DNA of 64,000 bases from Symbiodinium sp. CCMP2592 (taxonomy: Eukaryota; Sar; Dinophyceae; Suessiales; Symbiodiniaceae). The notes beneath the pieces are model-generated. The model did no database searches, was not told the origin of the DNA, and was given only the letters and a program-made list of their open reading frames with translations. The first letter of the stretch is position 1. Each line of letters opens with the position of its first letter. Where the stretch lies: the NCBI GenBank assembly GCA_905221615.1, contig CAJNDT010004635.1:333769-397768 (forward strand). The letters are read 5' to 3'. Positions 1 through 64,000 of the stretch are shown piece by piece. Both the position numbers and the translations under genes were made by a program.

Positions 1-1630
1 CTCATGTTGACGATCCTTAGACCCAGGTGGCTAAACCTTGAAATGATCATGTCCAAGATGGAAGCATGCATATTTCTCCTATCGCTGCTCGGAGAATCAT
101 GCTATACTAAGGAGCCCTTCCAGAACTAAGGGATGTCCGGGTTTAGGGTTTAGGGGTATTACTAATCAGTTAGAGGAACCTTCTCGCAGCCTGTGCACTC
201 GCCGCTGCTTCAAAGAGTCGCGGGCAACATGCGCCCCAAACCCGAAACCTTAAACCCTAAAAGGAACTGCAGTCTGCCCGCGCAGGCCCTTACCTTGGAG
301 CAATAATTTCAGAAACTGCAAGGTCAGCAACAGCATTGCTGCGCTTTTGTACACAAATACCCAGTATTGTCTGGATTGGACAATCTCCATCAGCGTCCTG
401 AACAGTACTTGGCACGGCTTGAAGGCCCTCAACCCTAACGGTGGCTCGCTGAAACTGCTTCAGTGGCACTCAACAGGGAAGCGGAGAGTTTGGGTTGGAT
501 TGTTGAGTTGCCAGAGGTTCCACAACTACGTTGGGATAATTGGTACGCGGATACACTGCTCATATCGTTGCACGATGCTGTCGGGCACCTAGCACATGGA
601 GGCTCCGAATGCCCCACTGACTCTCTCACCTGAGCTCGCGCAAATCCGTCTCTGGGCGCGGCACGGCCTGGCAAGCGTTGATGTTGCCTAGGCCAGCAAT
701 TTCGGCATAGGGCTCATACCATGCGAAACACGAAAACATCCAAAGAGCAGTTCGTAAACGCTGTAAATCTTCCCGGACAGATCCCAAATCTTCCACATGA
801 GTGACACGCGAAGCCCTAAACCCAAAGCCGTGAAGTCCCAAACTCTATAAACCCCAAATAGCCACAAGTCGTATACCATGAAACCCCAAACCCTAAACCC
901 CGAAACTTTGACCACTAAACATGCCTAAACAGATTTCTAACACACAGGCCAAGTTGCTGATGATCTGGGCCTTGCCCTGCGAACTGTCTGTACCATCCTG
1001 ATCGGTGAATTTTGGGGCTGATGGCCAGGACAAGTGAGTAAGTCGTTTCGGGACGGTTGAGGGTTCAGGTTTAAGGTTTCGGTGGCATCCACATTACTGT
1101 ATTCATATCAGGAAACCTAATGAACAGTATTCTTTCAACAACTAGACGAGTGTTTTGGAAGCCTTCTTTTAATACTGCTCTGACTGATGCCAAGGAGCCC
1201 CTTGGAGAGGTTTTTCTAGATATTCAGGCCCCGATAGCAGGGCTTGGCTGATCTTTTTGTCAAGGAGCTTAAGTTAAGCTACCGCAAGTCAACCTAGTAC
1301 GTGGGTGTTGTAACGGCTTGGAGCAGTTTTCCGAAACATACAGTTCGCTCCACATCCCTGTTTAGCAACTTGCTATCAATCCACGTCATCCCGCTTGCCT
1401 TGACAATTTTGAAACGAACGGCCATGCTTTGAACTTTAGGCGAGCCGAGGTGTCTGAAACACGAATGTGACGGGTGAGTCATAATAGCAAAAGTACACAG
1501 CTAATAACAATAAGGATTACACTTCCAGTACCCATGGGGGTCCCGCGCGATTTGCCTCAGTTCCACCCGGGACCGTAAGTTCTAATGTCTGCACTCTGGG
1601 CCCGGTTTAGGCTTCGATTTTTGGGACTTA

Positions 1631-1711
1631 CCTGGACCCCGAGAGTATGTAAAATAATAGCCTTTTATCGGTTTTGGGCCATTATTCTACCTACTTTGGG
1701 GGGTCTAGGGG
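1631..1711. repeat. Short inverted-repeat element, family S, copy 1
   Basis: An approximately 80-bp imperfect palindrome. The left arm (from CCTGGACCCC) matches the reverse complement of the right arm (ending GGGGGGTCTAGG) over about 33 positions with mismatches. A second copy in opposite orientation lies at 52594-52673, about 90% alike by eye. No coding capacity. It looks like a MITE or a foldback element. Confidence 0.6.
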
Positions 1712-2515
1712 TTTAGTGCACGGTTTAAGGTTTCAGGGTTTCGGGCTTTGGGTTCTTGAGCTCATTCCCTGATCGGCTGCTCAAGACGACACCTCGAATA
1801 ACCCTGCCAGAACATCAAAGCCGAGGTCAGCTCCCCAGCAAGGCTTAGTCGAACTAGAATAGCCTTGGTCCTAAACCCAAACGGCCTCGGAGCACGAAGT
1901 TTGAGGGATTCGACGCACAGGGATTCCAGCTGAAGTCTTAGACTGGTATTTTCAACTGAGGCTGCAGGACTTCATTCATGGGGTCATTCTGTCGCAAGTT
2001 TATGGATGAAGGGGTTAGGCGGTTTAGTTGCCTTAGAGCTTTGAGAGTGTGAGCTTTTATGGTGTCTCGGTGTAGGAGGTTCAAGGGCTTTTGGTCCCTT
2101 CCAATCATCTGAGGTCCTTCAGGAGGATGATCTGCGGCTTCATCATGTTCCCCGCCATGGCCTGATTAGGGTTCAGGGGGTTTAGGGTTTAGGGGGTTTA
2201 GGGCATAGGGTTTAGGGAAACCATTCAAGTCATGCAGCACCAGAAACCCTTCTGTTACAATTATTCAGGCAGAGGTACCCCGGTAGGAGCAGAAAGGATT
2301 TCAAGAGTTTTCCCAAAGTCCCAGAGGCGAGGCAAGACACTGTCCTAACACCCGGATCGGTTCAGGGTCTTTAGCGCTGAGGCCTGGTTGCATCAAAGTC
2401 CCGAGCAAATTGGACAACCTTTTCCCAAATCTTGCTTTGCAATTCAGAGCGGGATCAGATTTGCCTTCAACGCAACTTAAACCTGATGGTGCCCACAACC
2501 CAGTAAGCCTACCTC

Positions 2516-2725
2516 TTAAACCCTAAACCCTGACCAAACACTTGTAACCTATACTCCGACGAAGATCCCCTAAACCCTTTAAACTCCTAACCCTAAACCC
2601 TGCAAACCCTAAACTCCCAAGCCTAAACCCTACCTTAATCCTCCCAAACCCCAAACCCTAAACCCTAAGACATAAACCCTAAATCCTAAACCCTAAACCC
2701 CAAACCCTAAACCCTAAGACCTATC
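2516..2725. repeat. Interstitial telomere-like array, CCCTAAA orientation
   Basis: Degenerate tandem CCCTAAA units with interruptions, best between 2586 and 2725. This is the plant-type telomere repeat that dinoflagellates also use. It faces away from the TTTAGGG array that starts 130 bp downstream. Confidence 0.85.
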
Positions 2726-2853
2726 CACCAACCCCCCCCCCTCTCCCCCCTCTCTCCGGCCTTTACGGCGAAGACTGCCGAGGCTCCAATTGCGGAGCCC
2801 ACGGAATCTCTACCCCCCCAGGTCCCCTGAATGCCAATGCTGCGGCGTAGGGG

Positions 2854-2968
2854 CTTTGGGTTTAGGGGTTTAGGGTTTAGGGTTTAGGGAGGGTTTAGGG
2901 GTTTAGGGGTTTAGGGTTTAGGGGTTTAGGGGTTTAGGTTTAGGGTTTAGGGGTTTAGGGTTTAGGGG
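2854..2968. repeat. Interstitial telomere-like array, TTTAGGG orientation
   Basis: About 15 units of TTTAGGG and TTTAGGGG. With the array at 2516-2725 it forms a divergent pair (CCCTAAA...TTTAGGG on the plus strand). Confidence 0.9.
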
Positions 2969-3482
2969 CTGACTTTGAACTAGCCGAACCGGGCACCCAT
3001 AACATCCGCGTTGAGTTTCTTTGTTTTCGTACACAAAGTAGGAGGCAAGGGTCACGGTTTCGCGCTCCGCGGTATGGGAGGCGGTTAACGGAAATTCGGA
3101 ATCACCACAAAACTTCGAACCCTACAGCCCTAGAAGGTGTGACGTCTAGGGATTGATCCACAGATTTAGGCTAAAGCTTGGGAGCGCAGAGTTTTGGCCG
3201 TGGGGTTTCGGGTGCATGGTTGATCCGGACGCCTGAATAATCGGACTGGCATTTTGGAGCTTTAGAGACTATAGCCAAACTTGGGAGACCTCAGGAACAG
3301 TTACAGCGCTAGAGCCTGCACTCTCACCAAACCCTGAGCTGTTTCTGACTGTTCATGGCCCTGTACTATGTTAAGGCTTCTGTGTCGGTAGCCGGGTCTT
3401 GCGAATAGCCTAGGCTCTGGAGTTTACTATTTAGGGAATCCTACCTACACTTTCCACCGTAGGTTAAAGAAATCATGCCAAA

Positions 3483-3655
3483 GGTACATGCAGTATCTAT
3501 CCATCTATACATATCCACATCTGTATCTGTACATATACATACATGGGTGTTAAAAGCATACCCACATTTGTATGTGTACATATGTATGTGTGCGTGTGTG
3601 CATCCGTCTATCTATGAATGTAGCTATCCACCTATGCATTTATTCATGTAACTCT

Positions 3656-3693
<38 letters not shown>

Positions 3694-3964
3694 CATGCAT
3701 GTATGCATGTATGCATAGATGCAAATATGCAAGCACGTATGCACGCATGTATGTATGGATGTATGTGTGTATGCATGCATGAACACATGCACGCACGAAT
3801 GAATGTATGCGTTGATGTATGTGTTGATGGGAGGATGGATGGAGGGATGGCTGGATGTATGTCTGGAGTCTGGACGGACGGATAGACGGACCGACGGACG
3901 GACGGATGCACACATGCACACCTGGAAGGATGCATGGATGTATGGACATATTATATATGGATGT

Positions 3965-3996
<32 letters not shown>

Positions 3997-4186
3997 ATCG
4001 ATATATGTATGGATGTAATTATGTGTGGATGTATGTATGTATGGATGGATGGATGGATGCACTTATGCATGCATGGGTGCATGGATGGAGGGACAGATGG
4101 ATAAATGGATGGTTGGGTGTTGCATGTGTTCATTCTGATGTCTATGCATATGTAAGCACGCATACATACACACACACACACACAAA
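3483..4186. repeat. Compound microsatellite (ATCT/ATGT, AT, ATGG/ACGG, CA)
   Basis: It begins with ATCT/ATGT-type units, passes through a pure AT run (about 3660-3690), then several hundred bases of GGAT/GGAC/TGCA-type tetranucleotides, and ends in a short CA run (about 4168-4184). The His-Pro-Ser- and Met-Asp-Gly-rich open frames here are by-products of the repeat, not genes. Confidence 0.9.
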
Positions 4187-5508
4187 CAAACAGAAGGTAT
4201 CAACATGCATGCGCACATCCAATATACCTGTAGACGCAGCTCTATACGTTGGGTTGACTGCTCATGGCCTTCTTGATCTGCATGGATGATCTGATGATTA
4301 CGAAACGGATTGTAGGCTGAATGGGCTTAGGGCTGGAAGGATGAGAAGAAATCTCGTGATGCATCGAGGGCTTGGAAATCTGAGGGGGTTCGTTCCGAGT
4401 CAGCCTGAAACATCTGCTCGCATCTAAGGTGGCGACACGGCTGATGGTGTGGCAAAACGTCCTGACTAACAAATACAATTCAGGATTTAGCATGGGTTTG
4501 GTTTTAGGAGCCTACCTATGGTAGCTGGCCGTGGTTTTGTTGGCTTAGGCTTGGGGGTTAGTCTGGGCTATGGATTACCCAGGGAGAAAAAGGTACAAAC
4601 TTCATGGTTCCTAAGGACCAAGCCCTTAAAACAAAGTTCAAGTAAGGTACTGCAGATTTTAGGGCTACCCGCGCAGTTCAAAAGTCTCAAACTAGATCAA
4701 TCCGAAGCGCTGTGAGGAGCCCCAACTTCGGAACAAAAACAAATGCAACTATCTGGAAATCCTTAGGGCGAGTTCTGGTAAGAAGGACCCTCGTAATCAG
4801 GATTTGTTTCAAGAAGGATCCTGCCTGGGGGTTCCTCCAAGAAGGATGCTCAGCAGGGGTTCGTCCGCTACTCACCGCCATAACAACGAACCCCACGCCG
4901 CACACAACCAACCCGAAATCCCGAACCCACCAGAGCTGCGGGATTCGCAGGGGTAGAACATAGGGGCCTTGATAATTTTCGAAAGGTACTTGGCGGGGAG
5001 GGGGAATCTTATCACGTAGGTAGCTAAGGAAAGGGTACCATGATTTTCTTCTGCTTGTCAGGGATCTCGGATGATGCTACATTACCCTGATCCCCGCAGT
5101 AAATCCGACCACTGTCTACTTCCTGAACCCTATAAAGCCTTTGGGCTTTGGGGCATTTGGGTTTAGCGTGTGGGGTTCGAAACCACCTGATGGGATTCTC
5201 AGCCCCCCGACTCTGAAAAAGCGCAAACCCTAAATCCGTCAAACCCCCTTAACCCCATGCCCTAAACCCACCTGAATCCTGCCGCGTCTTCTCCCGACCT
5301 CGGAACCCCCCACGCCTCCAGCATATCGCAAAGACTCCGGCGCGCTCGAGCGAAAGCGGAAAGGAGGGCATAGGGGTGCTGCAGGGCTCTGCTACGCATG
5401 TTTAGGGGCGGGCGATTAATGTTCAAGGGTTGAGGAGTGAAAAAACATCTGGTGTCGGGGTTGTAGGTTTCGTCAATTAATTCGGCTGCAGAGGCATAAG
5501 GTTTAGGG

Positions 5509-5540
5509 CCTAAACCCTAAACCCTAAACCCTAAACCCAG
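5509..5540. repeat. Short CCCTAAA array
   Basis: Four perfect CCCTAAA-type units, followed directly by an inverted TTTAGGG unit at about 5540. Confidence 0.85.
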
Positions 5541-6327
5541 TTTAGGGTCTCAGGGTCGCTTGCAGCTGGCTGGAGCCGGGAAGCCAGCCGCGCAGGGACG
5601 TCTCCACATGCTACTGGTAGCAAGCCTGAGCCCAAAAGTCAATCTTGAACCCCTAGATCATCCATGAAACCCCGAAACCCCGGCAAGGCGTTTCAGGCCT
5701 CTGAGGTGTGGGGCTATGAAGGACCGAGCCCAAGCAAGGCGCAATAGAACTGTGGCTGTTCTTCGGTTCTGTGCTAGCCTAACCATTCGAAGTAGCAAAA
5801 CTACAACAAATAAAGGGGACAACACGAAAGCGGCACTCCGCAGCCGGCACTCCGAAACGAAATCGTGGGCTTCGGCTGGGGACTTCGCCCTTGTGGCCTT
5901 CTACCTTACAGCTGTTTGAGGCGTCGGAAGCCCGAATAAATAGTTTCAAGCCCTCCTTCTTCGGTGTTCGTCGCACTTGTGAACACTTTTGGAGTGTGGT
6001 TCCTATGTTGCTTCGGGTTCTGCTTGGGGGGAGTTCTGAGTTTCAGAAGGGCTCCCATATACCACACGTGTCTCAGCCTTCTGAGAGGTGGCTGTTGGGT
6101 GTCGACCTTTTGGGCTCCAAAGTGAAATAAAGGCTGATGTAGGGTTTAGGGTTGATCGTTTACCTTAACCCTGAAGAACCTACATTTTTAAGGACGTATA
6201 TAAGGAAATCAGAACAGGGAACCCTAAAAAGGTAGGGTTCTTCAGGGTTCAGGTAGGGCTTAGAGGGCCCGAACCATCAGACCCGGCCTTTGGCGGGCTA
6301 TATACAACTCCCGCAGGAACAGACATA

Positions 6328-6455
6328 TATGGGTGGCTGTCAAAATTAGGGTCCCTTTTTGGGTACCCTAACCCTTTTTGGGTACCCTAAATAGTAGGGC
6401 GCCGTATGATAATACGGACCCGAAAAGGGACCCTAATTTTGACAATCACCCATAT
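6328..6455. repeat. MITE-like element with near-perfect terminal inverted repeats
   Basis: A 128-bp element whose ends match as inverted repeats over about 32 bp with a single difference that I can see (left end TATGGGTGGCTGTCAAAATT, right end complementary). The interior has duplicated TTTTTGGGTACCCTAA units. No open frame. It has the structure of a short non-autonomous DNA transposon. Confidence 0.7.
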
Positions 6456-6494
6456 CCAATCCTCAAGCCCTCGAAGCCGAAGTGTTGCATACCA

Positions 6495-6546
6495 TTAAAC
6501 CCTAAACTCCTAAACTCCTAAACCCTAAACCCTAAACCCTAAACCC
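6495..6546. repeat. Short CCCTAAA array
   Basis: Tandem CCCTAAA and CTCCTAAA units. Confidence 0.85.
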
Positions 6547-6633
6547 ATGGCTGTCGGGCAAAAGGGACAACGGGGCGTTTTGATTACTAACCTTTCGGCT
6601 CAAGCCGCGGATCCCAAGAGCCACAAAAACGGT

Positions 6634-6784
6634 CAAGGTCTAGGCTTTAGGCTTTAGGCTTTAGGCTTTAGGGTTTAGGGTTTAGGGTTTAGGCTTTAGG
6701 CTTTAGGGTTTAGGGTTTAGGGTTTAGGCTTTAGGCTTTAGGCTTTAGGCTTTAGGGTTTAGGGTTTAGGGTTTAGGGTTTAGC
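6634..6784. repeat. TTTAGGG / TTTAGGC mixed array
   Basis: About 21 heptamer units in which blocks of TTTAGGG alternate with blocks of CTTTAGG (TTTAGGC). Block-wise variant homogenisation suggests slippage or local amplification rather than one telomerase addition. Confidence 0.9.
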
Positions 6785-7456
6785 ATTTTATAGCTCGGGG
6801 TTAAGGTTTCGGGTGATTTAGGGGCTGAATACCGAGAAAGCCGGGGAAGTCGAAAGTCCGAAGTCAGGCCGGCAAGACTTCCTCGGACATGACCGGGAAG
6901 GGGACCTGGAACTCAACTCACGGAATTTGTCTTCACAGACTTTCGCTTTCAGGCGTTTCCAAGGTATAAATAAGGGAAACAAGCTTTAAGTGAAAGCCCC
7001 GATTATGGAATCCGACAGCCCACAAAGGCCACAACTGAAGCACACACCAGACCCGAGGTGTCTGATTGCCAGAGAAAGGCGAGAGCAGCATTCAACTTCA
7101 ACTGGGGCTTTAGGGTTTCAGGATTGAGCCGTGTCCATTCTGAACTCAACTTCCTACACACCGGAGGCACCAAACCCTAAAACATAGCAAGACAGGCAGT
7201 CAAACCTTAACCCGCGACAACTCAGTCTCTCAATACGAGTTCGAGAGTATGAGTACACCACTCCAGAACCCTGAGACACCGAACCAGAGGATTAGAGGCT
7301 TGGTGGGGTTTAGGGTTTAGGGCCAAAGCTTTCTTGCCACCCTGCCCGAAACTGCGTCTGGAAAGGTAAGCGAACCACACGCCCCCCGAGCCCTTACACC
7401 ATCAAGCTAGACATGTGCGAGTTCGACTGCAACGAAGTCCAAAGCCCTAGCCCCCG

Positions 7457-7566
7457 TATCGGAGTTTCCGAAAATGGGGGACCCTAATAAAAAACCTTGA
7501 ATAGTAGGATCTTTAGTATAAGGACCCCTATATAAGGTACACCTAACTTTCGGAAACCCCCGTATT
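7457..7566. repeat. Short inverted-repeat element, family M, copy 1
   Basis: About 110 bp with ends GGAGTTTCCGAAAAT and CTTTCGGAAACCCCC as inverted repeats. The interior contains TAGTAGGATC and TATAAGG, shared with copies at 52331-52434, 53327-53416 and 58222-58326. MITE-like; no coding capacity. Confidence 0.7.
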
Positions 7567-7857
7567 GGTATTGGAGCTTTGCCCCTCTACATCTTTCGCA
7601 GGGAAATTTGAGATGCCAACCGGCTCTGCGCTCTCCTGGCCCCGATTCTTTTCGGAGTTCGGTTAGGAGATGGTGAAATCATGATAGAGGGTCTACATAA
7701 TTTTTTTGGGGGGTGAACTCATGATAGAGGGTCTACATATTTATTTGTTTTTTTTTGGGGGGGGGGCATGTAATTTCGATAGGGTTCGCACGGCAGGACT
7801 GCCGCATGATCTTGAACGGCGTGTAAGCCGATGCTGGTTCTCATGATGCAGACCTCC

Positions 7858-7862
7858 AAATT
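7858..7862. other. Target-site duplication AAATT, left copy
   Basis: The five bases directly outside the left LTR are AAATT and recur directly outside the right LTR at 46194-46198. A 5-bp duplication is typical of LTR-retrotransposon integrase. Confidence 0.85.
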
Positions 7863-8295
7863 TGCGTGGGGGATTGATCTCGACTTGGTTGCTGCTCTCC
7901 CCACCAGAGCTGTAATGAATGTAGGTGTGGCTGGCTTGCACTCTCCACAGACTGGACCCTGTCTCTCCCTCTTACTTCCACACGCGCAATCCTATGCAGG
8001 CAGAACCGGCGGCCGTTCCTTTTGCACTCACTGCCGGCGGCGGTTCGTCTGTGCAACGGGATAGCTCTGATTGCTCAGGATAGAAGACACATATAGCACT
8101 TAGCTATGGGCATTGACTTGAGCCAAACGTTGCGTTGGCGGTCACATAGAAAGGTAAAGATGAGGGATGCGTAGCATGCCCCCTTAGAGTCGAGGGACGC
8201 GTAGCGTGCCCCCTTCTCTTGCACTTTACACGGTCTTGCTCACAGCTCTTATAGTGACACCTTAGAACTTGACAAGGCATCGCAGTCCGTTCGCA
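7863..8295 (-). repeat. 3' LTR of the giant element
   Basis: 433 bp, TG...CA. Nearly identical to 45761-46193; I count differences at three bases (one T/A, and two within the CACACGCGCAATCC segment). It contains two 24-bp imperfect tandem units (8162-8185 and 8192-8215, core GCGTAGC.TGCCCCCTT) and a spliced-leader-like 11-mer on the minus strand. Confidence 0.9.
8117..8127 (-). promoter_or_regulatory. Spliced-leader-like 11-mer in LTR
   Basis: The minus strand reads TTTGGCTCAAG, identical to the last 11 bases of the conserved dinoflagellate spliced leader (…CATTTTGGCTCAAG). The preceding base is G instead of T and the rest of the leader does not match. Either a relic of a trans-spliced retro-copied RNA or chance. 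Confidence 0.35.
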
Positions 8296-8559
8296 CCCCC
8301 CATGAGTTGCGTCTCCGACGCTGCTCACCCGGAAGATGGCACGATAGGACAACAGAAAATGTTCCGCCGCAACATAGGCATTGAAAATCAGAGCTTTGCA
8401 TCCCAATTAGAGACGTTGTGACACTCATCTACGTCGGTAACGATCCCCTGAAATGACATACGAATCAGGCGTCACCGAAGAAAGAAGCATTCGCGATGGC
8501 ATTCCATGGGCGAAGCTCAGAGGTCACGAACTGATAGGCGAGGAAGACCAAGCGTTGAT
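8296..8559 (-). other. 3' untranslated region with polypurine tract of the giant element
   Basis: Directly inside the 3' LTR the minus strand reads ATGGGGG, a plausible polypurine tract for plus-strand DNA priming. The remainder up to the stop of the accessory ORF at 8560 has no open frame I recognise. Confidence 0.6.
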
Positions 8560-9438
8560 TCATCTCCATCTTCGCGTGGTCGCAGGATCGCGGTCCCAGG
8601 GCCGGAGGTTTTCCTCTGGATACTGTTCCCGATGCTTTCCTTTGTCCTTGCCTTTGTTTCGGCCTTTGCCGGCGGTGTAGTCGTAGTAGGAGTTGGAGTT
8701 CCAGCCTCCATGCTGCTCACCTCCGGTTCTCCCACGCCCTTTTGAAGGTCCCTTGGCCGAAGAAGCGCTTTCACGTTCCTCCGTAGTGACAGGCGTGTCC
8801 AGGATGGAAGTACCACCTGGAGGGAGATAGTCAGCGGCCGAAATGTGGTGTAGGGCTTCAGTACGCTTGGTCGTCGGGTTTTGCTGTCTCTCAGCCTTGG
8901 ATCTGTTCAATCTGTCCATGAAATGCGCAGGCATTTGCACACTGTGGTCCACCAGCAAGCCGATGGTCTGGACTGACTGATCAGAATGAGTCAGCAGGAT
9001 ACCGACGGGGTCGATGTACAAGAAGTCCACCGGTCCAGTTGGCGTTGGTCGTAGCACTGAGAATTGTTGGTGTCCCGTCACCATTGGAATCACCTCGCAC
9101 AGGACGTTCAGGCAACAAAAGTGCATAGCCTTCACATCTTCATCCCTTTCGCTCTTCAAGTAAGTAGTAGGGTTGAAGTTGTCCCTGCCAATTCCCATCA
9201 TGTTGGCTCCCCGTGTAAGCAACGAAAGCATCTGGTTCGTCCGGAAGCGCTTCAAGGTGTAAGTCCCGTTGGGATCATACTGCTTGAGGTTCTCAGGTTC
9301 CTTGGCAAAGCGAATGATCTCCTCATCAGTCACATCCTTGCTCACACCCGTTTCCCTATCCACTGCCGCCAAAGATCCCCACTTTCCGAGCACATCATAG
9401 CGTTGGCCAAGTGCGAAACTTTCCCTCATCTGGAACAA
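8560..9438 (-). pseudogene. C-terminal part of the accessory ORF, severed by a copia insertion
   Basis: This is the last roughly 290 codons of the giant element's accessory protein, cut at TTGTT (AACAA on plus, 9434-9438) by the copia element that starts at 9439. The bases 8587-9438 match 18762-19613 without indels and with roughly 1-2% differences. The visible protein has no domain I recognise. It includes a stretch around Phe-Leu-Tyr-Ile-Asp-Pro-Val-Gly and ends in a Gly/Lys-Gly-rich, RNA-binding-like tail (Lys-Gly-Arg-Gly-Arg, Lys-Gly-Lys-Asp-Lys-Gly-Lys) and a Thr-Arg-Arg-Trp-Arg terminus. An open frame continues into the copia LTR as far as 9567, but those residues are not part of the original protein. 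Confidence 0.7.
8587..9438. repeat. Duplicated parent segment, copy 1
   Basis: 852 bp colinear with 18762-19613, with scattered substitutions (for example near 8643, 8664, 8713 and 8728). Copy 1 is interrupted by the copia insertion at its end; copy 2 is intact there. Either a true tandem duplication or an artefact of scaffolding across the N gap. Confidence 0.85.
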
Positions 9439-9947
9439 TGTTAAAGAACGGGCTTCACTAAGGGTTCCTACCCACAAAGACTGTCGGACACTTTTGTTCC
9501 TGGGCACGGTGTGTCCTGGGGTCTCGAGCCTGCACGTCGCGTGTGCGTGACGGCTGTTCCTGTACATTAACTGTACTGCACTAGCTGTGTTACTGTTCCT
9601 GGCAGAATGTTTAACACCCCGCCTTCGGAGTTAGCGAAAGTTCCTCGACTGAGGTGACTCCGACTTTTCCTTGACAAACAGTAAACACGCTGCAGTTCCT
9701 TTTCACTTGCAAAACAAACACTGTTCCTCATCGCAAACGTATGCGCACGTTCACTCGCAATCCTCTCCAAGGTTGCTCGACTGTACAAAAGACGTTCCTG
9801 CACTTTACCTAGATCACCACAGAAACAAAAAGGGCTGTGCCACGGTTCCTGTGTCCTGCTGCTTCTTTCCTCGGCTCTCTGGCCTCAGTACTGCTCGCGG
9901 TTCCTTTGGTTCACTGGAAGTTCACTTTGCCTTCCTCTTCGCTGTCT
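9439..9947 (-). repeat. 3' LTR / 3' untranslated region of the nested copia element
   Basis: The non-coding end of the element, terminating in CA on the minus strand at 9439. The inner LTR border cannot be fixed because the 5' LTR is not in the assembly. It holds eleven AGGAAC hexamers (minus strand) in about 500 bp. Confidence 0.55.
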
Positions 9948-11276
9948 TTAGCTTCCTCTTGGTCGTGAAGCTGTTCCTTTAGCCACTCTTCTTTCATCTT
10001 TGCTCCAGTACCACTGTGACTTGGCTTCGTTCCACTTCCACTGGTATTTCCTGTTCTGGAAACTGTAGACTGCAAACCAGTTTCCTTCAAACTCTCCTTT
10101 TCCTTTTCCTTTCATGAACGATGCTTCGTTCACTGGTCCTTTGGCGGACAGTTCTGGGTCGTCCTTGTCCTCTTCCTTCTGCTTGTGCTGTGTGACGTTC
10201 GGTGGCTCCTTTCCTGTTGCTTTTCCTGTTCCTTTTGCTTCTGGCTTCTCCTCTTCCTTTGCTGGTGTTGTGTCTGGTTCTGTGGGTGCCTGCGACCCGG
10301 CTGCTGATCCTCTGCTCTCAAGCTCCTGTGTAAGGCTTGCAATCCTTTCTTTATCCTCTTTGCGTTCCTTCATCATCTCCTTCATCATTTCTTCAAGCTT
10401 CTGGATCCTGTCTGCTTCACCTGATCCTGTTGCTGTTGTTGCTGCTGCCTTCTTTTCTGCTTCCTTCTTGGCAATGTACGCTGACGCTGCCTTTTGATCT
10501 TCCTCTCTTTTCTTCCTGGCTTCCTTCTCCTTTCTTTTCTTCTCCTGCTCCTTTCTTTCCTTTTCCTCTTTGGCTGCTGCGGCTGCTACTTTCTCCTCTG
10601 CCTCCTTTGCTGCTGCCGCTTCGGTTTCCTCCTTTTCCTTTGCTTCTCTCTCTGCTTTGGCTTTGGCTGCTGCTTCTACCTCTCGCCTTCTCTCGGCGGC
10701 TGCGGCTGCTTCCTGCCTTGCTGCTTCCTTGTCTCTCTTCTCTTGCTCTTCTGCTGCCGCTTCCAGAATCAACCTTGCTTTGGCAATCTGCTCCTCTTTT
10801 GCCTTCTTCTCCTCTTCTGCTTTTGCTTTTGCTTCTCTTTGTTCCTTTGAGATCTTGTCCTGTTCTTCCCAGTATTTGCGATCATTTTCATCTCGAGGTC
10901 GAAATCCTGTGCTTTCTGCTCTTGCCTTTGGCTTTCCTTTTCCTTTTCCTTCCTTCTTTCCTTTTGTTCCCTTCTCGTGCTTGTACGTGTAGTCCTTGTC
11001 GACACACTGCTTTTCTCCTGTAACTCTGTGTTGCCTGTAGATCTCGCCGTTCTCGGAGTATTCCTTCCATTCGCTGGCGTAGTCGTAGGGGTACGGAAAG
11101 AGTTTCTTCTCTTCTTCCTTTTCCTTGAGCCTTTGCTTGCTTTTGGCGTTGATCTCCGCGATCTTCTTCTTTCTTCTCTCTTCCTTTGCTTCCTCACTTT
11201 CTTCTTCCTCTGCTGCTGCTGCTGTTCCTTCATCGGGGTACTCCCCGGGATCTTCTCCTCCAACGTAGCTGCTGAC
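9948..11276 (-). CDS. 3' extension of copia pol: Lys/Glu-rich coiled-coil protein with aromatic C-terminal domain
   Basis: 442 codons in the same frame as the RT-RNase H ORF, separated from it only by the TAG at 11277-11279, so it may be the C-terminus of one polyprotein. The N-terminal third is acidic (EDPGEYPDEGT, then Ala/Glu runs). It is followed by a compact aromatic patch (FPYPYDYASEWKEYSENGE) that resembles a WW/OCRE-like substrate surface, a Gly-Lys repeat, and then about 200 residues of Ala-Glu-Lys-rich predicted coiled coil. The C-terminus has a second aromatic block (FEGNWFAVYSFQNRKYQWKW). I know no family for it. A separate ORF would have to start at an internal Met; none stands out. 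It could be a structural or nucleic-acid-binding accessory domain. Confidence 0.55.
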   Translation of the reverse strand, partial: VSSYVGGEDPGEYPDEGTAAAAEEEESEEAKEERRKKKIAEINAKSKQRLKEKEEEKKLFPYPYDYASEWKEYSENGEIYRQHRVTGEKQCVDKDYTYKHEKGTKGKKEGKGKGKPKARAESTGFRPRDENDRKYWEEQDKISKEQREAKAKAEEEKKAKEEQIAKARLILEAAAEEQEKRDKEAARQEAAAAAERRREVEAAAKAKAEREAKEKEETEAAAAKEAEEKVAAAAAKEEKERKEQEKKRKEKEARKKREEDQKAASAYIAKKEAEKKAAATTATGSGEADRIQKLEEMMKEMMKERKEDKERIASLTQELESRGSAAGSQAPTEPDTTPAKEEEKPEAKGTGKATGKEPPNVTQHKQKEEDKDDPELSAKGPVNEASFMKGKGKGEFEGNWFAVYSFQNRKYQWKWNEAKSQWYWSKDERRVAKGTASRPRGS

Positions 11277-13820
11277 CTAGGCCTCGTTCTCGTTCTCGTT
11301 GTCCTGCTCTCGTTCCTGGATGCCCTCGAAGTAGCCTCGGTCCGAATATTCCTTTCTTTCCTGGGACGTAGGTGACGTAGCTCTCGACGGTGCTGTTCCT
11401 TGTCCGTGTCCTTCACGACGTCGTTCACCTTCTAGTTCTCGGTCCTTGGCTTCTCTTTTCCTTTCTTCTTCCTCGTCTTCTTCTTCCTCTTCTTCCTGTT
11501 CCTCTTGCTGCTGCTCGTAGAAGTCCTGCATCATCTGGTTCAGCTGTTCCTTTACGGCGTCACATGTACCTAGGACGAAGGCCATGTTTTCCTTGACCTG
11601 TTGCCGGTCTCTGTCGTTCTGTTCGGCCATTTCCTGAACCTGGTGCTTGACGTCGTAGATTTGTCCTGTCAAGGACTCCACACAACCAGCCACGTGTTCC
11701 TGGCTTTTGCGCAAACGCGCAGCTTCCTCTGTGTTTTTCCTGATCGACTCCGCGATCAAGTTCCTTTCTTCTGAAGCGTTCCTTAAGGCGGTTGCCGCCT
11801 CTCTCAAGGTAGAAAGTTCCTTGAACACTTCTTCTGTGCTTTTGCTCGAACTCGCGCTTGCTTCCATGGCTGCTAAGGTTCCTGGAAGGTTTTCTTGACC
11901 TTCTGCTACCGGGCGAACTAGTTCCTGGATACCTGAGCGTTCCGCGAGTGTTCCGCAGAGTTCCTTGAGCTGCGAAAGCATCTCACAACATGTTGTTCCA
12001 TGAGCTGCTCCTGCAGACGTTCCTAGCTCACATGCACTCGTGTCACTGCACATGCCGTCCTGCTCACATGCACTTGCACAACAGAAAACATGTTCCTGAA
12101 AGTCTGACTGAAACTCTTCTTCCTGAAAACAACTCTCAAAACACTGTTCCTTGAAACTCTGAATCTGAAGACTGTCTGAAATACCTGAAATTCCTGCAAA
12201 CAACAAAGCTGCAAAAGACAAAGTTCCTGGGCTCTTGATCATCCTTACAACTGCTTTAGCTTGTGTTTGGGCCTTGTGTTCCTTGAGCTCTTCTCTACCT
12301 ACTGGCTCGTTCTCGCTGGTCTGAAAACCTAGCCAGTGTAACAACAGTCTGATACGCTTCGCTGAAAGGGGATTGGTTCCTATATCAGCTGTGTTTTCCT
12401 TGGTTCCTACTGGGTGAACACTAATTGTTCCTTCTTTGTGGAGGTCTTGAAGAAAAAGGGTCCTGATCTGCAAATGATTGACTCTTCCTACACCTTGCCT
12501 TGTAATAATTCCTCTAGCTGCAGAAGAATCCATGTACAAGTGTACCTTGCATTGTTTCCTGGTCAAGAATTCTACTGCTTCCTCCAACAATATAGAATCT
12601 GACGCTGCTGACGCTCCTGCGTAGTACTCTGCTTCACCACTGCTCAAGCTAACCGACTTCTGGTTCCTAGAAAAGGAGTAAATGCACTGACCGTCTAGGC
12701 AAACAATTCCTGAAGATGTTGAGCGCCTTGTGTCCTTCTTTCCTGCCCAATCTGAATCGCTGAAAACTTCCAAAAGGTGGTGTTCCTTGGGCCTTATTCC
12801 AGTAAAATCGTAGTTACCATTCCTGATGGATTCATGGAGATTACTAAGTCCTCTAGGCGTTTTCCTGTACACTAAATGGTATCCTTCAGTTCTCGACATG
12901 TACTGCACTAGGTGGACTAAGTGTTTCCAAGAACCATGTGTTGGTTCCGACATCTTGGAGGCCAAACCTCTCACGGCAAACTGCACGTCAGGGCGGTCCT
13001 GACTGACATACAAGAGTATGCCAACGCTTTTCCTGAACGATGCCGCTTGTTCCTGGTTCAAGGTCTGAGTGTTATCCTGTTCCTGCGACTCTTGGGTGCA
13101 CGGAGTTGGCTTCGAGGCTTTGCTGGTAAGCTTCAGTTCTTCATTAAGCTTCACAAGATACTTCGGGTCACTCGTGATGTGGAGCTCGTGATTGTGGTAG
13201 CTGAATTTCCTTGTAAGGAATCGGATTGTCTGGTGTGACTCTCCTACTTCAAGTTCCTGCTCTGTCACGAAGGGGCCTTCAACCTTTAGCTCGTAGGTTT
13301 CTCTTAGCTTTCCTAGCTTGGGCTCTAGGTGCCTTGTTTTCCCTGCTGCCTGAATGTCATCTACATGCACAACAAGTATGCTGTTCCTGTCGTCACGAAA
13401 CAAAGTAGGGCATGCTTTGCTCCTATCAAAGTTCTGCTCTTTGAGGGTTCCTGCAAAATGATCACTCCATAGTAGTGCTGCATCTCGCTGTCCTGGAAGT
13501 ACTCTCAGCAGTAACAAACCTTCGTTCCTACAACTAGGGTCCTGGTCGCCAAACAGATCCACATATTCCTTCGGGAATTGACATGCACATCGCGTCCTTT
13601 GTGGGACCTGCAAGAATGCGTCCTTGACATCAATGGAGTACAGGGAATGTTCCTGTTGTAATCCTAAGATCGGGATAAGTCTCACCAACGATGCGCTCGT
13701 AGCTGGGCTGAACGTGTCGTTCCTTACTTCTGCTCCTTTGAACTCTCTCGCTACTAACCTAGCTCTCCGCATCCATCGGCCGTTCCTGAATCGCCAATCG
13801 AAGACGAATTTCGTCGTCAA
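11277..13820 (-). CDS. Copia reverse transcriptase-RNase H with Cys-rich and coiled-coil C-terminal region
   Basis: 847 codons. RT (RVT_2 type) spans about residues 1-250, with the KFVFDWRFRNGRW entry motif, catalytic Asp in YSIDVKDAFLQVP (about 58-70) and the VHVDD catalytic box (about 149). RNase H is at about 345-500 (FSDSDWAG, then SSGEAEYYA, LYMDSSAA). After RNase H comes an odd tail: a Met-Ile-Lys-Ser-Pro start with a hydrophobic segment (TLSFAALLFAGISGISDS, about 530-550) that looks like a signal peptide or membrane anchor, then about 75 residues with many Cys, a predicted coiled coil and a Glu-rich end. It stops at TAG 11277-11279; the frame stays open beyond. The frame changes relative to integrase at about 13830, in a GA-rich run. 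Confidence 0.85.
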   Translation of the reverse strand: MTTKFVFDWRFRNGRWMRRARLVAREFKGAEVRNDTFSPATSASLVRLIPILGLQQEHSLYSIDVKDAFLQVPQRTRCACQFPKEYVDLFGDQDPSCRNEGLLLLRVLPGQRDAALLWSDHFAGTLKEQNFDRSKACPTLFRDDRNSILVVHVDDIQAAGKTRHLEPKLGKLRETYELKVEGPFVTEQELEVGESHQTIRFLTRKFSYHNHELHITSDPKYLVKLNEELKLTSKASKPTPCTQESQEQDNTQTLNQEQAASFRKSVGILLYVSQDRPDVQFAVRGLASKMSEPTHGSWKHLVHLVQYMSRTEGYHLVYRKTPRGLSNLHESIRNGNYDFTGIRPKEHHLLEVFSDSDWAGKKDTRRSTSSGIVCLDGQCIYSFSRNQKSVSLSSGEAEYYAGASAASDSILLEEAVEFLTRKQCKVHLYMDSSAARGIITRQGVGRVNHLQIRTLFLQDLHKEGTISVHPVGTKENTADIGTNPLSAKRIRLLLHWLGFQTSENEPVGREELKEHKAQTQAKAVVRMIKSPGTLSFAALLFAGISGISDSLQIQSFKEQCFESCFQEEEFQSDFQEHVFCCASACEQDGMCSDTSACELGTSAGAAHGTTCCEMLSQLKELCGTLAERSGIQELVRPVAEGQENLPGTLAAMEASASSSKSTEEVFKELSTLREAATALRNASEERNLIAESIRKNTEEAARLRKSQEHVAGCVESLTGQIYDVKHQVQEMAEQNDRDRQQVKENMAFVLGTCDAVKEQLNQMMQDFYEQQQEEQEEEEEEDEEEERKREAKDRELEGERRREGHGQGTAPSRATSPTSQERKEYSDRGYFEGIQEREQDNENENEA

Positions 13821-15688
13821 CCACTTTGTTCCTTGGTTGCTCTCTTCTTCTTCTGTCTCTCTCTCTCTTCTCTCTCGAGTTCTTGCAAGGGTTTCCTTGC
13901 CAGTGCCTTCATCTCGGTGAGTCTGTTGATCTCTGTGAGCATTGCCTCACGATCCAGTTCCTGCAACTGGGCTTCTGCAACTTCTGGAGGTCCAGAATCT
14001 TCGCTCTTGAAGATGTCTTGTTCCTCATCGGAATCGCCAATGTCCGAATATGAATCTTCCCAGAAAATGTCCTCTGTACCTGGTTCTGCTTCAGGTAGTT
14101 CTTCATCATTGTGCTCAAATACTCTTCCTACGTTGAACGGAGGGTACTTCTTCTTCGGAGAATCAATCTTCGGGATCTTGGAACCTGTTCCTACATCGTC
14201 AAATTCCATTTTCCTAAGAGGTGCTGGTCCTCTAGCTGAAAGAAGCTCACTTGCCATTGCGCTGTCTGGGATGAGTTCTTCTTCTGAGGCTGCGTCCATT
14301 TCCTTACTGCTGCTACTAGAAGACGTTGGGTCTGAAGCTGCTTCGTCGTGTTTGTTTTGGTCGTATTCCTGCTCAAGTTCTTCTTCTGCTTTTCTCTTGC
14401 TCTGTGCCTGCTTCGCTTTGCTCTCTAGGTAGGTTGTCCTAGTAGGTCCTGACTTCCCTGCAGAGTCCCCGCCTTGGATGACAATCGGTCCTGCGATCGG
14501 TCCTGAAGGTGCGGAAGGTGCCGAGTCCTCGACCGACTGTTCCTGAGTTGCTCCATCCATGACAGGTGGCGCCTCTGCAATTGGTCCTGGAATGTTCTTC
14601 CTGGGAATGTTCCTTGTTGCCAGTGTAGTGTGCTTCACTTCCCAAGTGTGAATTCCTACGCTACTTATTCCTTTCACGTCGAAGTGTTCCAAGCAACGTT
14701 TTGCGCTACGGCTTGTCTTGATGCCGTCCATGTGCCAAGTAATGAAGAGGTTGTTGTCTGTTTTTCCTAAAAACACTCCTCTCAACCAAATAGGGTCACC
14801 TTTCCTATTGGCACGTGTTCCTGAACGATTGGTCAAAACCAAAAGTGATTCGCCAAATTCGGCGAGTTGGCCCTCGTAAGGCCTTCCTGCCATAAATTCA
14901 TACGGAGTCATTCCTGTGGAGGAATGGCGATGGTACCTGTTCAAGGTCAATGCCGAGTGCCTGAAAGCCCAACTGAAGATTGGATGAGTATGAGCAATAT
15001 ATGTTCCTGTTCTGTGTTCAAGGTGCCTAATCAGGGTTGTTCCTTGTCTTCTAATGGTCTGAATTGCTCTCTCTGCCATGCCGTTGGTTTCCTTCTGGCC
15101 ACTGACTGCGTCCTGCAAGACTGTTCCTAGACCTAAAGCTGCTCGCTGCTTCTGGATAACCTGTTTCAGCTTCATCATTGTTCCTTCGTTGTCTGCCTTC
15201 AAGTTGATAGTTCCGTATCCAAGTTGAGTACTCAAGTAGGTCACTCCTTCGCAAAGGTGCTCTACAAGATCTTTTCCTTTAGATGCTGTCGGGATACAGA
15301 CCATGTTCCTACTCCAAGAATCAACACACACAAGACTTACTGCCGCTGGTGCCTCATCATGACTTGTTCCTGTAAAACAGAAATTCATACAGAAAGTTGG
15401 TCTTGAAGATCTTTCCTTCTCTGGGTTCTCACGAAGGTGTGGAGACTCTTTTCCTTTGCATGCTACACACGTCGGACACCACGATGCATACGGTAAGTGT
15501 GTGAGATTATGCACTGCGACTTCCTCCGGCTTTGGCTGTTTGGGTACCTTCAGAGGTTCAGCTTCTAGAAACTCTTTGTACTTCTTCTGGCCTGAAACAA
15601 GTTTACAGGTTTGCCTTTTATGCTTCCATGAGGACTCTACGAGGACCTTATAAATGATATCCTCTGCTTGTGAGAACAGTTTGTTGAG
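13817..15688 (-). CDS. Copia integrase
   Basis: The frame is open from just below the TAG at 15689-15691. It contains a GAG-pre-integrase/zinc segment (HNLTHLPYASWCPTCVACKG) and the rve core with catalytic Asp in VCVDSWS, Asp in NLKADNEGT and Glu in GMAERA (39 residues between the last two by my count). This is followed by the copia C-terminal GKTDNNLF region and a long acidic linker rich in Ser/Glu/Asp. Integrase inserts the cDNA into host DNA. It has lost its reading-frame connection to protease (two frame changes between 15690 and 15760) and to RT. The frame is otherwise intact, so the damage is recent or partly assembly error. Confidence 0.85.
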   Translation of the reverse strand, partial: LNKLFSQAEDIIYKVLVESSWKHKRQTCKLVSGQKKYKEFLEAEPLKVPKQPKPEEVAVHNLTHLPYASWCPTCVACKGKESPHLRENPEKERSSRPTFCMNFCFTGTSHDEAPAAVSLVCVDSWSRNMVCIPTASKGKDLVEHLCEGVTYLSTQLGYGTINLKADNEGTMMKLKQVIQKQRAALGLGTVLQDAVSGQKETNGMAERAIQTIRRQGTTLIRHLEHRTGTYIAHTHPIFSWAFRHSALTLNRYHRHSSTGMTPYEFMAGRPYEGQLAEFGESLLVLTNRSGTRANRKGDPIWLRGVFLGKTDNNLFITWHMDGIKTSRSAKRCLEHFDVKGISSVGIHTWEVKHTTLATRNIPRKNIPGPIAEAPPVMDGATQEQSVEDSAPSAPSGPIAGPIVIQGGDSAGKSGPTRTTYLESKAKQAQSKRKAEEELEQEYDQNKHDEAASDPTSSSSSSKEMDAASEEELIPDSAMASELLSARGPAPLRKMEFDDVGTGSKIPKIDSPKKKYPPFNVGRVFEHNDEELPEAEPGTEDIFWEDSYSDIGDSDEEQDIFKSEDSGPPEVAEAQLQELDREAMLTEINRLTEMKALARKPLQELEREERERQKKKRATKEQSG

Positions 15689-15744
15689 CTAGTTTTAACT
15701 TGCACAACTCTCTCAGGGCCTTGAGGCTGTTCTGCTGGTTGTAC

Positions 15745-17238
15745 TCATGACCGTTGAATGTAAAATGTAAAAGACAGTTCTCCTGCAAGTTCATGCCTGT
15801 GTGCTGGTGCTTGGGCCTCTGAGGTCTCTTCCTGTTCTTCTTCCTGTTCTGGGATCGTGTCTAGTTGGTGAACCTTCTGTTTTGGTCTTCTGGCCTTGGG
15901 GTTCACTGGTTCAATGAGTTCGAATACACTACGTCCTGTCCAGGATAAACCTCCTAGTGGTTCTGGGTCTCTGTGAGGCTCATCCAAAGTCCAGAACTTG
16001 TCATCCTCAAAGAAATCCTTGTTGACCGGTTCTTCTCCATACGTGTACCTGTCTGGTTTGAGGTTCCCAATGTCTACTGGAATGTCATTGGTATCTCGAG
16101 GATTGAACAAAGTCTTCCTCAACGAGTTGTGGTACCTCGTGAGTGTAGTGCCATCCATGCTGATTGACCATGCATCCTCAGTGTACTCTTCAAACATCTT
16201 TCGACCTTCATCTTCCTTGGGGGTGCCTATGAGGTTCAGCGGAAATTCCTTGAGCGATACTAGCGTAAGCGTGCGGTACTCCTTACTGCCATCGAAGATT
16301 GTTCCAAACGGTTCCTCAAGTTCCTCAAACATGATGCTGTGATGCAACAGATACCACTGATCATCATCCTCAATAAGCACTGCTCGATATGCGAATTTTC
16401 CTGGTGGAAACATCAAGTAAGTATCAACGTGTTCTGAGGTTCCTAGGCTGAAGTGGACTTGGTAAGGGTCTCGCCAGTTGGTCCAACCAACACGCTGTTC
16501 TTCAATGAGTTCCTTCAAGTTCTCGCACAAGTACATAGGGATCGGCTTTGCTTCTGCTTCCCAGTTGACTGCTCTCACAAAGGCTTTTGTTGTAAGTGAG
16601 TTGTTGTTGTAGTTCACTGCAATCTTGGTTGTTCCTTCTGTTAGGAAAGTGCCTGTTGCTGTTCCATCTCTGAACTCCCAGCCTTTCTTCAACAGTTTAC
16701 CTACTGCCAGAAGAGGGTGCACAACCGATGAAATCAAGAACACTTCTTCAACCTTCACAATGTTTCCTTGAACATCTCGAAACTCAACTTCAATGATCCT
16801 TTGATCTGAAACTTTAATCCGGGATCCTTGTGCATCTCGCAAAACTACCTTGGTAGTGTTGGGTGCCTTTCTTCCATACTTCTTCATCCACATCGGTGCC
16901 AACCAAATGTCGGCTCCTGAATCCAGCACGACCTCGATTTCTCGAGTTCTCGCGTTCCTTGCTGCACGCGCAAACCTGGTGATGGTCCTTGAGGGTGCTG
17001 TTCTCTCCACTCTGTTCCTTCTAGGAGGATGGTGACATCCGTTCTCACATTCCTGCATGTTTGGGTGCCATGGTGTTTCATGACATCCATTGGGACACTC
17101 AAAGTAGTATCCACGATCCTGAGTTCCTATCGGAGTTCCTTCTAGATGCCATTGCAACCATTCATCATCACTCACCTCATCACAGTCCTGAAACTCATCA
17201 TCTTCATCACCAATCCAAAACTCTTCTGTCTCACTCCT
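15745..17238 (-). CDS. Copia protease region
   Basis: Continues gag in the same frame after the TAG at 17239-17241. An N-terminal acidic segment (ETEEFWIGDEDDEFQD) is followed by two Cys/His clusters (YFECPNGCHETPWHPN, then CENGCHHPP), an unusual zinc-binding-like feature just before the protease. The aspartic protease core has LDSGADIWLAP at about residue 80 after Ser-Asp-Asp-Glu-Trp. Further on, a 250-residue linker precedes integrase. The protease processes the Gag-Pol polyprotein. The ORF ends at 15745 through a frame change; the neighbouring frame continues the same protein (SFTFNGHEYNQQN). Confidence 0.75.
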   Translation of the reverse strand, partial: RSETEEFWIGDEDDEFQDCDEVSDDEWLQWHLEGTPIGTQDRGYYFECPNGCHETPWHPNMQECENGCHHPPRRNRVERTAPSRTITRFARAARNARTREIEVVLDSGADIWLAPMWMKKYGRKAPNTTKVVLRDAQGSRIKVSDQRIIEVEFRDVQGNIVKVEEVFLISSVVHPLLAVGKLLKKGWEFRDGTATGTFLTEGTTKIAVNYNNNSLTTKAFVRAVNWEAEAKPIPMYLCENLKELIEEQRVGWTNWRDPYQVHFSLGTSEHVDTYLMFPPGKFAYRAVLIEDDDQWYLLHHSIMFEELEEPFGTIFDGSKEYRTLTLVSLKEFPLNLIGTPKEDEGRKMFEEYTEDAWSISMDGTTLTRYHNSLRKTLFNPRDTNDIPVDIGNLKPDRYTYGEEPVNKDFFEDDKFWTLDEPHRDPEPLGGLSWTGRSVFELIEPVNPKARRPKQKVHQLDTIPEQEEEQEETSEAQAPAHRHELAGELSFTFYIQRS

Positions 17239-18661
17239 CTATTCCTGAACTTCTTCACCAACAACCCGCAAAACTCTTCCGAAGTACTCAATCTCTATCT
17301 CTTCAGAGTTCTCACTCAGCTCGAATTCCTCCGGAAAGCTTGTGGGCTCGTCTCCCATGTGGTACATGGAGACCATCCTAATCACTGGTCTTTGGGTTCC
17401 TTGGCTTGCTTGGCTTGTTGAGGTCTTGTTGGCTGACGAAGGGGCCTGAGTTGAAGTAGCTGTAGTGCTTGCTTGCTCGCTCTGGTTTTCAAGGTCAACG
17501 TTCCTGGCCTGATAACCCATGTCACGCATCTTCTGTCTGCACTGTGCTTCGAAATGTCCATACTTATGACAGTAGTGACACACTCCTGTAGCTGCTTGGG
17601 CTTTGCCTTTACATTTTCCTTTGTGTCTGAAGAAACCTCTTCCTCGACCTTTGCCTTTTCCTTTGTAACCTCTGAAACCTCTACCTCGGCCTTTCCAGTT
17701 GCCTCGACCTCTGCCTTTGCCAAAACCTCCGAAACCTTTACCTTTACCTTTGCCTTTCCTGTCAAAGCCGTAACCTTTTCCAAAGTCCTTTCCACCTTTC
17801 TTGCCTTTTCCTTTACCTTTGCCTTTATGGTGAACATAACCTTTGCCATAGCCTTTCTTGCCTTTGTACCATGCTTGGTTGATATCCATTGCTGCAAGAC
17901 CACCATGGTCATCACCTTTGTCGATCAAGTCTGTTGTGGTTCGGTGAGGTGTTCCTTGCTGGGCTGCCAAAGAGTTAGTCCAACGCTCAGTTGACTCATA
18001 GTTCACAAGGTACTGACGAAGAGTATTGTACTGTGTCTTTTCATCCATGTTGAGCAACAAGTGCCTTTTCACGTCAGGTTTCATACCTTGAATAAGAGTA
18101 GATACTTTCAAATTCTCCTGTACCTTTTCTCCAGTAGCCTTCTCGTACTTCTCGATGTGTTCATCATATTCGAGGATATTCTCAGCAATTCCTTTGTTGT
18201 GAGCGAATTTGTAGTTGAGAATGTTGTGAAACAACTCCAACGATCTCGCACGATTCGTTGGTTGATATTCCTTGAGTAGCATACGGTAAGCTTCCATACC
18301 GTTCTCCTCAGATACATGCTTTACAACTCGGTACGGCCTTCCTTTAGTGTATGAACAAAGAACACTGTACAGGCGTCTGCTTGTTTCCTTTGCTTCTGCA
18401 GACATCTCAGCCATCTTCACTTGCTTATCATCTTTTAAGTTCCTTTCGGCGATGTCCATGATCTTCACCATGTTGGAATCCACTGCTCCAAGCCAGATCC
18501 GCATCCTGTTCCTGAACTCTGTCCATCCACTCTTCTCTTCTTGCCATGTTCATGGGGAAAATGCTTCGGGGCTTTTAATCAGCTTGTGCAACTCCACTTC
18601 TCCAGGCTTTCTTTGTTCCTTTACTGCTTTCTCCAGAGATGCTCCTATCTCCTCAAGTGTC
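17239..18661 (-). CDS. Copia gag with zinc knuckle, interrupted and truncated by the gap
   Basis: The gag capsid-type domain (EEYDEHIEKYEKATGE, TLIQGMKPDVKRHLLLNM) is followed by a striking Gly-Lys-rich stretch (KGKGKGKKGGKDFGKGYGF, about 215-300 from the ATG at 18504) and a classic CCHC zinc knuckle, CHYCHKYGHFEAQC (about 308-321), for RNA packaging. Upstream of that ATG the same frame is coding-like as far as the gap but contains a TGA at 18550-18552, so the true start lies in or beyond the gap. It ends at TAG 17239-17241, with protease in the same frame directly behind: either a readthrough site or a mutation. Confidence 0.85.
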
Positions 18662-18761
18662 NNNNNNNNNNNNNNNNNNNNNNNNNNNNNNNNNNNNNNN
18701 NNNNNNNNNNNNNNNNNNNNNNNNNNNNNNNNNNNNNNNNNNNNNNNNNNNNNNNNNNNNN
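18662..18761. other. Assembly gap (100 N)
   Basis: Exactly 100 N, the usual placeholder for a gap of unknown size. It should contain the copia 5' LTR, the start of gag, the second TTGTT target copy and the end of the duplicated parent segment. Any protein translated across it is unreliable. Confidence 0.98.
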
Positions 18762-19613
18762 ATCGCGGTCCCAGGGCCGGAGGTTTTCCTCTGGATACTG
18801 TTCCCGATGCTTTCCCTTGTCCTTGCCTTTGTTTCGGCCTTTGCCGGCGGTGTAGTAGTAGTAGGAGTTGGAGTTCCAGCCTCCATGTTGCTCACCTCCG
18901 GTTCTTCCACGCCCTTTTGAAGGTCCCTTGGACGAAGAAGCGCTTTCACGTTCCTCTGCAGTAACAGGCGTGTCCAGGATGGATGTACCACCTGGAGGAA
19001 GATAGTCAGCGGCCGAAATGTGGTGTAGGGCTTCAGTACGCTTGGTCGTCGGGTTTTGCTGTCTCTCAGCCTTGGATCTGTTCAATCTGTCCATGAAATG
19101 CGCAGGAATTTGCACACTGTGGTCCACCAGCAAGCCGATGGTCTGGACTGACTGATCAGAATGAGTCAGCAGAATACCGACGGGGTCGATGTACAAGAAG
19201 TCCACTGGTCCAGTTGGCGTTGGTCGTAGCACTGAGAATTGTTGGTGTCCCGTCACCATTGGAATCACCTCGCACAGGACGTTCAGGCAACAAAAGTGCA
19301 TAGCCTTCACATCTTCATCCCTTTCGCTCTTCAGGTAAGTAGTAGGGTTGAAGTTGTCCCTGCCACTTCCCATCATGTTGGCTCCCCGTGTAAGCAACGA
19401 AAGCATCTGGTTCGTCCGAAAGCGCTTCAAGGTGTAAGTCCCGTTGGGATCATACTGCTTGAGGTTCTCAGGTTCCTTGGCAAAGCGAATGATCTCCTCA
19501 TCAGTCACATCCTTGCTCACACCCGTTTCCCTATCCACTGCCGCCAAAGACCCCCACTTTCCAAGCACATCATAGCGTTGGCCAAGTGCGAAACTTTCCC
19601 TCATCTGAAACAA
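18762..19613. repeat. Duplicated parent segment, copy 2
   Basis: Matches 8587-9438 over 852 bp without gaps. Here the reading frame continues uninterrupted past the TTGTT site used by the copia insertion in copy 1, so this copy shows the empty site. Confidence 0.85.
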
Positions 19614-22600
19614 CGGCATAGTCGCCCACTTTGCGAATCCTGACCAAGCCTTGTAGATGGATCTGCATACCACGTATGCCATGTACGAAAGAGCAGTCAT
19701 GTTCGCGTCAATGCAATGGGCATTTCGCTTTCCAGAATAGTAGGATGGCTGCATGGCGGTACGTGCAAGTTGTAGCTCAGGGTCGATGTTCAAAGACTGG
19801 CCGGTAACGAAGACAGGACGACGTTCCTGTGCAATTGCTTCTGGTACTGCGTCATCAAAGTCCTCTCCAGGCTCTATGTCCATTTCTTCATCAGGTTCCT
19901 GTTCTGGATCGTCCTCCGCGATGACAGATGGTTCTGGGATTTCTTCAGGTTCCGCAACGGTCTCTACCTCCATGGCTTCCTGCTCCTTTTCGGGCGCCTC
20001 AGGCACTGCGGCTGCTGCGGCTTCCATTGTCTGAGCAATGAAGTCACTGGGGATCTCCGTAGGAGTCTCCCGTTGTGGAGAACCTGGGTAATATCCGCTC
20101 GAAATGAACTGTGACCAGCAAGACGTGCATCGGGAGAAACATGCTGGAACGATGTTGTAGCATGCCGGGCATACCCTCATTCTCCGTCCATCCTCGTCTA
20201 TGCGTAGGTCTTCGGGTCGCCAATTCTTGATGACAAACTTGATTCCTTTGTCCATGTAGTGATGCCGAACCGTGTTCTCCCTGTGGGACTCCAGGACAGT
20301 CGTGAGGTCTCGAATGATCTGCTCCTTGCTTGTGTCGTGGGGTCCAGGAGGCATCTCGCAAAGCAATTCCATGATCTTGCTTGGCGTTCGGTATCTCTCG
20401 AAATCAGGAAGCAACGGTGATGCATTGTAGTCCAACACCAGCTCTTTCTCCAACCTTTCATCGTAGATCTTTTCCACCAGAGCGAAAGAGTGTGTATCTC
20501 GAGGATAAGGGACGCAAAACCATACCTCCTTGACGAAATGGAAAGGTATCGTTCGACCAACGATCATGATGCCGCTGTCTGTGATACGTCCATCTTCTCG
20601 TGCAAGATCTTGCGATGGGACATGAAGGACCGCCAATGGCATGTGCTTGGCGTCTCGTCCATGTACTCGCATCTTGGTCGTTGCGTTCCGGTGATCGAAC
20701 GGCGCAACCACCCCCCAATAGCTGTGGAGTCTGCCACCTTGGTTGCCTCGGAATTGGCGCCTATGGTCGAAGTCCCCGTCGGGGTCCTCCGAACCAGGCA
20801 TGATGCCTTGCGTGACAATGGAATCCAAGTTGCGGCATGCCGTAGCGTGGAACGCACCTCCAAGACGTTGCAAGGGGGTCATAGATGGAGATATTGCGAA
20901 CCTGTTCTTGTCCAACTGAAGCAAGTTGTTCTGGGGATCTGAGTGCGCAGAGTGACCACTCGTAGCCCGAACTGCCCATGGCTTCACCCAGCCGTTGCAT
21001 ATGTTCAGGTACCTCTGGCCATGCCGGCAATGATCGTTGTTCTGGATCTCCGTGTTCTGGTCCTGAACCGATACCAACCTGTTCGAACCTGCTGATCCAA
21101 GAACTTCCGTGCCGGGGTCCTTCACTCTCACACCCAGGAACTGCAACCGAATCTTGGCCTTGTTGCGTTTCGTGGCTGCAATCATGTTCCCCTGGAACAA
21201 TAGCTGACGTCTTTCATTGTACACTCTCTTCTTCTGTTGATCATCGGTCCTTGAGACCCCTTCGGTGATGCGTCTGCTTTCATGGGTCCATAGTGGCTCA
21301 TGCCTCACCAAGTCTTCGATCATCACCCATCCTCCTTCATCACATGTGATGACACTGTTGAATGCCACCTGGCACCTGTTGTCAAGCCATTCCGAGCCTG
21401 GGCGCCTGGCGATTCTGTGGCGCAAGTCAGATTGGATGCATGATAGCGCCCAATCCGCGTTCAGTCTGCGCTGACGGGTGATGTTGCGAAGGACAACTTC
21501 ATTCACGAGGTTCCACCGATTGTTGATGAAGCTTGCACCCTTGGTTGGGATCAGGTCGAGAATCCCGCACCGGATTGGCCTTCCGCCGCCGATGGATTCG
21601 TAGCCTGCATTGGTGTAACTATGAGTGGTATCATCGTAAGCAAAGCTAGGACGGTCTCCTCGTTGAGGTAGGCGTCGGTCGCGATGGTCCGAAAGCTGCT
21701 CAATGAGGTCCACCACTCGCTGGCTATTCTCTGGTCCCGATTCCTGCAGTGGTACGCCACAAGCATCATGTAGGCCCCGACGGTTCTCCACATCCGTGCA
21801 GAGATTGTGTTTGTTCGCATAACGGATCAAGACCACATCACCCCGTACGGCTTCGCCTCCGCGTCGCGGTCGGGCTTTGGCCTTGGGTCGTCGGTCCGAG
21901 GATGCAACACTCACATGATCGGTGGTGTCAACGTCCATTGGCTCAGCCTCTTGTGTAGGTACTCGACGTGGATATCGAAGAAGACTTTCTTTGATAATCT
22001 GGACGCCTCGAAGTACCAGATCCCGGGTTGCAGCATTTTCTGTGCAATTGGACAGAGTGTGTAGATCACTGCCACAAGCGACACAGAACGTGAGGCGGTC
22101 GCTTCCGACCGACATTTCGCCCTGAGCGAGTACTCCCACGTAGTCCTGAAGCTGCGCGACAAATCCTTCACGAATTGCATGCCTGGGATCAGGGCCTTCT
22201 GCACCTTGTTCTTCTTCGGGTTGCGCATCCACATCTACATCCTGTGCAGGTATTGGTGGAGCAACTGAGAACCCTGGATCGTCCGTGACGTTGTCAGCGG
22301 CCTGTGGCTCGTCGGTTCTCGCAATCTCTACAGGGTAGATATCACCATCGACGATCACTGTGAAATCAATCACGAGGTCAGCGGACATGTTGTTGACGAT
22401 CTCAGCGACTGCTTCATTCTTCTTGGGCGGTGTCCTTTTGCGCGGGGAGTCAACCGTGATCAGCTCGATAGCTTCGGCCGACGCGTAGCGGAAGAACGAT
22501 CTTTCGATTCCTCTCGCGCACGCATTTGCTCCCTCAAGGCCACCCCAATTCGGAAAATGACTTGGGTGTCTCATTGCAATTGTAAGAAGCCCGAGCGCCA

Positions 22601-24545
22601 GCTCCACTGTGTCACCCAGGAGCTCTTCCTTGGGCAAGACTGACCCTCGGTAGCATTCTTGGCGCTCTTCCGGAGTCAAAAGCATCCTCATGAAACCAGC
22701 ATAAGCGCAGTTCCCGGCATCGTAGTAGCAGATGTAGCATGTCTTGCCTTCGGAGTCGTACCCTCTGTCCCACGCCAACTGTTTGGCCTTTCCCCAGGCC
22801 GCGTACTCGATGGCCTGACTGGCTGTGATTCGGAGACCACCGTAGTGAGAAACCGTCTTGCCGATGTCTTCATAGACCATCTCTGCACAAACTTTGAGGA
22901 ATTCCTTGATGTCCACGCGAGGATCCACGAATTGAAGCCTCAGGTCATAAAGGTGCTTTGCGCAAGCCAAGGTGTACTTCTGGGACGTGATCAAGTCATT
23001 GAAGGAGCTGATTTGATGCTGCATCTTCAAGGCTGAAGTATGCGCGCACCCAATGCAGTGTCCAGGATAACCGTTTCCGGTCGGCTTGAAGAAGGCTTGT
23101 GCGTAGCACTCAGCCAACTTCATTGCTTCACATCCAGGGCAATAGAACGTTCTCCCTTTGACATAACCAGTGTTCAGGGTTGCATAGGTGTCGATCCTGA
23201 ACCAGTAGTGCCTGTTGTCGTAGTAGGCTTCGGGAACGGTCATGGCGATGTCAAAATCCTGCCAGGTGACTGTGGACGATTCAGCGACCGTGTCACCCTG
23301 GGCACCCGACCTGATCTGTTGCTGCTGTTCTCCCGTAAACCATGTCTGCGAAATCCTGGTGGACGTCTTGACTTCACTCTTGTCCTCCAAAATCTCGACA
23401 AGCGACGGGTGAGCGACTGAGTCGGCGCGGACAGTTTCGTCCCATGAGCGAACTTTCGATGCCTCAACAAAGCACGTGGATACCATCTTCTCGCAGAACA
23501 GCTGCTTCTCGTAGATAGCGAGGCCCAATTTGAACCTGACCCGCTTGTCCGGTGGTGGCACCTTTTCGACTGACAGTGTATGCACGCCTGACGACGCATG
23601 TTTCGCCTGGCTATACATTCTTGACCAAAACGAAGATCCATGAATCACCACGCATGCTCGGGCCCGCAACTCCAGTTCAATATACATTCCCAGCGCGTGG
23701 AAACCGTTGAACATAGAAGCTTTCTGTCGAAGGTAATTGCTGGCTGCTCCTACGAACCGTAAGGCATGATTGATGTTGACAATTGGAGGGCGCGTGGTAC
23801 GCTTCCCTGCCGCAATGATAGGGTCAACGTACGTGACCTTGAGCTGTCGCTGCAAGTCAGCACGAATCGCTGCTCCGTCTCCGACCTCACTCATCGGAAA
23901 TGATATGTTCTCGATGAGGATCGCTTGGAGAGACAGATGGTAGTGCAACGTGACGGTTGCAAGATGCTCTTCAGTCAAGCCATCCAATGTCTCATTCACA
24001 GATTCCAACGATCCCTTTGTGACTTGGAAGTTGTAGTTGGCACCTGCGGTGATCGACGGGCTCACAATGTAGATCTCACTCCATCCATGCATGACGAGAT
24101 TTTCTCTCACTGTATGCGTAGATCCTCTGGTCCTTGCGACCATGTCAAAGTCTTGGACGAGGATTGTGCATTGAGAGCGCATAGTCGCGGCATCAGGCTT
24201 GCCACCCATACCCAAACTATTGCGAAATCCGTTCAGCGTGTTCATGGTATTGATCCTTGCTTCTGCCGGAATTTCATCGTTGTCGACAAGATCGTTGTCT
24301 GCCTCGATCATCACTGCCGAGGTAAGCATTGGAGGAGAAGGAAGATGCACGAACGACACCAATGCCAATGCATGGTACAGCCGTGAATACATCCGTAACC
24401 ACATCTTCGTGCTCAGCTTCACGTAGACCTTCAGGTTGAGACCCTTGTCGTCACTTTGAGAAACGGAACGAATCCTTGCCAAGTAGGTCACCAGTCTTCT
24501 GACGTAATGCTGAATTGGTGTGGTCCCCACGTCGTGGTTGGCCAC
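18762..24545 (-). CDS. Accessory ORF of the giant element, main part, with Tpt1/KptA-like RNA 2'-phosphotransferase domain
   Basis: About 1,930 codons before the gap; one in-frame TAG (24558-24560) separates it from the upstream part. Residues about 1035-1335 match the Tpt1/KptA layout. There is a winged-helix lobe with Leu-Arg-His (DLRHRIARRPG, about 1041) and GGWVMIEDLVRH, then RATSGHS (about 1193, family R-A-x-Q-G-H-S), FHATACRNLDSIV (family H-G-T), an Arg-x-His step (GGRLHSYWG, about 1268), and a closing DSGIMIVGRTIP strand. Known Tpt1 enzymes move an RNA 2'-phosphate to NAD+. Cys clusters (CPGC...CIGC about 468-496; CVACGSDLHTLSNC about 821; CPACYNIVPACFSRCTSC about 1462) could bind zinc. 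The first 900 residues are unrecognised. Domain call from motifs only. Confidence 0.65.
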
Positions 24546-24557
24546 GAACTTTGGCGT

Positions 24558-25493
24558 CTAATCAATGGTAGGTGGGTACTCGTCTTGATCACGGGTCGTC
24601 GCCAGCAAGCTCGAGCGACAGCCCTTTTCATCGATGTTGACATAATGGTACCAACTTTCCTGAGCGCCAGCGGGGATTGGAGCTTCCTCCCATGTCGGTT
24701 GCGATGGTTCCTCTTCCGGTTGCGAAGGCGATGGTTGTGGAGGAGGTGCCGCAGAAGATGACGACGCCGATGCCGTTGCCTCGTCCGTCCTTGCCCTCTT
24801 TGGTCCGTGGCTAGGGGTGGCTCGAGGCTCCGCAGCGGATCCTTGCGATTGTCCCGGCGTTCTTCCATGCTCAGGGTGCACGATTCCTTCCGGTTCGAGG
24901 TTGCTTGCCGTAGGCATCGCAACTCTCCCCGTTGAGTATACCCAGCTAGGATGCCGTTGAAGATTGGGCGGAAATAGGCCATCATCTTGCATAAGCGGAC
25001 TTGGTGACCCCATCTGTTGGAATTCTGCTTCCCATATGCTCAACGTGGCGCGTTTGGTAGAGCAGTCGACCACATACCCAGATTCAACTCCGCACTGATT
25101 CCAGGTGTAGCTACGGAACGCATCCGGCAATTGGAAGCCGTTCCTGTCCTGATCTGCACATACAGCATCCACATGGTGCTTGAGGAAAGAATACGTGGGG
25201 TAGTCGGAATCAGGGAGCACATCGTTGGACCATCTGTAATGCGGGTGTCCAGTTTCTGGATCAACCCATGATACGTAGGAATGAAGCACGTGGAGACAGA
25301 CACTGAACGCCTGGAGCGAGTTCATCGCAAAGGCGAGCGGATGTCCCATGCCTTGAGGCATTGTGTGCGCATCATCAAAGCCAGCTGGTGAACGTTGAGT
25401 GGCGTAGCGCCATCGTTGCTCGCTGCACATTCCTGGTTGTAGGTCCGTAGTCCATACCCAGTGTGTTTTGCGAACATGTACATCAGCTTGCAC
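24558..25493 (-). CDS. Accessory ORF of the giant element, middle part (unknown)
   Basis: 311 codons in the same frame as the Tpt1-like ORF downstream, separated from it by one TAG at 24558-24560. The first roughly 55 codons (overlapping the preceding ORF) are probably out of frame. The credible part starts near GFDDAHTMPQGMGHPLAF (about 25390). It continues as a mixed globular region with many Trp/Tyr, then a Pro/Ser/Ala/Gln-rich linker (about residues 200-260) and ends in YPPTID. I recognise no family. Most likely one continuous protein with its neighbours, broken by a frameshift upstream and a nonsense codon downstream. Confidence 0.5.
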   Translation of the reverse strand: MQADVHVRKTHWVWTTDLQPGMCSEQRWRYATQRSPAGFDDAHTMPQGMGHPLAFAMNSLQAFSVCLHVLHSYVSWVDPETGHPHYRWSNDVLPDSDYPTYSFLKHHVDAVCADQDRNGFQLPDAFRSYTWNQCGVESGYVVDCSTKRATLSIWEAEFQQMGSPSPLMQDDGLFPPNLQRHPSWVYSTGRVAMPTASNLEPEGIVHPEHGRTPGQSQGSAAEPRATPSHGPKRARTDEATASASSSSAAPPPQPSPSQPEEEPSQPTWEEAPIPAGAQESWYHYVNIDEKGCRSSLLATTRDQDEYPPTID

Positions 25494-26227
25494 ACCCTAC
25501 ATAACGTAGGCTCCGCCAACAGGTCTGACTGGTCAGGTGCTCTACCCGACATAGGCAACTTGTGGTAGTAGTCCTGATTCACCGTATACCATTGTTGAAT
25601 TCTCGTGTCTGTCACAGTCTGGTAGGGCGTCTCCACGGAGTTGATGAGAACGGCGAGGGTGTAGTACCCGTCCGCACTGACGATGTTCCTTGTTGCAGTG
25701 TTCAAGTCGAACCGAACTTGCTTTCGTTCTTGTTCCAGTTCAACCACAGCCAATTTTGCATCATCGCGGATCACTTCCTCATCCACCATAAACCTGGTGA
25801 TGGCATTGAACTTCCCCTCGTAGTCAGCAACAATGTGTTTGAGACCTCCACCAAACTTAATGACCATGGCGAGTATCTCCCCATAGGGTTTGTCCATGTA
25901 CTCCTCAGGGGCAGCAAATAAGCAAGCTTTGAGGATTTCTCGGACTCGAATGGAAAGATCCCCTCCTGGCGCCAGATTTGCACACGTGAACAGCAAGACC
26001 AACGGAGGTGCTTTGAACGCTGCCCATGTGCGAATGAGATCATTGTCGACCACTTTGTCTTTCGTAATCTTCGGCGGGAGCGAGACGCTCTGCGACGGCT
26101 CCCCAGAATACATCTCCAGGAACTTGTGGAACTTCAGAAACGTTCGCATCATCCCACCAGACGGGAAAACTTCTTCGTGGTCCACTCCTTCGAAGGCCAG
26201 ATCGTAGGCATTGTAGCTTTCAGCCAT
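25322..26227 (-). CDS. Accessory ORF of the giant element, N-terminal part (unknown)
   Basis: Starts at a real ATG (26225-26227) in a good context (GCCATGG), 112 bp after the pol stop, so the accessory protein looks like a separate cistron and not part of Gag-Pol. The 301 codons include a helical region (about residues 130-190, FMVDEEVIRDDAKLAVVELEQ) and CRVCKLMYMFAKHTGYG near 240. The frame probably shifts into the next ORF near 25390, where GATPLNVHQLA meets GFDDAHTMPQG. No family recognised. A dinoflagellate could express a downstream cistron by spliced-leader trans-splicing; I see no decisive acceptor. Confidence 0.5.
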   Translation of the reverse strand: MAESYNAYDLAFEGVDHEEVFPSGGMMRTFLKFHKFLEMYSGEPSQSVSLPPKITKDKVVDNDLIRTWAAFKAPPLVLLFTCANLAPGGDLSIRVREILKACLFAAPEEYMDKPYGEILAMVIKFGGGLKHIVADYEGKFNAITRFMVDEEVIRDDAKLAVVELEQERKQVRFDLNTATRNIVSADGYYTLAVLINSVETPYQTVTDTRIQQWYTVNQDYYHKLPMSGRAPDQSDLLAEPTLCRVCKLMYMFAKHTGYGLRTYNQECAASNDGATPLNVHQLALMMRTQCLKAWDIRSPLR

Positions 26228-26339
26228 GGCTCGGGTTTCGGTCCTTCCTCCGTAGGAGGGAAGTCCCTACACCCTACTCGACTTCACGGTTCCGGGTTCT
26301 CCGTAAGAGGCACCCTTCCCCGATCCGTCTGGGCAGACC

Positions 26340-29300
26340 TTAGTTGTTCCTTAGTTGGGGCTGTCTAATAGCCCCTTCATCAGCGTCTACACACTGATGT
26401 TGCTGCCATGCAATGTCCTCAGATTCATGTGCAACATGACTGACATTGACATGAGCTCGAACAAGGCTGCGAACATTCCTCGCAATTGACCGCCATGAGA
26501 CACCAATGCGCTGCGACAAACTGCTCATCGAATCATGGTCCAAGCAATCATCCGGTCTCATCCCCAAACGATCCGCTTCAGGCATGTTAGAGAACATGAT
26601 CCTGCGTCCACCACCATAGCCACCAGCACCAACATGATCATAAACCTTAACCTTCGTCACCTTGCCACTTGAAACAAGAGCATGCAACTCTGGCCAAGAC
26701 CAACATGAACATGAAGAAGGCATGTCAAGCGAAAAATAGACGTCGGAAAATTCCGCACACTTCTTCAGCAGGCGTTTGAGAGATTTCAAGACACTTCTGA
26801 AAACCTTGTACTTTCCACCAGAACGTTTTTCACCCCCCACGCAAGCCCCTTCACTACTTCCAGGACCAACACCTGATCGCAAAAGCGATGCCACGAATAG
26901 CACAGGTGTGCGCAGGTCATTCCGGCACGAATCCTTCATTGCACCGATAAGGCTGTCCTCATCGGCCTTAGAGCCAATTAGCTTCTTGCAAGTTATGCGA
27001 GCGCATCCCTTAGTGGACTTAGGCACGGCGTAGCCATTGCCCAAGCCACAGAGGTCAACAATCATGCGGTCAGGCTTTCGTCCACCAGCCTTCGACGGCA
27101 TTGCTACCAATCTCCCATCGCCCGTTGCCTGAAAATTCAAGGCCTTAAGCAATCTCCTGGAGATTTGGATAGTCAACTCGCATTTATCAGATCGATCCTT
27201 AGCGTCCGAATCGGTCATGTGCAAATGTTTGGACGAGCACACGTCAGACGACTTAGGATGCAACGCGACGTTTGCGGCAATGTACTCCCATTCATCCTTG
27301 CAGTAGCCGAGCTCAACGGCAGTTCCGGGAGATACAGGATCCCGAAAGGTATAACGTTGCCCGTGAGTGCATCCTTGGATCTTGATGCTCTTCCACATGG
27401 CATCTTCCTGAAGTCCCTTATACTGCTTGGTTTCTTGGACTGGTACTCGAGGAGGCACTTCGATGATGATTTGGAACCCCCATGATGCCGCTCTGCGCGC
27501 AATTCTTTGGACGACCTCCCCCCATGGGTAGTCTGTCCGCAATTTGCCTTTTTCGGGGTTGTCAGCGATTTTCCGACTCAGCCACGAATTCTTGCCCAAC
27601 ACCCCTGCACCAACGAAGATTACGGAGTTAGGGTTGTCTTTTCTTGCTTGCACCACATCAAAGATGTAGGCGCACATGGCGTCGTCGACTTCTCGCCCCA
27701 TACTCAGAACATTCACTTGCAGCCCGGGGTCGTAGTGAGAATCGGGAGCATGCTGGGCGATGCAATCCCTGCCTGGAGCATACTCATTCCACCAGTTCTC
27801 CTCATCGACTCCTATCAGTGTCCATAGCGTCACCGCCTTTGGAGCATCTTTGATAGTGATACGGTACTTCCACCGGCTGTAAGGGTTCTTGTAAGCATGG
27901 ACCAACCTTCCATCGTGGTCGAGAAATTGGATCACCAGACCCTCCTTGGGCTTGTTTTCGGCGAAATTGACCACGTGAGGCACAATTGCTCCATCATATC
28001 CTTGATATTCCCTTTTCTGTTCCGCCGCATCATGCCATACATCTTCGTACACCGACGACCATTGGTCATAACCAAATTGAGAGGCTTGACTTTTGGACTG
28101 GCCGTTAAAACAAAATCCCTGGTGCAATGTAAAGCCCTGGTACCCCCCATGGATGGCACGCGCCAGTGTGACAACCACCGCTCGCCATCTGGCGGGCAGG
28201 GCGCGCACATAAGACTGGCCTAGAGGCGGTTCAGGAGGAGGCAAAAACGGCGGCGCAAGGACGTCCGCAATGGCGGCGGGGCGCAAATGTCCCCGTACCG
28301 GATGGTACTGAAACACAGCACGCTCCACATAGCGGTCGAACTTGCCCGGTGTGTCAAGGATAGCAGCACGGTCCTCCAGCTGATGCCACTGCCCTTCACG
28401 AAGAATCCAAGTCGACCGAAGGTACCGACCAGGCGGCAACGCGGAAGGCGGCCCCCGCAACATGCGCGGGAACTTGACAACCAGGATGGGGTCCACACTG
28501 TCATGTTCTTGCAAGCCTTCCTTACTCGACAATCCAGCGCGATACAACACCTGAGGGAGGATCGGCGTCTGCGTGTAAGGACAACAAGGCACCTCGCTCT
28601 TGAACGAGTAGTGCTGCTGACCCTTCTCATCCGTGCTTTGGGTATGAGTAGGCCGCATCAGATCCATAATCTCTTGGGAGCCGATGAGATCCGGCGGAAA
28701 GATGTTGATGAGCTGACACGCATGTGTCCAGGACACGGAATCCTTGAACGACCTGGTGTGTATGTCCGCTGACATCTTGGCAGTGACCTCATAGGCAAGA
28801 GAAACGTAACCTTCCTGAAAGATAGAATGCATCCAGCCAATGCAGATACCGTGGGTACGTTCCAAGTGACGCATAGTCGGATTCTTGCCCGTGCGAATCA
28901 CCCCGATCATGGTCTGGTTGTCGTCGTAGAAGACGAAGTTGGGGTCTTGCCCCCCAAGCTGCTGCCACAACGTGATAGCAGGGAATCCAAGACGTGACAT
29001 GGCAAAGTCGGCCGCGACAATCTCGGCCTCAGGTGTGGAATGACTCAAGCATCCCTGCCTTTTGCTAAGTCCCGCCAAGGGAAATCTTGTGTGAGAACCT
29101 TGAATGTGCAAATGAGCACCGGAGGTAGATTTCAAACTTTCTCCACAACATGCATAGTCCGCATCTGCAAACAGCCCGATGGACGAGTCCTCCAAGGAGT
29201 TCCCGACCCATCCAATCATCATGTGATGTTTGGACTGGTGCACATAGGCCATGAGATGATGAAGAAGCGCATCCTCCTTCTTGGTCCATTTCGTGATCTT

Positions 29301-30308
29301 GCGTGCGAGATTGTTGATACTGCGCAGAAGATCAAAGCGGCAAATGCGCGCGGCATAAAGCAATTTCATGAGAATGCTGGCTGCCTGCGGAGCAAGTGCG
29401 CCGCGATTAGCCTCGTTGATTTCCTCTTCCTCGGGCGCCTTGGGGATAGGTGGAGGCGGAACGAGCCGACCATCCTTATCAACAGGCATGGTGTGTCCAC
29501 ACCACGTGCATCGATGGCTTTTACCTGACTGTGCCGGAGCGCGAGCTGGGTGATTCTTAGTCTCCTCAGCTGGACTCGGCGATGGTACCGTCTTGAATTT
29601 TGTCGGATCGAACCCAGTCACGTCGCAGTACTTCTTGACTGTCATGTCCAGGTACGTCTCCATGTCGTAGGTAACGGTCTGCACCTTCGTTTTGTCATGC
29701 AACGTTGCCTCGCCCTTGGAGATGCGACAACCTAGGTACAAGCCCAGTGGTGTTTCTTCTTCCAATCGAAGTTCTTGGCGCAACATGTCCCAACCCTTGG
29801 GTAGATTCTCTTTGGGTCCTGCCATCTTGAGATCATCCACGTAGATGACAAGTAAGAGCTTCATTTGCGGGTGGAAATACAATGATGGCCATTCATCGAC
29901 AATCGGCTTGAACCCTACTTTCTGTACCGCGGTGTGGCAATGTTGTTCCCACATGGTTCCTGCGTCAGGATGTCCATATAGAGCTTTGATCAGGCGACAT
30001 AACGGCCTACGGAATTTGTGCCGTTTCGCAGATGGATGCCAGGCTTCATCAGGCAGTTCAACCCAACATGGAGTGCCCGATAGTCTCGCCTGAATGTATG
30101 CTTGGATAGCGTCCGCCATCTGGACATCGTTGCCAGGAAGGCATCCGTAATAATCTGCCCACCGTGAGGCGTCAAACGTAGCCGGGGAATTCCCCAAATC
30201 CTGAAACAATGCGGCTTCCATATTCTGGTCTTTGACCTGATCACCGAGTAGTACACCTCGCCCCTTGAACTTCCTGGCAGGATCGTCCTCTTTGAGCTGA
30301 TAGTTCTT
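26340..30308 (-). CDS. Giant element reverse transcriptase-RNase H with ~700-residue C-terminal extension
   Basis: The frame is open from the TAG at 30309-30311. Copia RT motifs, numbered from 30221: Asp in NDVQMADAIQAYIQ (about 30), ALYGHPDAGTMWEQ (about 79) and the catalytic VIYVDDLKM (about 125). Between RT and RNase H sits a Cys/His insert (HRCTWCGHTMP). RNase H has LFADADYACC (about 350), TPEAEIVAAD and VFYDDNQ, ending at about 530. The following 730 residues are conserved-looking but unrecognised, with VIFVGAGVLGKNSW, PDRMIVDLCGLGNGYA and, near 1160, SLDMPSSCSCWSWPE. Copia polymerases normally end soon after RNase H, so this extension is exceptional. Stop TAA at 26340-26342. Confidence 0.8.
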   Translation of the reverse strand, partial: KNYQLKEDDPARKFKGRGVLLGDQVKDQNMEAALFQDLGNSPATFDASRWADYYGCLPGNDVQMADAIQAYIQARLSGTPCWVELPDEAWHPSAKRHKFRRPLCRLIKALYGHPDAGTMWEQHCHTAVQKVGFKPIVDEWPSLYFHPQMKLLLVIYVDDLKMAGPKENLPKGWDMLRQELRLEEETPLGLYLGCRISKGEATLHDKTKVQTVTYDMETYLDMTVKKYCDVTGFDPTKFKTVPSPSPAEETKNHPARAPAQSGKSHRCTWCGHTMPVDKDGRLVPPPPIPKAPEEEEINEANRGALAPQAASILMKLLYAARICRFDLLRSINNLARKITKWTKKEDALLHHLMAYVHQSKHHMMIGWVGNSLEDSSIGLFADADYACCGESLKSTSGAHLHIQGSHTRFPLAGLSKRQGCLSHSTPEAEIVAADFAMSRLGFPAITLWQQLGGQDPNFVFYDDNQTMIGVIRTGKNPTMRHLERTHGICIGWMHSIFQEGYVSLAYEVTAKMSADIHTRSFKDSVSWTHACQLINIFPPDLIGSQEIMDLMRPTHTQSTDEKGQQHYSFKSEVPCCPYTQTPILPQVLYRAGLSSKEGLQEHDSVDPILVVKFPRMLRGPPSALPPGRYLRSTWILREGQWHQLEDRAAILDTPGKFDRYVERAVFQYHPVRGHLRPAAIADVLAPPFLPPPEPPLGQSYVRALPARWRAVVVTLARAIHGGYQGFTLHQGFCFNGQSKSQASQFGYDQWSSVYEDVWHDAAEQKREYQGYDGAIVPHVVNFAENKPKEGLVIQFLDHDGRLVHAYKNPYSRWKYRITIKDAPKAVTLWTLIGVDEENWWNEYAPGRDCIAQHAPDSHYDPGLQVNVLSMGREVDDAMCAYIFDVVQARKDNPNSVIFVGAGVLGKNSWLSRKIADNPEKGKLRTDYPWGEVVQRIARRAASWGFQIIIEVPPRVPVQETKQYKGLQEDAMWKSIKIQGCTHGQRYTFRDPVSPGTAVELGYCKDEWEYIAANVALHPKSSDVCSSKHLHMTDSDAKDRSDKCELTIQISRRLLKALNFQATGDGRLVAMPSKAGGRKPDRMIVDLCGLGNGYAVPKSTKGCARITCKKLIGSKADEDSLIGAMKDSCRNDLRTPVLFVASLLRSGVGPGSSEGACVGGEKRSGGKYKVFRSVLKSLKRLLKKCAEFSDVYFSLDMPSSCSCWSWPELHALVSSGKVTKVKVYDHVGAGGYGGGRRIMFSNMPEADRLGMRPDDCLDHDSMSSLSQRIGVSWRSIARNVRSLVRAHVNVSHVAHESEDIAWQQHQCVDADEGAIRQPQLRNN

Positions 30309-30734
30309 CTAGTATATCAGTCCATGTACTCGCGCCATGTGTACTTTCTCACCTTTCTTCTTTGCCTCAGCGACGACGTCGTCATATTCACGCGTAGTTG
30401 AGAAGTCAAACACCTCTTGGTCCCACAATCCCTTCCATTCTTTCTTGAAAGCTTCCATGGCCTTGGGATTGTTGATCATCTCCTTGCGTGTGACGGGTCG
30501 AGTGACCATGGCATTGAAGCACGATCCTCCTGCATGATTCTTTTCCCGATGTACGTTTCTGTGAGAAGTCGTACACGGCATAGAAGGAATCCAGTTATCA
30601 TCCATGACTATATGCGCCGGAACGGCCGGCACAACATCTGCCAAGAATTGTTCCTGTGTATATTGATCCACATAGGACTGTGCCCATGACCAACCATCGT
30701 CGTCATCAATGGACACGTTGAGTTGCAGATCAAT
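30309..30734 (-). CDS. Giant element pol: RT N-terminal segment between two in-frame stops
   Basis: Shares its frame with the RT ORF downstream (across TAG 30309-30311) and with the pol segment upstream (across TAA 30735-30737). It carries the start of the copia RT domain (VTRKEMINNPKAMEAFKKEW, the family's substrate-linker entry), and the next frame continues KNYQLKEDDPARKFKGRGV as expected for the family. The two stops are therefore single-codon interruptions of one gene. Confidence 0.75.
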   Translation of the reverse strand: MDLQLNVSIDDDDGWSWAQSYVDQYTQEQFLADVVPAVPAHIVMDDNWIPSMPCTTSHRNVHREKNHAGGSCFNAMVTRPVTRKEMINNPKAMEAFKKEWKGLWDQEVFDFSTTREYDDVVAEAKKKGEKVHMARVHGLIY

Positions 30735-31019
30735 TTATTCACATGGGACAATCTTGGGAAAGATCATGTTGTCCAAAATCTTGGTAACTATCTTCTTTCC
30801 TATCACAGCCTTCTTCCGGTCTGTCTTGGCAACTCGAGCTTTGTCTCGCTTTTCTTTCTTGTATGATGCCTTCTTCTCCGTTTCGCTCATCTTCTTCCAT
30901 GCTTCCGGAGAATAAGAATGGATAGGTCGCCGTGTAGGAAGAGTTCGTCGACCGTCACTTCGGATCTTATACGGAACTCCCCTTTTGTCGATCTTGCAGG
31001 CTTCACCGTCATCGGTGAG
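30735..31019 (-). CDS. Giant element pol segment downstream of the recombinase-element insertion
   Basis: Basic linker between integrase and RT (KKMSETEKKASYKKEKRDKA). It joins codon for codon to the frame at 39480: reading 39480 directly onto 31019 gives GDGIVY-LTDDGEACK with no added or missing base. Ends at TAA 30735-30737. Confidence 0.75.
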   Translation of the reverse strand, partial: LTDDGEACKIDKRGVPYKIRSDGRRTLPTRRPIHSYSPEAWKKMSETEKKASYKKEKRDKARVAKTDRKKAVIGKKIVTKILDNMIFPKIVPCE

Positions 31020-31239
31020 TTTTCCAAAATTGCTGAAAGCAAAACATTCGAGCAAAGTTATCGCCATAAATAACTCCGCAATATATGCAATATAAAAGAT
31101 TCGAATCCCACATAAGGAGCAAGCTCATCACAAGAGACGGAATGCAACATCGGATGAGCAGACTTTTCCTTGGATGTGCAATCGTAGCGCTGTGCTCTTA
31201 CGAGGGAGGCCCGAGTGACCTTTGGTCAGGACCCCCCCC
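31020..31239 (-). repeat. Split direct repeat A, copy 1 (element terminus)
   Basis: 220 bp beginning TTTTCCAAAATTGCTGAAAG and ending in a C-run; repeated at 31526-31745. It borders parent pol sequence directly at 31019. Confidence 0.9.
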
Positions 31240-31298
31240 GTTGTCAGGAAAACACCCCTCCCAAGCGCGAAAAGAATCTTAAAGGGTGGGATGGGCGG

Positions 31299-31525
31299 GA
31301 ACAAAAACATTGCCCCACCTCCGGGCTCGAGCATAACTGATATGAAGCAAAGATGTCAATCGTCCAACACGATTCAAAAGGGCAAGACGTGAGCATGCAA
31401 AACCTAGCATGCAAAAAGAGAATGCTTCAAGAAATGGGAAAACCAAAATCATTGGTTTCCAAAGAGGCCCACCCTACCAGCCCCTTTCATGATTTGGAAA
31501 ATGCCTTTGGGCAAGCCCAAGAAGC
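31299..31525 (-). repeat. Split direct repeat B, copy 1
   Basis: 227 bp (GAACAAAAACATTG ... CCCAAGAAGC), repeated at 39255-39479 with a 2-base length difference. Abuts repeat A copy 2 directly, the internal B-A junction diagnostic of split direct repeats. 31240-31298 is a 59-bp single-copy spacer. Confidence 0.9.
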
Positions 31526-31745
31526 TTTTCCAAAATTGCTGAAAGCAAAACATTCGAGCAAAGTTATCGCCATAAATAACTCCGCAATATATGCAATATA
31601 AAAGATTCGAATCCCACATAAGGAGCAAGCTCATCACAAGAGACGGAATGCAACATCGGATGAGCAGACTTTTCCTTGGATGTGCAATCGTAGCGCTGTG
31701 CTCTTACGAGGGAGGCCCGAGTGACCTTTGGTCAGGACCCCCCCC
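31526..31745 (-). repeat. Split direct repeat A, copy 2
   Basis: Near-identical to 31020-31239; directly follows repeat B copy 1 and borders the end of the RT-RNase H gene. Confidence 0.9.
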
Positions 31746-31764
31746 CACAGGCGAGGGCCAACCT

Positions 31765-34700
31765 TCAGCCCCACTTGGTTTTGTCATACTTAACCTTCCG
31801 CTTGCGAAGAGAAGATGGGGCACTGCATACTCCCCTCTGACTCCAGCTGGAGACCTCATCATGATGCTGAGACAACTTCCGGAGCAAGCTAAGATCACAA
31901 TCCTTCAAACGGACGAGGATGCGGAGATTGGGATCAAAAGCTCCAAACGATTCGTTTGTCAAGTCGTCCGCGATGGTGTTAACTTCACGCGGCCTCCAAT
32001 TGAGCTTCAAGTGACCTCCACATTTATACAAAGAATGAGACAACTGCATCTGCACATACGCCAGCGGAAACTTCAAGGTGCTATTCTTGGCCGTCACGGT
32101 TTCATTAGCCAAGTTGTCCGTGCCAGCCGATACTGAAAAGCATCGTCCTCTAGTCTCTAGCCAGCCAAATGCGTGTAAAGCCACAAGGGTGGCCAACAGC
32201 TCCGCCACAGTGCTCATTCCCTCAGCGGTGCCGCGGTCATTGAAAAGGGCCGGTATCTCTTGCGCATGCACCTTAAGAGAGAACCACCTAGCGCGCCCAG
32301 GTTCAAGAGAGTGGCAAGTCTCCCAACCTCCCAGAACATAAAAGTCCTCGGCCGCCTTGGCATCCGTGCGAAAGGACTCAGCTTCGGCTGGGCGTGCACC
32401 CCGACATGAAACCTGAGCGTGGCCCTCAAGAAGCATCGAGCGAATGTACTCCAGAGTGATCATCACAAGCCTTGGCGCAACTGCGACCGTGCCCGGAACC
32501 TGAGCACCCTTCCAGCGATGCAATGGAGCCATAAATGGCCTAAGCCAGTAAAGGACCTGGCCAGCGTACACCAGACGGCCCACAAACTCCACGAACCTCC
32601 GATGGTCGAGCAAACCACGGTCACTTCGAGCAGCATTCACGTACTCGATGATCCAGTTCGCCCTCCGTTCCGAAAGACCCATGGAGAAGCGGAAGTAGTC
32701 AAAGGCGAATCCCACGTAATCAAGTTGCACCCCTCCACGAAACTTGCTCCACTTGAAGGGTGTCCCAACCATGAGCCAGAAAACCAGAATGGTCCAGACA
32801 TGATCATACTTACGGGGACCCCCACTGAAGAACTTCAAGTCATCAGCGAAGAGAAACTGGAACAGCGGGCTCGTCATCAGAACTGTCAGTGCACACCTCC
32901 CAATGAGCCCAACAAGCCTGGCGAAGTGATAGGCAGCGCATGCCATGCCAAAGGTCCCTACCCGGTTGAACCAAATGGGACCATCCTCGCGCGCCCTACA
33001 GCCGAGGTAGCCATGGTCCTCCGAGCGATGTTTGTACCTTCGGTGGCCCTTAGCCACATCCGCGGCCACCCCAATCAGCAGATGATAACCATCGTCCTCC
33101 ATCTCCTCCATGGCACGTCCCACGCAGGATGGTCCAGGGAATTCTAAGTGATCATCAATGCGAATCCGATTGTTAAGCTTCACGGAGTGGGTACCGTCAA
33201 AGATGGTTCGGACCGTGCCATCGTCCTTCATGATGGCTCCTAATGACGCCACATGTAGCTTGTCTCCAAACCTTTTCCGTGCCTCAGCCTCGCTCAAAGG
33301 AAACATCATACCAAGAGCTTCTTCTTCCTCGAACTGTGCCTCCAACTGATCCGGAACCAGAGCTGCAGAGGAGTAGTTAGCGTTGATCGCCTGATAAGGT
33401 GAATCATCATAGTCTCTCCACTTCTTCTTCGGCCGGAACACCAGAGGGACCCTCGGGAAGGGTGAGTCGACGCCCACTTTGCGCCCCGAAGCGTAGTTCT
33501 CCGGATCCCTCGTCAGAATCCCCCAGTCCTCATCCCCAAGAAGCCGACTAGTCTGCGAAAGCGCCTCCAAGTAGAATGGTTGGCCCTCCGCCACCTTAGA
33601 GGCGGCCTTGGAGTCAGGAAGCAGCCGAAACCACTCATCACGCAAGTGCTCCATGCTTTCCGGACTGAAGGGGGCCGAAGACATCCTGCCCAGAGCCAAA
33701 CGGAAGAAAGCCTTCTTGGTGTCATCAATGTTCTCCGAGACGAACCTCAAAAGCAGTCCGTGAATCCTCTGCGCGAGATCACTCGCCTCCCAAGGAAGTC
33801 CCAGACCTCGGGACCCCGGTCGCCACCTTCCGGGGCTGTTCAGTCCGCAACCGTCGCACATGGATTGATGCAGACCTCGCCAGCTAACCGTGAGTGGGTC
33901 CCCGTAGTTGTAGCTCCTCGCGGCCTCCATGTAGCCGTGAAATGGGTATTCAATGTCGGGGGACTTGACCTTTGAAGAAGTAGAGCGTGTAGGCCCCGTG
34001 TCCCCATGATCCTCATCACCTAGAAGCCGTTCCAAGAAAATTTGATCCTCGGACTTAAGCTTATGCGGATCCCTGATCGAGAAACCGATGACCACGATTC
34101 GAGTGCCTTCCCAGTCCTCGGTAGCATGCCAGAGCGAAGGGTCGAACTTTAGGAACCCCTCAACAAACCCCAACACCCTGAACTGCCGGAGCTGACCATT
34201 CACGATCATCTCCTGGTCACCAGTCTCGTCCTCCAGCAGCAGGCCGCCCCTCGAGAAGGAGGCAGCCTTGACTACGATGTTGTGGCTGCCAGGTTCGTTG
34301 TTCTCATCCCTATGCGGCCCCGTCTTTATGTCCCTGCCCAGCAAGACAGAAGTGAACTTAGAGCCAGGACAAACGCAGTTGATGATGCAAGCCAGCAGGG
34401 CGGTTGTCCAAGGAGAGGCCCGGCAGTGCTTGCGCAAGCCACAGACACCGCCATGAACGTAAGCCCCGCTGGTAAAGAGTTTCTCCGTAGGCAACTCCCC
34501 TGGCCTGCGTCCTCGGCCTGTCTCCTCGTCGGAGATCAGGTCGCAAAGGGCAAACATGTCCGCCTGAGAAATTCTACCAGACATGGCGATCTCCCGAGAC
34601 TTGCTCTCCAAGGAACATGAGGGCTCCCCTAGGAGTGCCACCTTTGCCAAGGACCAGGGAGCCCATTGCCAATCAAACAGCTCCGGAGGCTGCAAAACAG

Positions 34701-35604
34701 CAGCAGCTAGATTTTGGGAGGTCGTCATGCGGGCGCCACTTGCTGCAGAACCCCCCCCAACGCGAAGACCAAGCAAGCTGGCGGCCAGCCAATGGCACAT
34801 ATTAGGAGGATAGGCAGCAGATCGCGAAGTTTTCCAATCACCGTCGGAATCCTTCCCAAGAAGAGGTTCATGTACATGCCCACAGTGGCGAGGAAGAGGT
34901 CCTGCATATGAGCCATCCGAAGCCAGACGATGAGCACCAGGAAAGAAGGTGAAAGAGTCCCAGTGAACATGGAAAGCCATAAACCGGGTGGGCTTCTTAC
35001 TGAGAGCATCGCCCCAATGGCACTGGAAGAAAGCGAAGGTTTCCACGCCTTCGAACAAGAGCAGATGCTTGCTATCGTCCATGTCCAAAATGGACCCAGG
35101 AATCATGTGCTGCACCTTTCCCAACTGTTCTGGGTGCTCAATGATGAAGGCTACGCCAGCCTCGACACAAAGCTGGCAAAACTCAAAGGACTTTGAAACA
35201 AGGAAGTTGGCATCCTCAACAAGATTTCTGTTGGAATCAGACAACCAAGGAAAGCCATGCAGGTACTCAAGTGAACGTAAGGGCGGTGGCCCCGGAGATA
35301 TTCTCCAGCGCGCCCTCGCCCTCGAAAAGGTGTTGCAAGGAGGGGCCAGCACAACGGCATCGGCTTCCTTAAGAAGCTCGGACAGCGTGGCCCACAAACT
35401 TGTTGACCGAAGATCATGCCCTGTACTGCGAGTGAGATCAATCTCCAGCCCGAAAAGGTTGATATCATGCTTCCGGGAAAGCTCCACGAGGTAGCTCTTC
35501 ACATCCGAATGGCGGGTAGGCCCAGCGAAGAGATACAAGAATCTGTAAGTTCGGGAAGCAATCCCAGGCACTGAATTCCACTCTTCCCAAGAAAAACCTT
35601 CGAG
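31765..35604 (-). CDS. Methyltransferase-like / 2OG-Fe(II) dioxygenase-like / RT / RNase H polyprotein
   Basis: About 1,270 codons; the ORF proper starts near 35571 (GTG; no ATG), in frame with the gag-like gene across TGA 35605-35607. Residues 1-230 follow C5-cytosine-methyltransferase order: FLYLFAGPTR (motif I), GLEIDL (II), VVLAPPCNTFSRAR with the Pro-Pro-Cys nucleophile (IV, about 76) and FIIEHPEQ (VI, about 142). Residues about 360-500 look like a double-stranded beta-helix dioxygenase: GPHRDENN (His-x-Asp, about 417), FSRGGLLLEDE, LWHATEDWEGTR (distal His and Arg, about 478-490). RT: Asp in VAADVAKGHRR (about 827), FLFADDLKFF (about 904). RNase H: SAGTDNLANETV (about 1150) and NWRPREVNTIADDL. 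All catalytic residues named are present. The first two domains are calls from motifs. Confidence 0.75.
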   Translation of the reverse strand, partial: LEGFSWEEWNSVPGIASRTYRFLYLFAGPTRHSDVKSYLVELSRKHDINLFGLEIDLTRSTGHDLRSTSLWATLSELLKEADAVVLAPPCNTFSRARARWRISPGPPPLRSLEYLHGFPWLSDSNRNLVEDANFLVSKSFEFCQLCVEAGVAFIIEHPEQLGKVQHMIPGSILDMDDSKHLLLFEGVETFAFFQCHWGDALSKKPTRFMAFHVHWDSFTFFPGAHRLASDGSYAGPLPRHCGHVHEPLLGKDSDGDWKTSRSAAYPPNMCHWLAASLLGLRVGGGSAASGARMTTSQNLAAAVLQPPELFDWQWAPWSLAKVALLGEPSCSLESKSREIAMSGRISQADMFALCDLISDEETGRGRRPGELPTEKLFTSGAYVHGGVCGLRKHCRASPWTTALLACIINCVCPGSKFTSVLLGRDIKTGPHRDENNEPGSHNIVVKAASFSRGGLLLEDETGDQEMIVNGQLRQFRVLGFVEGFLKFDPSLWHATEDWEGTRIVVIGFSIRDPHKLKSEDQIFLERLLGDEDHGDTGPTRSTSSKVKSPDIEYPFHGYMEAARSYNYGDPLTVSWRGLHQSMCDGCGLNSPGRWRPGSRGLGLPWEASDLAQRIHGLLLRFVSENIDDTKKAFFRLALGRMSSAPFSPESMEHLRDEWFRLLPDSKAASKVAEGQPFYLEALSQTSRLLGDEDWGILTRDPENYASGRKVGVDSPFPRVPLVFRPKKKWRDYDDSPYQAINANYSSAALVPDQLEAQFEEEEALGMMFPLSEAEARKRFGDKLHVASLGAIMKDDGTVRTIFDGTHSVKLNNRIRIDDHLEFPGPSCVGRAMEEMEDDGYHLLIGVAADVAKGHRRYKHRSEDHGYLGCRAREDGPIWFNRVGTFGMACAAYHFARLVGLIGRCALTVLMTSPLFQFLFADDLKFFSGGPRKYDHVWTILVFWLMVGTPFKWSKFRGGVQLDYVGFAFDYFRFSMGLSERRANWIIEYVNAARSDRGLLDHRRFVEFVGRLVYAGQVLYWLRPFMAPLHRWKGAQVPGTVAVAPRLVMITLEYIRSMLLEGHAQVSCRGARPAEAESFRTDAKAAEDFYVLGGWETCHSLEPGRARWFSLKVHAQEIPALFNDRGTAEGMSTVAELLATLVALHAFGWLETRGRCFSVSAGTDNLANETVTAKNSTLKFPLAYVQMQLSHSLYKCGGHLKLNWRPREVNTIADDLTNESFGAFDPNLRILVRLKDCDLSLLRKLSQHHDEVSSWSQRGVCSAPSSLRKRKVKYDKTKWG

Positions 35605-36897
35605 TCAGCTGGGCTTATTGCCCTTCTTGGAATCTGGCCCATCGGCCTTGTCACCTCTGTTCTTACACTCGCTGCGGGGATGTGGCTTAAGACAAAGTTG
35701 ACACACATGAACGCGCCCACAATTTCCCGGACAAGACCCATTGTTGTAGCCATAGCAAATTTCGCGACCGTCAGGAGTCTTGCGGAAGACGAAGCCATTC
35801 TTGGAAGGCTTACCAAGAAACTTGCCCTTGCCCTTCCCCTTCCCTTTGCGATCACGGTCCCAGCTAGGATCAGGGGTTGGCGGCGGCGGCGCCCCATCAA
35901 TCTTCTGAAACTTTGCAGGCGGCCCGGCTGAGAACGATGCACGCGAAGCCATCTCCATGGCCAAGGGCCCGACGAAATAGGTCTCTTTGAGCATGGCGTT
36001 GTCCCTGGCCTCCTTGAGTGTGTCGGTCAAGGATCGATTGTTTCGGCTGGCCTGCTTGTAAGCCTCCTTTCTCAAGCGATGTTCGTAGTTAAGTACAAGT
36101 TGCCAAGAAGGATTCGCCCAAGACATAGCGGGACCCCCTTCAGGACGTACTGTCTGCAACAAGTAGATCTTGTCGCCCAGTACGTAGTCAACATGCAGAA
36201 GAAAATCCTTGGAGCTCAAGCCCTGAAACCATGCTTTGTTGCGAAAGCGTGCGGCAAGCATCAGAAATGTGTGAGCCTCCACTCGCAACCTCTGACGGAG
36301 CTCTTCAGACCCGGTCGGTAGCTTGGCCTTCTTGCGCTCCTTAGTGAGGCGCAACCTGCCGGAGGAGTCCACGGACGACTGGAAGTTGGCGTTCACTTCA
36401 TCCACTGTACAAGTAACTTCATCCAAGAGCGAAGCCTTGATTTCTCCAGCCTCAACCTCCTCCATTTTCAATGCCAGGTAAGTTGAGCTAGGTTCTTCAC
36501 GATCTTCCAAGGATCCTAAAGAAGCTTCAAGAGCTACACGCATGGCCAGACGATCATTGGCCGGAAGGGGTTTTGGCAACCCCAAAACGTGTGCCTCTGC
36601 CTTGAGCTTTCTCTCATGCTCCGTGGTGTCCAGAGCGGATTGCCAGGCAGCAACCAGTCCTGCCAGAGCCGCCCGGCCGGCAGCAGTGTCCGGATCCACC
36701 GTTACATCACTGGCGAAAGCAGCTCTCGCACCAGCCCGTGTGTCGGCCAGTGCAGCGAACCTGACCATGGAACGGTAATTCTGCCCCAACTCGTACTGGT
36801 GTAGCAGAGAGACATTCAGCTCCTCCCAAAGATAAACCAAGTCGGCACTAACATTCTGTGCCAAGAAGGTCCTTCGATTCTCATCTGTGAGCGCCAT
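35605..36897 (-). CDS. Gag-like protein with CCCH and CCHC zinc motifs
   Basis: 430 codons from an ATG at 36895-36897 (MALTDENRR). An Ala-rich helical N-terminal region covers residues 1-330; a basic patch (DRDRKGKGKGKGKF, about 345) precedes CYGYNNGSCPGNCGRVH (C-x7-C-x3-C-x3-H) and CQLCLKPHPRSEC (C-x2-C-x3-H-x4-C) at about 378-415. Such pairs bind RNA in retroelement nucleocapsids, so a Gag role is likely. It ends at TGA 35605-35607, and the same frame continues into the methyltransferase-like domain, compatible with stop readthrough or re-initiation. Confidence 0.7.
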   Translation of the reverse strand: MALTDENRRTFLAQNVSADLVYLWEELNVSLLHQYELGQNYRSMVRFAALADTRAGARAAFASDVTVDPDTAAGRAALAGLVAAWQSALDTTEHERKLKAEAHVLGLPKPLPANDRLAMRVALEASLGSLEDREEPSSTYLALKMEEVEAGEIKASLLDEVTCTVDEVNANFQSSVDSSGRLRLTKERKKAKLPTGSEELRQRLRVEAHTFLMLAARFRNKAWFQGLSSKDFLLHVDYVLGDKIYLLQTVRPEGGPAMSWANPSWQLVLNYEHRLRKEAYKQASRNNRSLTDTLKEARDNAMLKETYFVGPLAMEMASRASFSAGPPAKFQKIDGAPPPPTPDPSWDRDRKGKGKGKGKFLGKPSKNGFVFRKTPDGREICYGYNNGSCPGNCGRVHVCQLCLKPHPRSECKNRGDKADGPDSKKGNKPS

Positions 36898-36900
36898 CCC

Positions 36901-37176
36901 TCACTGAAATCCTACGGATCTCCCTCGATCCAAGGGCACCCTTGCTTGGCTGCCACTCACATACGACCTTCCCTTCGGCCGTGGCAGCTGCTCAAACCAT
37001 ATGCCAACATTCGGCAGAAGACTGCAATGATTGACGCAAAAGGAAACAGGCACACTCGAGTCACCAATCAATTCAGCAACATGACAGCGGCAAGCACTGA
37101 CACGGCGCACAAGTGCGGTAAATTTTTCCTCGAGGTAAGGACCGACCTGACGCACAAGTGCGGTAAAATTTTCCCC
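36901..37176 (-). CDS. Short in-frame ORF between recombinase and gag-like genes
   Basis: About 90 codons open between TGA 37177-37179 and TGA 36901-36903, in the common frame. It contains a duplicated segment: CACAAGTGCGGTAAA occurs at 37108 and 37153 (plus strand), giving FTALVRQ and FTALVRR. It lacks a recognisable domain and may equally be a non-coding intercistronic region whose repeat has a regulatory role. Confidence 0.35.
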   Translation of the reverse strand, partial: GENFTALVRQVGPYLEEKFTALVRRVSACRCHVAELIGDSSVPVSFCVNHCSLLPNVGIWFEQLPRPKGRSYVSGSQARVPLDRGRSVGFQ

Positions 37177-39219
37177 TCACTCAAAGGAAGGCGGCCCATC
37201 CTGAAGATTGCCCTCCTCAGCAGCCCCTTCACTCTCCTCCGTAGCCGTGCTACTGGAGCTACCAGAGGAGGAGGAAGCAGAGCCTCCTTCCTCTGCGATC
37301 TTTCTCTGGCAAATCTTACACCATGCATCTGCCTTGGCCTCCTCTACCGAAGCAACGAAAACTGCTTCGTGCACCGACCATGGAAGCACACCGCACCCGT
37401 TGGTAAGGTGCAAACGCCTGAAGCCCGTGCGCCTGGAAATGGAATACCAGAAGCGGCCCTCCTGATTTGACACAGGTTCTGAGCCGGCTACCAACGCTGC
37501 CTCAGCTCTATCATCGACTGCCAGGGTAGCAATAAGCAGTGGGAAGCGTGTCAAGAGAGCCAAGTGCCCTGCATCAGACCTTCGCCAGATTTGATGACCT
37601 GTCACCCCTCGCAAAGAACTCACACCTCGGTCGGCACAGTACCGCTTGAGATCCTCGAAAAGTTCGAGCTCACTAACAGACTCGTGTCCCAGGCAGAGTG
37701 CTTCATTCACACGCTTCTGGACACGATAGACAACCTCCCGTGCCTTAACGACGTACTCCATGCTCTGATGCGCTCCTGCCTGCCACCGGCCTAAATAGTC
37801 CAGGTCGCACTTCGGAACCCCCAGCGCTGTACCCCAGGAAGGTAGCCAGTGGCGGGCAGAATGCCCACTCCAGAAACTCTGAACATCCACAGGAACCAAA
37901 TAGAAATCATCAGCCTTCCAGACTGAGCCATCGAAACGTGGCCCCAGCAAATGCGTGTACAAGCCCCTAAGGTGCAATGAGAGCTGCTCTGGCTTGAGAA
38001 ACTTTCGGACACATCCTGAATAGTCCTTAGTGGGTGCAGCCACAAAGTAGGGGCGTTCCCAGTAAAACGCTGGCTGCTGAAATAGTTCCAATCCTACACG
38101 AAGCCAATCATGACCAGACAGGGAGAGGGTCCGGAGAATAAAGACCGGAACCTCCCTAGCCTTTTTCCCGGGCCCCGTCGTCTTGGAGCGCCTCAAAACA
38201 AGCGTGAGCCCATTATCCGTGAAGACCATGCGGCAGACATCCAACCATTGCACGTCATCAGTACGAAGGGTTCCCCAATGCATAAGCAGCCCGACCCATG
38301 CCAGAATGCGCATGAAGGGCGCCGCTTCATCGTCGATAACAAGCAATTCCATGGAGATAAGCATTGCAACAGTGCACAACTTAGCTGGTTTCTTGGGCGG
38401 CGCGCCTCTCTCCAGCTCCTCCCCCATTGCCTTAGCCATATCGTTCAGTGTGGGATCCGATCCGAGACGGCCGTCCCCTGCAATCCTTCCCACGTTCTCC
38501 AGCAGAGACAGTGAAGAGAGTACATCCCTAGGGACACTGACACCACATCCTTCGGCAATACGATGCTCCAGATAATCTGTAACATCCAGTACACTCTGAG
38601 GCCAGGAGGTTCTCTTCACCAACGTAAGCCACAAATGAAAACCCTTCCAAGTTTTAGCCCGATTCCTCAGTGTCTTGGCACGGCGGCTACCAAAAATCCT
38701 GGACCAGACCTGAGAGGGTGTCTCACTTGAACGAATGAGCTCCATAACAGGAAGATCAGCCTCCTCAATATAACCTGCCAGAACATGCTGCCACCTACCA
38801 CGTTCCTTTTGCTCCAGCTGTTCAGGATCATCTATGCCCGCCTGGAGGGACATGCCCAGGTGACTTCGACGGCGATTCTTCTGGACTTGTCCTACCACCG
38901 AAGAAATGTCCTGAAAACAGTCTTGCATAATTCGTAGCTCATCAGACGAACCCGGCAGCCTGGGGCACCGCATGAGGGTGCATTGCCGGAAGTATGCTTG
39001 TCTCTTGGCCCCTGCTCCAGTATCCCGAAGCTTCCGCAACGCATCACGGCATGCCGAAGTAACCTCTGGATCTGAAAGATTTGCAGCCGCCAATAAATCC
39101 TCCAGCCCCTCGTCGCTATCAAGGAGCTCCCAAGCAACAAGCGGATGTCCATAAGCAGCTTGCAAACCCTCACGTAAGACAGGTGGGAAGTGACCCCAGC
39201 CCTCTCTAGCAACCGGCAT
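37177..39219 (-). CDS. Tyrosine recombinase (integrase of DIRS/Ngaro type)
   Basis: 680 codons from the first ATG outside repeat B2 (39217-39219, MPVAREGWGHF); the open frame extends upstream into B2 without an ATG. The catalytic C-terminal fold shows Arg in HWGTLRTDDVQW (about 319), a Lys-bearing strand (LRRSKTTGPGKKAREVPV), HSARHWLPSWG with the His-x-x-Arg box (about 454), LGRWQ after it, and Tyr in SMEYV or VVYRV (about 488-498). The N-terminal region has a helical core-binding layout. A C-terminal Cys motif (WCKICQRK) and an acidic Ser-rich tail follow. The enzyme would insert circular cDNA without target duplication, as the borders show. Ends at TGA 37177-37179. Confidence 0.8.
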   Translation of the reverse strand: MPVAREGWGHFPPVLREGLQAAYGHPLVAWELLDSDEGLEDLLAAANLSDPEVTSACRDALRKLRDTGAGAKRQAYFRQCTLMRCPRLPGSSDELRIMQDCFQDISSVVGQVQKNRRRSHLGMSLQAGIDDPEQLEQKERGRWQHVLAGYIEEADLPVMELIRSSETPSQVWSRIFGSRRAKTLRNRAKTWKGFHLWLTLVKRTSWPQSVLDVTDYLEHRIAEGCGVSVPRDVLSSLSLLENVGRIAGDGRLGSDPTLNDMAKAMGEELERGAPPKKPAKLCTVAMLISMELLVIDDEAAPFMRILAWVGLLMHWGTLRTDDVQWLDVCRMVFTDNGLTLVLRRSKTTGPGKKAREVPVFILRTLSLSGHDWLRVGLELFQQPAFYWERPYFVAAPTKDYSGCVRKFLKPEQLSLHLRGLYTHLLGPRFDGSVWKADDFYLVPVDVQSFWSGHSARHWLPSWGTALGVPKCDLDYLGRWQAGAHQSMEYVVKAREVVYRVQKRVNEALCLGHESVSELELFEDLKRYCADRGVSSLRGVTGHQIWRRSDAGHLALLTRFPLLIATLAVDDRAEAALVAGSEPVSNQEGRFWYSISRRTGFRRLHLTNGCGVLPWSVHEAVFVASVEEAKADAWCKICQRKIAEEGGSASSSSGSSSSTATEESEGAAEEGNLQDGPPSFE

Positions 39220-39254
39220 CGCTGTCAGCCTGCATCCATGGCTGCGTCCCACCC

Positions 39255-39479
39255 GAACAAAAACATTGCCCCACCTCCGGGCTCGAGCATAACTGATATG
39301 AAGCAAAGATGTCAATCGTCCAACACGATTCAAAAGGGCAAGACGTGAGCATGCAAACTAGCATGCAAAAAGAGAATGCTTCAAGAAATGGGAAAACCAA
39401 AATCATTGGTTTCCAAAGAGGCCCACCCTACCAGCCCCTTTCATGATTTGGAAAATGCCTTTGGGCAAGCCCAAGAAGC
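39255..39479 (-). repeat. Split direct repeat B, copy 2 (5' terminus on the minus strand)
   Basis: 225 bp matching 31299-31525 except for a 2-base deletion in the GCATGCAAA(AC)CTAGC segment. It borders parent pol sequence directly at 39480. Confidence 0.9.
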
Positions 39480-40304
39480 ATATACAATGCCGTCCCCTTT
39501 CTTTCCCGTACTCCAATGTTCAATCTCCTCGGGAGCCAACTTCTTTTCTTTCAAGATCTTAATAATCTCTCCAGGTTCTTCGATGTCTCCTTCGGGGATG
39601 AGTCTACCGGTTGGACCGACTTCGCGGGGCGATCGTCGATCTTTCCCAGTGACCTTTGGTTCAGAAGGAGGCGGTGCTGCACGTAGACCCAGCTCTTCAT
39701 CTAGTTCTTCGAGTCTTTTGTCTCCTATGGCATCGATAGCTTCATGTTCTGCTGACTTGAAGACTTCGCCGAGCGGCTCCGTCTCAATGTCAGATGGATC
39801 TATGTCCTGTAAGTCAGGATCTTCTCCGGGATCCGGTGGAGGAAGAAGTCCATTTTGATCATCATCATCCCCGTCGCCACCATTTCCCCCGGGCGGACCG
39901 TCATCACCGTCATCGACGTCTTTTATCTCCTTGCCAGCGAGGTCAACGTTGTGCCTGAGTCCCTCAATGGTTGAATTCATCCTTTCGTACTCGGCTTTCA
40001 GGGGAAACGTTATCTCCTCTGGGAAGTAGATAACTTCTGTCTCGTACGGTCTCATCAACTTCCTGGGAACAGATGCGTCCATCGACAAGTTCGCGTTGGC
40101 AAATTCCTTCATATCCCAAACGCGATACTTCTTGGACCATCCTTGACCAGCAGTGATGATGTATCCGGCAAAATGCCTGGAATCCCCTTTGGATCGAATT
40201 TGTTGCCATATGTCTTCGGCCTTGTGTCCGTCGGCTTGAAGAAGACTTTGGCCCCAAAGGGTATGGCTTTTCCCTCGAAGTCCTTTCCAGTCATTCGCTT
40301 CCAC
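39480..40304 (-). CDS. Giant element pol: integrase C-terminal to RT linker, upstream of insertion
   Basis: Credible from about 40172 downward (FAGYIITAGQGWSKKYRVWD, typical of the segment behind copia integrase), followed by an acidic Gly/Asp-rich linker. Loss of one base in the A-run at 40170-40173 (T-run on minus) explains the shift from the integrase frame, since adding one T would join GIPGI to FAGYI. The frame enters repeat B2 at 39479 and would read straight on at 31019 without the insertion. Confidence 0.75.
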
Positions 40305-41755
40305 GCTGAATCACCATCGCCCTCCACGTCTTCAACGTTGAGGTTCTGCATCACGCAATTAAGCGCAAAGGACCAGTATTGAGCGGGCAATCCGGCGTGT
40401 AGCATGGATGCTGCGACTGTGTTGATCACTTCTTGATTTGATCGTTCAGCGAGTGAATTGTTACTGGGTTTCCCTGGAAGGGAATGATCTATCACGATCT
40501 TCAACTGCGCCATAGCTGAATCGAACTCTGGTGCTTCATCACTGTACGCCATATGAATCTTGCGTCTTCCCATAAGGCGTCTGATGGCCATGACGACTTC
40601 GTCAGTGCTCCTTGAAGCCGTGGGAATCGCTGCGATCATTTTGGTGGCGATGTCTCTGATGACTAGAACTTCACGTGCTCCGTCATCGAGTCCGATGCCT
40701 GCTTCGGCGGCCTTGCGCATGTCAAGGAAGTCGAACGTCACAAGATCTCCCCAGTGTTTGATCACACGTTGAAACGCACCTCGTTGTGTTCGCAAGTGCT
40801 TCATCTTCGCGCGTATGCACGATTCGCAATATGGATTGCGGTAGCGATGAGTACACAGATGTGCCAACGTCTTAGCTTCGGCTTTCAGTGTTCCGACTCT
40901 GGCCTTGCGGCTCGGCGCACCGTCGCCTTCTACATCAATGATCACCTCATCGTCACCATCCAATGGAATTTCACCCACTCCTTTTCCTTCGTCATCGTCC
41001 GGAGGTCGTCCGGCCTCGGACTCTGGTACTTCTTCTATAGGAGGTTCTTGGGGTTCAGGATCAGGAGGTCGTTCATGATCGTCACCTTCTTCTTCTGCTT
41101 CAATCTCGCTCGGTGCAGCTTCAGCGGCAGCTGCGACGCTGACGTCAACATTGCCCGCTGTTAGCGCACCCTTGAAGATTTCGGTGATCGCTTTGGCCTC
41201 CGGATCATCATGAACCAATGACTTGGAACTCCCGGCACGAACGTACGGGATGTCACCGTTCACGAACAGAGATATTCTCTTGCCCTGCGGGTTGATCATG
41301 AATGGTTCCCTTCCGGGTGGCCACACAAACCCGTAGTTGAAGTTCATACATCTCTTGCCTATGGAAAGCACCGACGGCGTGTCATCCAACACATAAGCGT
41401 TGATCGGTTCCTCGAACGACTCAGTCTGGAAATTCGACACGAGATCGGTATCGGTGATTCCATTGGCTGTCTGAAATGATATGGGCTCTGGAGTCACGAG
41501 TGTTTCGAGACTGTGCTTCTCGATCTTCTTCTGAGATATGAGGTCGTGACCACACCCAGTGTCCATGAGAAACTTGATCTTCTTCTTGAGGATGACTGGT
41601 TGAACCATGCATTTGAATACGCCTTGATTGATGATCCGTTTGCTGTGTGCAGCATCGAGTTCGCGCTCAACGATGGAATCCTCACCGTCGTAGAAGAAAC
41701 TTCTTCCACTCGAGACGTTCCTGGGATTCGTACGAATGAAACTCGATCTCCGCAT
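40109..41755 (-). CDS. Giant element protease-integrase
   Basis: Starts with ATG at 41753-41755, immediately after an in-frame TGA and overlapping the end of gag by 262 bp in another frame, so Gag-Pol would need ribosomal frameshifting or separate initiation. The aspartic protease has FLMDTGCGHDLIS (about 58-70). A long acidic linker follows (about 190-270), then the integrase zinc segment HRYRNPYCESCIRAKMKH (about 305), catalytic Asp in VTFDFLDM (about 340), Asp in AYSDEAPEF (about 402) and Glu in SLAERSNQE (about 436). The last 20-odd residues after GIPGI are out of frame because of a one-base deletion. Confidence 0.8.
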   Translation of the reverse strand: MRRSSFIRTNPRNVSSGRSFFYDGEDSIVERELDAAHSKRIINQGVFKCMVQPVILKKKIKFLMDTGCGHDLISQKKIEKHSLETLVTPEPISFQTANGITDTDLVSNFQTESFEEPINAYVLDDTPSVLSIGKRCMNFNYGFVWPPGREPFMINPQGKRISLFVNGDIPYVRAGSSKSLVHDDPEAKAITEIFKGALTAGNVDVSVAAAAEAAPSEIEAEEEGDDHERPPDPEPQEPPIEEVPESEAGRPPDDDEGKGVGEIPLDGDDEVIIDVEGDGAPSRKARVGTLKAEAKTLAHLCTHRYRNPYCESCIRAKMKHLRTQRGAFQRVIKHWGDLVTFDFLDMRKAAEAGIGLDDGAREVLVIRDIATKMIAAIPTASRSTDEVVMAIRRLMGRRKIHMAYSDEAPEFDSAMAQLKIVIDHSLPGKPSNNSLAERSNQEVINTVAASMLHAGLPAQYWSFALNCVMQNLNVEDVEGDGDSAWKRMTGKDFEGKAIPFGAKVFFKPTDTRPKTYGNKFDPKGIPGILPDTSSLLVKDGPRSIAFGI

Positions 41756-44700
41756 TGATCATCATCGTCGTCAACCATGTCTCTCATGATCTGTGCCCTC
41801 AATCTCGCTTTGTGCTTGGCGAATTCCAAGCTCACGGCGCGGTCCTCATCATTGATAAACGCTTCCATGTCGACGTACTTCACCTTCCGCTCTTTGTCTT
41901 TCTTCGATCTTCTAGGACACGAAGAAATGAACTTCACGTCATCGGCGAACGTCACATTACGCTTTATCTCTTTTCGGGTCGACGTAGTCGTTCCCGAGGA
42001 TTCGTCATCTGTTGAACAATCCGAATCAGCGTCGCTGTCAACGGATGGACAATCTGACTCCTCCTCATCTTGTCTTGAAGATCGCTTCCATATAGCCGGA
42101 GCTGATGGATTCCACCTTCGACACAATCTGATGGCGGGTGCCGCAGGGAGTGCCTTGGCCTTGGCATTCGGCTTCGCTGGAGCTGCCTTCGCTTCGGATT
42201 TAGCTTTAGCTTTTGCCTTTGGTTCCGGAGCTGGGGTAGCTGCTGCCTCATGCTTGAAAGGACAATTCTCTCTTGAGCACGAGCCTGTGTTCTTGAACGA
42301 GTAGCATATCCTGTTTCCTCCTCCTCCAGATGGACTTGGAGTTCTCGTCCTCGGCGTGAAGGGTCGCTCTGGAGTCTTCTTCGAGTGACTGAATGGACAC
42401 TTATCACCATTTCGACACCCTGCATCTGTGAAATGGAACTTGCAGCGGATTTGCTTCTTGCTTTTGTCACCTCTGTTGTCCGCTGACTCACTCCTCGTCT
42501 TCTTCTTGGGCTTTGGCTTGGTCTTCGCATGACTCTTCGCTTTGCTTTGAGGTAGTACAGGTGTTGCTTTATCCGGCTTGGTCGGCGAAGCCTTGACCTT
42601 TGCGGATGGAGCTGCGTTAGGCGTTGGTTTCTCGGGTACCTTGGCCGGTGCAGCAAGCAAATCCTTGCCCTCAAGCATCTGGCGCAAGCCGATTTGGGTC
42701 TGAGTGAGATTTGACTGTTCTCGTCTCCGCATGATAGTACGGTCAATGATCTTCATCAGGTTGTCGTACGATCGGTCTTCATGATTGTAGGGCAAGTGCT
42801 CGTAATGCATGCCCAACTCCATCTTCATTGCGGGCGAGTCTTTGATCTTGCTGTACAAGCAATCACGGAGAGCTGTTTTGGATGGAATGTCCTCTGGTCT
42901 CATCCGTCCCAGAACTTCTAACCACGTTTGCTTGAACGTATGAAGCTTGTTGTCTCCTTGGTACTGGAGCTTCACCAAATACTCAAGAGTGATGATCATG
43001 TCGAGACGATCGTGCGTTCGAAAACTTTCATACATCATCGCAATGATTTGTCGTCCTTTGATGATCTTCCCGTCGGGCCTGCTGATGTAATCGTTAGCCT
43101 TCCGGTTCACCTCAAGGTACAGGTCAGCTGATTTGTCACCACCGGCACGTAGCATTGCGACCATGGCGATCCCCAATTTGACGTCTATGCTCTTGAACTT
43201 CTTGTGTCCTGAATCATTCAATGCTTCGACATCAGGGAATGGGTTGAACGCTGGTGCCAGCCATAACATCCAGTCCTCATGATGTGGGTCGGCTGATGCT
43301 CCTAAGACATTGGCCGTGCACACGGATCGCCAGTTGTTGAGATGAGTGAGAGTAGGCCATGGAGGAACGGTCACTTTGTCGGCTTCCCTCCTGGAAATTC
43401 TCACCTCTGTGACTTCAGGATCCGCGTCTCCATCAGGATCACGCGCATGCGAGCCAGGATCCGATTCAGGTTTGCCTCCACCGCTTTTCTTCTTATCATC
43501 ATCATCGTCAGGCGGGTCAGGAGGGTCATACCCCGTGCCGGTTCCTTCATCGTGCTCTCCATCTTCGTTCTCGTCGCCAGCCTCGTCACCGTCATCGTCT
43601 CCATTATCCTCCTGAATCGTTTCAGCGAATAACTTCCACTCATCACGATCAGCTCTGAGACGTTGTTCGGCTTTCTGGGCCTTGAGTACTTCGCTTCGCA
43701 GATCGGCAATCTTCTCCTCGTACCGTTCCGCGACCTCTTTCTCGATCTGACGTCTCCTTGCTTCATGAATGGAATCGTCATAGGCAATAGGGGGACCGAT
43801 GAGGTCGTTGCCCTTCGTAGATGCGGTAACACCGTCGACACCAACAGGTCTTGAGGAGCTGGCAGATGCTGTGGACTTCGATCCCAACATCCCGCGATCC
43901 TCCAAGAGTTCGCGTAGCTGTCGATCACGCACGGCTGCCGCATCACTTTTCCCATGAAATCCGCTTGGTATGCCGAACAAAGTGGCTGCACTAGGCGTGG
44001 AACGCGCAAGTGCTGGGCTGCTAATACCTGGCACGTAGTGCTCGGGCATTGCATCCGCCACGATTGGCATTGAACTGCGGCCAGTGAAGAAGTTTCCACC
44101 GGTGAATGGAATTCCATCCATCACAAGGTTCTTGTCCTTGTCCGATTCCGAGAATGCGAACTTCTCTTTGGCGACTGGACTAACTTGACTTGGGGACCGT
44201 ATTTCAGGGGATCGTACCTCACCTCCTACGGAAAATGCAGGCACTACTTCCTTTCCTACGTGCTCCCAGCCAGACTCAGTAGTCCTCGAAGACATGGGCA
44301 TGCTTGAAGGCCGTGTCGCTCCTCCGTAATTGGAGTTTCGCGCTGCCTCCAATTCGCTGCGTGTCCTCGCTTGAAGATCTTCTTGTGCTTTGAGCGTTTT
44401 CCTGAGTTCACTCAGCTCGTCGTGCAAGGTAGGCAATGATCGCCTTGCATGATCTTCATTCTGATGAAGTCGGTCCTCTGCTTCTTGCATCCTCTTCACA
44501 GCCATTTTGCGGTACTCTTCCTCTTCACCAAGACGTTCGCGAAGCCGAAATCGTTCTTGATCAATGGCTGCGCTGTTTCCAGCTAGCCCTTGGATCTCGT
44601 TCACGGCCCGCAACTCCTGGTTCTTGACCAAGTGGAATCGTTCCTGCATTGCTTGTAAGGCTTGTTCCGAACTTGCTGTGTTTGACCGGAGGACCAAGTT

Positions 44701-45696
44701 CTCTCTGGCATGTTCATGAAGTTCATGAGTCAGACGCTCATACTCACGTGCCATAAGCTCACCATCGCCTTGCGCTCTTGCCTCCAACTGCACAAAGTTA
44801 GTGGCTGCCTCCGTGCGGAACACGTGTAGCTGTTGAGCTAACTCCTCGGCAACGGCATGTGCTTGACGTTGTTGAGCAGAGTTCTGTTCGTCCATGCGAA
44901 ACAAAGCTGTTTCATAGTCTCGCTTCATCTCCTGATTGACATTGTTGATGTGCCTCATGGCTAAGCATGCATGGTCACGTTGTCGTTCCAATTCTTCAAT
45001 GCGAATTCCAGATCCTTCATCTTCTTGTTGCATCTCCTTGATCTTGTCCATCAGGGTCTGAACAACTCCTTCGTATTCTTGCATCTGACTGCGATAGTAC
45101 ATCTGCTGCGCAAGGTTAGATGCTTCGAGCTGTTGCGAAATCGTCAGTTCCTGATAGGCATTCGGACCATCAGCTATGGCAGGCGTGGCCACGGACGACG
45201 CATCACCACGTGCAGGAATCGTATCCAGAGTCATGTCCAGATCGTCAGCATCACGTGGTTGATTGGTAACCATCCGATTCCACGTCATGGACTTGTCACG
45301 CCCACGAGTAGCCGAAGTCCTCGATCGTGCTGAAGAGCTTCTCGAAGATGATGGTCTTGACTTCTTTTCCAAGGTCTTGACTCCTTTGTCCTTGGCCCTG
45401 GACGTAGTCCGAGGTGCCTGAAAACCAGACGCTTCGGCCCGTCGTTCTGAAGCCTTGCCCGTCCTCGAACCTGTGGATGTCGGACGCGAAGGCGTAGATG
45501 CTCTTGGTAGACTCTTTGCTTTCCCCTTGGGAACTGCCTTTGCAATGGCAAGCGCAGAAGATTGACCTTTGTCATCTTCCGTGGAGCTATCAACGGATTG
45601 CACCACTGTGTCATCAGCTGTTGACTCACCAACGGCTGGCGCTGCCACATCGGCACCGAAAGTCATTGTCGTATCTTGGCTTGATCCTGAGTTCAT
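41494..45696 (-). CDS. Giant element Gag with long coiled coil and two CCCH zinc fingers
   Basis: 1,400 codons from ATG 45694-45696, 65 bp downstream of the 5' LTR. Residues about 1-175 are Ser/Lys/Arg-rich; about 178-455 is a long Gln/Glu-rich coiled coil; about 720-760 is an acidic Asp/Pro run. A capsid-type gag domain at about 775-1005 (LEYLVKLQYQGDNKLHTFKQ, copia-like) is followed by two C-x8-C-x4/5-C-x3-H fingers, CKFHFTDAGCRNGDKCPFSH (about 1083) and CYSFKNTGSCSRENCPFKH (about 1130). Copia gags usually have a single CCHC knuckle and about 300-450 residues, so this one is three times longer and has swapped finger type. The last roughly 80 residues overlap pol and may be read in the other frame. 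Confidence 0.85.
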   Translation of the reverse strand: MNSGSSQDTTMTFGADVAAPAVGESTADDTVVQSVDSSTEDDKGQSSALAIAKAVPKGKAKSLPRASTPSRPTSTGSRTGKASERRAEASGFQAPRTTSRAKDKGVKTLEKKSRPSSSRSSSARSRTSATRGRDKSMTWNRMVTNQPRDADDLDMTLDTIPARGDASSVATPAIADGPNAYQELTISQQLEASNLAQQMYYRSQMQEYEGVVQTLMDKIKEMQQEDEGSGIRIEELERQRDHACLAMRHINNVNQEMKRDYETALFRMDEQNSAQQRQAHAVAEELAQQLHVFRTEAATNFVQLEARAQGDGELMAREYERLTHELHEHARENLVLRSNTASSEQALQAMQERFHLVKNQELRAVNEIQGLAGNSAAIDQERFRLRERLGEEEEYRKMAVKRMQEAEDRLHQNEDHARRSLPTLHDELSELRKTLKAQEDLQARTRSELEAARNSNYGGATRPSSMPMSSRTTESGWEHVGKEVVPAFSVGGEVRSPEIRSPSQVSPVAKEKFAFSESDKDKNLVMDGIPFTGGNFFTGRSSMPIVADAMPEHYVPGISSPALARSTPSAATLFGIPSGFHGKSDAAAVRDRQLRELLEDRGMLGSKSTASASSSRPVGVDGVTASTKGNDLIGPPIAYDDSIHEARRRQIEKEVAERYEEKIADLRSEVLKAQKAEQRLRADRDEWKLFAETIQEDNGDDDGDEAGDENEDGEHDEGTGTGYDPPDPPDDDDDKKKSGGGKPESDPGSHARDPDGDADPEVTEVRISRREADKVTVPPWPTLTHLNNWRSVCTANVLGASADPHHEDWMLWLAPAFNPFPDVEALNDSGHKKFKSIDVKLGIAMVAMLRAGGDKSADLYLEVNRKANDYISRPDGKIIKGRQIIAMMYESFRTHDRLDMIITLEYLVKLQYQGDNKLHTFKQTWLEVLGRMRPEDIPSKTALRDCLYSKIKDSPAMKMELGMHYEHLPYNHEDRSYDNLMKIIDRTIMRRREQSNLTQTQIGLRQMLEGKDLLAAPAKVPEKPTPNAAPSAKVKASPTKPDKATPVLPQSKAKSHAKTKPKPKKKTRSESADNRGDKSKKQIRCKFHFTDAGCRNGDKCPFSHSKKTPERPFTPRTRTPSPSGGGGNRICYSFKNTGSCSRENCPFKHEAAATPAPEPKAKAKAKSEAKAAPAKPNAKAKALPAAPAIRLCRRWNPSAPAIWKRSSRQDEEESDCPSVDSDADSDCSTDDESSGTTTSTRKEIKRNVTFADDVKFISSCPRRSKKDKERKVKYVDMEAFINDEDRAVSLEFAKHKARLRAQIMRDMVDDDDDQCGDRVSFVRIPGTSRVEEVSSTTVRIPSLSANSMLHTANGSSIKAYSNAWFNQSSSRRRSSFSWTLGVVTTSYLRRRSRSTVSKHS

Positions 45697-45741
45697 TGTG
45701 GTCGTAGTAGATCAAGTAGTCGTTGCTGTAGAAAGGCAGAG

Positions 45742-45760
45742 CCGCGTACGGCTGATAACC
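45742..45760 (-). promoter_or_regulatory. Candidate primer-binding site of the giant element
   Basis: Directly inside the 5' LTR (minus strand) the sequence is GGTTATCAGCCGTACGCGGC, close to the initiator-Met-tRNA-type GGTATCAGAGC site of many copia elements but not identical. Position is right; tRNA identity is uncertain. The leader 45697-45760 has no other feature. Confidence 0.45.
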
Positions 45761-46193
45761 TGCGTGGGGGATTGATCTCGACTTGGTTGCTGCTCTCCCC
45801 ACCAGAGCTGTAATGAATGTAGGTGTGGCTGGCTAGCACTCTCCACAGACTGGACCCTGTCTCTCCCTCTTACTTCCACACGTGCGATCCTATGCAGGCA
45901 GAACCGGCGGCCGTTCCTTTTGCACTCACTGCCGGCGGCGGTTCGTCTGTGCAACGGGATAGCTCTGATTGCTCAGGATAGAAGACACATATAGCACTTA
46001 GCTATGGGCATTGACTTGAGCCAAACGTTGCGTTGGCGGTCACATAGAAAGGTAAAGATGAGGGATGCGTAGCATGCCCCCTTAGAGTCGAGGGACGCGT
46101 AGCGTGCCCCCTTCTCTTGCACTTTACACGGTCTTGCTCACAGCTCTTATAGTGACACCTTAGAACTTGACAAGGCATCGCAGTCCGTTCGCA
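45761..46193 (-). repeat. 5' LTR of the giant element
   Basis: 433 bp, TG...CA, about 99% identical to 7863-8295. Transcription for the minus-strand genes should start here. The two 24-bp tandem units lie at 46060-46083 and 46090-46113. Confidence 0.9.
46015..46025 (-). promoter_or_regulatory. Spliced-leader-like 11-mer in 5' LTR
   Basis: TTTGGCTCAAG on the minus strand, the same match as in the other LTR. In the 5' LTR it could mark a former trans-splice junction at the start of the element RNA. Confidence 0.35.
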
Positions 46194-46198
46194 AAATT
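46194..46198. other. Target-site duplication AAATT, right copy
   Basis: Directly follows the LTR end; identical to 7858-7862. Confidence 0.85.
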
Positions 46199-47494
46199 GG
46201 ATTGCCAGGGAAAGGTTCAGAACCTAGCCCAAGTAGCAGTAGCTTTCTGGAAGAAATCTAATCTCCTGGGTTGGCCTCCTGTTCTGCTCTGATGGCTGAG
46301 AACGAAGTTCTGCCCCCCTTTGATCTAACGCTTTGGTGTTGCTGTCTGCTCTGTTGTTCTAGGTCATGTGAGAACTTTGTGACCGTATAATGTGATGTAC
46401 GCTTCTGGTTCTACTGCGTTGCATGGTGCTGCTGTAAGCCATGTGACTCTCTCTTTCGCTAGTTCATGCTACATGAGCCTGCATTCCCTTATGTTACGGC
46501 GCGTGGTGCTGCATGGCTTGGTGAACTATGCGATGCGACTGCCGTGGAGTACCATACAGTACCATACATTGCTTTGCAGCGCGTGCTTATTCAAAGTCTG
46601 CTCTAAAGCCTCAGCATTTAATGTACAAAACTAACATAGAGAATGCACGCCATGACGCTGCACATTCCACAACTATTCCACAGCTGTCTTCGAAGAGCTT
46701 GTCGCTTCGCGTTGAGGGAGTCGGCCCGCTTCGCGCGCACACAGCTTCACATACCGTTGAACACTGAATCCTTCCATAAATCTATGCTTGCCCCACCCTG
46801 CAGCGAAGCCTGCGGTGCAAAGATTCGGAACCTTCTACCTGCCTTGCTGAAGAAGTCGGAGATAACCTCGAACCCCTCCCGCCAGAATTGATCCAAATCA
46901 CGATGCCACGAGAAACTCCGAATCTAGGGCGTCGGGTGACCCCGAAACGCAAGCCTCAACCGAGAAGCAGGATGGATGGAAGATCACAACAAGTCACACT
47001 CACGTGATTTGCAAGAGCCTTGCTGGGCTCTGCCTCCAACTGGGCGTCCTTTCCGGAAATGCCTCGCATTCAAACGACACAGGGCTTGGGGTTTAGGGTC
47101 TAGGGTTTCCGAAATATAATCATTCGTGATCACCCCGCCGCCCCAATTCAGAGTCCTGACGAAACTAGTGTCCTCGTAAGGGACCCTTTGTCCACCCAGG
47201 TTCAGGATCTACTTGATCAAGACTTGTATCACACTCTCACTCTTTGTTGCTATTCCGTGAATGGCTCAGCTTCTCATGCTCGCTGGTGTTCATCGGCTGA
47301 ATGAAGCAATAGCGAAAAACCCAACATCCCACTTCCTCGGCCCTCCAAACTCTTAATTAACCCAACCCAACACCACAAAACCTAGACGGTAAACCCGAAG
47401 GTACTCGACCAGGATTCAGATAAGTCGGAAACGTGGCCTGAGCTGTGTTCTGGGTGAAGCTGGAACTAAGTTAGTGCAAGCAGTTGCAGTTCTA
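46199..47494. other. Right flank next to the giant element: no gene seen
   Basis: Short open frames only. Telomere-like units are absent until about 47090, where one TTTAGGG run appears. Confidence 0.6.
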
Positions 47495-47745
47495 GCATAG
47501 CAGCACTAGTTGTGCGAGCAGCATCGGCAGCAGCAGCAGGATTAGGAGCAGGAGGGAGGAGGAAGAGGGGGAGGAAGAGGAAAGGAAGATGAAGAGCAAG
47601 CGAAAGAGGAAAGGAGGAGACAGCAACGATAACAGCAGCAGCAGTAGGGGTAGCGGTAGGAGAAAGAGTAGGAGTGGGAGAAGGAGTCGGAGAAGCAACA
47701 GAAGCAGTAGCAGCGGTAGTAGCTGTTGTAGTAGTAAGGTAAACC
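47495..47745. repeat. Purine-rich CAG/GGA compound microsatellite
   Basis: Interrupted CAG, GGA and AGT triplets. The Leu-rich and Ser/Arg-rich frames over it are repeat artefacts. Confidence 0.85.
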
Positions 47746-50700
47746 TTAAATCACCCTGCAGCATAAGCTCCCTAACCCGAAGCCCTAAATAGAACCCTGA
47801 GCTCTAAAGCCCAAACCGCCAGCTGCCTGTTGGAGACCCTGGGTCTTGGTGCTTCTTCGGCCCCTGCGAGATGTCTTCAACAGCCAGCGGGCTCTGGGTT
47901 CTAACATAGGTGCCTTGATAAATTCGACTAGGGTTCCTGCGCATGTGAGTATATTGTAGTACAGATAAAGCGAACCCTGACAACGAGTATTACTAAGTAT
48001 TCAGGCTATGTTGGGGGGTATAGGGTCTAGACGGGAGTATGCCTATGCCGAAGACAACTGTATGGGTTAAGTTTTCAGCCTTCAAGCTTGGAAGAGCGAG
48101 CTTCAGAACAGCAAAGCACCATAATCGCTGGAAAACAGTATAGGGTAGGGTTTAGTTGTATTGATGTAGGGAACCCTTAAGGATTAGTTAGACTCTTACC
48201 TTACTTCTTCAGACCCGTCCTATATTAAAGCCTCAACCCAATAAATCCAGTGCTCAGCAACGCTCACCGGCAATCGAACCGGAATCCTAAAAGCTGTTTT
48301 CGCTGTGAGGTACGGTTAGGGCTTTGGGATGAAGGGTTTTGGAGCCTAAGTGCGCGGTTTGTGGCTTTGGTTATGATTCAGTGGGTTCAAGGTATTTGAG
48401 TGTTGCGGTTCAGGGCTTTATGACATTTTGTGCCCTGGGGTAGTAGACTTTGGGGCTCTGCCACAGAAGCGACGTCGGACATCAATACAGCCGCAAGCAC
48501 AAGCTTCGCACACCTAGAGCTACAACCTGTAGCGATTAATCAAGACCACAGAGCAGCACAGCTCCACTGTTGAAACTATCGGACAAAGGGCAAACGAACG
48601 AGTCCCGAAGTCCCAGCAACGCCTTCGAAACCAGAATAACGTTCAAGCACCAAACCTTGGGTACGGCCTCCATACAGTAACAGTCCATAATCGGGCTACG
48701 ATCAAGGTCCTTATATCTCTATATTAGGCATCTTATCCAACTGTTACTGAGCGGGGGCAGCACCAAACCACACCCCAAGTCCCGACATCATGCGGCTCGT
48801 GAAACATGAACCCGAAATCCCATACGTCATGTGCGCCCAACCTGCACGAGCCCGAATTCGGAACAAACGCACCGAATCCAAAATCCGATTTTGCCAAACT
48901 TCATCCCCGGCGCCGTAGAACCACAAATCATGAGCCTTTCCCCGAAACCCCATACTAAGACAATAAACTGTCAAAGCACACATACACCATGCAACCCCGA
49001 ACTTTATGCCTAATCCCTGAAACTCTGAAATCGCGGTCTCTGCTTGAACACCTGAAACCTCAAACACTACACTCTAACCGTGACACCCCAAAACCCCAAA
49101 CCCCAGACACTAAACCCTACACCTTGAACCCTAACCCGCCAAATACTACAGTACACCCTACACCCCAAAGATAAACCCTAAACACCTCCCTGCCGGCCGC
49201 CTTGGTCTCCCTTGGTGGCTCATCCCCATCTGCGTTCATCTCTCGTAGACGGGCGGCTGCGAAGTTAACCTGCCAGTTCCCCCTTTGGGTTGATTTAGGG
49301 TTTGGGGTTTAAGGTGGTTTACCTAAGGCTAGGATGCGGGGTAGGGTTTAGGGCTCAGGGATGCTCACGGTGTAGGATTTTCAGGATTTGGGGGTTGGGG
49401 TTTAGGGCTAAGGGTTTCGGGATGTTTCGGGCTTAGGATTAGCCTTCTGTCTTTGGGATTCGGGCATTCACGGTTTGGGAATTTGGGTTTGGGTTTTTAC
49501 CTACTGCAGTCTCCATTGTAGTTCCTTTCTTGAGTATCCGTTTTGAAGGGCCTTGCGATCGAGAAGCCTATAAACTGAATATGTTGGAGCCCTGAGCCCC
49601 GAAAAGCCCGCTAAAGACTGAATCCTCCAAGCCCTAAGCCTTGCACCCTGAAACCGTCATACGATGTACCTCAAATTGGTGCATACGTAGTCGACAGGCT
49701 TACCAAAAACCCTATTCCATTGCATCATCGGCCGCCAAATTGGGGGGGCTTGGGTTAGTAGTAGCACCGCCCGCAGAAGCTCTCGTCAAAAGAAGAACTA
49801 CATTGACCCCCAAACCAATAAAACTTATACTATCGAGACCATTTAGATCCCTGGTAGAAACCCCACTTTAACGGACACGTTAAGAGAATATTACAGGAAC
49901 TGCCTTCTAAGTCTCAAGGCTGTGGTGCCTCGCCCAGGAAAGCCTCCACATCCGAACGCAGCTGGTTGAAGCGCTCCTGGTTTAGGGTTTAGGCTAATTC
50001 GGGTTTAGGGTTTCGAGTTAAAGGTTGAAGCGGCTTAGGGTTGACCTGTGATGACTACACTCCCCTCCTTTAACAAGGATTATAACTTCATCAGGGGTCT
50101 ACATCAGTGGAACATTTTACCAGGATCCTAATTTATGGTTTGCGGTTTATTACGGGCAGGTCCTGAGCTTTCTGCAGTAAGCACTTCATGAAGCTTCTCC
50201 AGGTCGGAGTCTCCCCCTAAGGCTCCCTATCTTGGAGGCCACAGAGTCAGAGAACAACCCACATAAACATCTATTTGCTTTGTGCTATCCAGATCACAGC
50301 CCGGCGCGACAGTAAAAATCATAGTTGGCACCTCGACAGTAAAGGTACTGGAGTTTCACCGGCAACCCTAGCACCTGACAAAAACGAAGACCTTATTCGC
50401 AGGTTTAAGCCCACCCTTAAGCTATCCCTACTGCAAGCCTTCGTAATGCACCGAGGACAGCTCTCCACAGCAAGCCAAATAGTTAACGTCTTTAGGAGAA
50501 ACCCCTGCATGCATGAACCCCCGAACTTTAAAAGTCATGGCTACAGTTACTGCTAGTATTGATACAGGTAAGCTAAAAACGGCCCAAGTACTAGCCCCAA
50601 AAGTGAGCATCATATTCATGCCAATATTAACCTTCCAACCATTGTACTCAAAAGCATGACCCTTAGCCCTGTCAACGTTTGGCGTTGTTCCATTGATGGC

Positions 50701-51300
50701 CTGTAGATTTAAGGAACTTGCTTACCTCAATATACACTGATAGGCCCCTTCTTACTGTAGATGCTCATGTCGGACTTCAGCATCAACCCTATCACTATCC
50801 CTGCCATTAACCCTTATGTCAGTGGTGACCCTGATTTTGCCTGATAAAAGCCCGAAGACTATCCATAGTAGCCTCGGTACGACCAATAATAAAACTCCAG
50901 TGTTTCCCTTATTCACAGCCTTAGTCAGAGCTTCTGGAAATCGTAGTGGCACGTGTGATAAACTTGATATCCTGGTCTGTGTGTTAAGTCTGCAGCGCTG
51001 GCTTCACAACCCCAAAAGTTCACGATGGCGTAAACATATCACCGCACTGTCTCTGCTGCAAATATGCATGTAGGCAACGTGCACTAGTGTCTCATCTACG
51101 TCTGCTCTGTCTGGCATTAAATGCAGCACTCTCTGGCACCTCAATGACAATTACCGGCAAAACCATGACGCAGCAGACGCACTTGTGTAGGTGGCAACGG
51201 CTTACTGGCACAAACATGGTGCAGTATTCTTTGCAACGTGGATGACGCAAACTTATTCCCAAAAGCACACGAAACCGGAACAAGGTAGGTACCGGACCCT
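47746..51300. other. Gene-poor flank with scattered telomere-like units
   Basis: Scattered TTTAGGG/CCCTAAA units (for example 49098-49185, 49290-49420 and 49980-50010) and many single ones. The open frames (such as 50275-50556) show no recognisable domain or clear coding pattern. Confidence 0.6.
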
Positions 51301-51307
51301 TATTATA

Positions 51308-51420
51308 GGACATAAAATAGTGATAGTAGTAGTAGTCGTCGTCGTAGTAGTAGTAACAACGATAAGAATACATACACACATAAACATAAAAAAAGTACAT
51401 GAACAAGTAATATATATATA

Positions 51421-51477
<57 letters not shown>

Positions 51478-51482
51478 GTGTA

Positions 51483-51519
<37 letters not shown>

Positions 51520-51536
51520 GTGCGGATAGATAGATA
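51308..51536. repeat. Compound microsatellite AGT/CGT, AT, TATATG
   Basis: AGT/CGT triplets (51310-51355), an AT run, about nine TATATG hexamers (51424-51475), AT again and a GATA tail (about 51525-51540). Confidence 0.9.
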
Positions 51537-52330
51537 GATAAAAAGTGATGAATACAAAAGTCTATAAGAACGAACCATACATAATACGTCTATATATATC
51601 TCTCTATATATTCGGGTGGGCTGCCTGAAGAGCATGATTTGTAGGCTTACATCTTTCTTGTTTCTGACCTGAGTTTACTGAGCATCATATCAGTCATAGC
51701 AGTCATCGCAAGAAAGAAGTCAAGAGGCACCGCAGCTGCAGTCAGGAAAAGAATCATCGAATTGGATCAGAAGCGCTTGCGATGGACAGAGCTTGCAAAC
51801 GGGGTTAAACAACACAAAGCTCCCCACTTTACGATCCATCTTGTTCATCTTTATGTAGGGTTCACGGCTCGGGGCTCAAAGGCCTAGGTTCGAAACCCGG
51901 TGAAGGTAATTGGGCTTCTAGGATGGGAGCAGGGTTCAGCTGAGTGTAGTTAGAATAACTCGGATTTGGGGGTATATTCTGAAGTCTCAGAAGTACTTCT
52001 AGTAATTATTCAGGCTGTTATGTTAACGCCCCATCAAAAAACAAACGTCTGTCCTTCGCGGCTGCGCGCACGTGCTTGAGACTGTCTTCCAGGCAGGACC
52101 TTGGAGAACTCATGCGTGGGCTATTCGTTTAGGGGTGTAGGCTTCATGGGTTAGATTTTGGGGAGGAGTTTATTTGATTTCTTTTCTGTTTCATGATTCT
52201 GAGTTCAGAGGTCTAGGGCCTATTTTCATACCGCGCACTCTCCTGCTTCACCTTCATCCAGGCCGTCTCCGCTTGTCATCAGAACAAGCATCATCGTCCT
52301 CGCAGTCTCTTTTCTTGACCCACCATCCAT

Positions 52331-52434
52331 ATGCGAGTTTCCGAAAGTAGGGGACCCGGTACCCTCTAAGTAGTCGGATCCTGATTATAAGGACCCCAAC
52401 ATAAGGTGCCCCCAATTTTCGGAAACCCCCAATA
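52331..52434. repeat. Short inverted-repeat element, family M, copy 2
   Basis: Inverted-repeat ends GAGTTTCCGAAAGTAGGGG and CAATTTTCGGAAACCCCC; internal TAGTCGGATCCTGATTATAA is related to copy 1. Confidence 0.7.
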
Positions 52435-52593
52435 TGCTCAATTGCAGTATTCTTTGCATTGATGGCCAGGGTCCCACGAAGGAGCCACCCCTACACCCTA
52501 CTGCTCTATGACCGACCGCTTGAATCCGAAAACTAAAGCGCAATCCCTCAACCTTGAACCCCAACAAAGGCATGAACTAACCCATTTAAGGTT

Positions 52594-52673
52594 TACCTAG
52601 ACCCCCCCAAAGTAGGTAGAATAATGGCCCAAAACCTTAAAAGGCTGTTATTTTACATACTTTCGGGATCCAG
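52594..52673. repeat. Short inverted-repeat element, family S, copy 2
   Basis: Reverse-complement orientation of 1631-1711, about 90% alike by eye (shared core AGGTAGAATAATGGCC). Confidence 0.65.
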
Positions 52674-52871
52674 ATAGGGTAATTATAGGGTGTAGGGACC
52701 TTTAAGGGGATCCTTTAAGGGATCTATAGGGTTTAGGGTTGAGGGTAAGGGTACCCTTTAAGGGATCTCTAGGGGACTTGAGGGCAAGAGCCGAGGCACA
52801 AAAAGCGCCTGTCTGAGGCCCGCATGGTAATGCAGAGGAAGTGCAGACAGGAGATGCAACCAACCTGCTGT

Positions 52872-52903
52872 CGTTTAGGGTTTAGGGTTTAGGGTTTAGG
52901 GAG
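52872..52903. repeat. Short TTTAGGG array
   Basis: Four TTTAGGG units in perfect tandem. Confidence 0.85.
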
Positions 52904-53326
52904 CTTAGTGTTGTAAGGCTTTCAGGGTTTCAGGTTCGAGGTTCAAAGTATGTCTCAGGGATCGGATTTTAGGGCTGTAAGGTTTTGAGGTTTCCTGTGC
53001 TACTACTTTAGGATTGCAAGCTTTGTCAGTGTTCGGGCCTAAGAGTGTTCCAGGATTGATGGCCGACCTGAGGCACAAGGCGAAGGTTCGGGCCTTTGGG
53101 TTTAGCTTCCCCTCGCTGACACGGTGCTCATCCTCTCTTCTTCAACAACCAGGCCCCAAAACGTTCAAACTTTCTAAGATAGAGCCAATATATAAGGCCA
53201 AAAAGTTTAAAGTTCCCCCGTTCACTATGTAAGTATCAGCTTTTTCACTAAACACTAAGCCCAGAAACCCTATACCTGTGTAAAGCCTTAGACCAATAGG
53301 TTTCGACTTCGTTCAGGTATAATAAT

Positions 53327-53416
53327 TTGGGAGTTTCCGCAAATTAAGGGTACCTTAGTTGGGGGTCCATAATACGGATCCTACTATTTAGGGTACTATA
53401 TTCGGAAACTCCCATA
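53327..53416. repeat. Short inverted-repeat element, family M, copy 3
   Basis: Ends TGGGAGTTTCCGCAAATTA and TATTCGGAAACTCCCA; internal GGATCCTACTATTTAGGGTA is nearly identical to copy 4. Confidence 0.75.
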
Positions 53417-54913
53417 TCGAACAACAGGGTTTAGGGTTTACTGTATAGGGTTTGAAGGTACCAAGTTACCGGATGATCCAAGTCTGCAACGTCCTTCATT
53501 GAGTTCACATAGGTGGTTAGAACAGGGCTTTGGGGGGTTCATTAGTCCACATTTCTAACCGGCCTCTTTGAGTGCTTGGAAAAGGTGAACGGTGTGGTTT
53601 GTGCAGGGTCCCGGGTAACGGCATGTAGGGTGTACGCTTTGAGGTTTCAGGATTTAGAGTATGGGTGGGTTGAGGGATTTGGGGCTCAGCATTTAGGACA
53701 CCCTCAGCTCGGAAGCTTGTTTTCACAAGATCCAATTCCAAAGTTGCGGTCAAAGTGCATCTCCCTGCTCAAGCGACCACTCCGAGCAGAGCATTGAAGT
53801 TGCAGTGCTACAGGAGGGACGCTGAGCAAAGCGGAGACAGCAATTGACCGGACTTAAAATCCACAGCGCTGACCTGGTACCCAAAATCCTAAACCCTACG
53901 CCCTGTAAACCTCGAACCCAGATGAATGCAGCATACAGTAAACGAATTGGGAAGCTCTACTGGCACTGCCAGCCGGGGCTGCTCCACACCAGGATGCCTT
54001 CATTTGGCTACCTGTAGAGGTAGGCCTGAACCCAGACATCCAAACATAGTGAACCCCGAACAGTTGGAACATTCCCTGCCCTGCGTTTTACTTTAAAAGT
54101 TTAGGGGACAACGGTGTTCCAACTTGTTGGCTGATACTGCAGCCTAGTCCCCAGATTCATAGGCCCCCCCTTCCTCTAAGACTTTCAGGCCGCTGATGAG
54201 AGAAGGCTTGCCTGCCCTTGTCCTTCTGAACAGAAAGAGGTCCATAGTCGGTTTATTGATCAGAAAACGTCCGCATTGTTCGAACATGTACCTCTGCATT
54301 TCACGTCCATTATCATTCCAATTCACTACTATTACTATGTTTCGTGTTACTAAGAGTATCGATTTCTCGCAGCCAGATGATCATTAGCGCAATTCATACA
54401 ACAAGTCTTGCGACAGCTTGTTCTACAAAGACGTCCACGTTACTGCAACAACTCTTGCGACAATATCGGGACCTTGATTATTAGAAAAAGGTTTTGGCGC
54501 CCATTATACTGTAATTATCATCAGGAGCCCCCACAATAATGGCACAGGGAATTATTAAGGCCGCTATATTCGGGGATCCGTTAGAGAGCCCGTTAAGGAA
54601 CCCTTTAAAGGGAACCCTATTTCGAACTATTACGGCCGATACGTTAAATGGCTGCTATTGTCAAGGCGATCTCCCTTCCGAGAGCAGCCCGGAGGAGGCC
54701 AAGGAAAACGAAGAGCGTGGCCACTGCGGACCAAAAAGATGCAGGGGTTTTCAGGCCTAGAACAGAGGGTTGTTTTTATAGAAACCCTCTACCAAACAGA
54801 TTCAGGGCTCAGCGGCTTTGGGGTTTAGCGGGCTTAGGCTCTTTGGGGGTTTTAGGGTTTAGGGGTTGACGGCTTCAGCTCGAATGTATGTACAGCAGTA
54901 CGGGCAGCAAGAG
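53417..54913. other. Intergenic or intronic stretch, nothing recognised
   Basis: Only short frames. A few imperfect telomere-like units (near 53430, 53885 and 54850). Confidence 0.55.
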
Positions 54914-55489
54914 TTATATGGGCGGCAAAAAGAATCTGTCGCAAATGCCTACCCTCAGCAACTCGCTAGCTTTCTTCGAGACATGCTTGAAGTCACAGGG
55001 ATCCACCCTCTCTTCCAAACAGTTCGTCCCTTTCCAGTCAGGTCTCTCTTCCTTGCTAAGTGCCATGGTCTGAAAAGGCTTGGCTTTGCCCTTGACATAC
55101 AAAGTCATAGCTTGGCCACATTCCTGAATTGTCCTGTGATATGTCGTGGCCTCCAAGAAGTACGAACTACCACTCGAATGCTTCCAGCAAGTCTTGCACA
55201 GAAGTGATCCGCACTTCCTGTCCCCTGGCCTCTTGAGGGCTTCATCCTGTGTGCGATTGAACTCGAAGTGCACGCCGCAGTCGCCCTCCGGATCGTTGGC
55301 GATGTCCCAGATTTCGTTCACGTAGCTTCCATGTAGACACACCGAATGGAAGTTGGCCCTATGGCTGTGCACATAGGTTTCAGAGGCGTCTTGGAAAAAC
55401 AAGTGCAGACGTACATCCACTCCTTCGCCATTGAAGATGTGGATGCGGTACATCAGGTTCGGTTGCTTGTCCACAGTCCTTTGCTGCAC
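54914..55489 (-). CDS. Putative exon of a cupin-like protein
   Basis: The open frame extends to 56110 but its upstream half is low-complexity (His/Ala/Val runs from triplet repeats). The credible part begins after a possible AG acceptor near 55490. It reads like a globular metal-binding cupin: MYRIHIFNGEGVDVRLHLFF, then SHRANFHSVCLHGSYVNEIW (His-x-His-type metal site with Gly-Ser-Tyr turn), a Cys-containing loop (DRKCGSLLCKTCW), and ECGQAMTLYVKGKAKPFQTM, the second cupin-like strand pair. A GT donor candidate lies near 54952 (GAG-GGTAGG), so the last residues before the stop at 54914 may be intronic. This is the only host-gene-like frame in the right flank. The exact family and exon borders are uncertain. 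Confidence 0.45.
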   Translation of the reverse strand: MQQRTVDKQPNLMYRIHIFNGEGVDVRLHLFFQDASETYVHSHRANFHSVCLHGSYVNEIWDIANDPEGDCGVHFEFNRTQDEALKRPGDRKCGSLLCKTCWKHSSGSSYFLEATTYHRTIQECGQAMTLYVKGKAKPFQTMALSKEERPDWKGTNCLEERVDPCDFKHVSKKASELLRVGICDRFFLPPI

Positions 55490-55689
55490 TTTCACTAGCC
55501 CCCCAAAGCTCACAACACAGACTTGATGGCATCTAGATCTACAGGGCCTGGGCTGAATGAGGCTCGGTAGGCTGAGAGCTTTGAGATTCGGTGTGTAGGA
55601 ATACCATGGATATCCCTGTGTGGCTACAGCCTTGGGCGTTTGTAGTCTGTCCTGGATGCCCTTAGTGTTTTGCTGTTCCTGCCATGCCA

Positions 55690-56000
55690 ATCCTGATGAT
55701 AGATGATGGTGATGATGCTGGCAATAGTGGTGATCATGCTGATGGCGACAAAGACGAGAAGGAGGATGAAGGTGACAGTGTTGTTGTTGTTGGTGGTGGT
55801 GGTGGTGGTGAAGATGACGACGATGATGCTGACGAGGAGGATGCTTATGATGATGGTGACGTGAATCGGCAAAACAGGCTGCGACTGTAACTGCTGCCGC
55901 AGCTGCCTCTGCCGCTATTGTTGCTGCTGCTGCTACAGCTGCTGCCGCTGTGGCTGCATGATCATAGAGGTTACAGGTACCACGCACCACGATCTCCACT
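55690..56000. repeat. GAT/GGT/GCT triplet-rich region
   Basis: Interrupted GATGAT, GGTGGT and GCTGCT triplets upstream (minus sense) of the cupin-like exon; shared with the adjoining ACT array. Confidence 0.75.
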
Positions 56001-56119
56001 TTGATCAAAAATGCATAGTACGCCACAACTGGCACGGTTACTGCAGCGGGCACGACGACGAATACTGCGCCCACTACAGTTGTCGGAGAGACTGCTGTCA
56101 CTGCTACCACGCGGCTACG

Positions 56120-56497
56120 ACGAAGATACCACTGCTACGGCTGTCCGTGACGACGATGCTACTACGACGCTACTGCTACGGCTACGGCTACTGTCACTCC
56201 TACTGCTACTGCTGAAGCTACATGCTACTGCTACTGCTGCTCCTGCTCCTGCCCCTTCTCCTGTCGCTGCTGCTGCCGCTGTTGCTGCTGCTGCTGCTGC
56301 TACTACTACTACTACTACTGCTACTGCAACTACTGCTACTAAAACCCAGAATACGAATTTATATTACAAATACTACTGCTACCACGACTACTACGACTAC
56401 GAGTACGGCGACGACGACTACTACTGCTACTACTACTACCACCACCACGACTACTACTACTACTACTACTGCTGCTACTACTACTACTACTACTACG

Positions 56498-56554
<57 letters not shown>

Positions 56555-56591
56555 GCTACTGCTACTGCTACTGCTACTGCTACTGCTACTG

Positions 56592-56643
<52 letters not shown>

Positions 56644-56655
56644 GGCGGCGGCGAC
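56120..56655. repeat. Long ACT/GCT triplet microsatellite
   Basis: ACT/ACG/GCT triplets, almost pure ACT from about 56456 to 56643 with GCTACT hexamers at 56555-56595. The Tyr-, Thr-, Ser- and Val-homopolymer frames across it are artefacts. Confidence 0.9.
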
Positions 56656-56789
56656 TAAGACGACCATGATGGCGACTAGGGCGATGAGGACTACGAGGAC
56701 GACTACGACTACGGCGACTTTTGCAGCGAGGCAAAGGAAGCCCAAACCCGGCTGCAAGCGAGTCTCAGCTGGGGGAACAGCTCTTCCCA

Positions 56790-56935
56790 CCTCCCGCAGC
56801 AAAGCATGAGAGCCCGGAGCTTCCTGGCAATCTCCTCGACAATCTCCCGGTCCTCCTTGCGCACTTCAACCGGCTGCCGCTTTGCGACAAGCTTGTCGAG
56901 GTCTTGAAGAAGGCTCTGAAGCTCCTGAGGTGGGT
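56790..56935 (+). CDS. Possible short exon (low confidence)
   Basis: The plus-strand frame encodes a helical, coding-like stretch (ELPGNLLDNLPVLLAHFNRL, then CDKLVEVLKKALKLLRW), unlike the repeat-derived frames around it. It runs into a TTTAGGG array at 56936. No start, splice site or family can be assigned. Confidence 0.2.
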
Positions 56936-56987
56936 TCAGGGTTTAGGGTTTAGGGGTTTAGGGTTTAGGGGTTCAGGGTTTAGGGGC
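56936..56987. repeat. TTTAGGG array
   Basis: About six TTTAGGG/TTTAGGGG units directly after the possible exon. Confidence 0.85.
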
Positions 56988-57188
56988 CTGTCAACGTCGA
57001 ACCGGGAAGTTCCCCAGTACTGCTTTCGAAATGTCTTACATCACCCACCGCTTTCTCAGAAGTGGGGTGCATGGACAGCTGTAGCACACGACACACGCAT
57101 TTCGTACTTCCTCTAATCGCGGGCAACACGACGTCTATGTCTCTGTCGGCCTTATCAATACAGGTGCTAGTGTCAAGAGTTCGCTGGG

Positions 57189-57558
57189 TTATGGCGTGAT
57201 GACTCCGGTGATGACAGCATCAATGTGATATAGATTTCCGCTACCGTCCTGAAGCTCGGCAATGCTGTCCTCCACGCACGAAGTATGTGGCCGACACGCA
57301 CTATTGCATCGTGCTGCCTGCCGGGAACAGCGCGAGGTCGTAACGAAGCCTGCTGCCAGCACGGACGCCCACAAGGACGAGAGGTGCCGGTCAAGATTCC
57401 GATCATTTGTGATGCCCTGGCTCACCAGAGGCGCTCGAAGAGGGCTCAGTTGCACGGGCTGCTGCTTCGAAATGCCAGGCACATTTGGTAGCTGCGCCAT
57501 AACTCCCGAAGTCCACGAATGCTACAAAAAGGCGAATGCTCGAACCAAACGCAGCTAG
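57189..57558. other. Open on both strands; possible exon
   Basis: A minus-strand frame with ATG at 57498-57500 (MAQLPNVPGISKQQPVQLSP, 103 codons) and a plus-strand frame (PIICDALAHQRRSKRAQLHG) overlap. Both look mildly coding-like; I cannot decide between them. Confidence 0.2.
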
Positions 57559-57929
57559 CATCCGAGCTCAGATAGCTTTCCGGGTGGGGGGTATATTGCA
57601 GATGCATGGCATGGCTTTCGGATTGAAGAGTTTACTAGAGCAATAATAATGAGAAAAAGTCGTGGCAGCAGAAATAGTAGATTCCGCTGAAAGACAACAT
57701 ACGAAACCTTATCAATCAAATTCCGGAAGGGGCAGTTCACTCACGGCCTGAGTAATAAGCAACTTCTTAAGATGTCTGCTCATCCAACACTCGCAAGCAC
57801 TGACCGTCTGAGAGGGACAAGGCCCACACGCACATCCACTATAGATCTCAACCTGCCACTCTAGACTCTGAACCAAGAGGCGTGCGTAACGTGAAGGCCA
57901 AGGGTGAAAACCCTCAGCCCTACGTACTA

Positions 57930-58068
57930 CACCTTTTGTATGTACGTATGTAGGCATAAATATAAATACATGTGTATATAAATATATATAGATACAGATA
58001 TAGACATAGGTACAGATAACTCCATGTTTGTATATATATATATATATACATACACACACACACACACC
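57930..58068. repeat. AT- and CA-rich microsatellite
   Basis: TATA/GATA-type stretch, an AT run (58028-58048) and a CA run (58049-58067), followed by CCCTAAA-like units. Confidence 0.8.
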
Positions 58069-58221
58069 CTAAACCCAAACCCTATCCTGCAAATCCTAAA
58101 CCGCCTAAAACTTAAACCCCCAAGCCTCCAAACCCCGTTTGCTCAACCTCGACAGGACTGATGAGTCCCTATCAACTCCAAAAGCCTTACACACGAAGCA
58201 TCCCCTATGAAATCCATAATC

Positions 58222-58326
58222 TGGGAGTTTCCGAAAATAGGGGTACCCTATTTTGGGGTCCCTATAATAAGGATCCTACTATTTCGGGTACTATATTAGG
58301 GTCCCCCATTTTCGGAAACCCCCATT
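58222..58326. repeat. Short inverted-repeat element, family M, copy 4
   Basis: Ends TGGGAGTTTCCGAAAATAGG and CATTTTCGGAAACCCCCA; internal GGATCCTACTATTTCGGGTA. Best-preserved terminal repeats of the family. Confidence 0.75.
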
Positions 58327-58329
58327 TAG

Positions 58330-61300
58330 CAGCTAAGCTCATCAGGGCTTCAACGGAGTTCGAGAAGCCTTAAAGTTGGCCAGAGACTGCAGGGACTCAA
58401 TGCCGAAGGCCCTCACACGCTCGCCCTGGCGTACAGGCGTTGGCGAAGTCTGGGGTTCCCTAAACGCCAAACCTTTAACCCTATAAGGGTTAGGGTTTGC
58501 AGGGTTTAGGTTTGGGGGGGCGAAGGTTTAGGGTAGCCAATGGCTGATCGCAGTCCCAAGGCATGATGTAGGGGAATTCCATAGAGTGACATTTGGGGAT
58601 GTTGTGTACTTTAACCATATTCAAGAACCCCCATGAATAGGTTGGCATCTAGCTGAGATGTCGGAAGAGTGCTGCCGGTTGCTGTAGGAGTCGGATTTGA
58701 AAGCTTTAAGCGTTTAGCGTTCGGGTTCGGGGTTCTATGGGTCTAAATCATTAAAAGTGTCTTATTGTTTATGCGTGGGGGGGTATGTACTATAAAGTTC
58801 TTGAAATCAGGAACCCGAAGGAACCATGCTAGTATTCCTCGGTTGGTTTCGGATTCAATTGGTGCAGCAACGCAGATCCACAAAGAATCTCTGGACCCAC
58901 ATCTCCCCGGACTTTCTAAGGGCCGCTTGAGAGCTCCTCTAAGAAATCTCGAAGGGTTTCCTGTACGGTTTTCGTTTATGGGACCCAAGATATACCGATG
59001 TTTGCAAGCCTCGAAACACCTGCCCACGCGAACCGAACTAAGCGAGTGGCTTGCGCCCATCCACCGGGGTTGCCTTAGCATTTGCCTGGTCGCCGCCGTT
59101 GATGTAGTTGCCCGCCTGTGTTGGGCAACCCTAAACCCTAAACCCTAAACCCTAGAAGTAGATCAGGAGTGCCGGGCCTATAGTCTCGATTGCAGTTGAT
59201 TGTTGGCGCCTTGCTTCTTGTTCTACAGTACCTTATCGGTAAGGATTTGTCTGCTGTCGGAGAGTCCATCGTTCTTGGGATTTCGGGGCTTTGGACGTCT
59301 GGAGTTAGAGTTGGGGGTTCGAGGACTTACTTGTCCGGTATCCTAGGTGAACTAAAGGTTAACCTTTGAGATTATATAGTAGAGCCTGTAAAGTTGGGAA
59401 ACCGGATAAAGGACAAAAAGTGCTGGGATTCCCTATACCTTACTCTGAAGGACTGAGGCTATTGGGTTTCCAACTTCCCGGCTTCTACTATATATATAGG
59501 CAGCATATTATATACACCAAAAAGGTTTAAGGTTTCCTGCTTCAATAGCGAGAGGATTTGGCAGATTGGGGTTTGAGATTCGCAGGTCCTCCCACTAGAA
59601 GCACACTTACCTAGTTACACGGATCAACCCACTTCTGGATGGCATTTTCAGCCTGCTCTCTGCGAGTTCGGGCTCTTGATTTTGAAAGGAGGATCCTTTC
59701 AGTCCTTATAGGACAGAGTTTCAAAACTACTGGGAGCCGTTGTTGAATGGGCTTCGCACTAGATGTTCGAGGCCCTACTTGCTGCCGCAAGGTTTCAAAG
59801 TCTGGGAGGCTTCATTTTTGAGGTTGGTTGTCATAAACCTCCAACTAACTCAGTTGATGGGTTCAGGGTGTTGTTTTTTTTGAGCGCCTTTTCCGCCTTG
59901 CAATTTAGGGGTGTAGGGTTCAGGGTTTAGAAATACCCATCCTCAGGCTTTTCATACAGCCAGCACCTTCTTCGGTAATTAATGTTCAATTTATTGTCGA
60001 GATCTCCAGATACGGAAATATATTCTCCACATTTCTGTTCTCAGTTGGGAACTCCGGATAAGGAGATATGTAGTTAATCAACCTTGACCGCCGAACCCTG
60101 TAAAGCCTGGTAACAGAACAACAAATAAAGCACGTACTACGTACCACTACTAACGATTTTTCAGTCTAGTAACAATACCAATAATAACAACAACGAAAAA
60201 ACAAAAACAACAGTAATCATTATCAGAATCATAGTAATCACAACAAGAATTGGCCTCTAGGACGATGGCCAGGAGCTCCCGAAAGGGAGCGGAGTTCCTG
60301 TGTTTCCAGGGAGGAGACCGAGGTTTGGGGCTTCTGAACTTGAGGTGTCTAGGGGGTTTATGTTTAGGGTTTAGGTTTTTTTGGGTTTAGGGGTTTGGCG
60401 TTTAGGGGTCTAGGGTTTAGTGGTTTATGGGGTTTAGGGCTTAGGTTCATTTAAGGGATTCGGGACTATGACTCAATTATGATTATGCTGTACGGTGTTA
60501 TATTATGTAGATTCAATATTATATTGTATAGTAGCAAATTAGTACATTATGTTGTATTGTACCATAATAGTACATTATACTGTATTTTGTTATACTATAC
60601 TAAAACATGTTATCTTATACCAGGGTGCTGAGGATGTTTAGGGGCTTGATGTTCTGGAGGGCTGCCTAAAGCCCCAAGTCGCAGGATGAGTGGGAAGCAG
60701 AGGTGAAAGCGGCAATACCTCAAACTTGATCGTAGAGGGCTGAAATGGGCTTTGCAAGTTAAAAACCTAAACCCTAAACCCGTTTAAAGTCCTGGTAGAA
60801 GCCTCTAGATCCCTTAGAGGAACTCCAGCAACCCTAAACCCAAAAATGAAGTTGGAGGAAGCCATAGGCCAGCCACGGGAAGTTAAACCCTAAAACCCTA
60901 AAACCCTAAACCCTAGTGCGGGGGTCGGTTTAGGAATATAGGCTCCTTTAATGCGTCGGCTCGGGGGCTAATTCCGACCACCACCAAAAATTTCGGGGTT
61001 CTAATTAATGCGTTTTTTTTTGGCTGGGGGATTTTTTGGTGGTGGGGCTGTGCTGTTTGCTGATGGTCAATCTTAAGGCAGCCACGACCTGAAGCCCCCA
61101 CCCAAACCCTAAAATGAACCGCCGAATCGGGGATTGGACCCTAGCTCAAAAGAGGCCTCTCCAGTACTAAAGTTTGTATAAAAAATTAAGTTTTGGGTCG
61201 AATCTGGACCGACCCCCCTTTGGAAGGGTTTAGGGCTTCGGGTTTAGGGTTTGTTATAGGGTTTAGGAGTTTAGGATTCGTTAGGGTTTCGGGTTTGTTA

Positions 61301-61370
61301 AGGTTTAGGGTTCAGGGTTTAGGGTTTCAGGCGCCGGCTTTATGCTTTGCTTATTGGGGGGAATGTGCTC
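58330..61370. other. Gene-poor flank, scattered telomere-like units
   Basis: Telomere-like units at 59128-59153, 60355-60440, 60764-60782, 60885-60917 and 61225-61325; one foldback element (59374-59497) and an A/T-rich stretch near 60480-60625. No supported gene. Confidence 0.6.
59374..59497. repeat. Foldback / MITE-like element
   Basis: About 124 bp. The left arm TATATAGTAGAGCCTG...GTTGGGAAACC pairs imperfectly with the right arm GGTTTCCAACTTCCCGGCTT...CTATATA. Not obviously related to families M or S. Confidence 0.55.
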
Positions 61371-61394
61371 ACTGGCTTTATGCTTTGCTTATTG

Positions 61395-61652
61395 GTACTA
61401 TTTCTGTACTATTACTGTATTACTACTGTACTACTGTACTAATGTGGTACTACTACTGTACTACTAGTGTACTACTGTACTACTATTGTACTACTACTGT
61501 ACTATTACTGTACTGCTATTGTGCTACTATTGTACTACTGTACTATTATTGTACTACTACTGTACTACTATTGTACTACTACTGTACTACTATTGTACTA
61601 CCACTGTACTACTGTTGTATTACTAGTGTACTACTGCACTATTATTATATAA

Positions 61653-61744
<92 letters not shown>

Positions 61745-61826
61745 TTACTATTACTACTGTACTACTACTGTACTACTATTGTACTACGGTACTATTATCG
61801 TACTACTACTGTACTACTATTAATAC
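61395..61826. repeat. TACTACTGTAC minisatellite with central CTA microsatellite
   Basis: Repeats of the type GTACTACTATTGTACTACTACT flank a pure ACT run (about 61652-61742), with partial mirror symmetry. The Leu- and Tyr-rich frame is an artefact. Confidence 0.9.
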
Positions 61827-61829
61827 ATT

Positions 61830-62325
61830 AGTAATTAATTACTTAACTAAGCACCGAAACCTACTAAACCCCCCCAAACCCTTCTAATTAAGCCCCACAA
61901 ACCCCACATCAACCGAAGCCCCCAAGAAACCCTCCTAATTATTTAATTAAAACCAAAGCAAACCACCCCAAAGCTCCCGAAACCTACAGAACCCTCTTAA
62001 GCCCGAGTACTTAATTAATTAATTAAGCACCAAACCCTACAAAACCCCCCAAACCCTTCTAATTGCTTAGGCGCCCAAACCCCGAGACTCCCGATTCCCT
62101 CTAATTGTTTAATTAATTGTCTTAATTAATTAATCAAAGCCACCCAGACCCTAGCTGCGACCCCGCAACCCCCTTCTAATTTACTTAAATAATCAAAGCC
62201 ACCCAGACCCTGAGCCCCACTCAGACCCCTGACCCCTGTCCGGGGCTACCGGTTCCATATTAAATAGAATTTGTATTTTTGGTCGGGGGGGGGGTGGTAC
62301 CCCACTATTAAACCGACCGCCACAT
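61830..62325. other. TTAATTAA-rich and CCCC-rich stretch
   Basis: Recurrent TTAATTAATTAA clusters alternate with cytosine-rich CCAAACCC-like text (for example 61835-61850, 62010-62030, 62108-62140). It looks like a degenerate long-unit tandem repeat of about 90-110 bp (units beginning near 61860, 61905, 62030 and 62100). No gene. Confidence 0.45.
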
Positions 62326-62393
62326 TAAAACCCTAAACCCTAAAACCCTAAACCCTAAACCTAAACCCTAAAACCCTAACCCTAAACCCTAAC
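62326..62393. repeat. CCCTAAA array
   Basis: About nine CCCTAAA/CCCTAAAA units. Confidence 0.9.
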
Positions 62394-62478
62394 ATAAGCC
62401 ACAGGAAGCCAGAAATGGTCCTTGACTCTTCCGCGGCTTGCTGTAAGACCTCCGGGGGCTTCGGGCACTCAGAAATTA

Positions 62479-62768
62479 AGGCTTTAGGGTTTAGGGGTTT
62501 GGGGTTTTGGGGGTTTGGGGTTTTAGGGGTTTGGGGTTTTAGGGGGTTGGGGTTTTGGGGTTTAGGGGTTTGGGGGTTTGGGGTTTAGGGGTTTAGGGGT
62601 TTTGGGCTTTAGGGTTTAGGGGTTTGGGGGTTTGGGGTTTAGGGGGTTTGAGGTTTTGGGGGTTTGGGGTTTAGGGGTTTGGGGTTTTGGGGTTTTGGGG
62701 TTTAGGGGTTTAGAAGTTTAAGGTTTAGGCTTAGGGCTTGAGGCTTCAGGGCTTACGGGTTTGGGGTT
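62479..62768. repeat. G-rich TTTAGGGG / TTTTGGGG / TTTGGGG array
   Basis: About 290 bp made almost only of G3-5 runs separated by TTT, TTTT or TTTA; strong potential to form G-quadruplexes on the plus strand. With the CCCTAAA array at 62326 it forms a second divergent telomere-like pair. Confidence 0.85.
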
Positions 62769-63871
62769 TTGGGGTTGCCGGTCAGGTGAGTTGGAAAGGA
62801 TGTGGTGCTGAACCACATCCATTAGAGCAGCCCCTGTAACAAGCTCAACCGTAACTGTAGCAGAAATGGCAGAGATACTAGTTTAATGGAAGTAGTGGTA
62901 ACCGTATAAGTAGTACCGGGTCTATCCTTGCAAAGGACAATACACGGGCTTTGATAATTAGACTAGGGCTTTGGGGTATGCGCCAGAAATGACTCGAACG
63001 TACCATACCACGAATGAGCATCTTAGATGTTACATCTATCTTCCGCTTAGTTTTAATGAGCGGCTTCTCAGACCTCGATGCTTAGGTATATACCCTTAAT
63101 ATAACTAGTATATACCCATCATATAGCCCATTATAGGGTAGGGGTCCCCATTAAGGGTCCCTCCTTTTCTCCTTTGTGGTGAGGCCTCCAGCTGCTTGAG
63201 AAAGCCCCCAAAGCCCCCCCCCCAAACCCCTCTCGTCTCTGCATGCCTCCGCAGATCTCGTGCCTTCCACGTCTCTACACGCACCCCGAATTACACCAGC
63301 CCGAAATTACACCCTGAGTCCTAGCTGCATCGTGACCCATGAGGCAGAGCCTACACCCCGCAATCTTTTGCACCACCATCAACCTTAGAAACACAAGCAA
63401 GCACCAGAAAAACAACGATAAGCAACCATTGTCATACTGACTCTCGTACAGGTGTTGTCTTGAAATAACATACTCCTGACAAGCACTATCCTGCGAACGC
63501 ACTGCTGTAGACTGGGCCTGGCAGCGCTCCATCAAACTTTGCCGGATCGTCCTGGGCACACGAAGGCTCAAGAAATCCTTCTTCGTCACCAGAAATAACA
63601 CCCCGGGCCTCCTTAGACCTGCAGTGCAGCATTCCACATAAGTGCTTGTGTACATGTATGCATGTGCATACAAGCAGAAGCAGATGCAGTCATGTACACA
63701 AATTCACCGGTGTATATCAAGCAGATATAAATACACACCAATATACGCATGTATACACAGCATATGTACATACGTCCATACACGTCATACATATAAGTGT
63801 GCCTGCCTGTTGCAAGCCCCTGAAGCCCTAACCCCCTACCCCCGCCAAGATGATTGAAACCTCACAAGACG
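62769..63871. other. Stretch without a supported gene
   Basis: A minus-strand frame at 63275-63673 is open for 132 codons but has no recognisable domain. 63640-63810 is ATAC/ACAT-rich. Confidence 0.5.
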
Positions 63872-64000
63872 ATGAAGGCGACGAACAAGGTGAAGGCTGC
63901 GCTTCGGATATCTTCGGATCAAGGGATCAAGACCGAGCTGATGAATCAGTTTAAACAAGCGCTCAGAAGGAAGATTGCGACAAGGTTGATGACCATGATT
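63872..64000 (+). CDS. Possible 5' coding segment running off the window
   Basis: From ATG 63872-63874 the frame is open to the window end (43 codons) and looks coding-like: MKATNKVKAALRISSDQGIK, then KQALRRKIATRLM, a basic helical start. An in-frame TGA lies 21 bp upstream. Too short for identification; it may be a first or internal exon. Confidence 0.25.
   Translation, partial: MKATNKVKAALRISSDQGIKTELMNQFKQALRRKIATRLMTMI

Follow-up and report, generated by a model that had tools for sequence, protein, structure and literature searches.

Can the Pol of a single retrotransposon bring two nucleic-acid-modifying enzymes to the place where its cDNA is made? The question is raised by an element in the window (the whole stretch of 64,000 nucleotides of DNA that was analysed, from the coral-symbiont alga Symbiodinium sp. 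CCMP2592), for which a first-pass annotation had proposed a tyrosine-recombinase retrotransposon with a C5-methyltransferase-like and a 2OG-Fe(II) dioxygenase-like domain fused to its reverse transcriptase (RT). Cytosine methyltransferases and AlkB-type dioxygenases are known singly in retrotransposons, and a Pol with both would hold the two enzymes where cDNA is synthesised. Dinoflagellate genomes have most of their CG sites methylated and are rich in 5-hydroxymethyluracil, and such a Pol would also give a testable handle on how retroelements persist in them.

The locus holds a structurally intact DIRS-type tyrosine-recombinase retrotransposon, which appears to be both intact and young (Table 1). 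Read on the minus strand, it consists of repeat A1, the tyrosine recombinase ORF, the gag-like ORF, a UGA stop, pol, repeat B1, repeat A2, 59 nt and repeat B2. The bounds first proposed, 31020 to 39479, proved exact, since B1 and B2 are identical over 220 of 220 nt and A1 matches A2 except for one 2-nt gap. When the flanks were rejoined across the insertion they formed a single open frame (...GDGIVY/LTDDGEA..., the slash marking the junction) with zero duplicated bases, as expected for recombinase-mediated insertion. Split direct repeats without a target site duplication are the mark of DIRS-type elements and, together with the recombinase residues, bear out the original classification. The host of the insertion is a copia-type element: the ORF at 26340-30221 matched RVT_2 (Pfam, E 7.4e-8), and the ORF at 40109-41755, on the other flank, gave Pfam matches to a protease and an integrase, both sub-threshold. 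As the frame rejoins without the insertion, these two ORFs would be parts of one copia-type element. RVT_2 (copia-type RT) was also matched by the ORF at 11277-13820, bringing the copia-type RTs in the window to at least two.

Table 1. Features of the element and the evidence on which each was placed.
Feature	Coordinates	Strand	Evidence
Whole DIRS-type element	31020..39479	-	split direct repeats; flanks rejoin as one open frame, no target duplication
Repeat A1, 5' end	39255..39479	-	same as A2 apart from one 2-nt gap
Tyrosine recombinase ORF, 718 aa counted from TTG inside A1	37177..39333	-	R357, K384, H491-x-x-R494, Y527
Gag-like ORF, 430 aa, Cys/His cluster near end	35605..36897	-	ORF list; cluster read by eye
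Single in-frame UGA at gag/pol boundary, context AGC TGA CTC	35605..35607	-	sequence
pol frame, 1279 codons + stop	31765..35604	-	ORF list
C5-methyltransferase-fold domain, pol residues 12-285, C90, E156	34750..35571	-	AlphaFold2, structural matches, conservation
Probable 2OG-Fe(II) dioxygenase domain, pol residues 346-525, H431, D433, H493, R502	34030..34569	-	invariant residues; matches of low-confidence model
Reverse transcriptase + RNase H, pol residues 702-1249	31858..33501	-	family alignment
Repeat B1	31526..31745	-	B2 copy identical, 220/220 nt
Repeat A2	31299..31525	-	repeat comparison with A1
Repeat B2, 3' end	31020..31239	-	repeat comparison with B1

The ORF adjoining A1 carries the R..K..HxxR..Y series, which we take to be the catalytic residues of a tyrosine recombinase; it had no Pfam match, and its PDB match to Cre was not significant (E 0.31). 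Between this ORF and the gag-like ORF, at 37089-37174, a 41-nt unit is directly repeated once, the two units being 83% alike and spaced by 45. The gag-like ORF gave no significant Pfam match. The pol frame, whose first listed start codon is a GTG, continues that of the gag-like ORF past the single UGA. In the gene models of four proteins (P0002, P0006, P0015 and P0047) gag is joined to pol, presumably via predicted introns, and read-through of the UGA is our guess. An RNA structure downstream of this stop was sought and rejected (z 0.80; 157 of 200 shuffles fold equally well).

All the motifs previously quoted for pol were recovered in this open frame: LFAG at residues 25-28, PPC at 88-90, IEHPE at 155-159, HRDEN at 431-435 and LWHATEDWEGTR at 491-502. 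Its C-terminal half holds AADVAK, FADDLK, DAK, AELLA, TDN and ADDL, presumably RT and RNase H motifs. Pfam RVT_1 was matched by four of the 36 family rows scanned (best E 2.8e-4), the window ORF itself being without a match, and the RNase H part gave a profile match to the RNase HI chain 3hst (E 0.0074). These matches and motifs identify the RT and RNase H of a DIRS-type element.

The first part of Pol is supported as a C5-cytosine-methyltransferase-fold domain, and methyl transfer is its predicted activity. AlphaFold2 modelled the domain with confidence (pLDDT 86.4), and the structural matches of the model were of the C5-methyltransferase fold. In an alignment of the window domain with 35 of 45 homologues (omitting P0002, P0011, P0016, P0027, P0029 and P0042-P0046), the Cys of PPC was kept in 33 of the 35 relatives and the Glu of EHP in all 35; these are the residues to which we ascribe the catalytic roles. 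Over the family, Pro-Cys was present in 44 of 46 rows, and the window copy has both Pro-Cys and Glu. Fold and conservation together rule out a chance origin of the motifs, so that the methyltransferase-like domain of the first-pass annotation stands. Sequence profiles did not find it: Pfam PF00145 (DNA_methylase) matched none of the 36 rows scanned at E<=0.1 and the window ORF not even at E<=1, and PDB sequence searches returned no significant methyltransferase match. Loss of Pro-Pro-Cys from the family consensus had been named as a sign against a methyltransferase; the consensus keeps it, but the sister lineage of P0003 and P0004 has PGV instead, with the oxygenase residues retained. The window copy has Leu at pol position 173, a site that is occupied by Trp in almost all of the family.

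The domain that follows is most likely a 2OG-Fe(II) dioxygenase, an assignment that leans on its invariant residues and on a low-confidence model. In an alignment of five of the eight proteins bearing it, the predicted H-x-D...H iron ligands and 2OG-binding Arg were invariant in 5/5 sequences, and apart from the two His and the one Asp of the ligand set no His or Asp was invariant. P0047 agrees with the whole H-x-D...H...R set, and P0049 covers the second His and the Arg only. The AlphaFold2 model was of low confidence (pLDDT 43.7); all 29 of the listed VIA-align entries for this poor model were nevertheless 2OG oxygenases, of AlkB, lysyl-hydroxylase and prolyl-hydroxylase type, despite the many unrelated folds in the Foldseek pool. 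We found no Pfam match, TET/JBP and AlkB families included, and no significant dioxygenase match in PDB sequence searches. The dioxygenase-like domain of the original proposal thus receives moderate support, its residues arguing for it and its model being weak, and a chance origin of the motifs is unlikely.

The best database match among the 7999 candidates scored, those sharing most words with the query, was P0002, a Symbiodinium sp. CCMP2592 protein from NCBI, which supports a dinoflagellate source. Compared with the window copy, P0002 has 3 differences in 1276 pol residues, two of them within the methyltransferase domain, and 0 in 389 gag residues, and because of these differences it is probably a second copy rather than another assembly of the same locus. 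This near-identity and the identical repeats suggest recent activity of the element. The same search, limited to those 7999 candidates, yielded at least 45 homologues. A usable methyltransferase domain was present in 46 of 49 proteins, with a downstream RT match in 43 (not in P0027, P0029 and P0041); of the remaining three, P0047 has a methyltransferase fragment only, and the models of P0048 and P0049 have no methyltransferase. In the RT tree, built from 39 rows of more than 330 residues, the window lineage formed one clade with P0003, P0004 and P0047 (100/99), whose sisters are the oxygenase-free P0006 and P0008 (95/99). P0012, which represents a second lineage and has both residue sets intact, grouped with P0049 and 17 oxygenase-free rows (99/100). 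The methyltransferase tree (41 of the 46 domains, without P0042-P0046) likewise separated the oxygenase lineages, though less firmly: a group of 22 rows with P0012 had 86/87, and the window lineage with P0005, P0006 and P0008 had 86/68. Both trees drew long-branch warnings, and the label tests counted labelled rows only. In our reading of these phylogenies the methyltransferase is the more ancient of the two partners, and the oxygenase is a module that lineages gained, lost or swapped. The presence or absence of the oxygenase in close lineages, together with the loss of Pro-Cys in one of them, provides natural with/without comparisons. That P0003 and P0004 lost Pro-Cys and kept the oxygenase suggests that the two enzymes need not act in series, and P0012 suggests that they can be retained together.

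A second oxygenase-like type lies ahead of the methyltransferase in P0037 and behind it in P0041, and its H-x-D...H...R motif, read by eye, makes it a candidate oxygenase. Homology between this type and the window domain was considered, as hhalign aligned the H-x-D and H..R places with a score of 19.5, but is not borne out, since the score was also reached by 5 of the 150 family segments and 5 of the 150 shuffled sequences used as controls, and by 3 of 200 shuffles of the columns. In the pols of P0037, P0039, P0040 and P0041 a DUF4326 domain separates the methyltransferase from the RT. Viral contigs were scanned with the recombinase and with the alignments of the methyltransferase and the dioxygenase, and yielded no relatives. 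The scan of genome contigs gave one, L001 (1-3246), in a MAG labelled Planctomycetota; it has the end of the methyltransferase domain and RT, with no oxygenase, and is probably algal contamination.

A DIRS-type element with a cytosine methyltransferase is already known; what appears to be new is that its Pol also carries a probable 2OG oxygenase. Like SymbioDIRS-Dnmt3 as described by de Mendoza et al. 2018 (PMC5890265), the present element is a DIRS-like element of Symbiodiniaceae with A-coding-B-A-B repeats, a methyltransferase and RT in Pol, the recombinase in its own ORF and an RT poorly matched by Pfam. It differs in that its methyltransferase family was missed by Pfam DNA_methylase in the 36 rows scanned and in the extra dioxygenase-like domain; the word "dioxygenase" is absent from the main text of PMC5890265. 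That article also cites DIRS elements with a Dam-like methyltransferase, which share the combination of tyrosine-recombinase retrotransposon and DNA methyltransferase, but theirs is an adenine enzyme, structurally unrelated to the cytosine ones. Orchid Ty3/Gypsy elements have likewise captured a 2OG-Fe(II) dioxygenase, according to the account in PMC9289625, whereas they belong to the LTR Gypsy class, another recombination class, and carry a recognisable ALKBH5 homologue with which we saw no close sequence relation. Phage base-hypermodification sets, as outlined in PMC12730594, also pair a C5-methyltransferase with a 2OG dioxygenase, but as separate genes of TET/JBP type accompanied by glycosyltransferases, whereas the present domains are fused to an RT and a TET/JBP identity of the oxygenase is not supported. 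Judged by title and opening of the abstract, none of the papers listed, drawn from outside subscription journals, preprints and supplements, describes a cytosine methyltransferase and a dioxygenase together in one retroelement.

What might two such enzymes do for the element? In the reading that we favour, to which we give an even chance, a DIRS-type Pol with a methyltransferase and a probable dioxygenase combines cDNA methylation with an AlkB- or hydroxylase-type accessory role. Pol would be made as a Gag-Pol product, by read-through of the UGA or by splicing round it, and both enzymes would as a result adjoin the RT during cDNA synthesis. The methyltransferase would add 5-methylcytosine to the element cDNA, an activity that we assume by analogy with the proposal for the related SymbioDIRS, so that the element may come to resemble a host genome in which CG is heavily methylated. 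The substrate of the dioxygenase would be RNA or cDNA of the element, from which it would remove methyl groups on bases or oxidise them, and as the last step the recombinase would insert the cDNA without target duplication. In PMC5890265, SymbioDIRS-Dnmt3 domains are reported to carry out de novo CG methylation, and methylated cDNA is proposed as an escape from foreign recognition in a highly CG-methylated genome, although elements without a methyltransferase are described there as active too.

RNA could instead be the target of both enzymes: the RNA of the element would receive m5C from the methyltransferase and be freed of m6A or alkyl damage by the dioxygenase. AlkB-type rows top both structural lists, without significance and for a query model of low confidence; the orchid Gypsy 2OG domain is reported to demethylate m6A in RNA in vitro (PMC9289625), and the 2018 authors raised RNA methylation for SymbioLINE (PMC5890265). 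The substrate of the SymbioDIRS methyltransferases is, however, given as DNA in the latter article, and DNMT2 was not singled out among the methyltransferase structural matches, so we regard this reading as unlikely. Similarly doubtful is a two-step base-modification set fused to the polymerase, in which the C5-methyltransferase and the 2OG oxygenase would methylate and then oxidise the cDNA while it is made. If true, host surveillance would take the base make-up of the cDNA as its own, and the element would parallel, among retroelements, the DNA hypermodification of phages.

The oxygenase had been suggested to be of the TET/JBP type, which would oxidise 5mC or thymine in element cDNA or host chromatin, and this identity found no support. 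It would fit the 5-hydroxymethyluracil of dinoflagellate DNA (PMC11071213) and the pairing of C5-methyltransferases with TET/JBP enzymes in phages, but a 2025 fungal transposon survey reports that no retrotransposon with a TET/JBP gene was found (PMC12730594). No TET or JBP chain stood among the 29 listed matches of the low-confidence model, and Pfam gave no match. The H-to-R spacing in the domain is 9. We take such a spacing to be that of PHD-type hydroxylases rather than of TET/JBP enzymes, and the TET/JBP reading is improbable; we prefer to it a role of AlkB or hydroxylase type, with RNA or cDNA of the element as substrate. One or both accessory domains might also be catalytically dead and serve Pol by binding nucleic acid or as structural elements, as the change of PPC to PGV in P0003 and P0004 and the Leu173 of the window copy would allow; the near-universal Pro-Cys and Glu of the family, and iron and 2OG residues that are invariant wherever sequences cover them, make this quite improbable. 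That the second domain is no 2OG dioxygenase, its H-x-D...H...R being coincidence or another metal site, would suit the poor model, the lack of a significant sequence or structural match and a weak PDB profile match to AtHAL3a, an unrelated protein, but has little chance given that the sole invariant His pair and Asp stand in the right order and that every listed VIA-align entry is a 2OG oxygenase.

The CG observed/expected ratio was 0.72 in the element; for the copia flanks it was 0.88 and 1.00, and for the rest of the window 0.64-0.66, values that we read as uninformative. Elsewhere in the window, a minus-strand ORF of 1966 aa at 18645-24545 has a sub-threshold Pfam match to the Tpt1/KptA RNA 2'-phosphotransferase family (PF01885) over residues 1065-1250 (E 4.9e-5).
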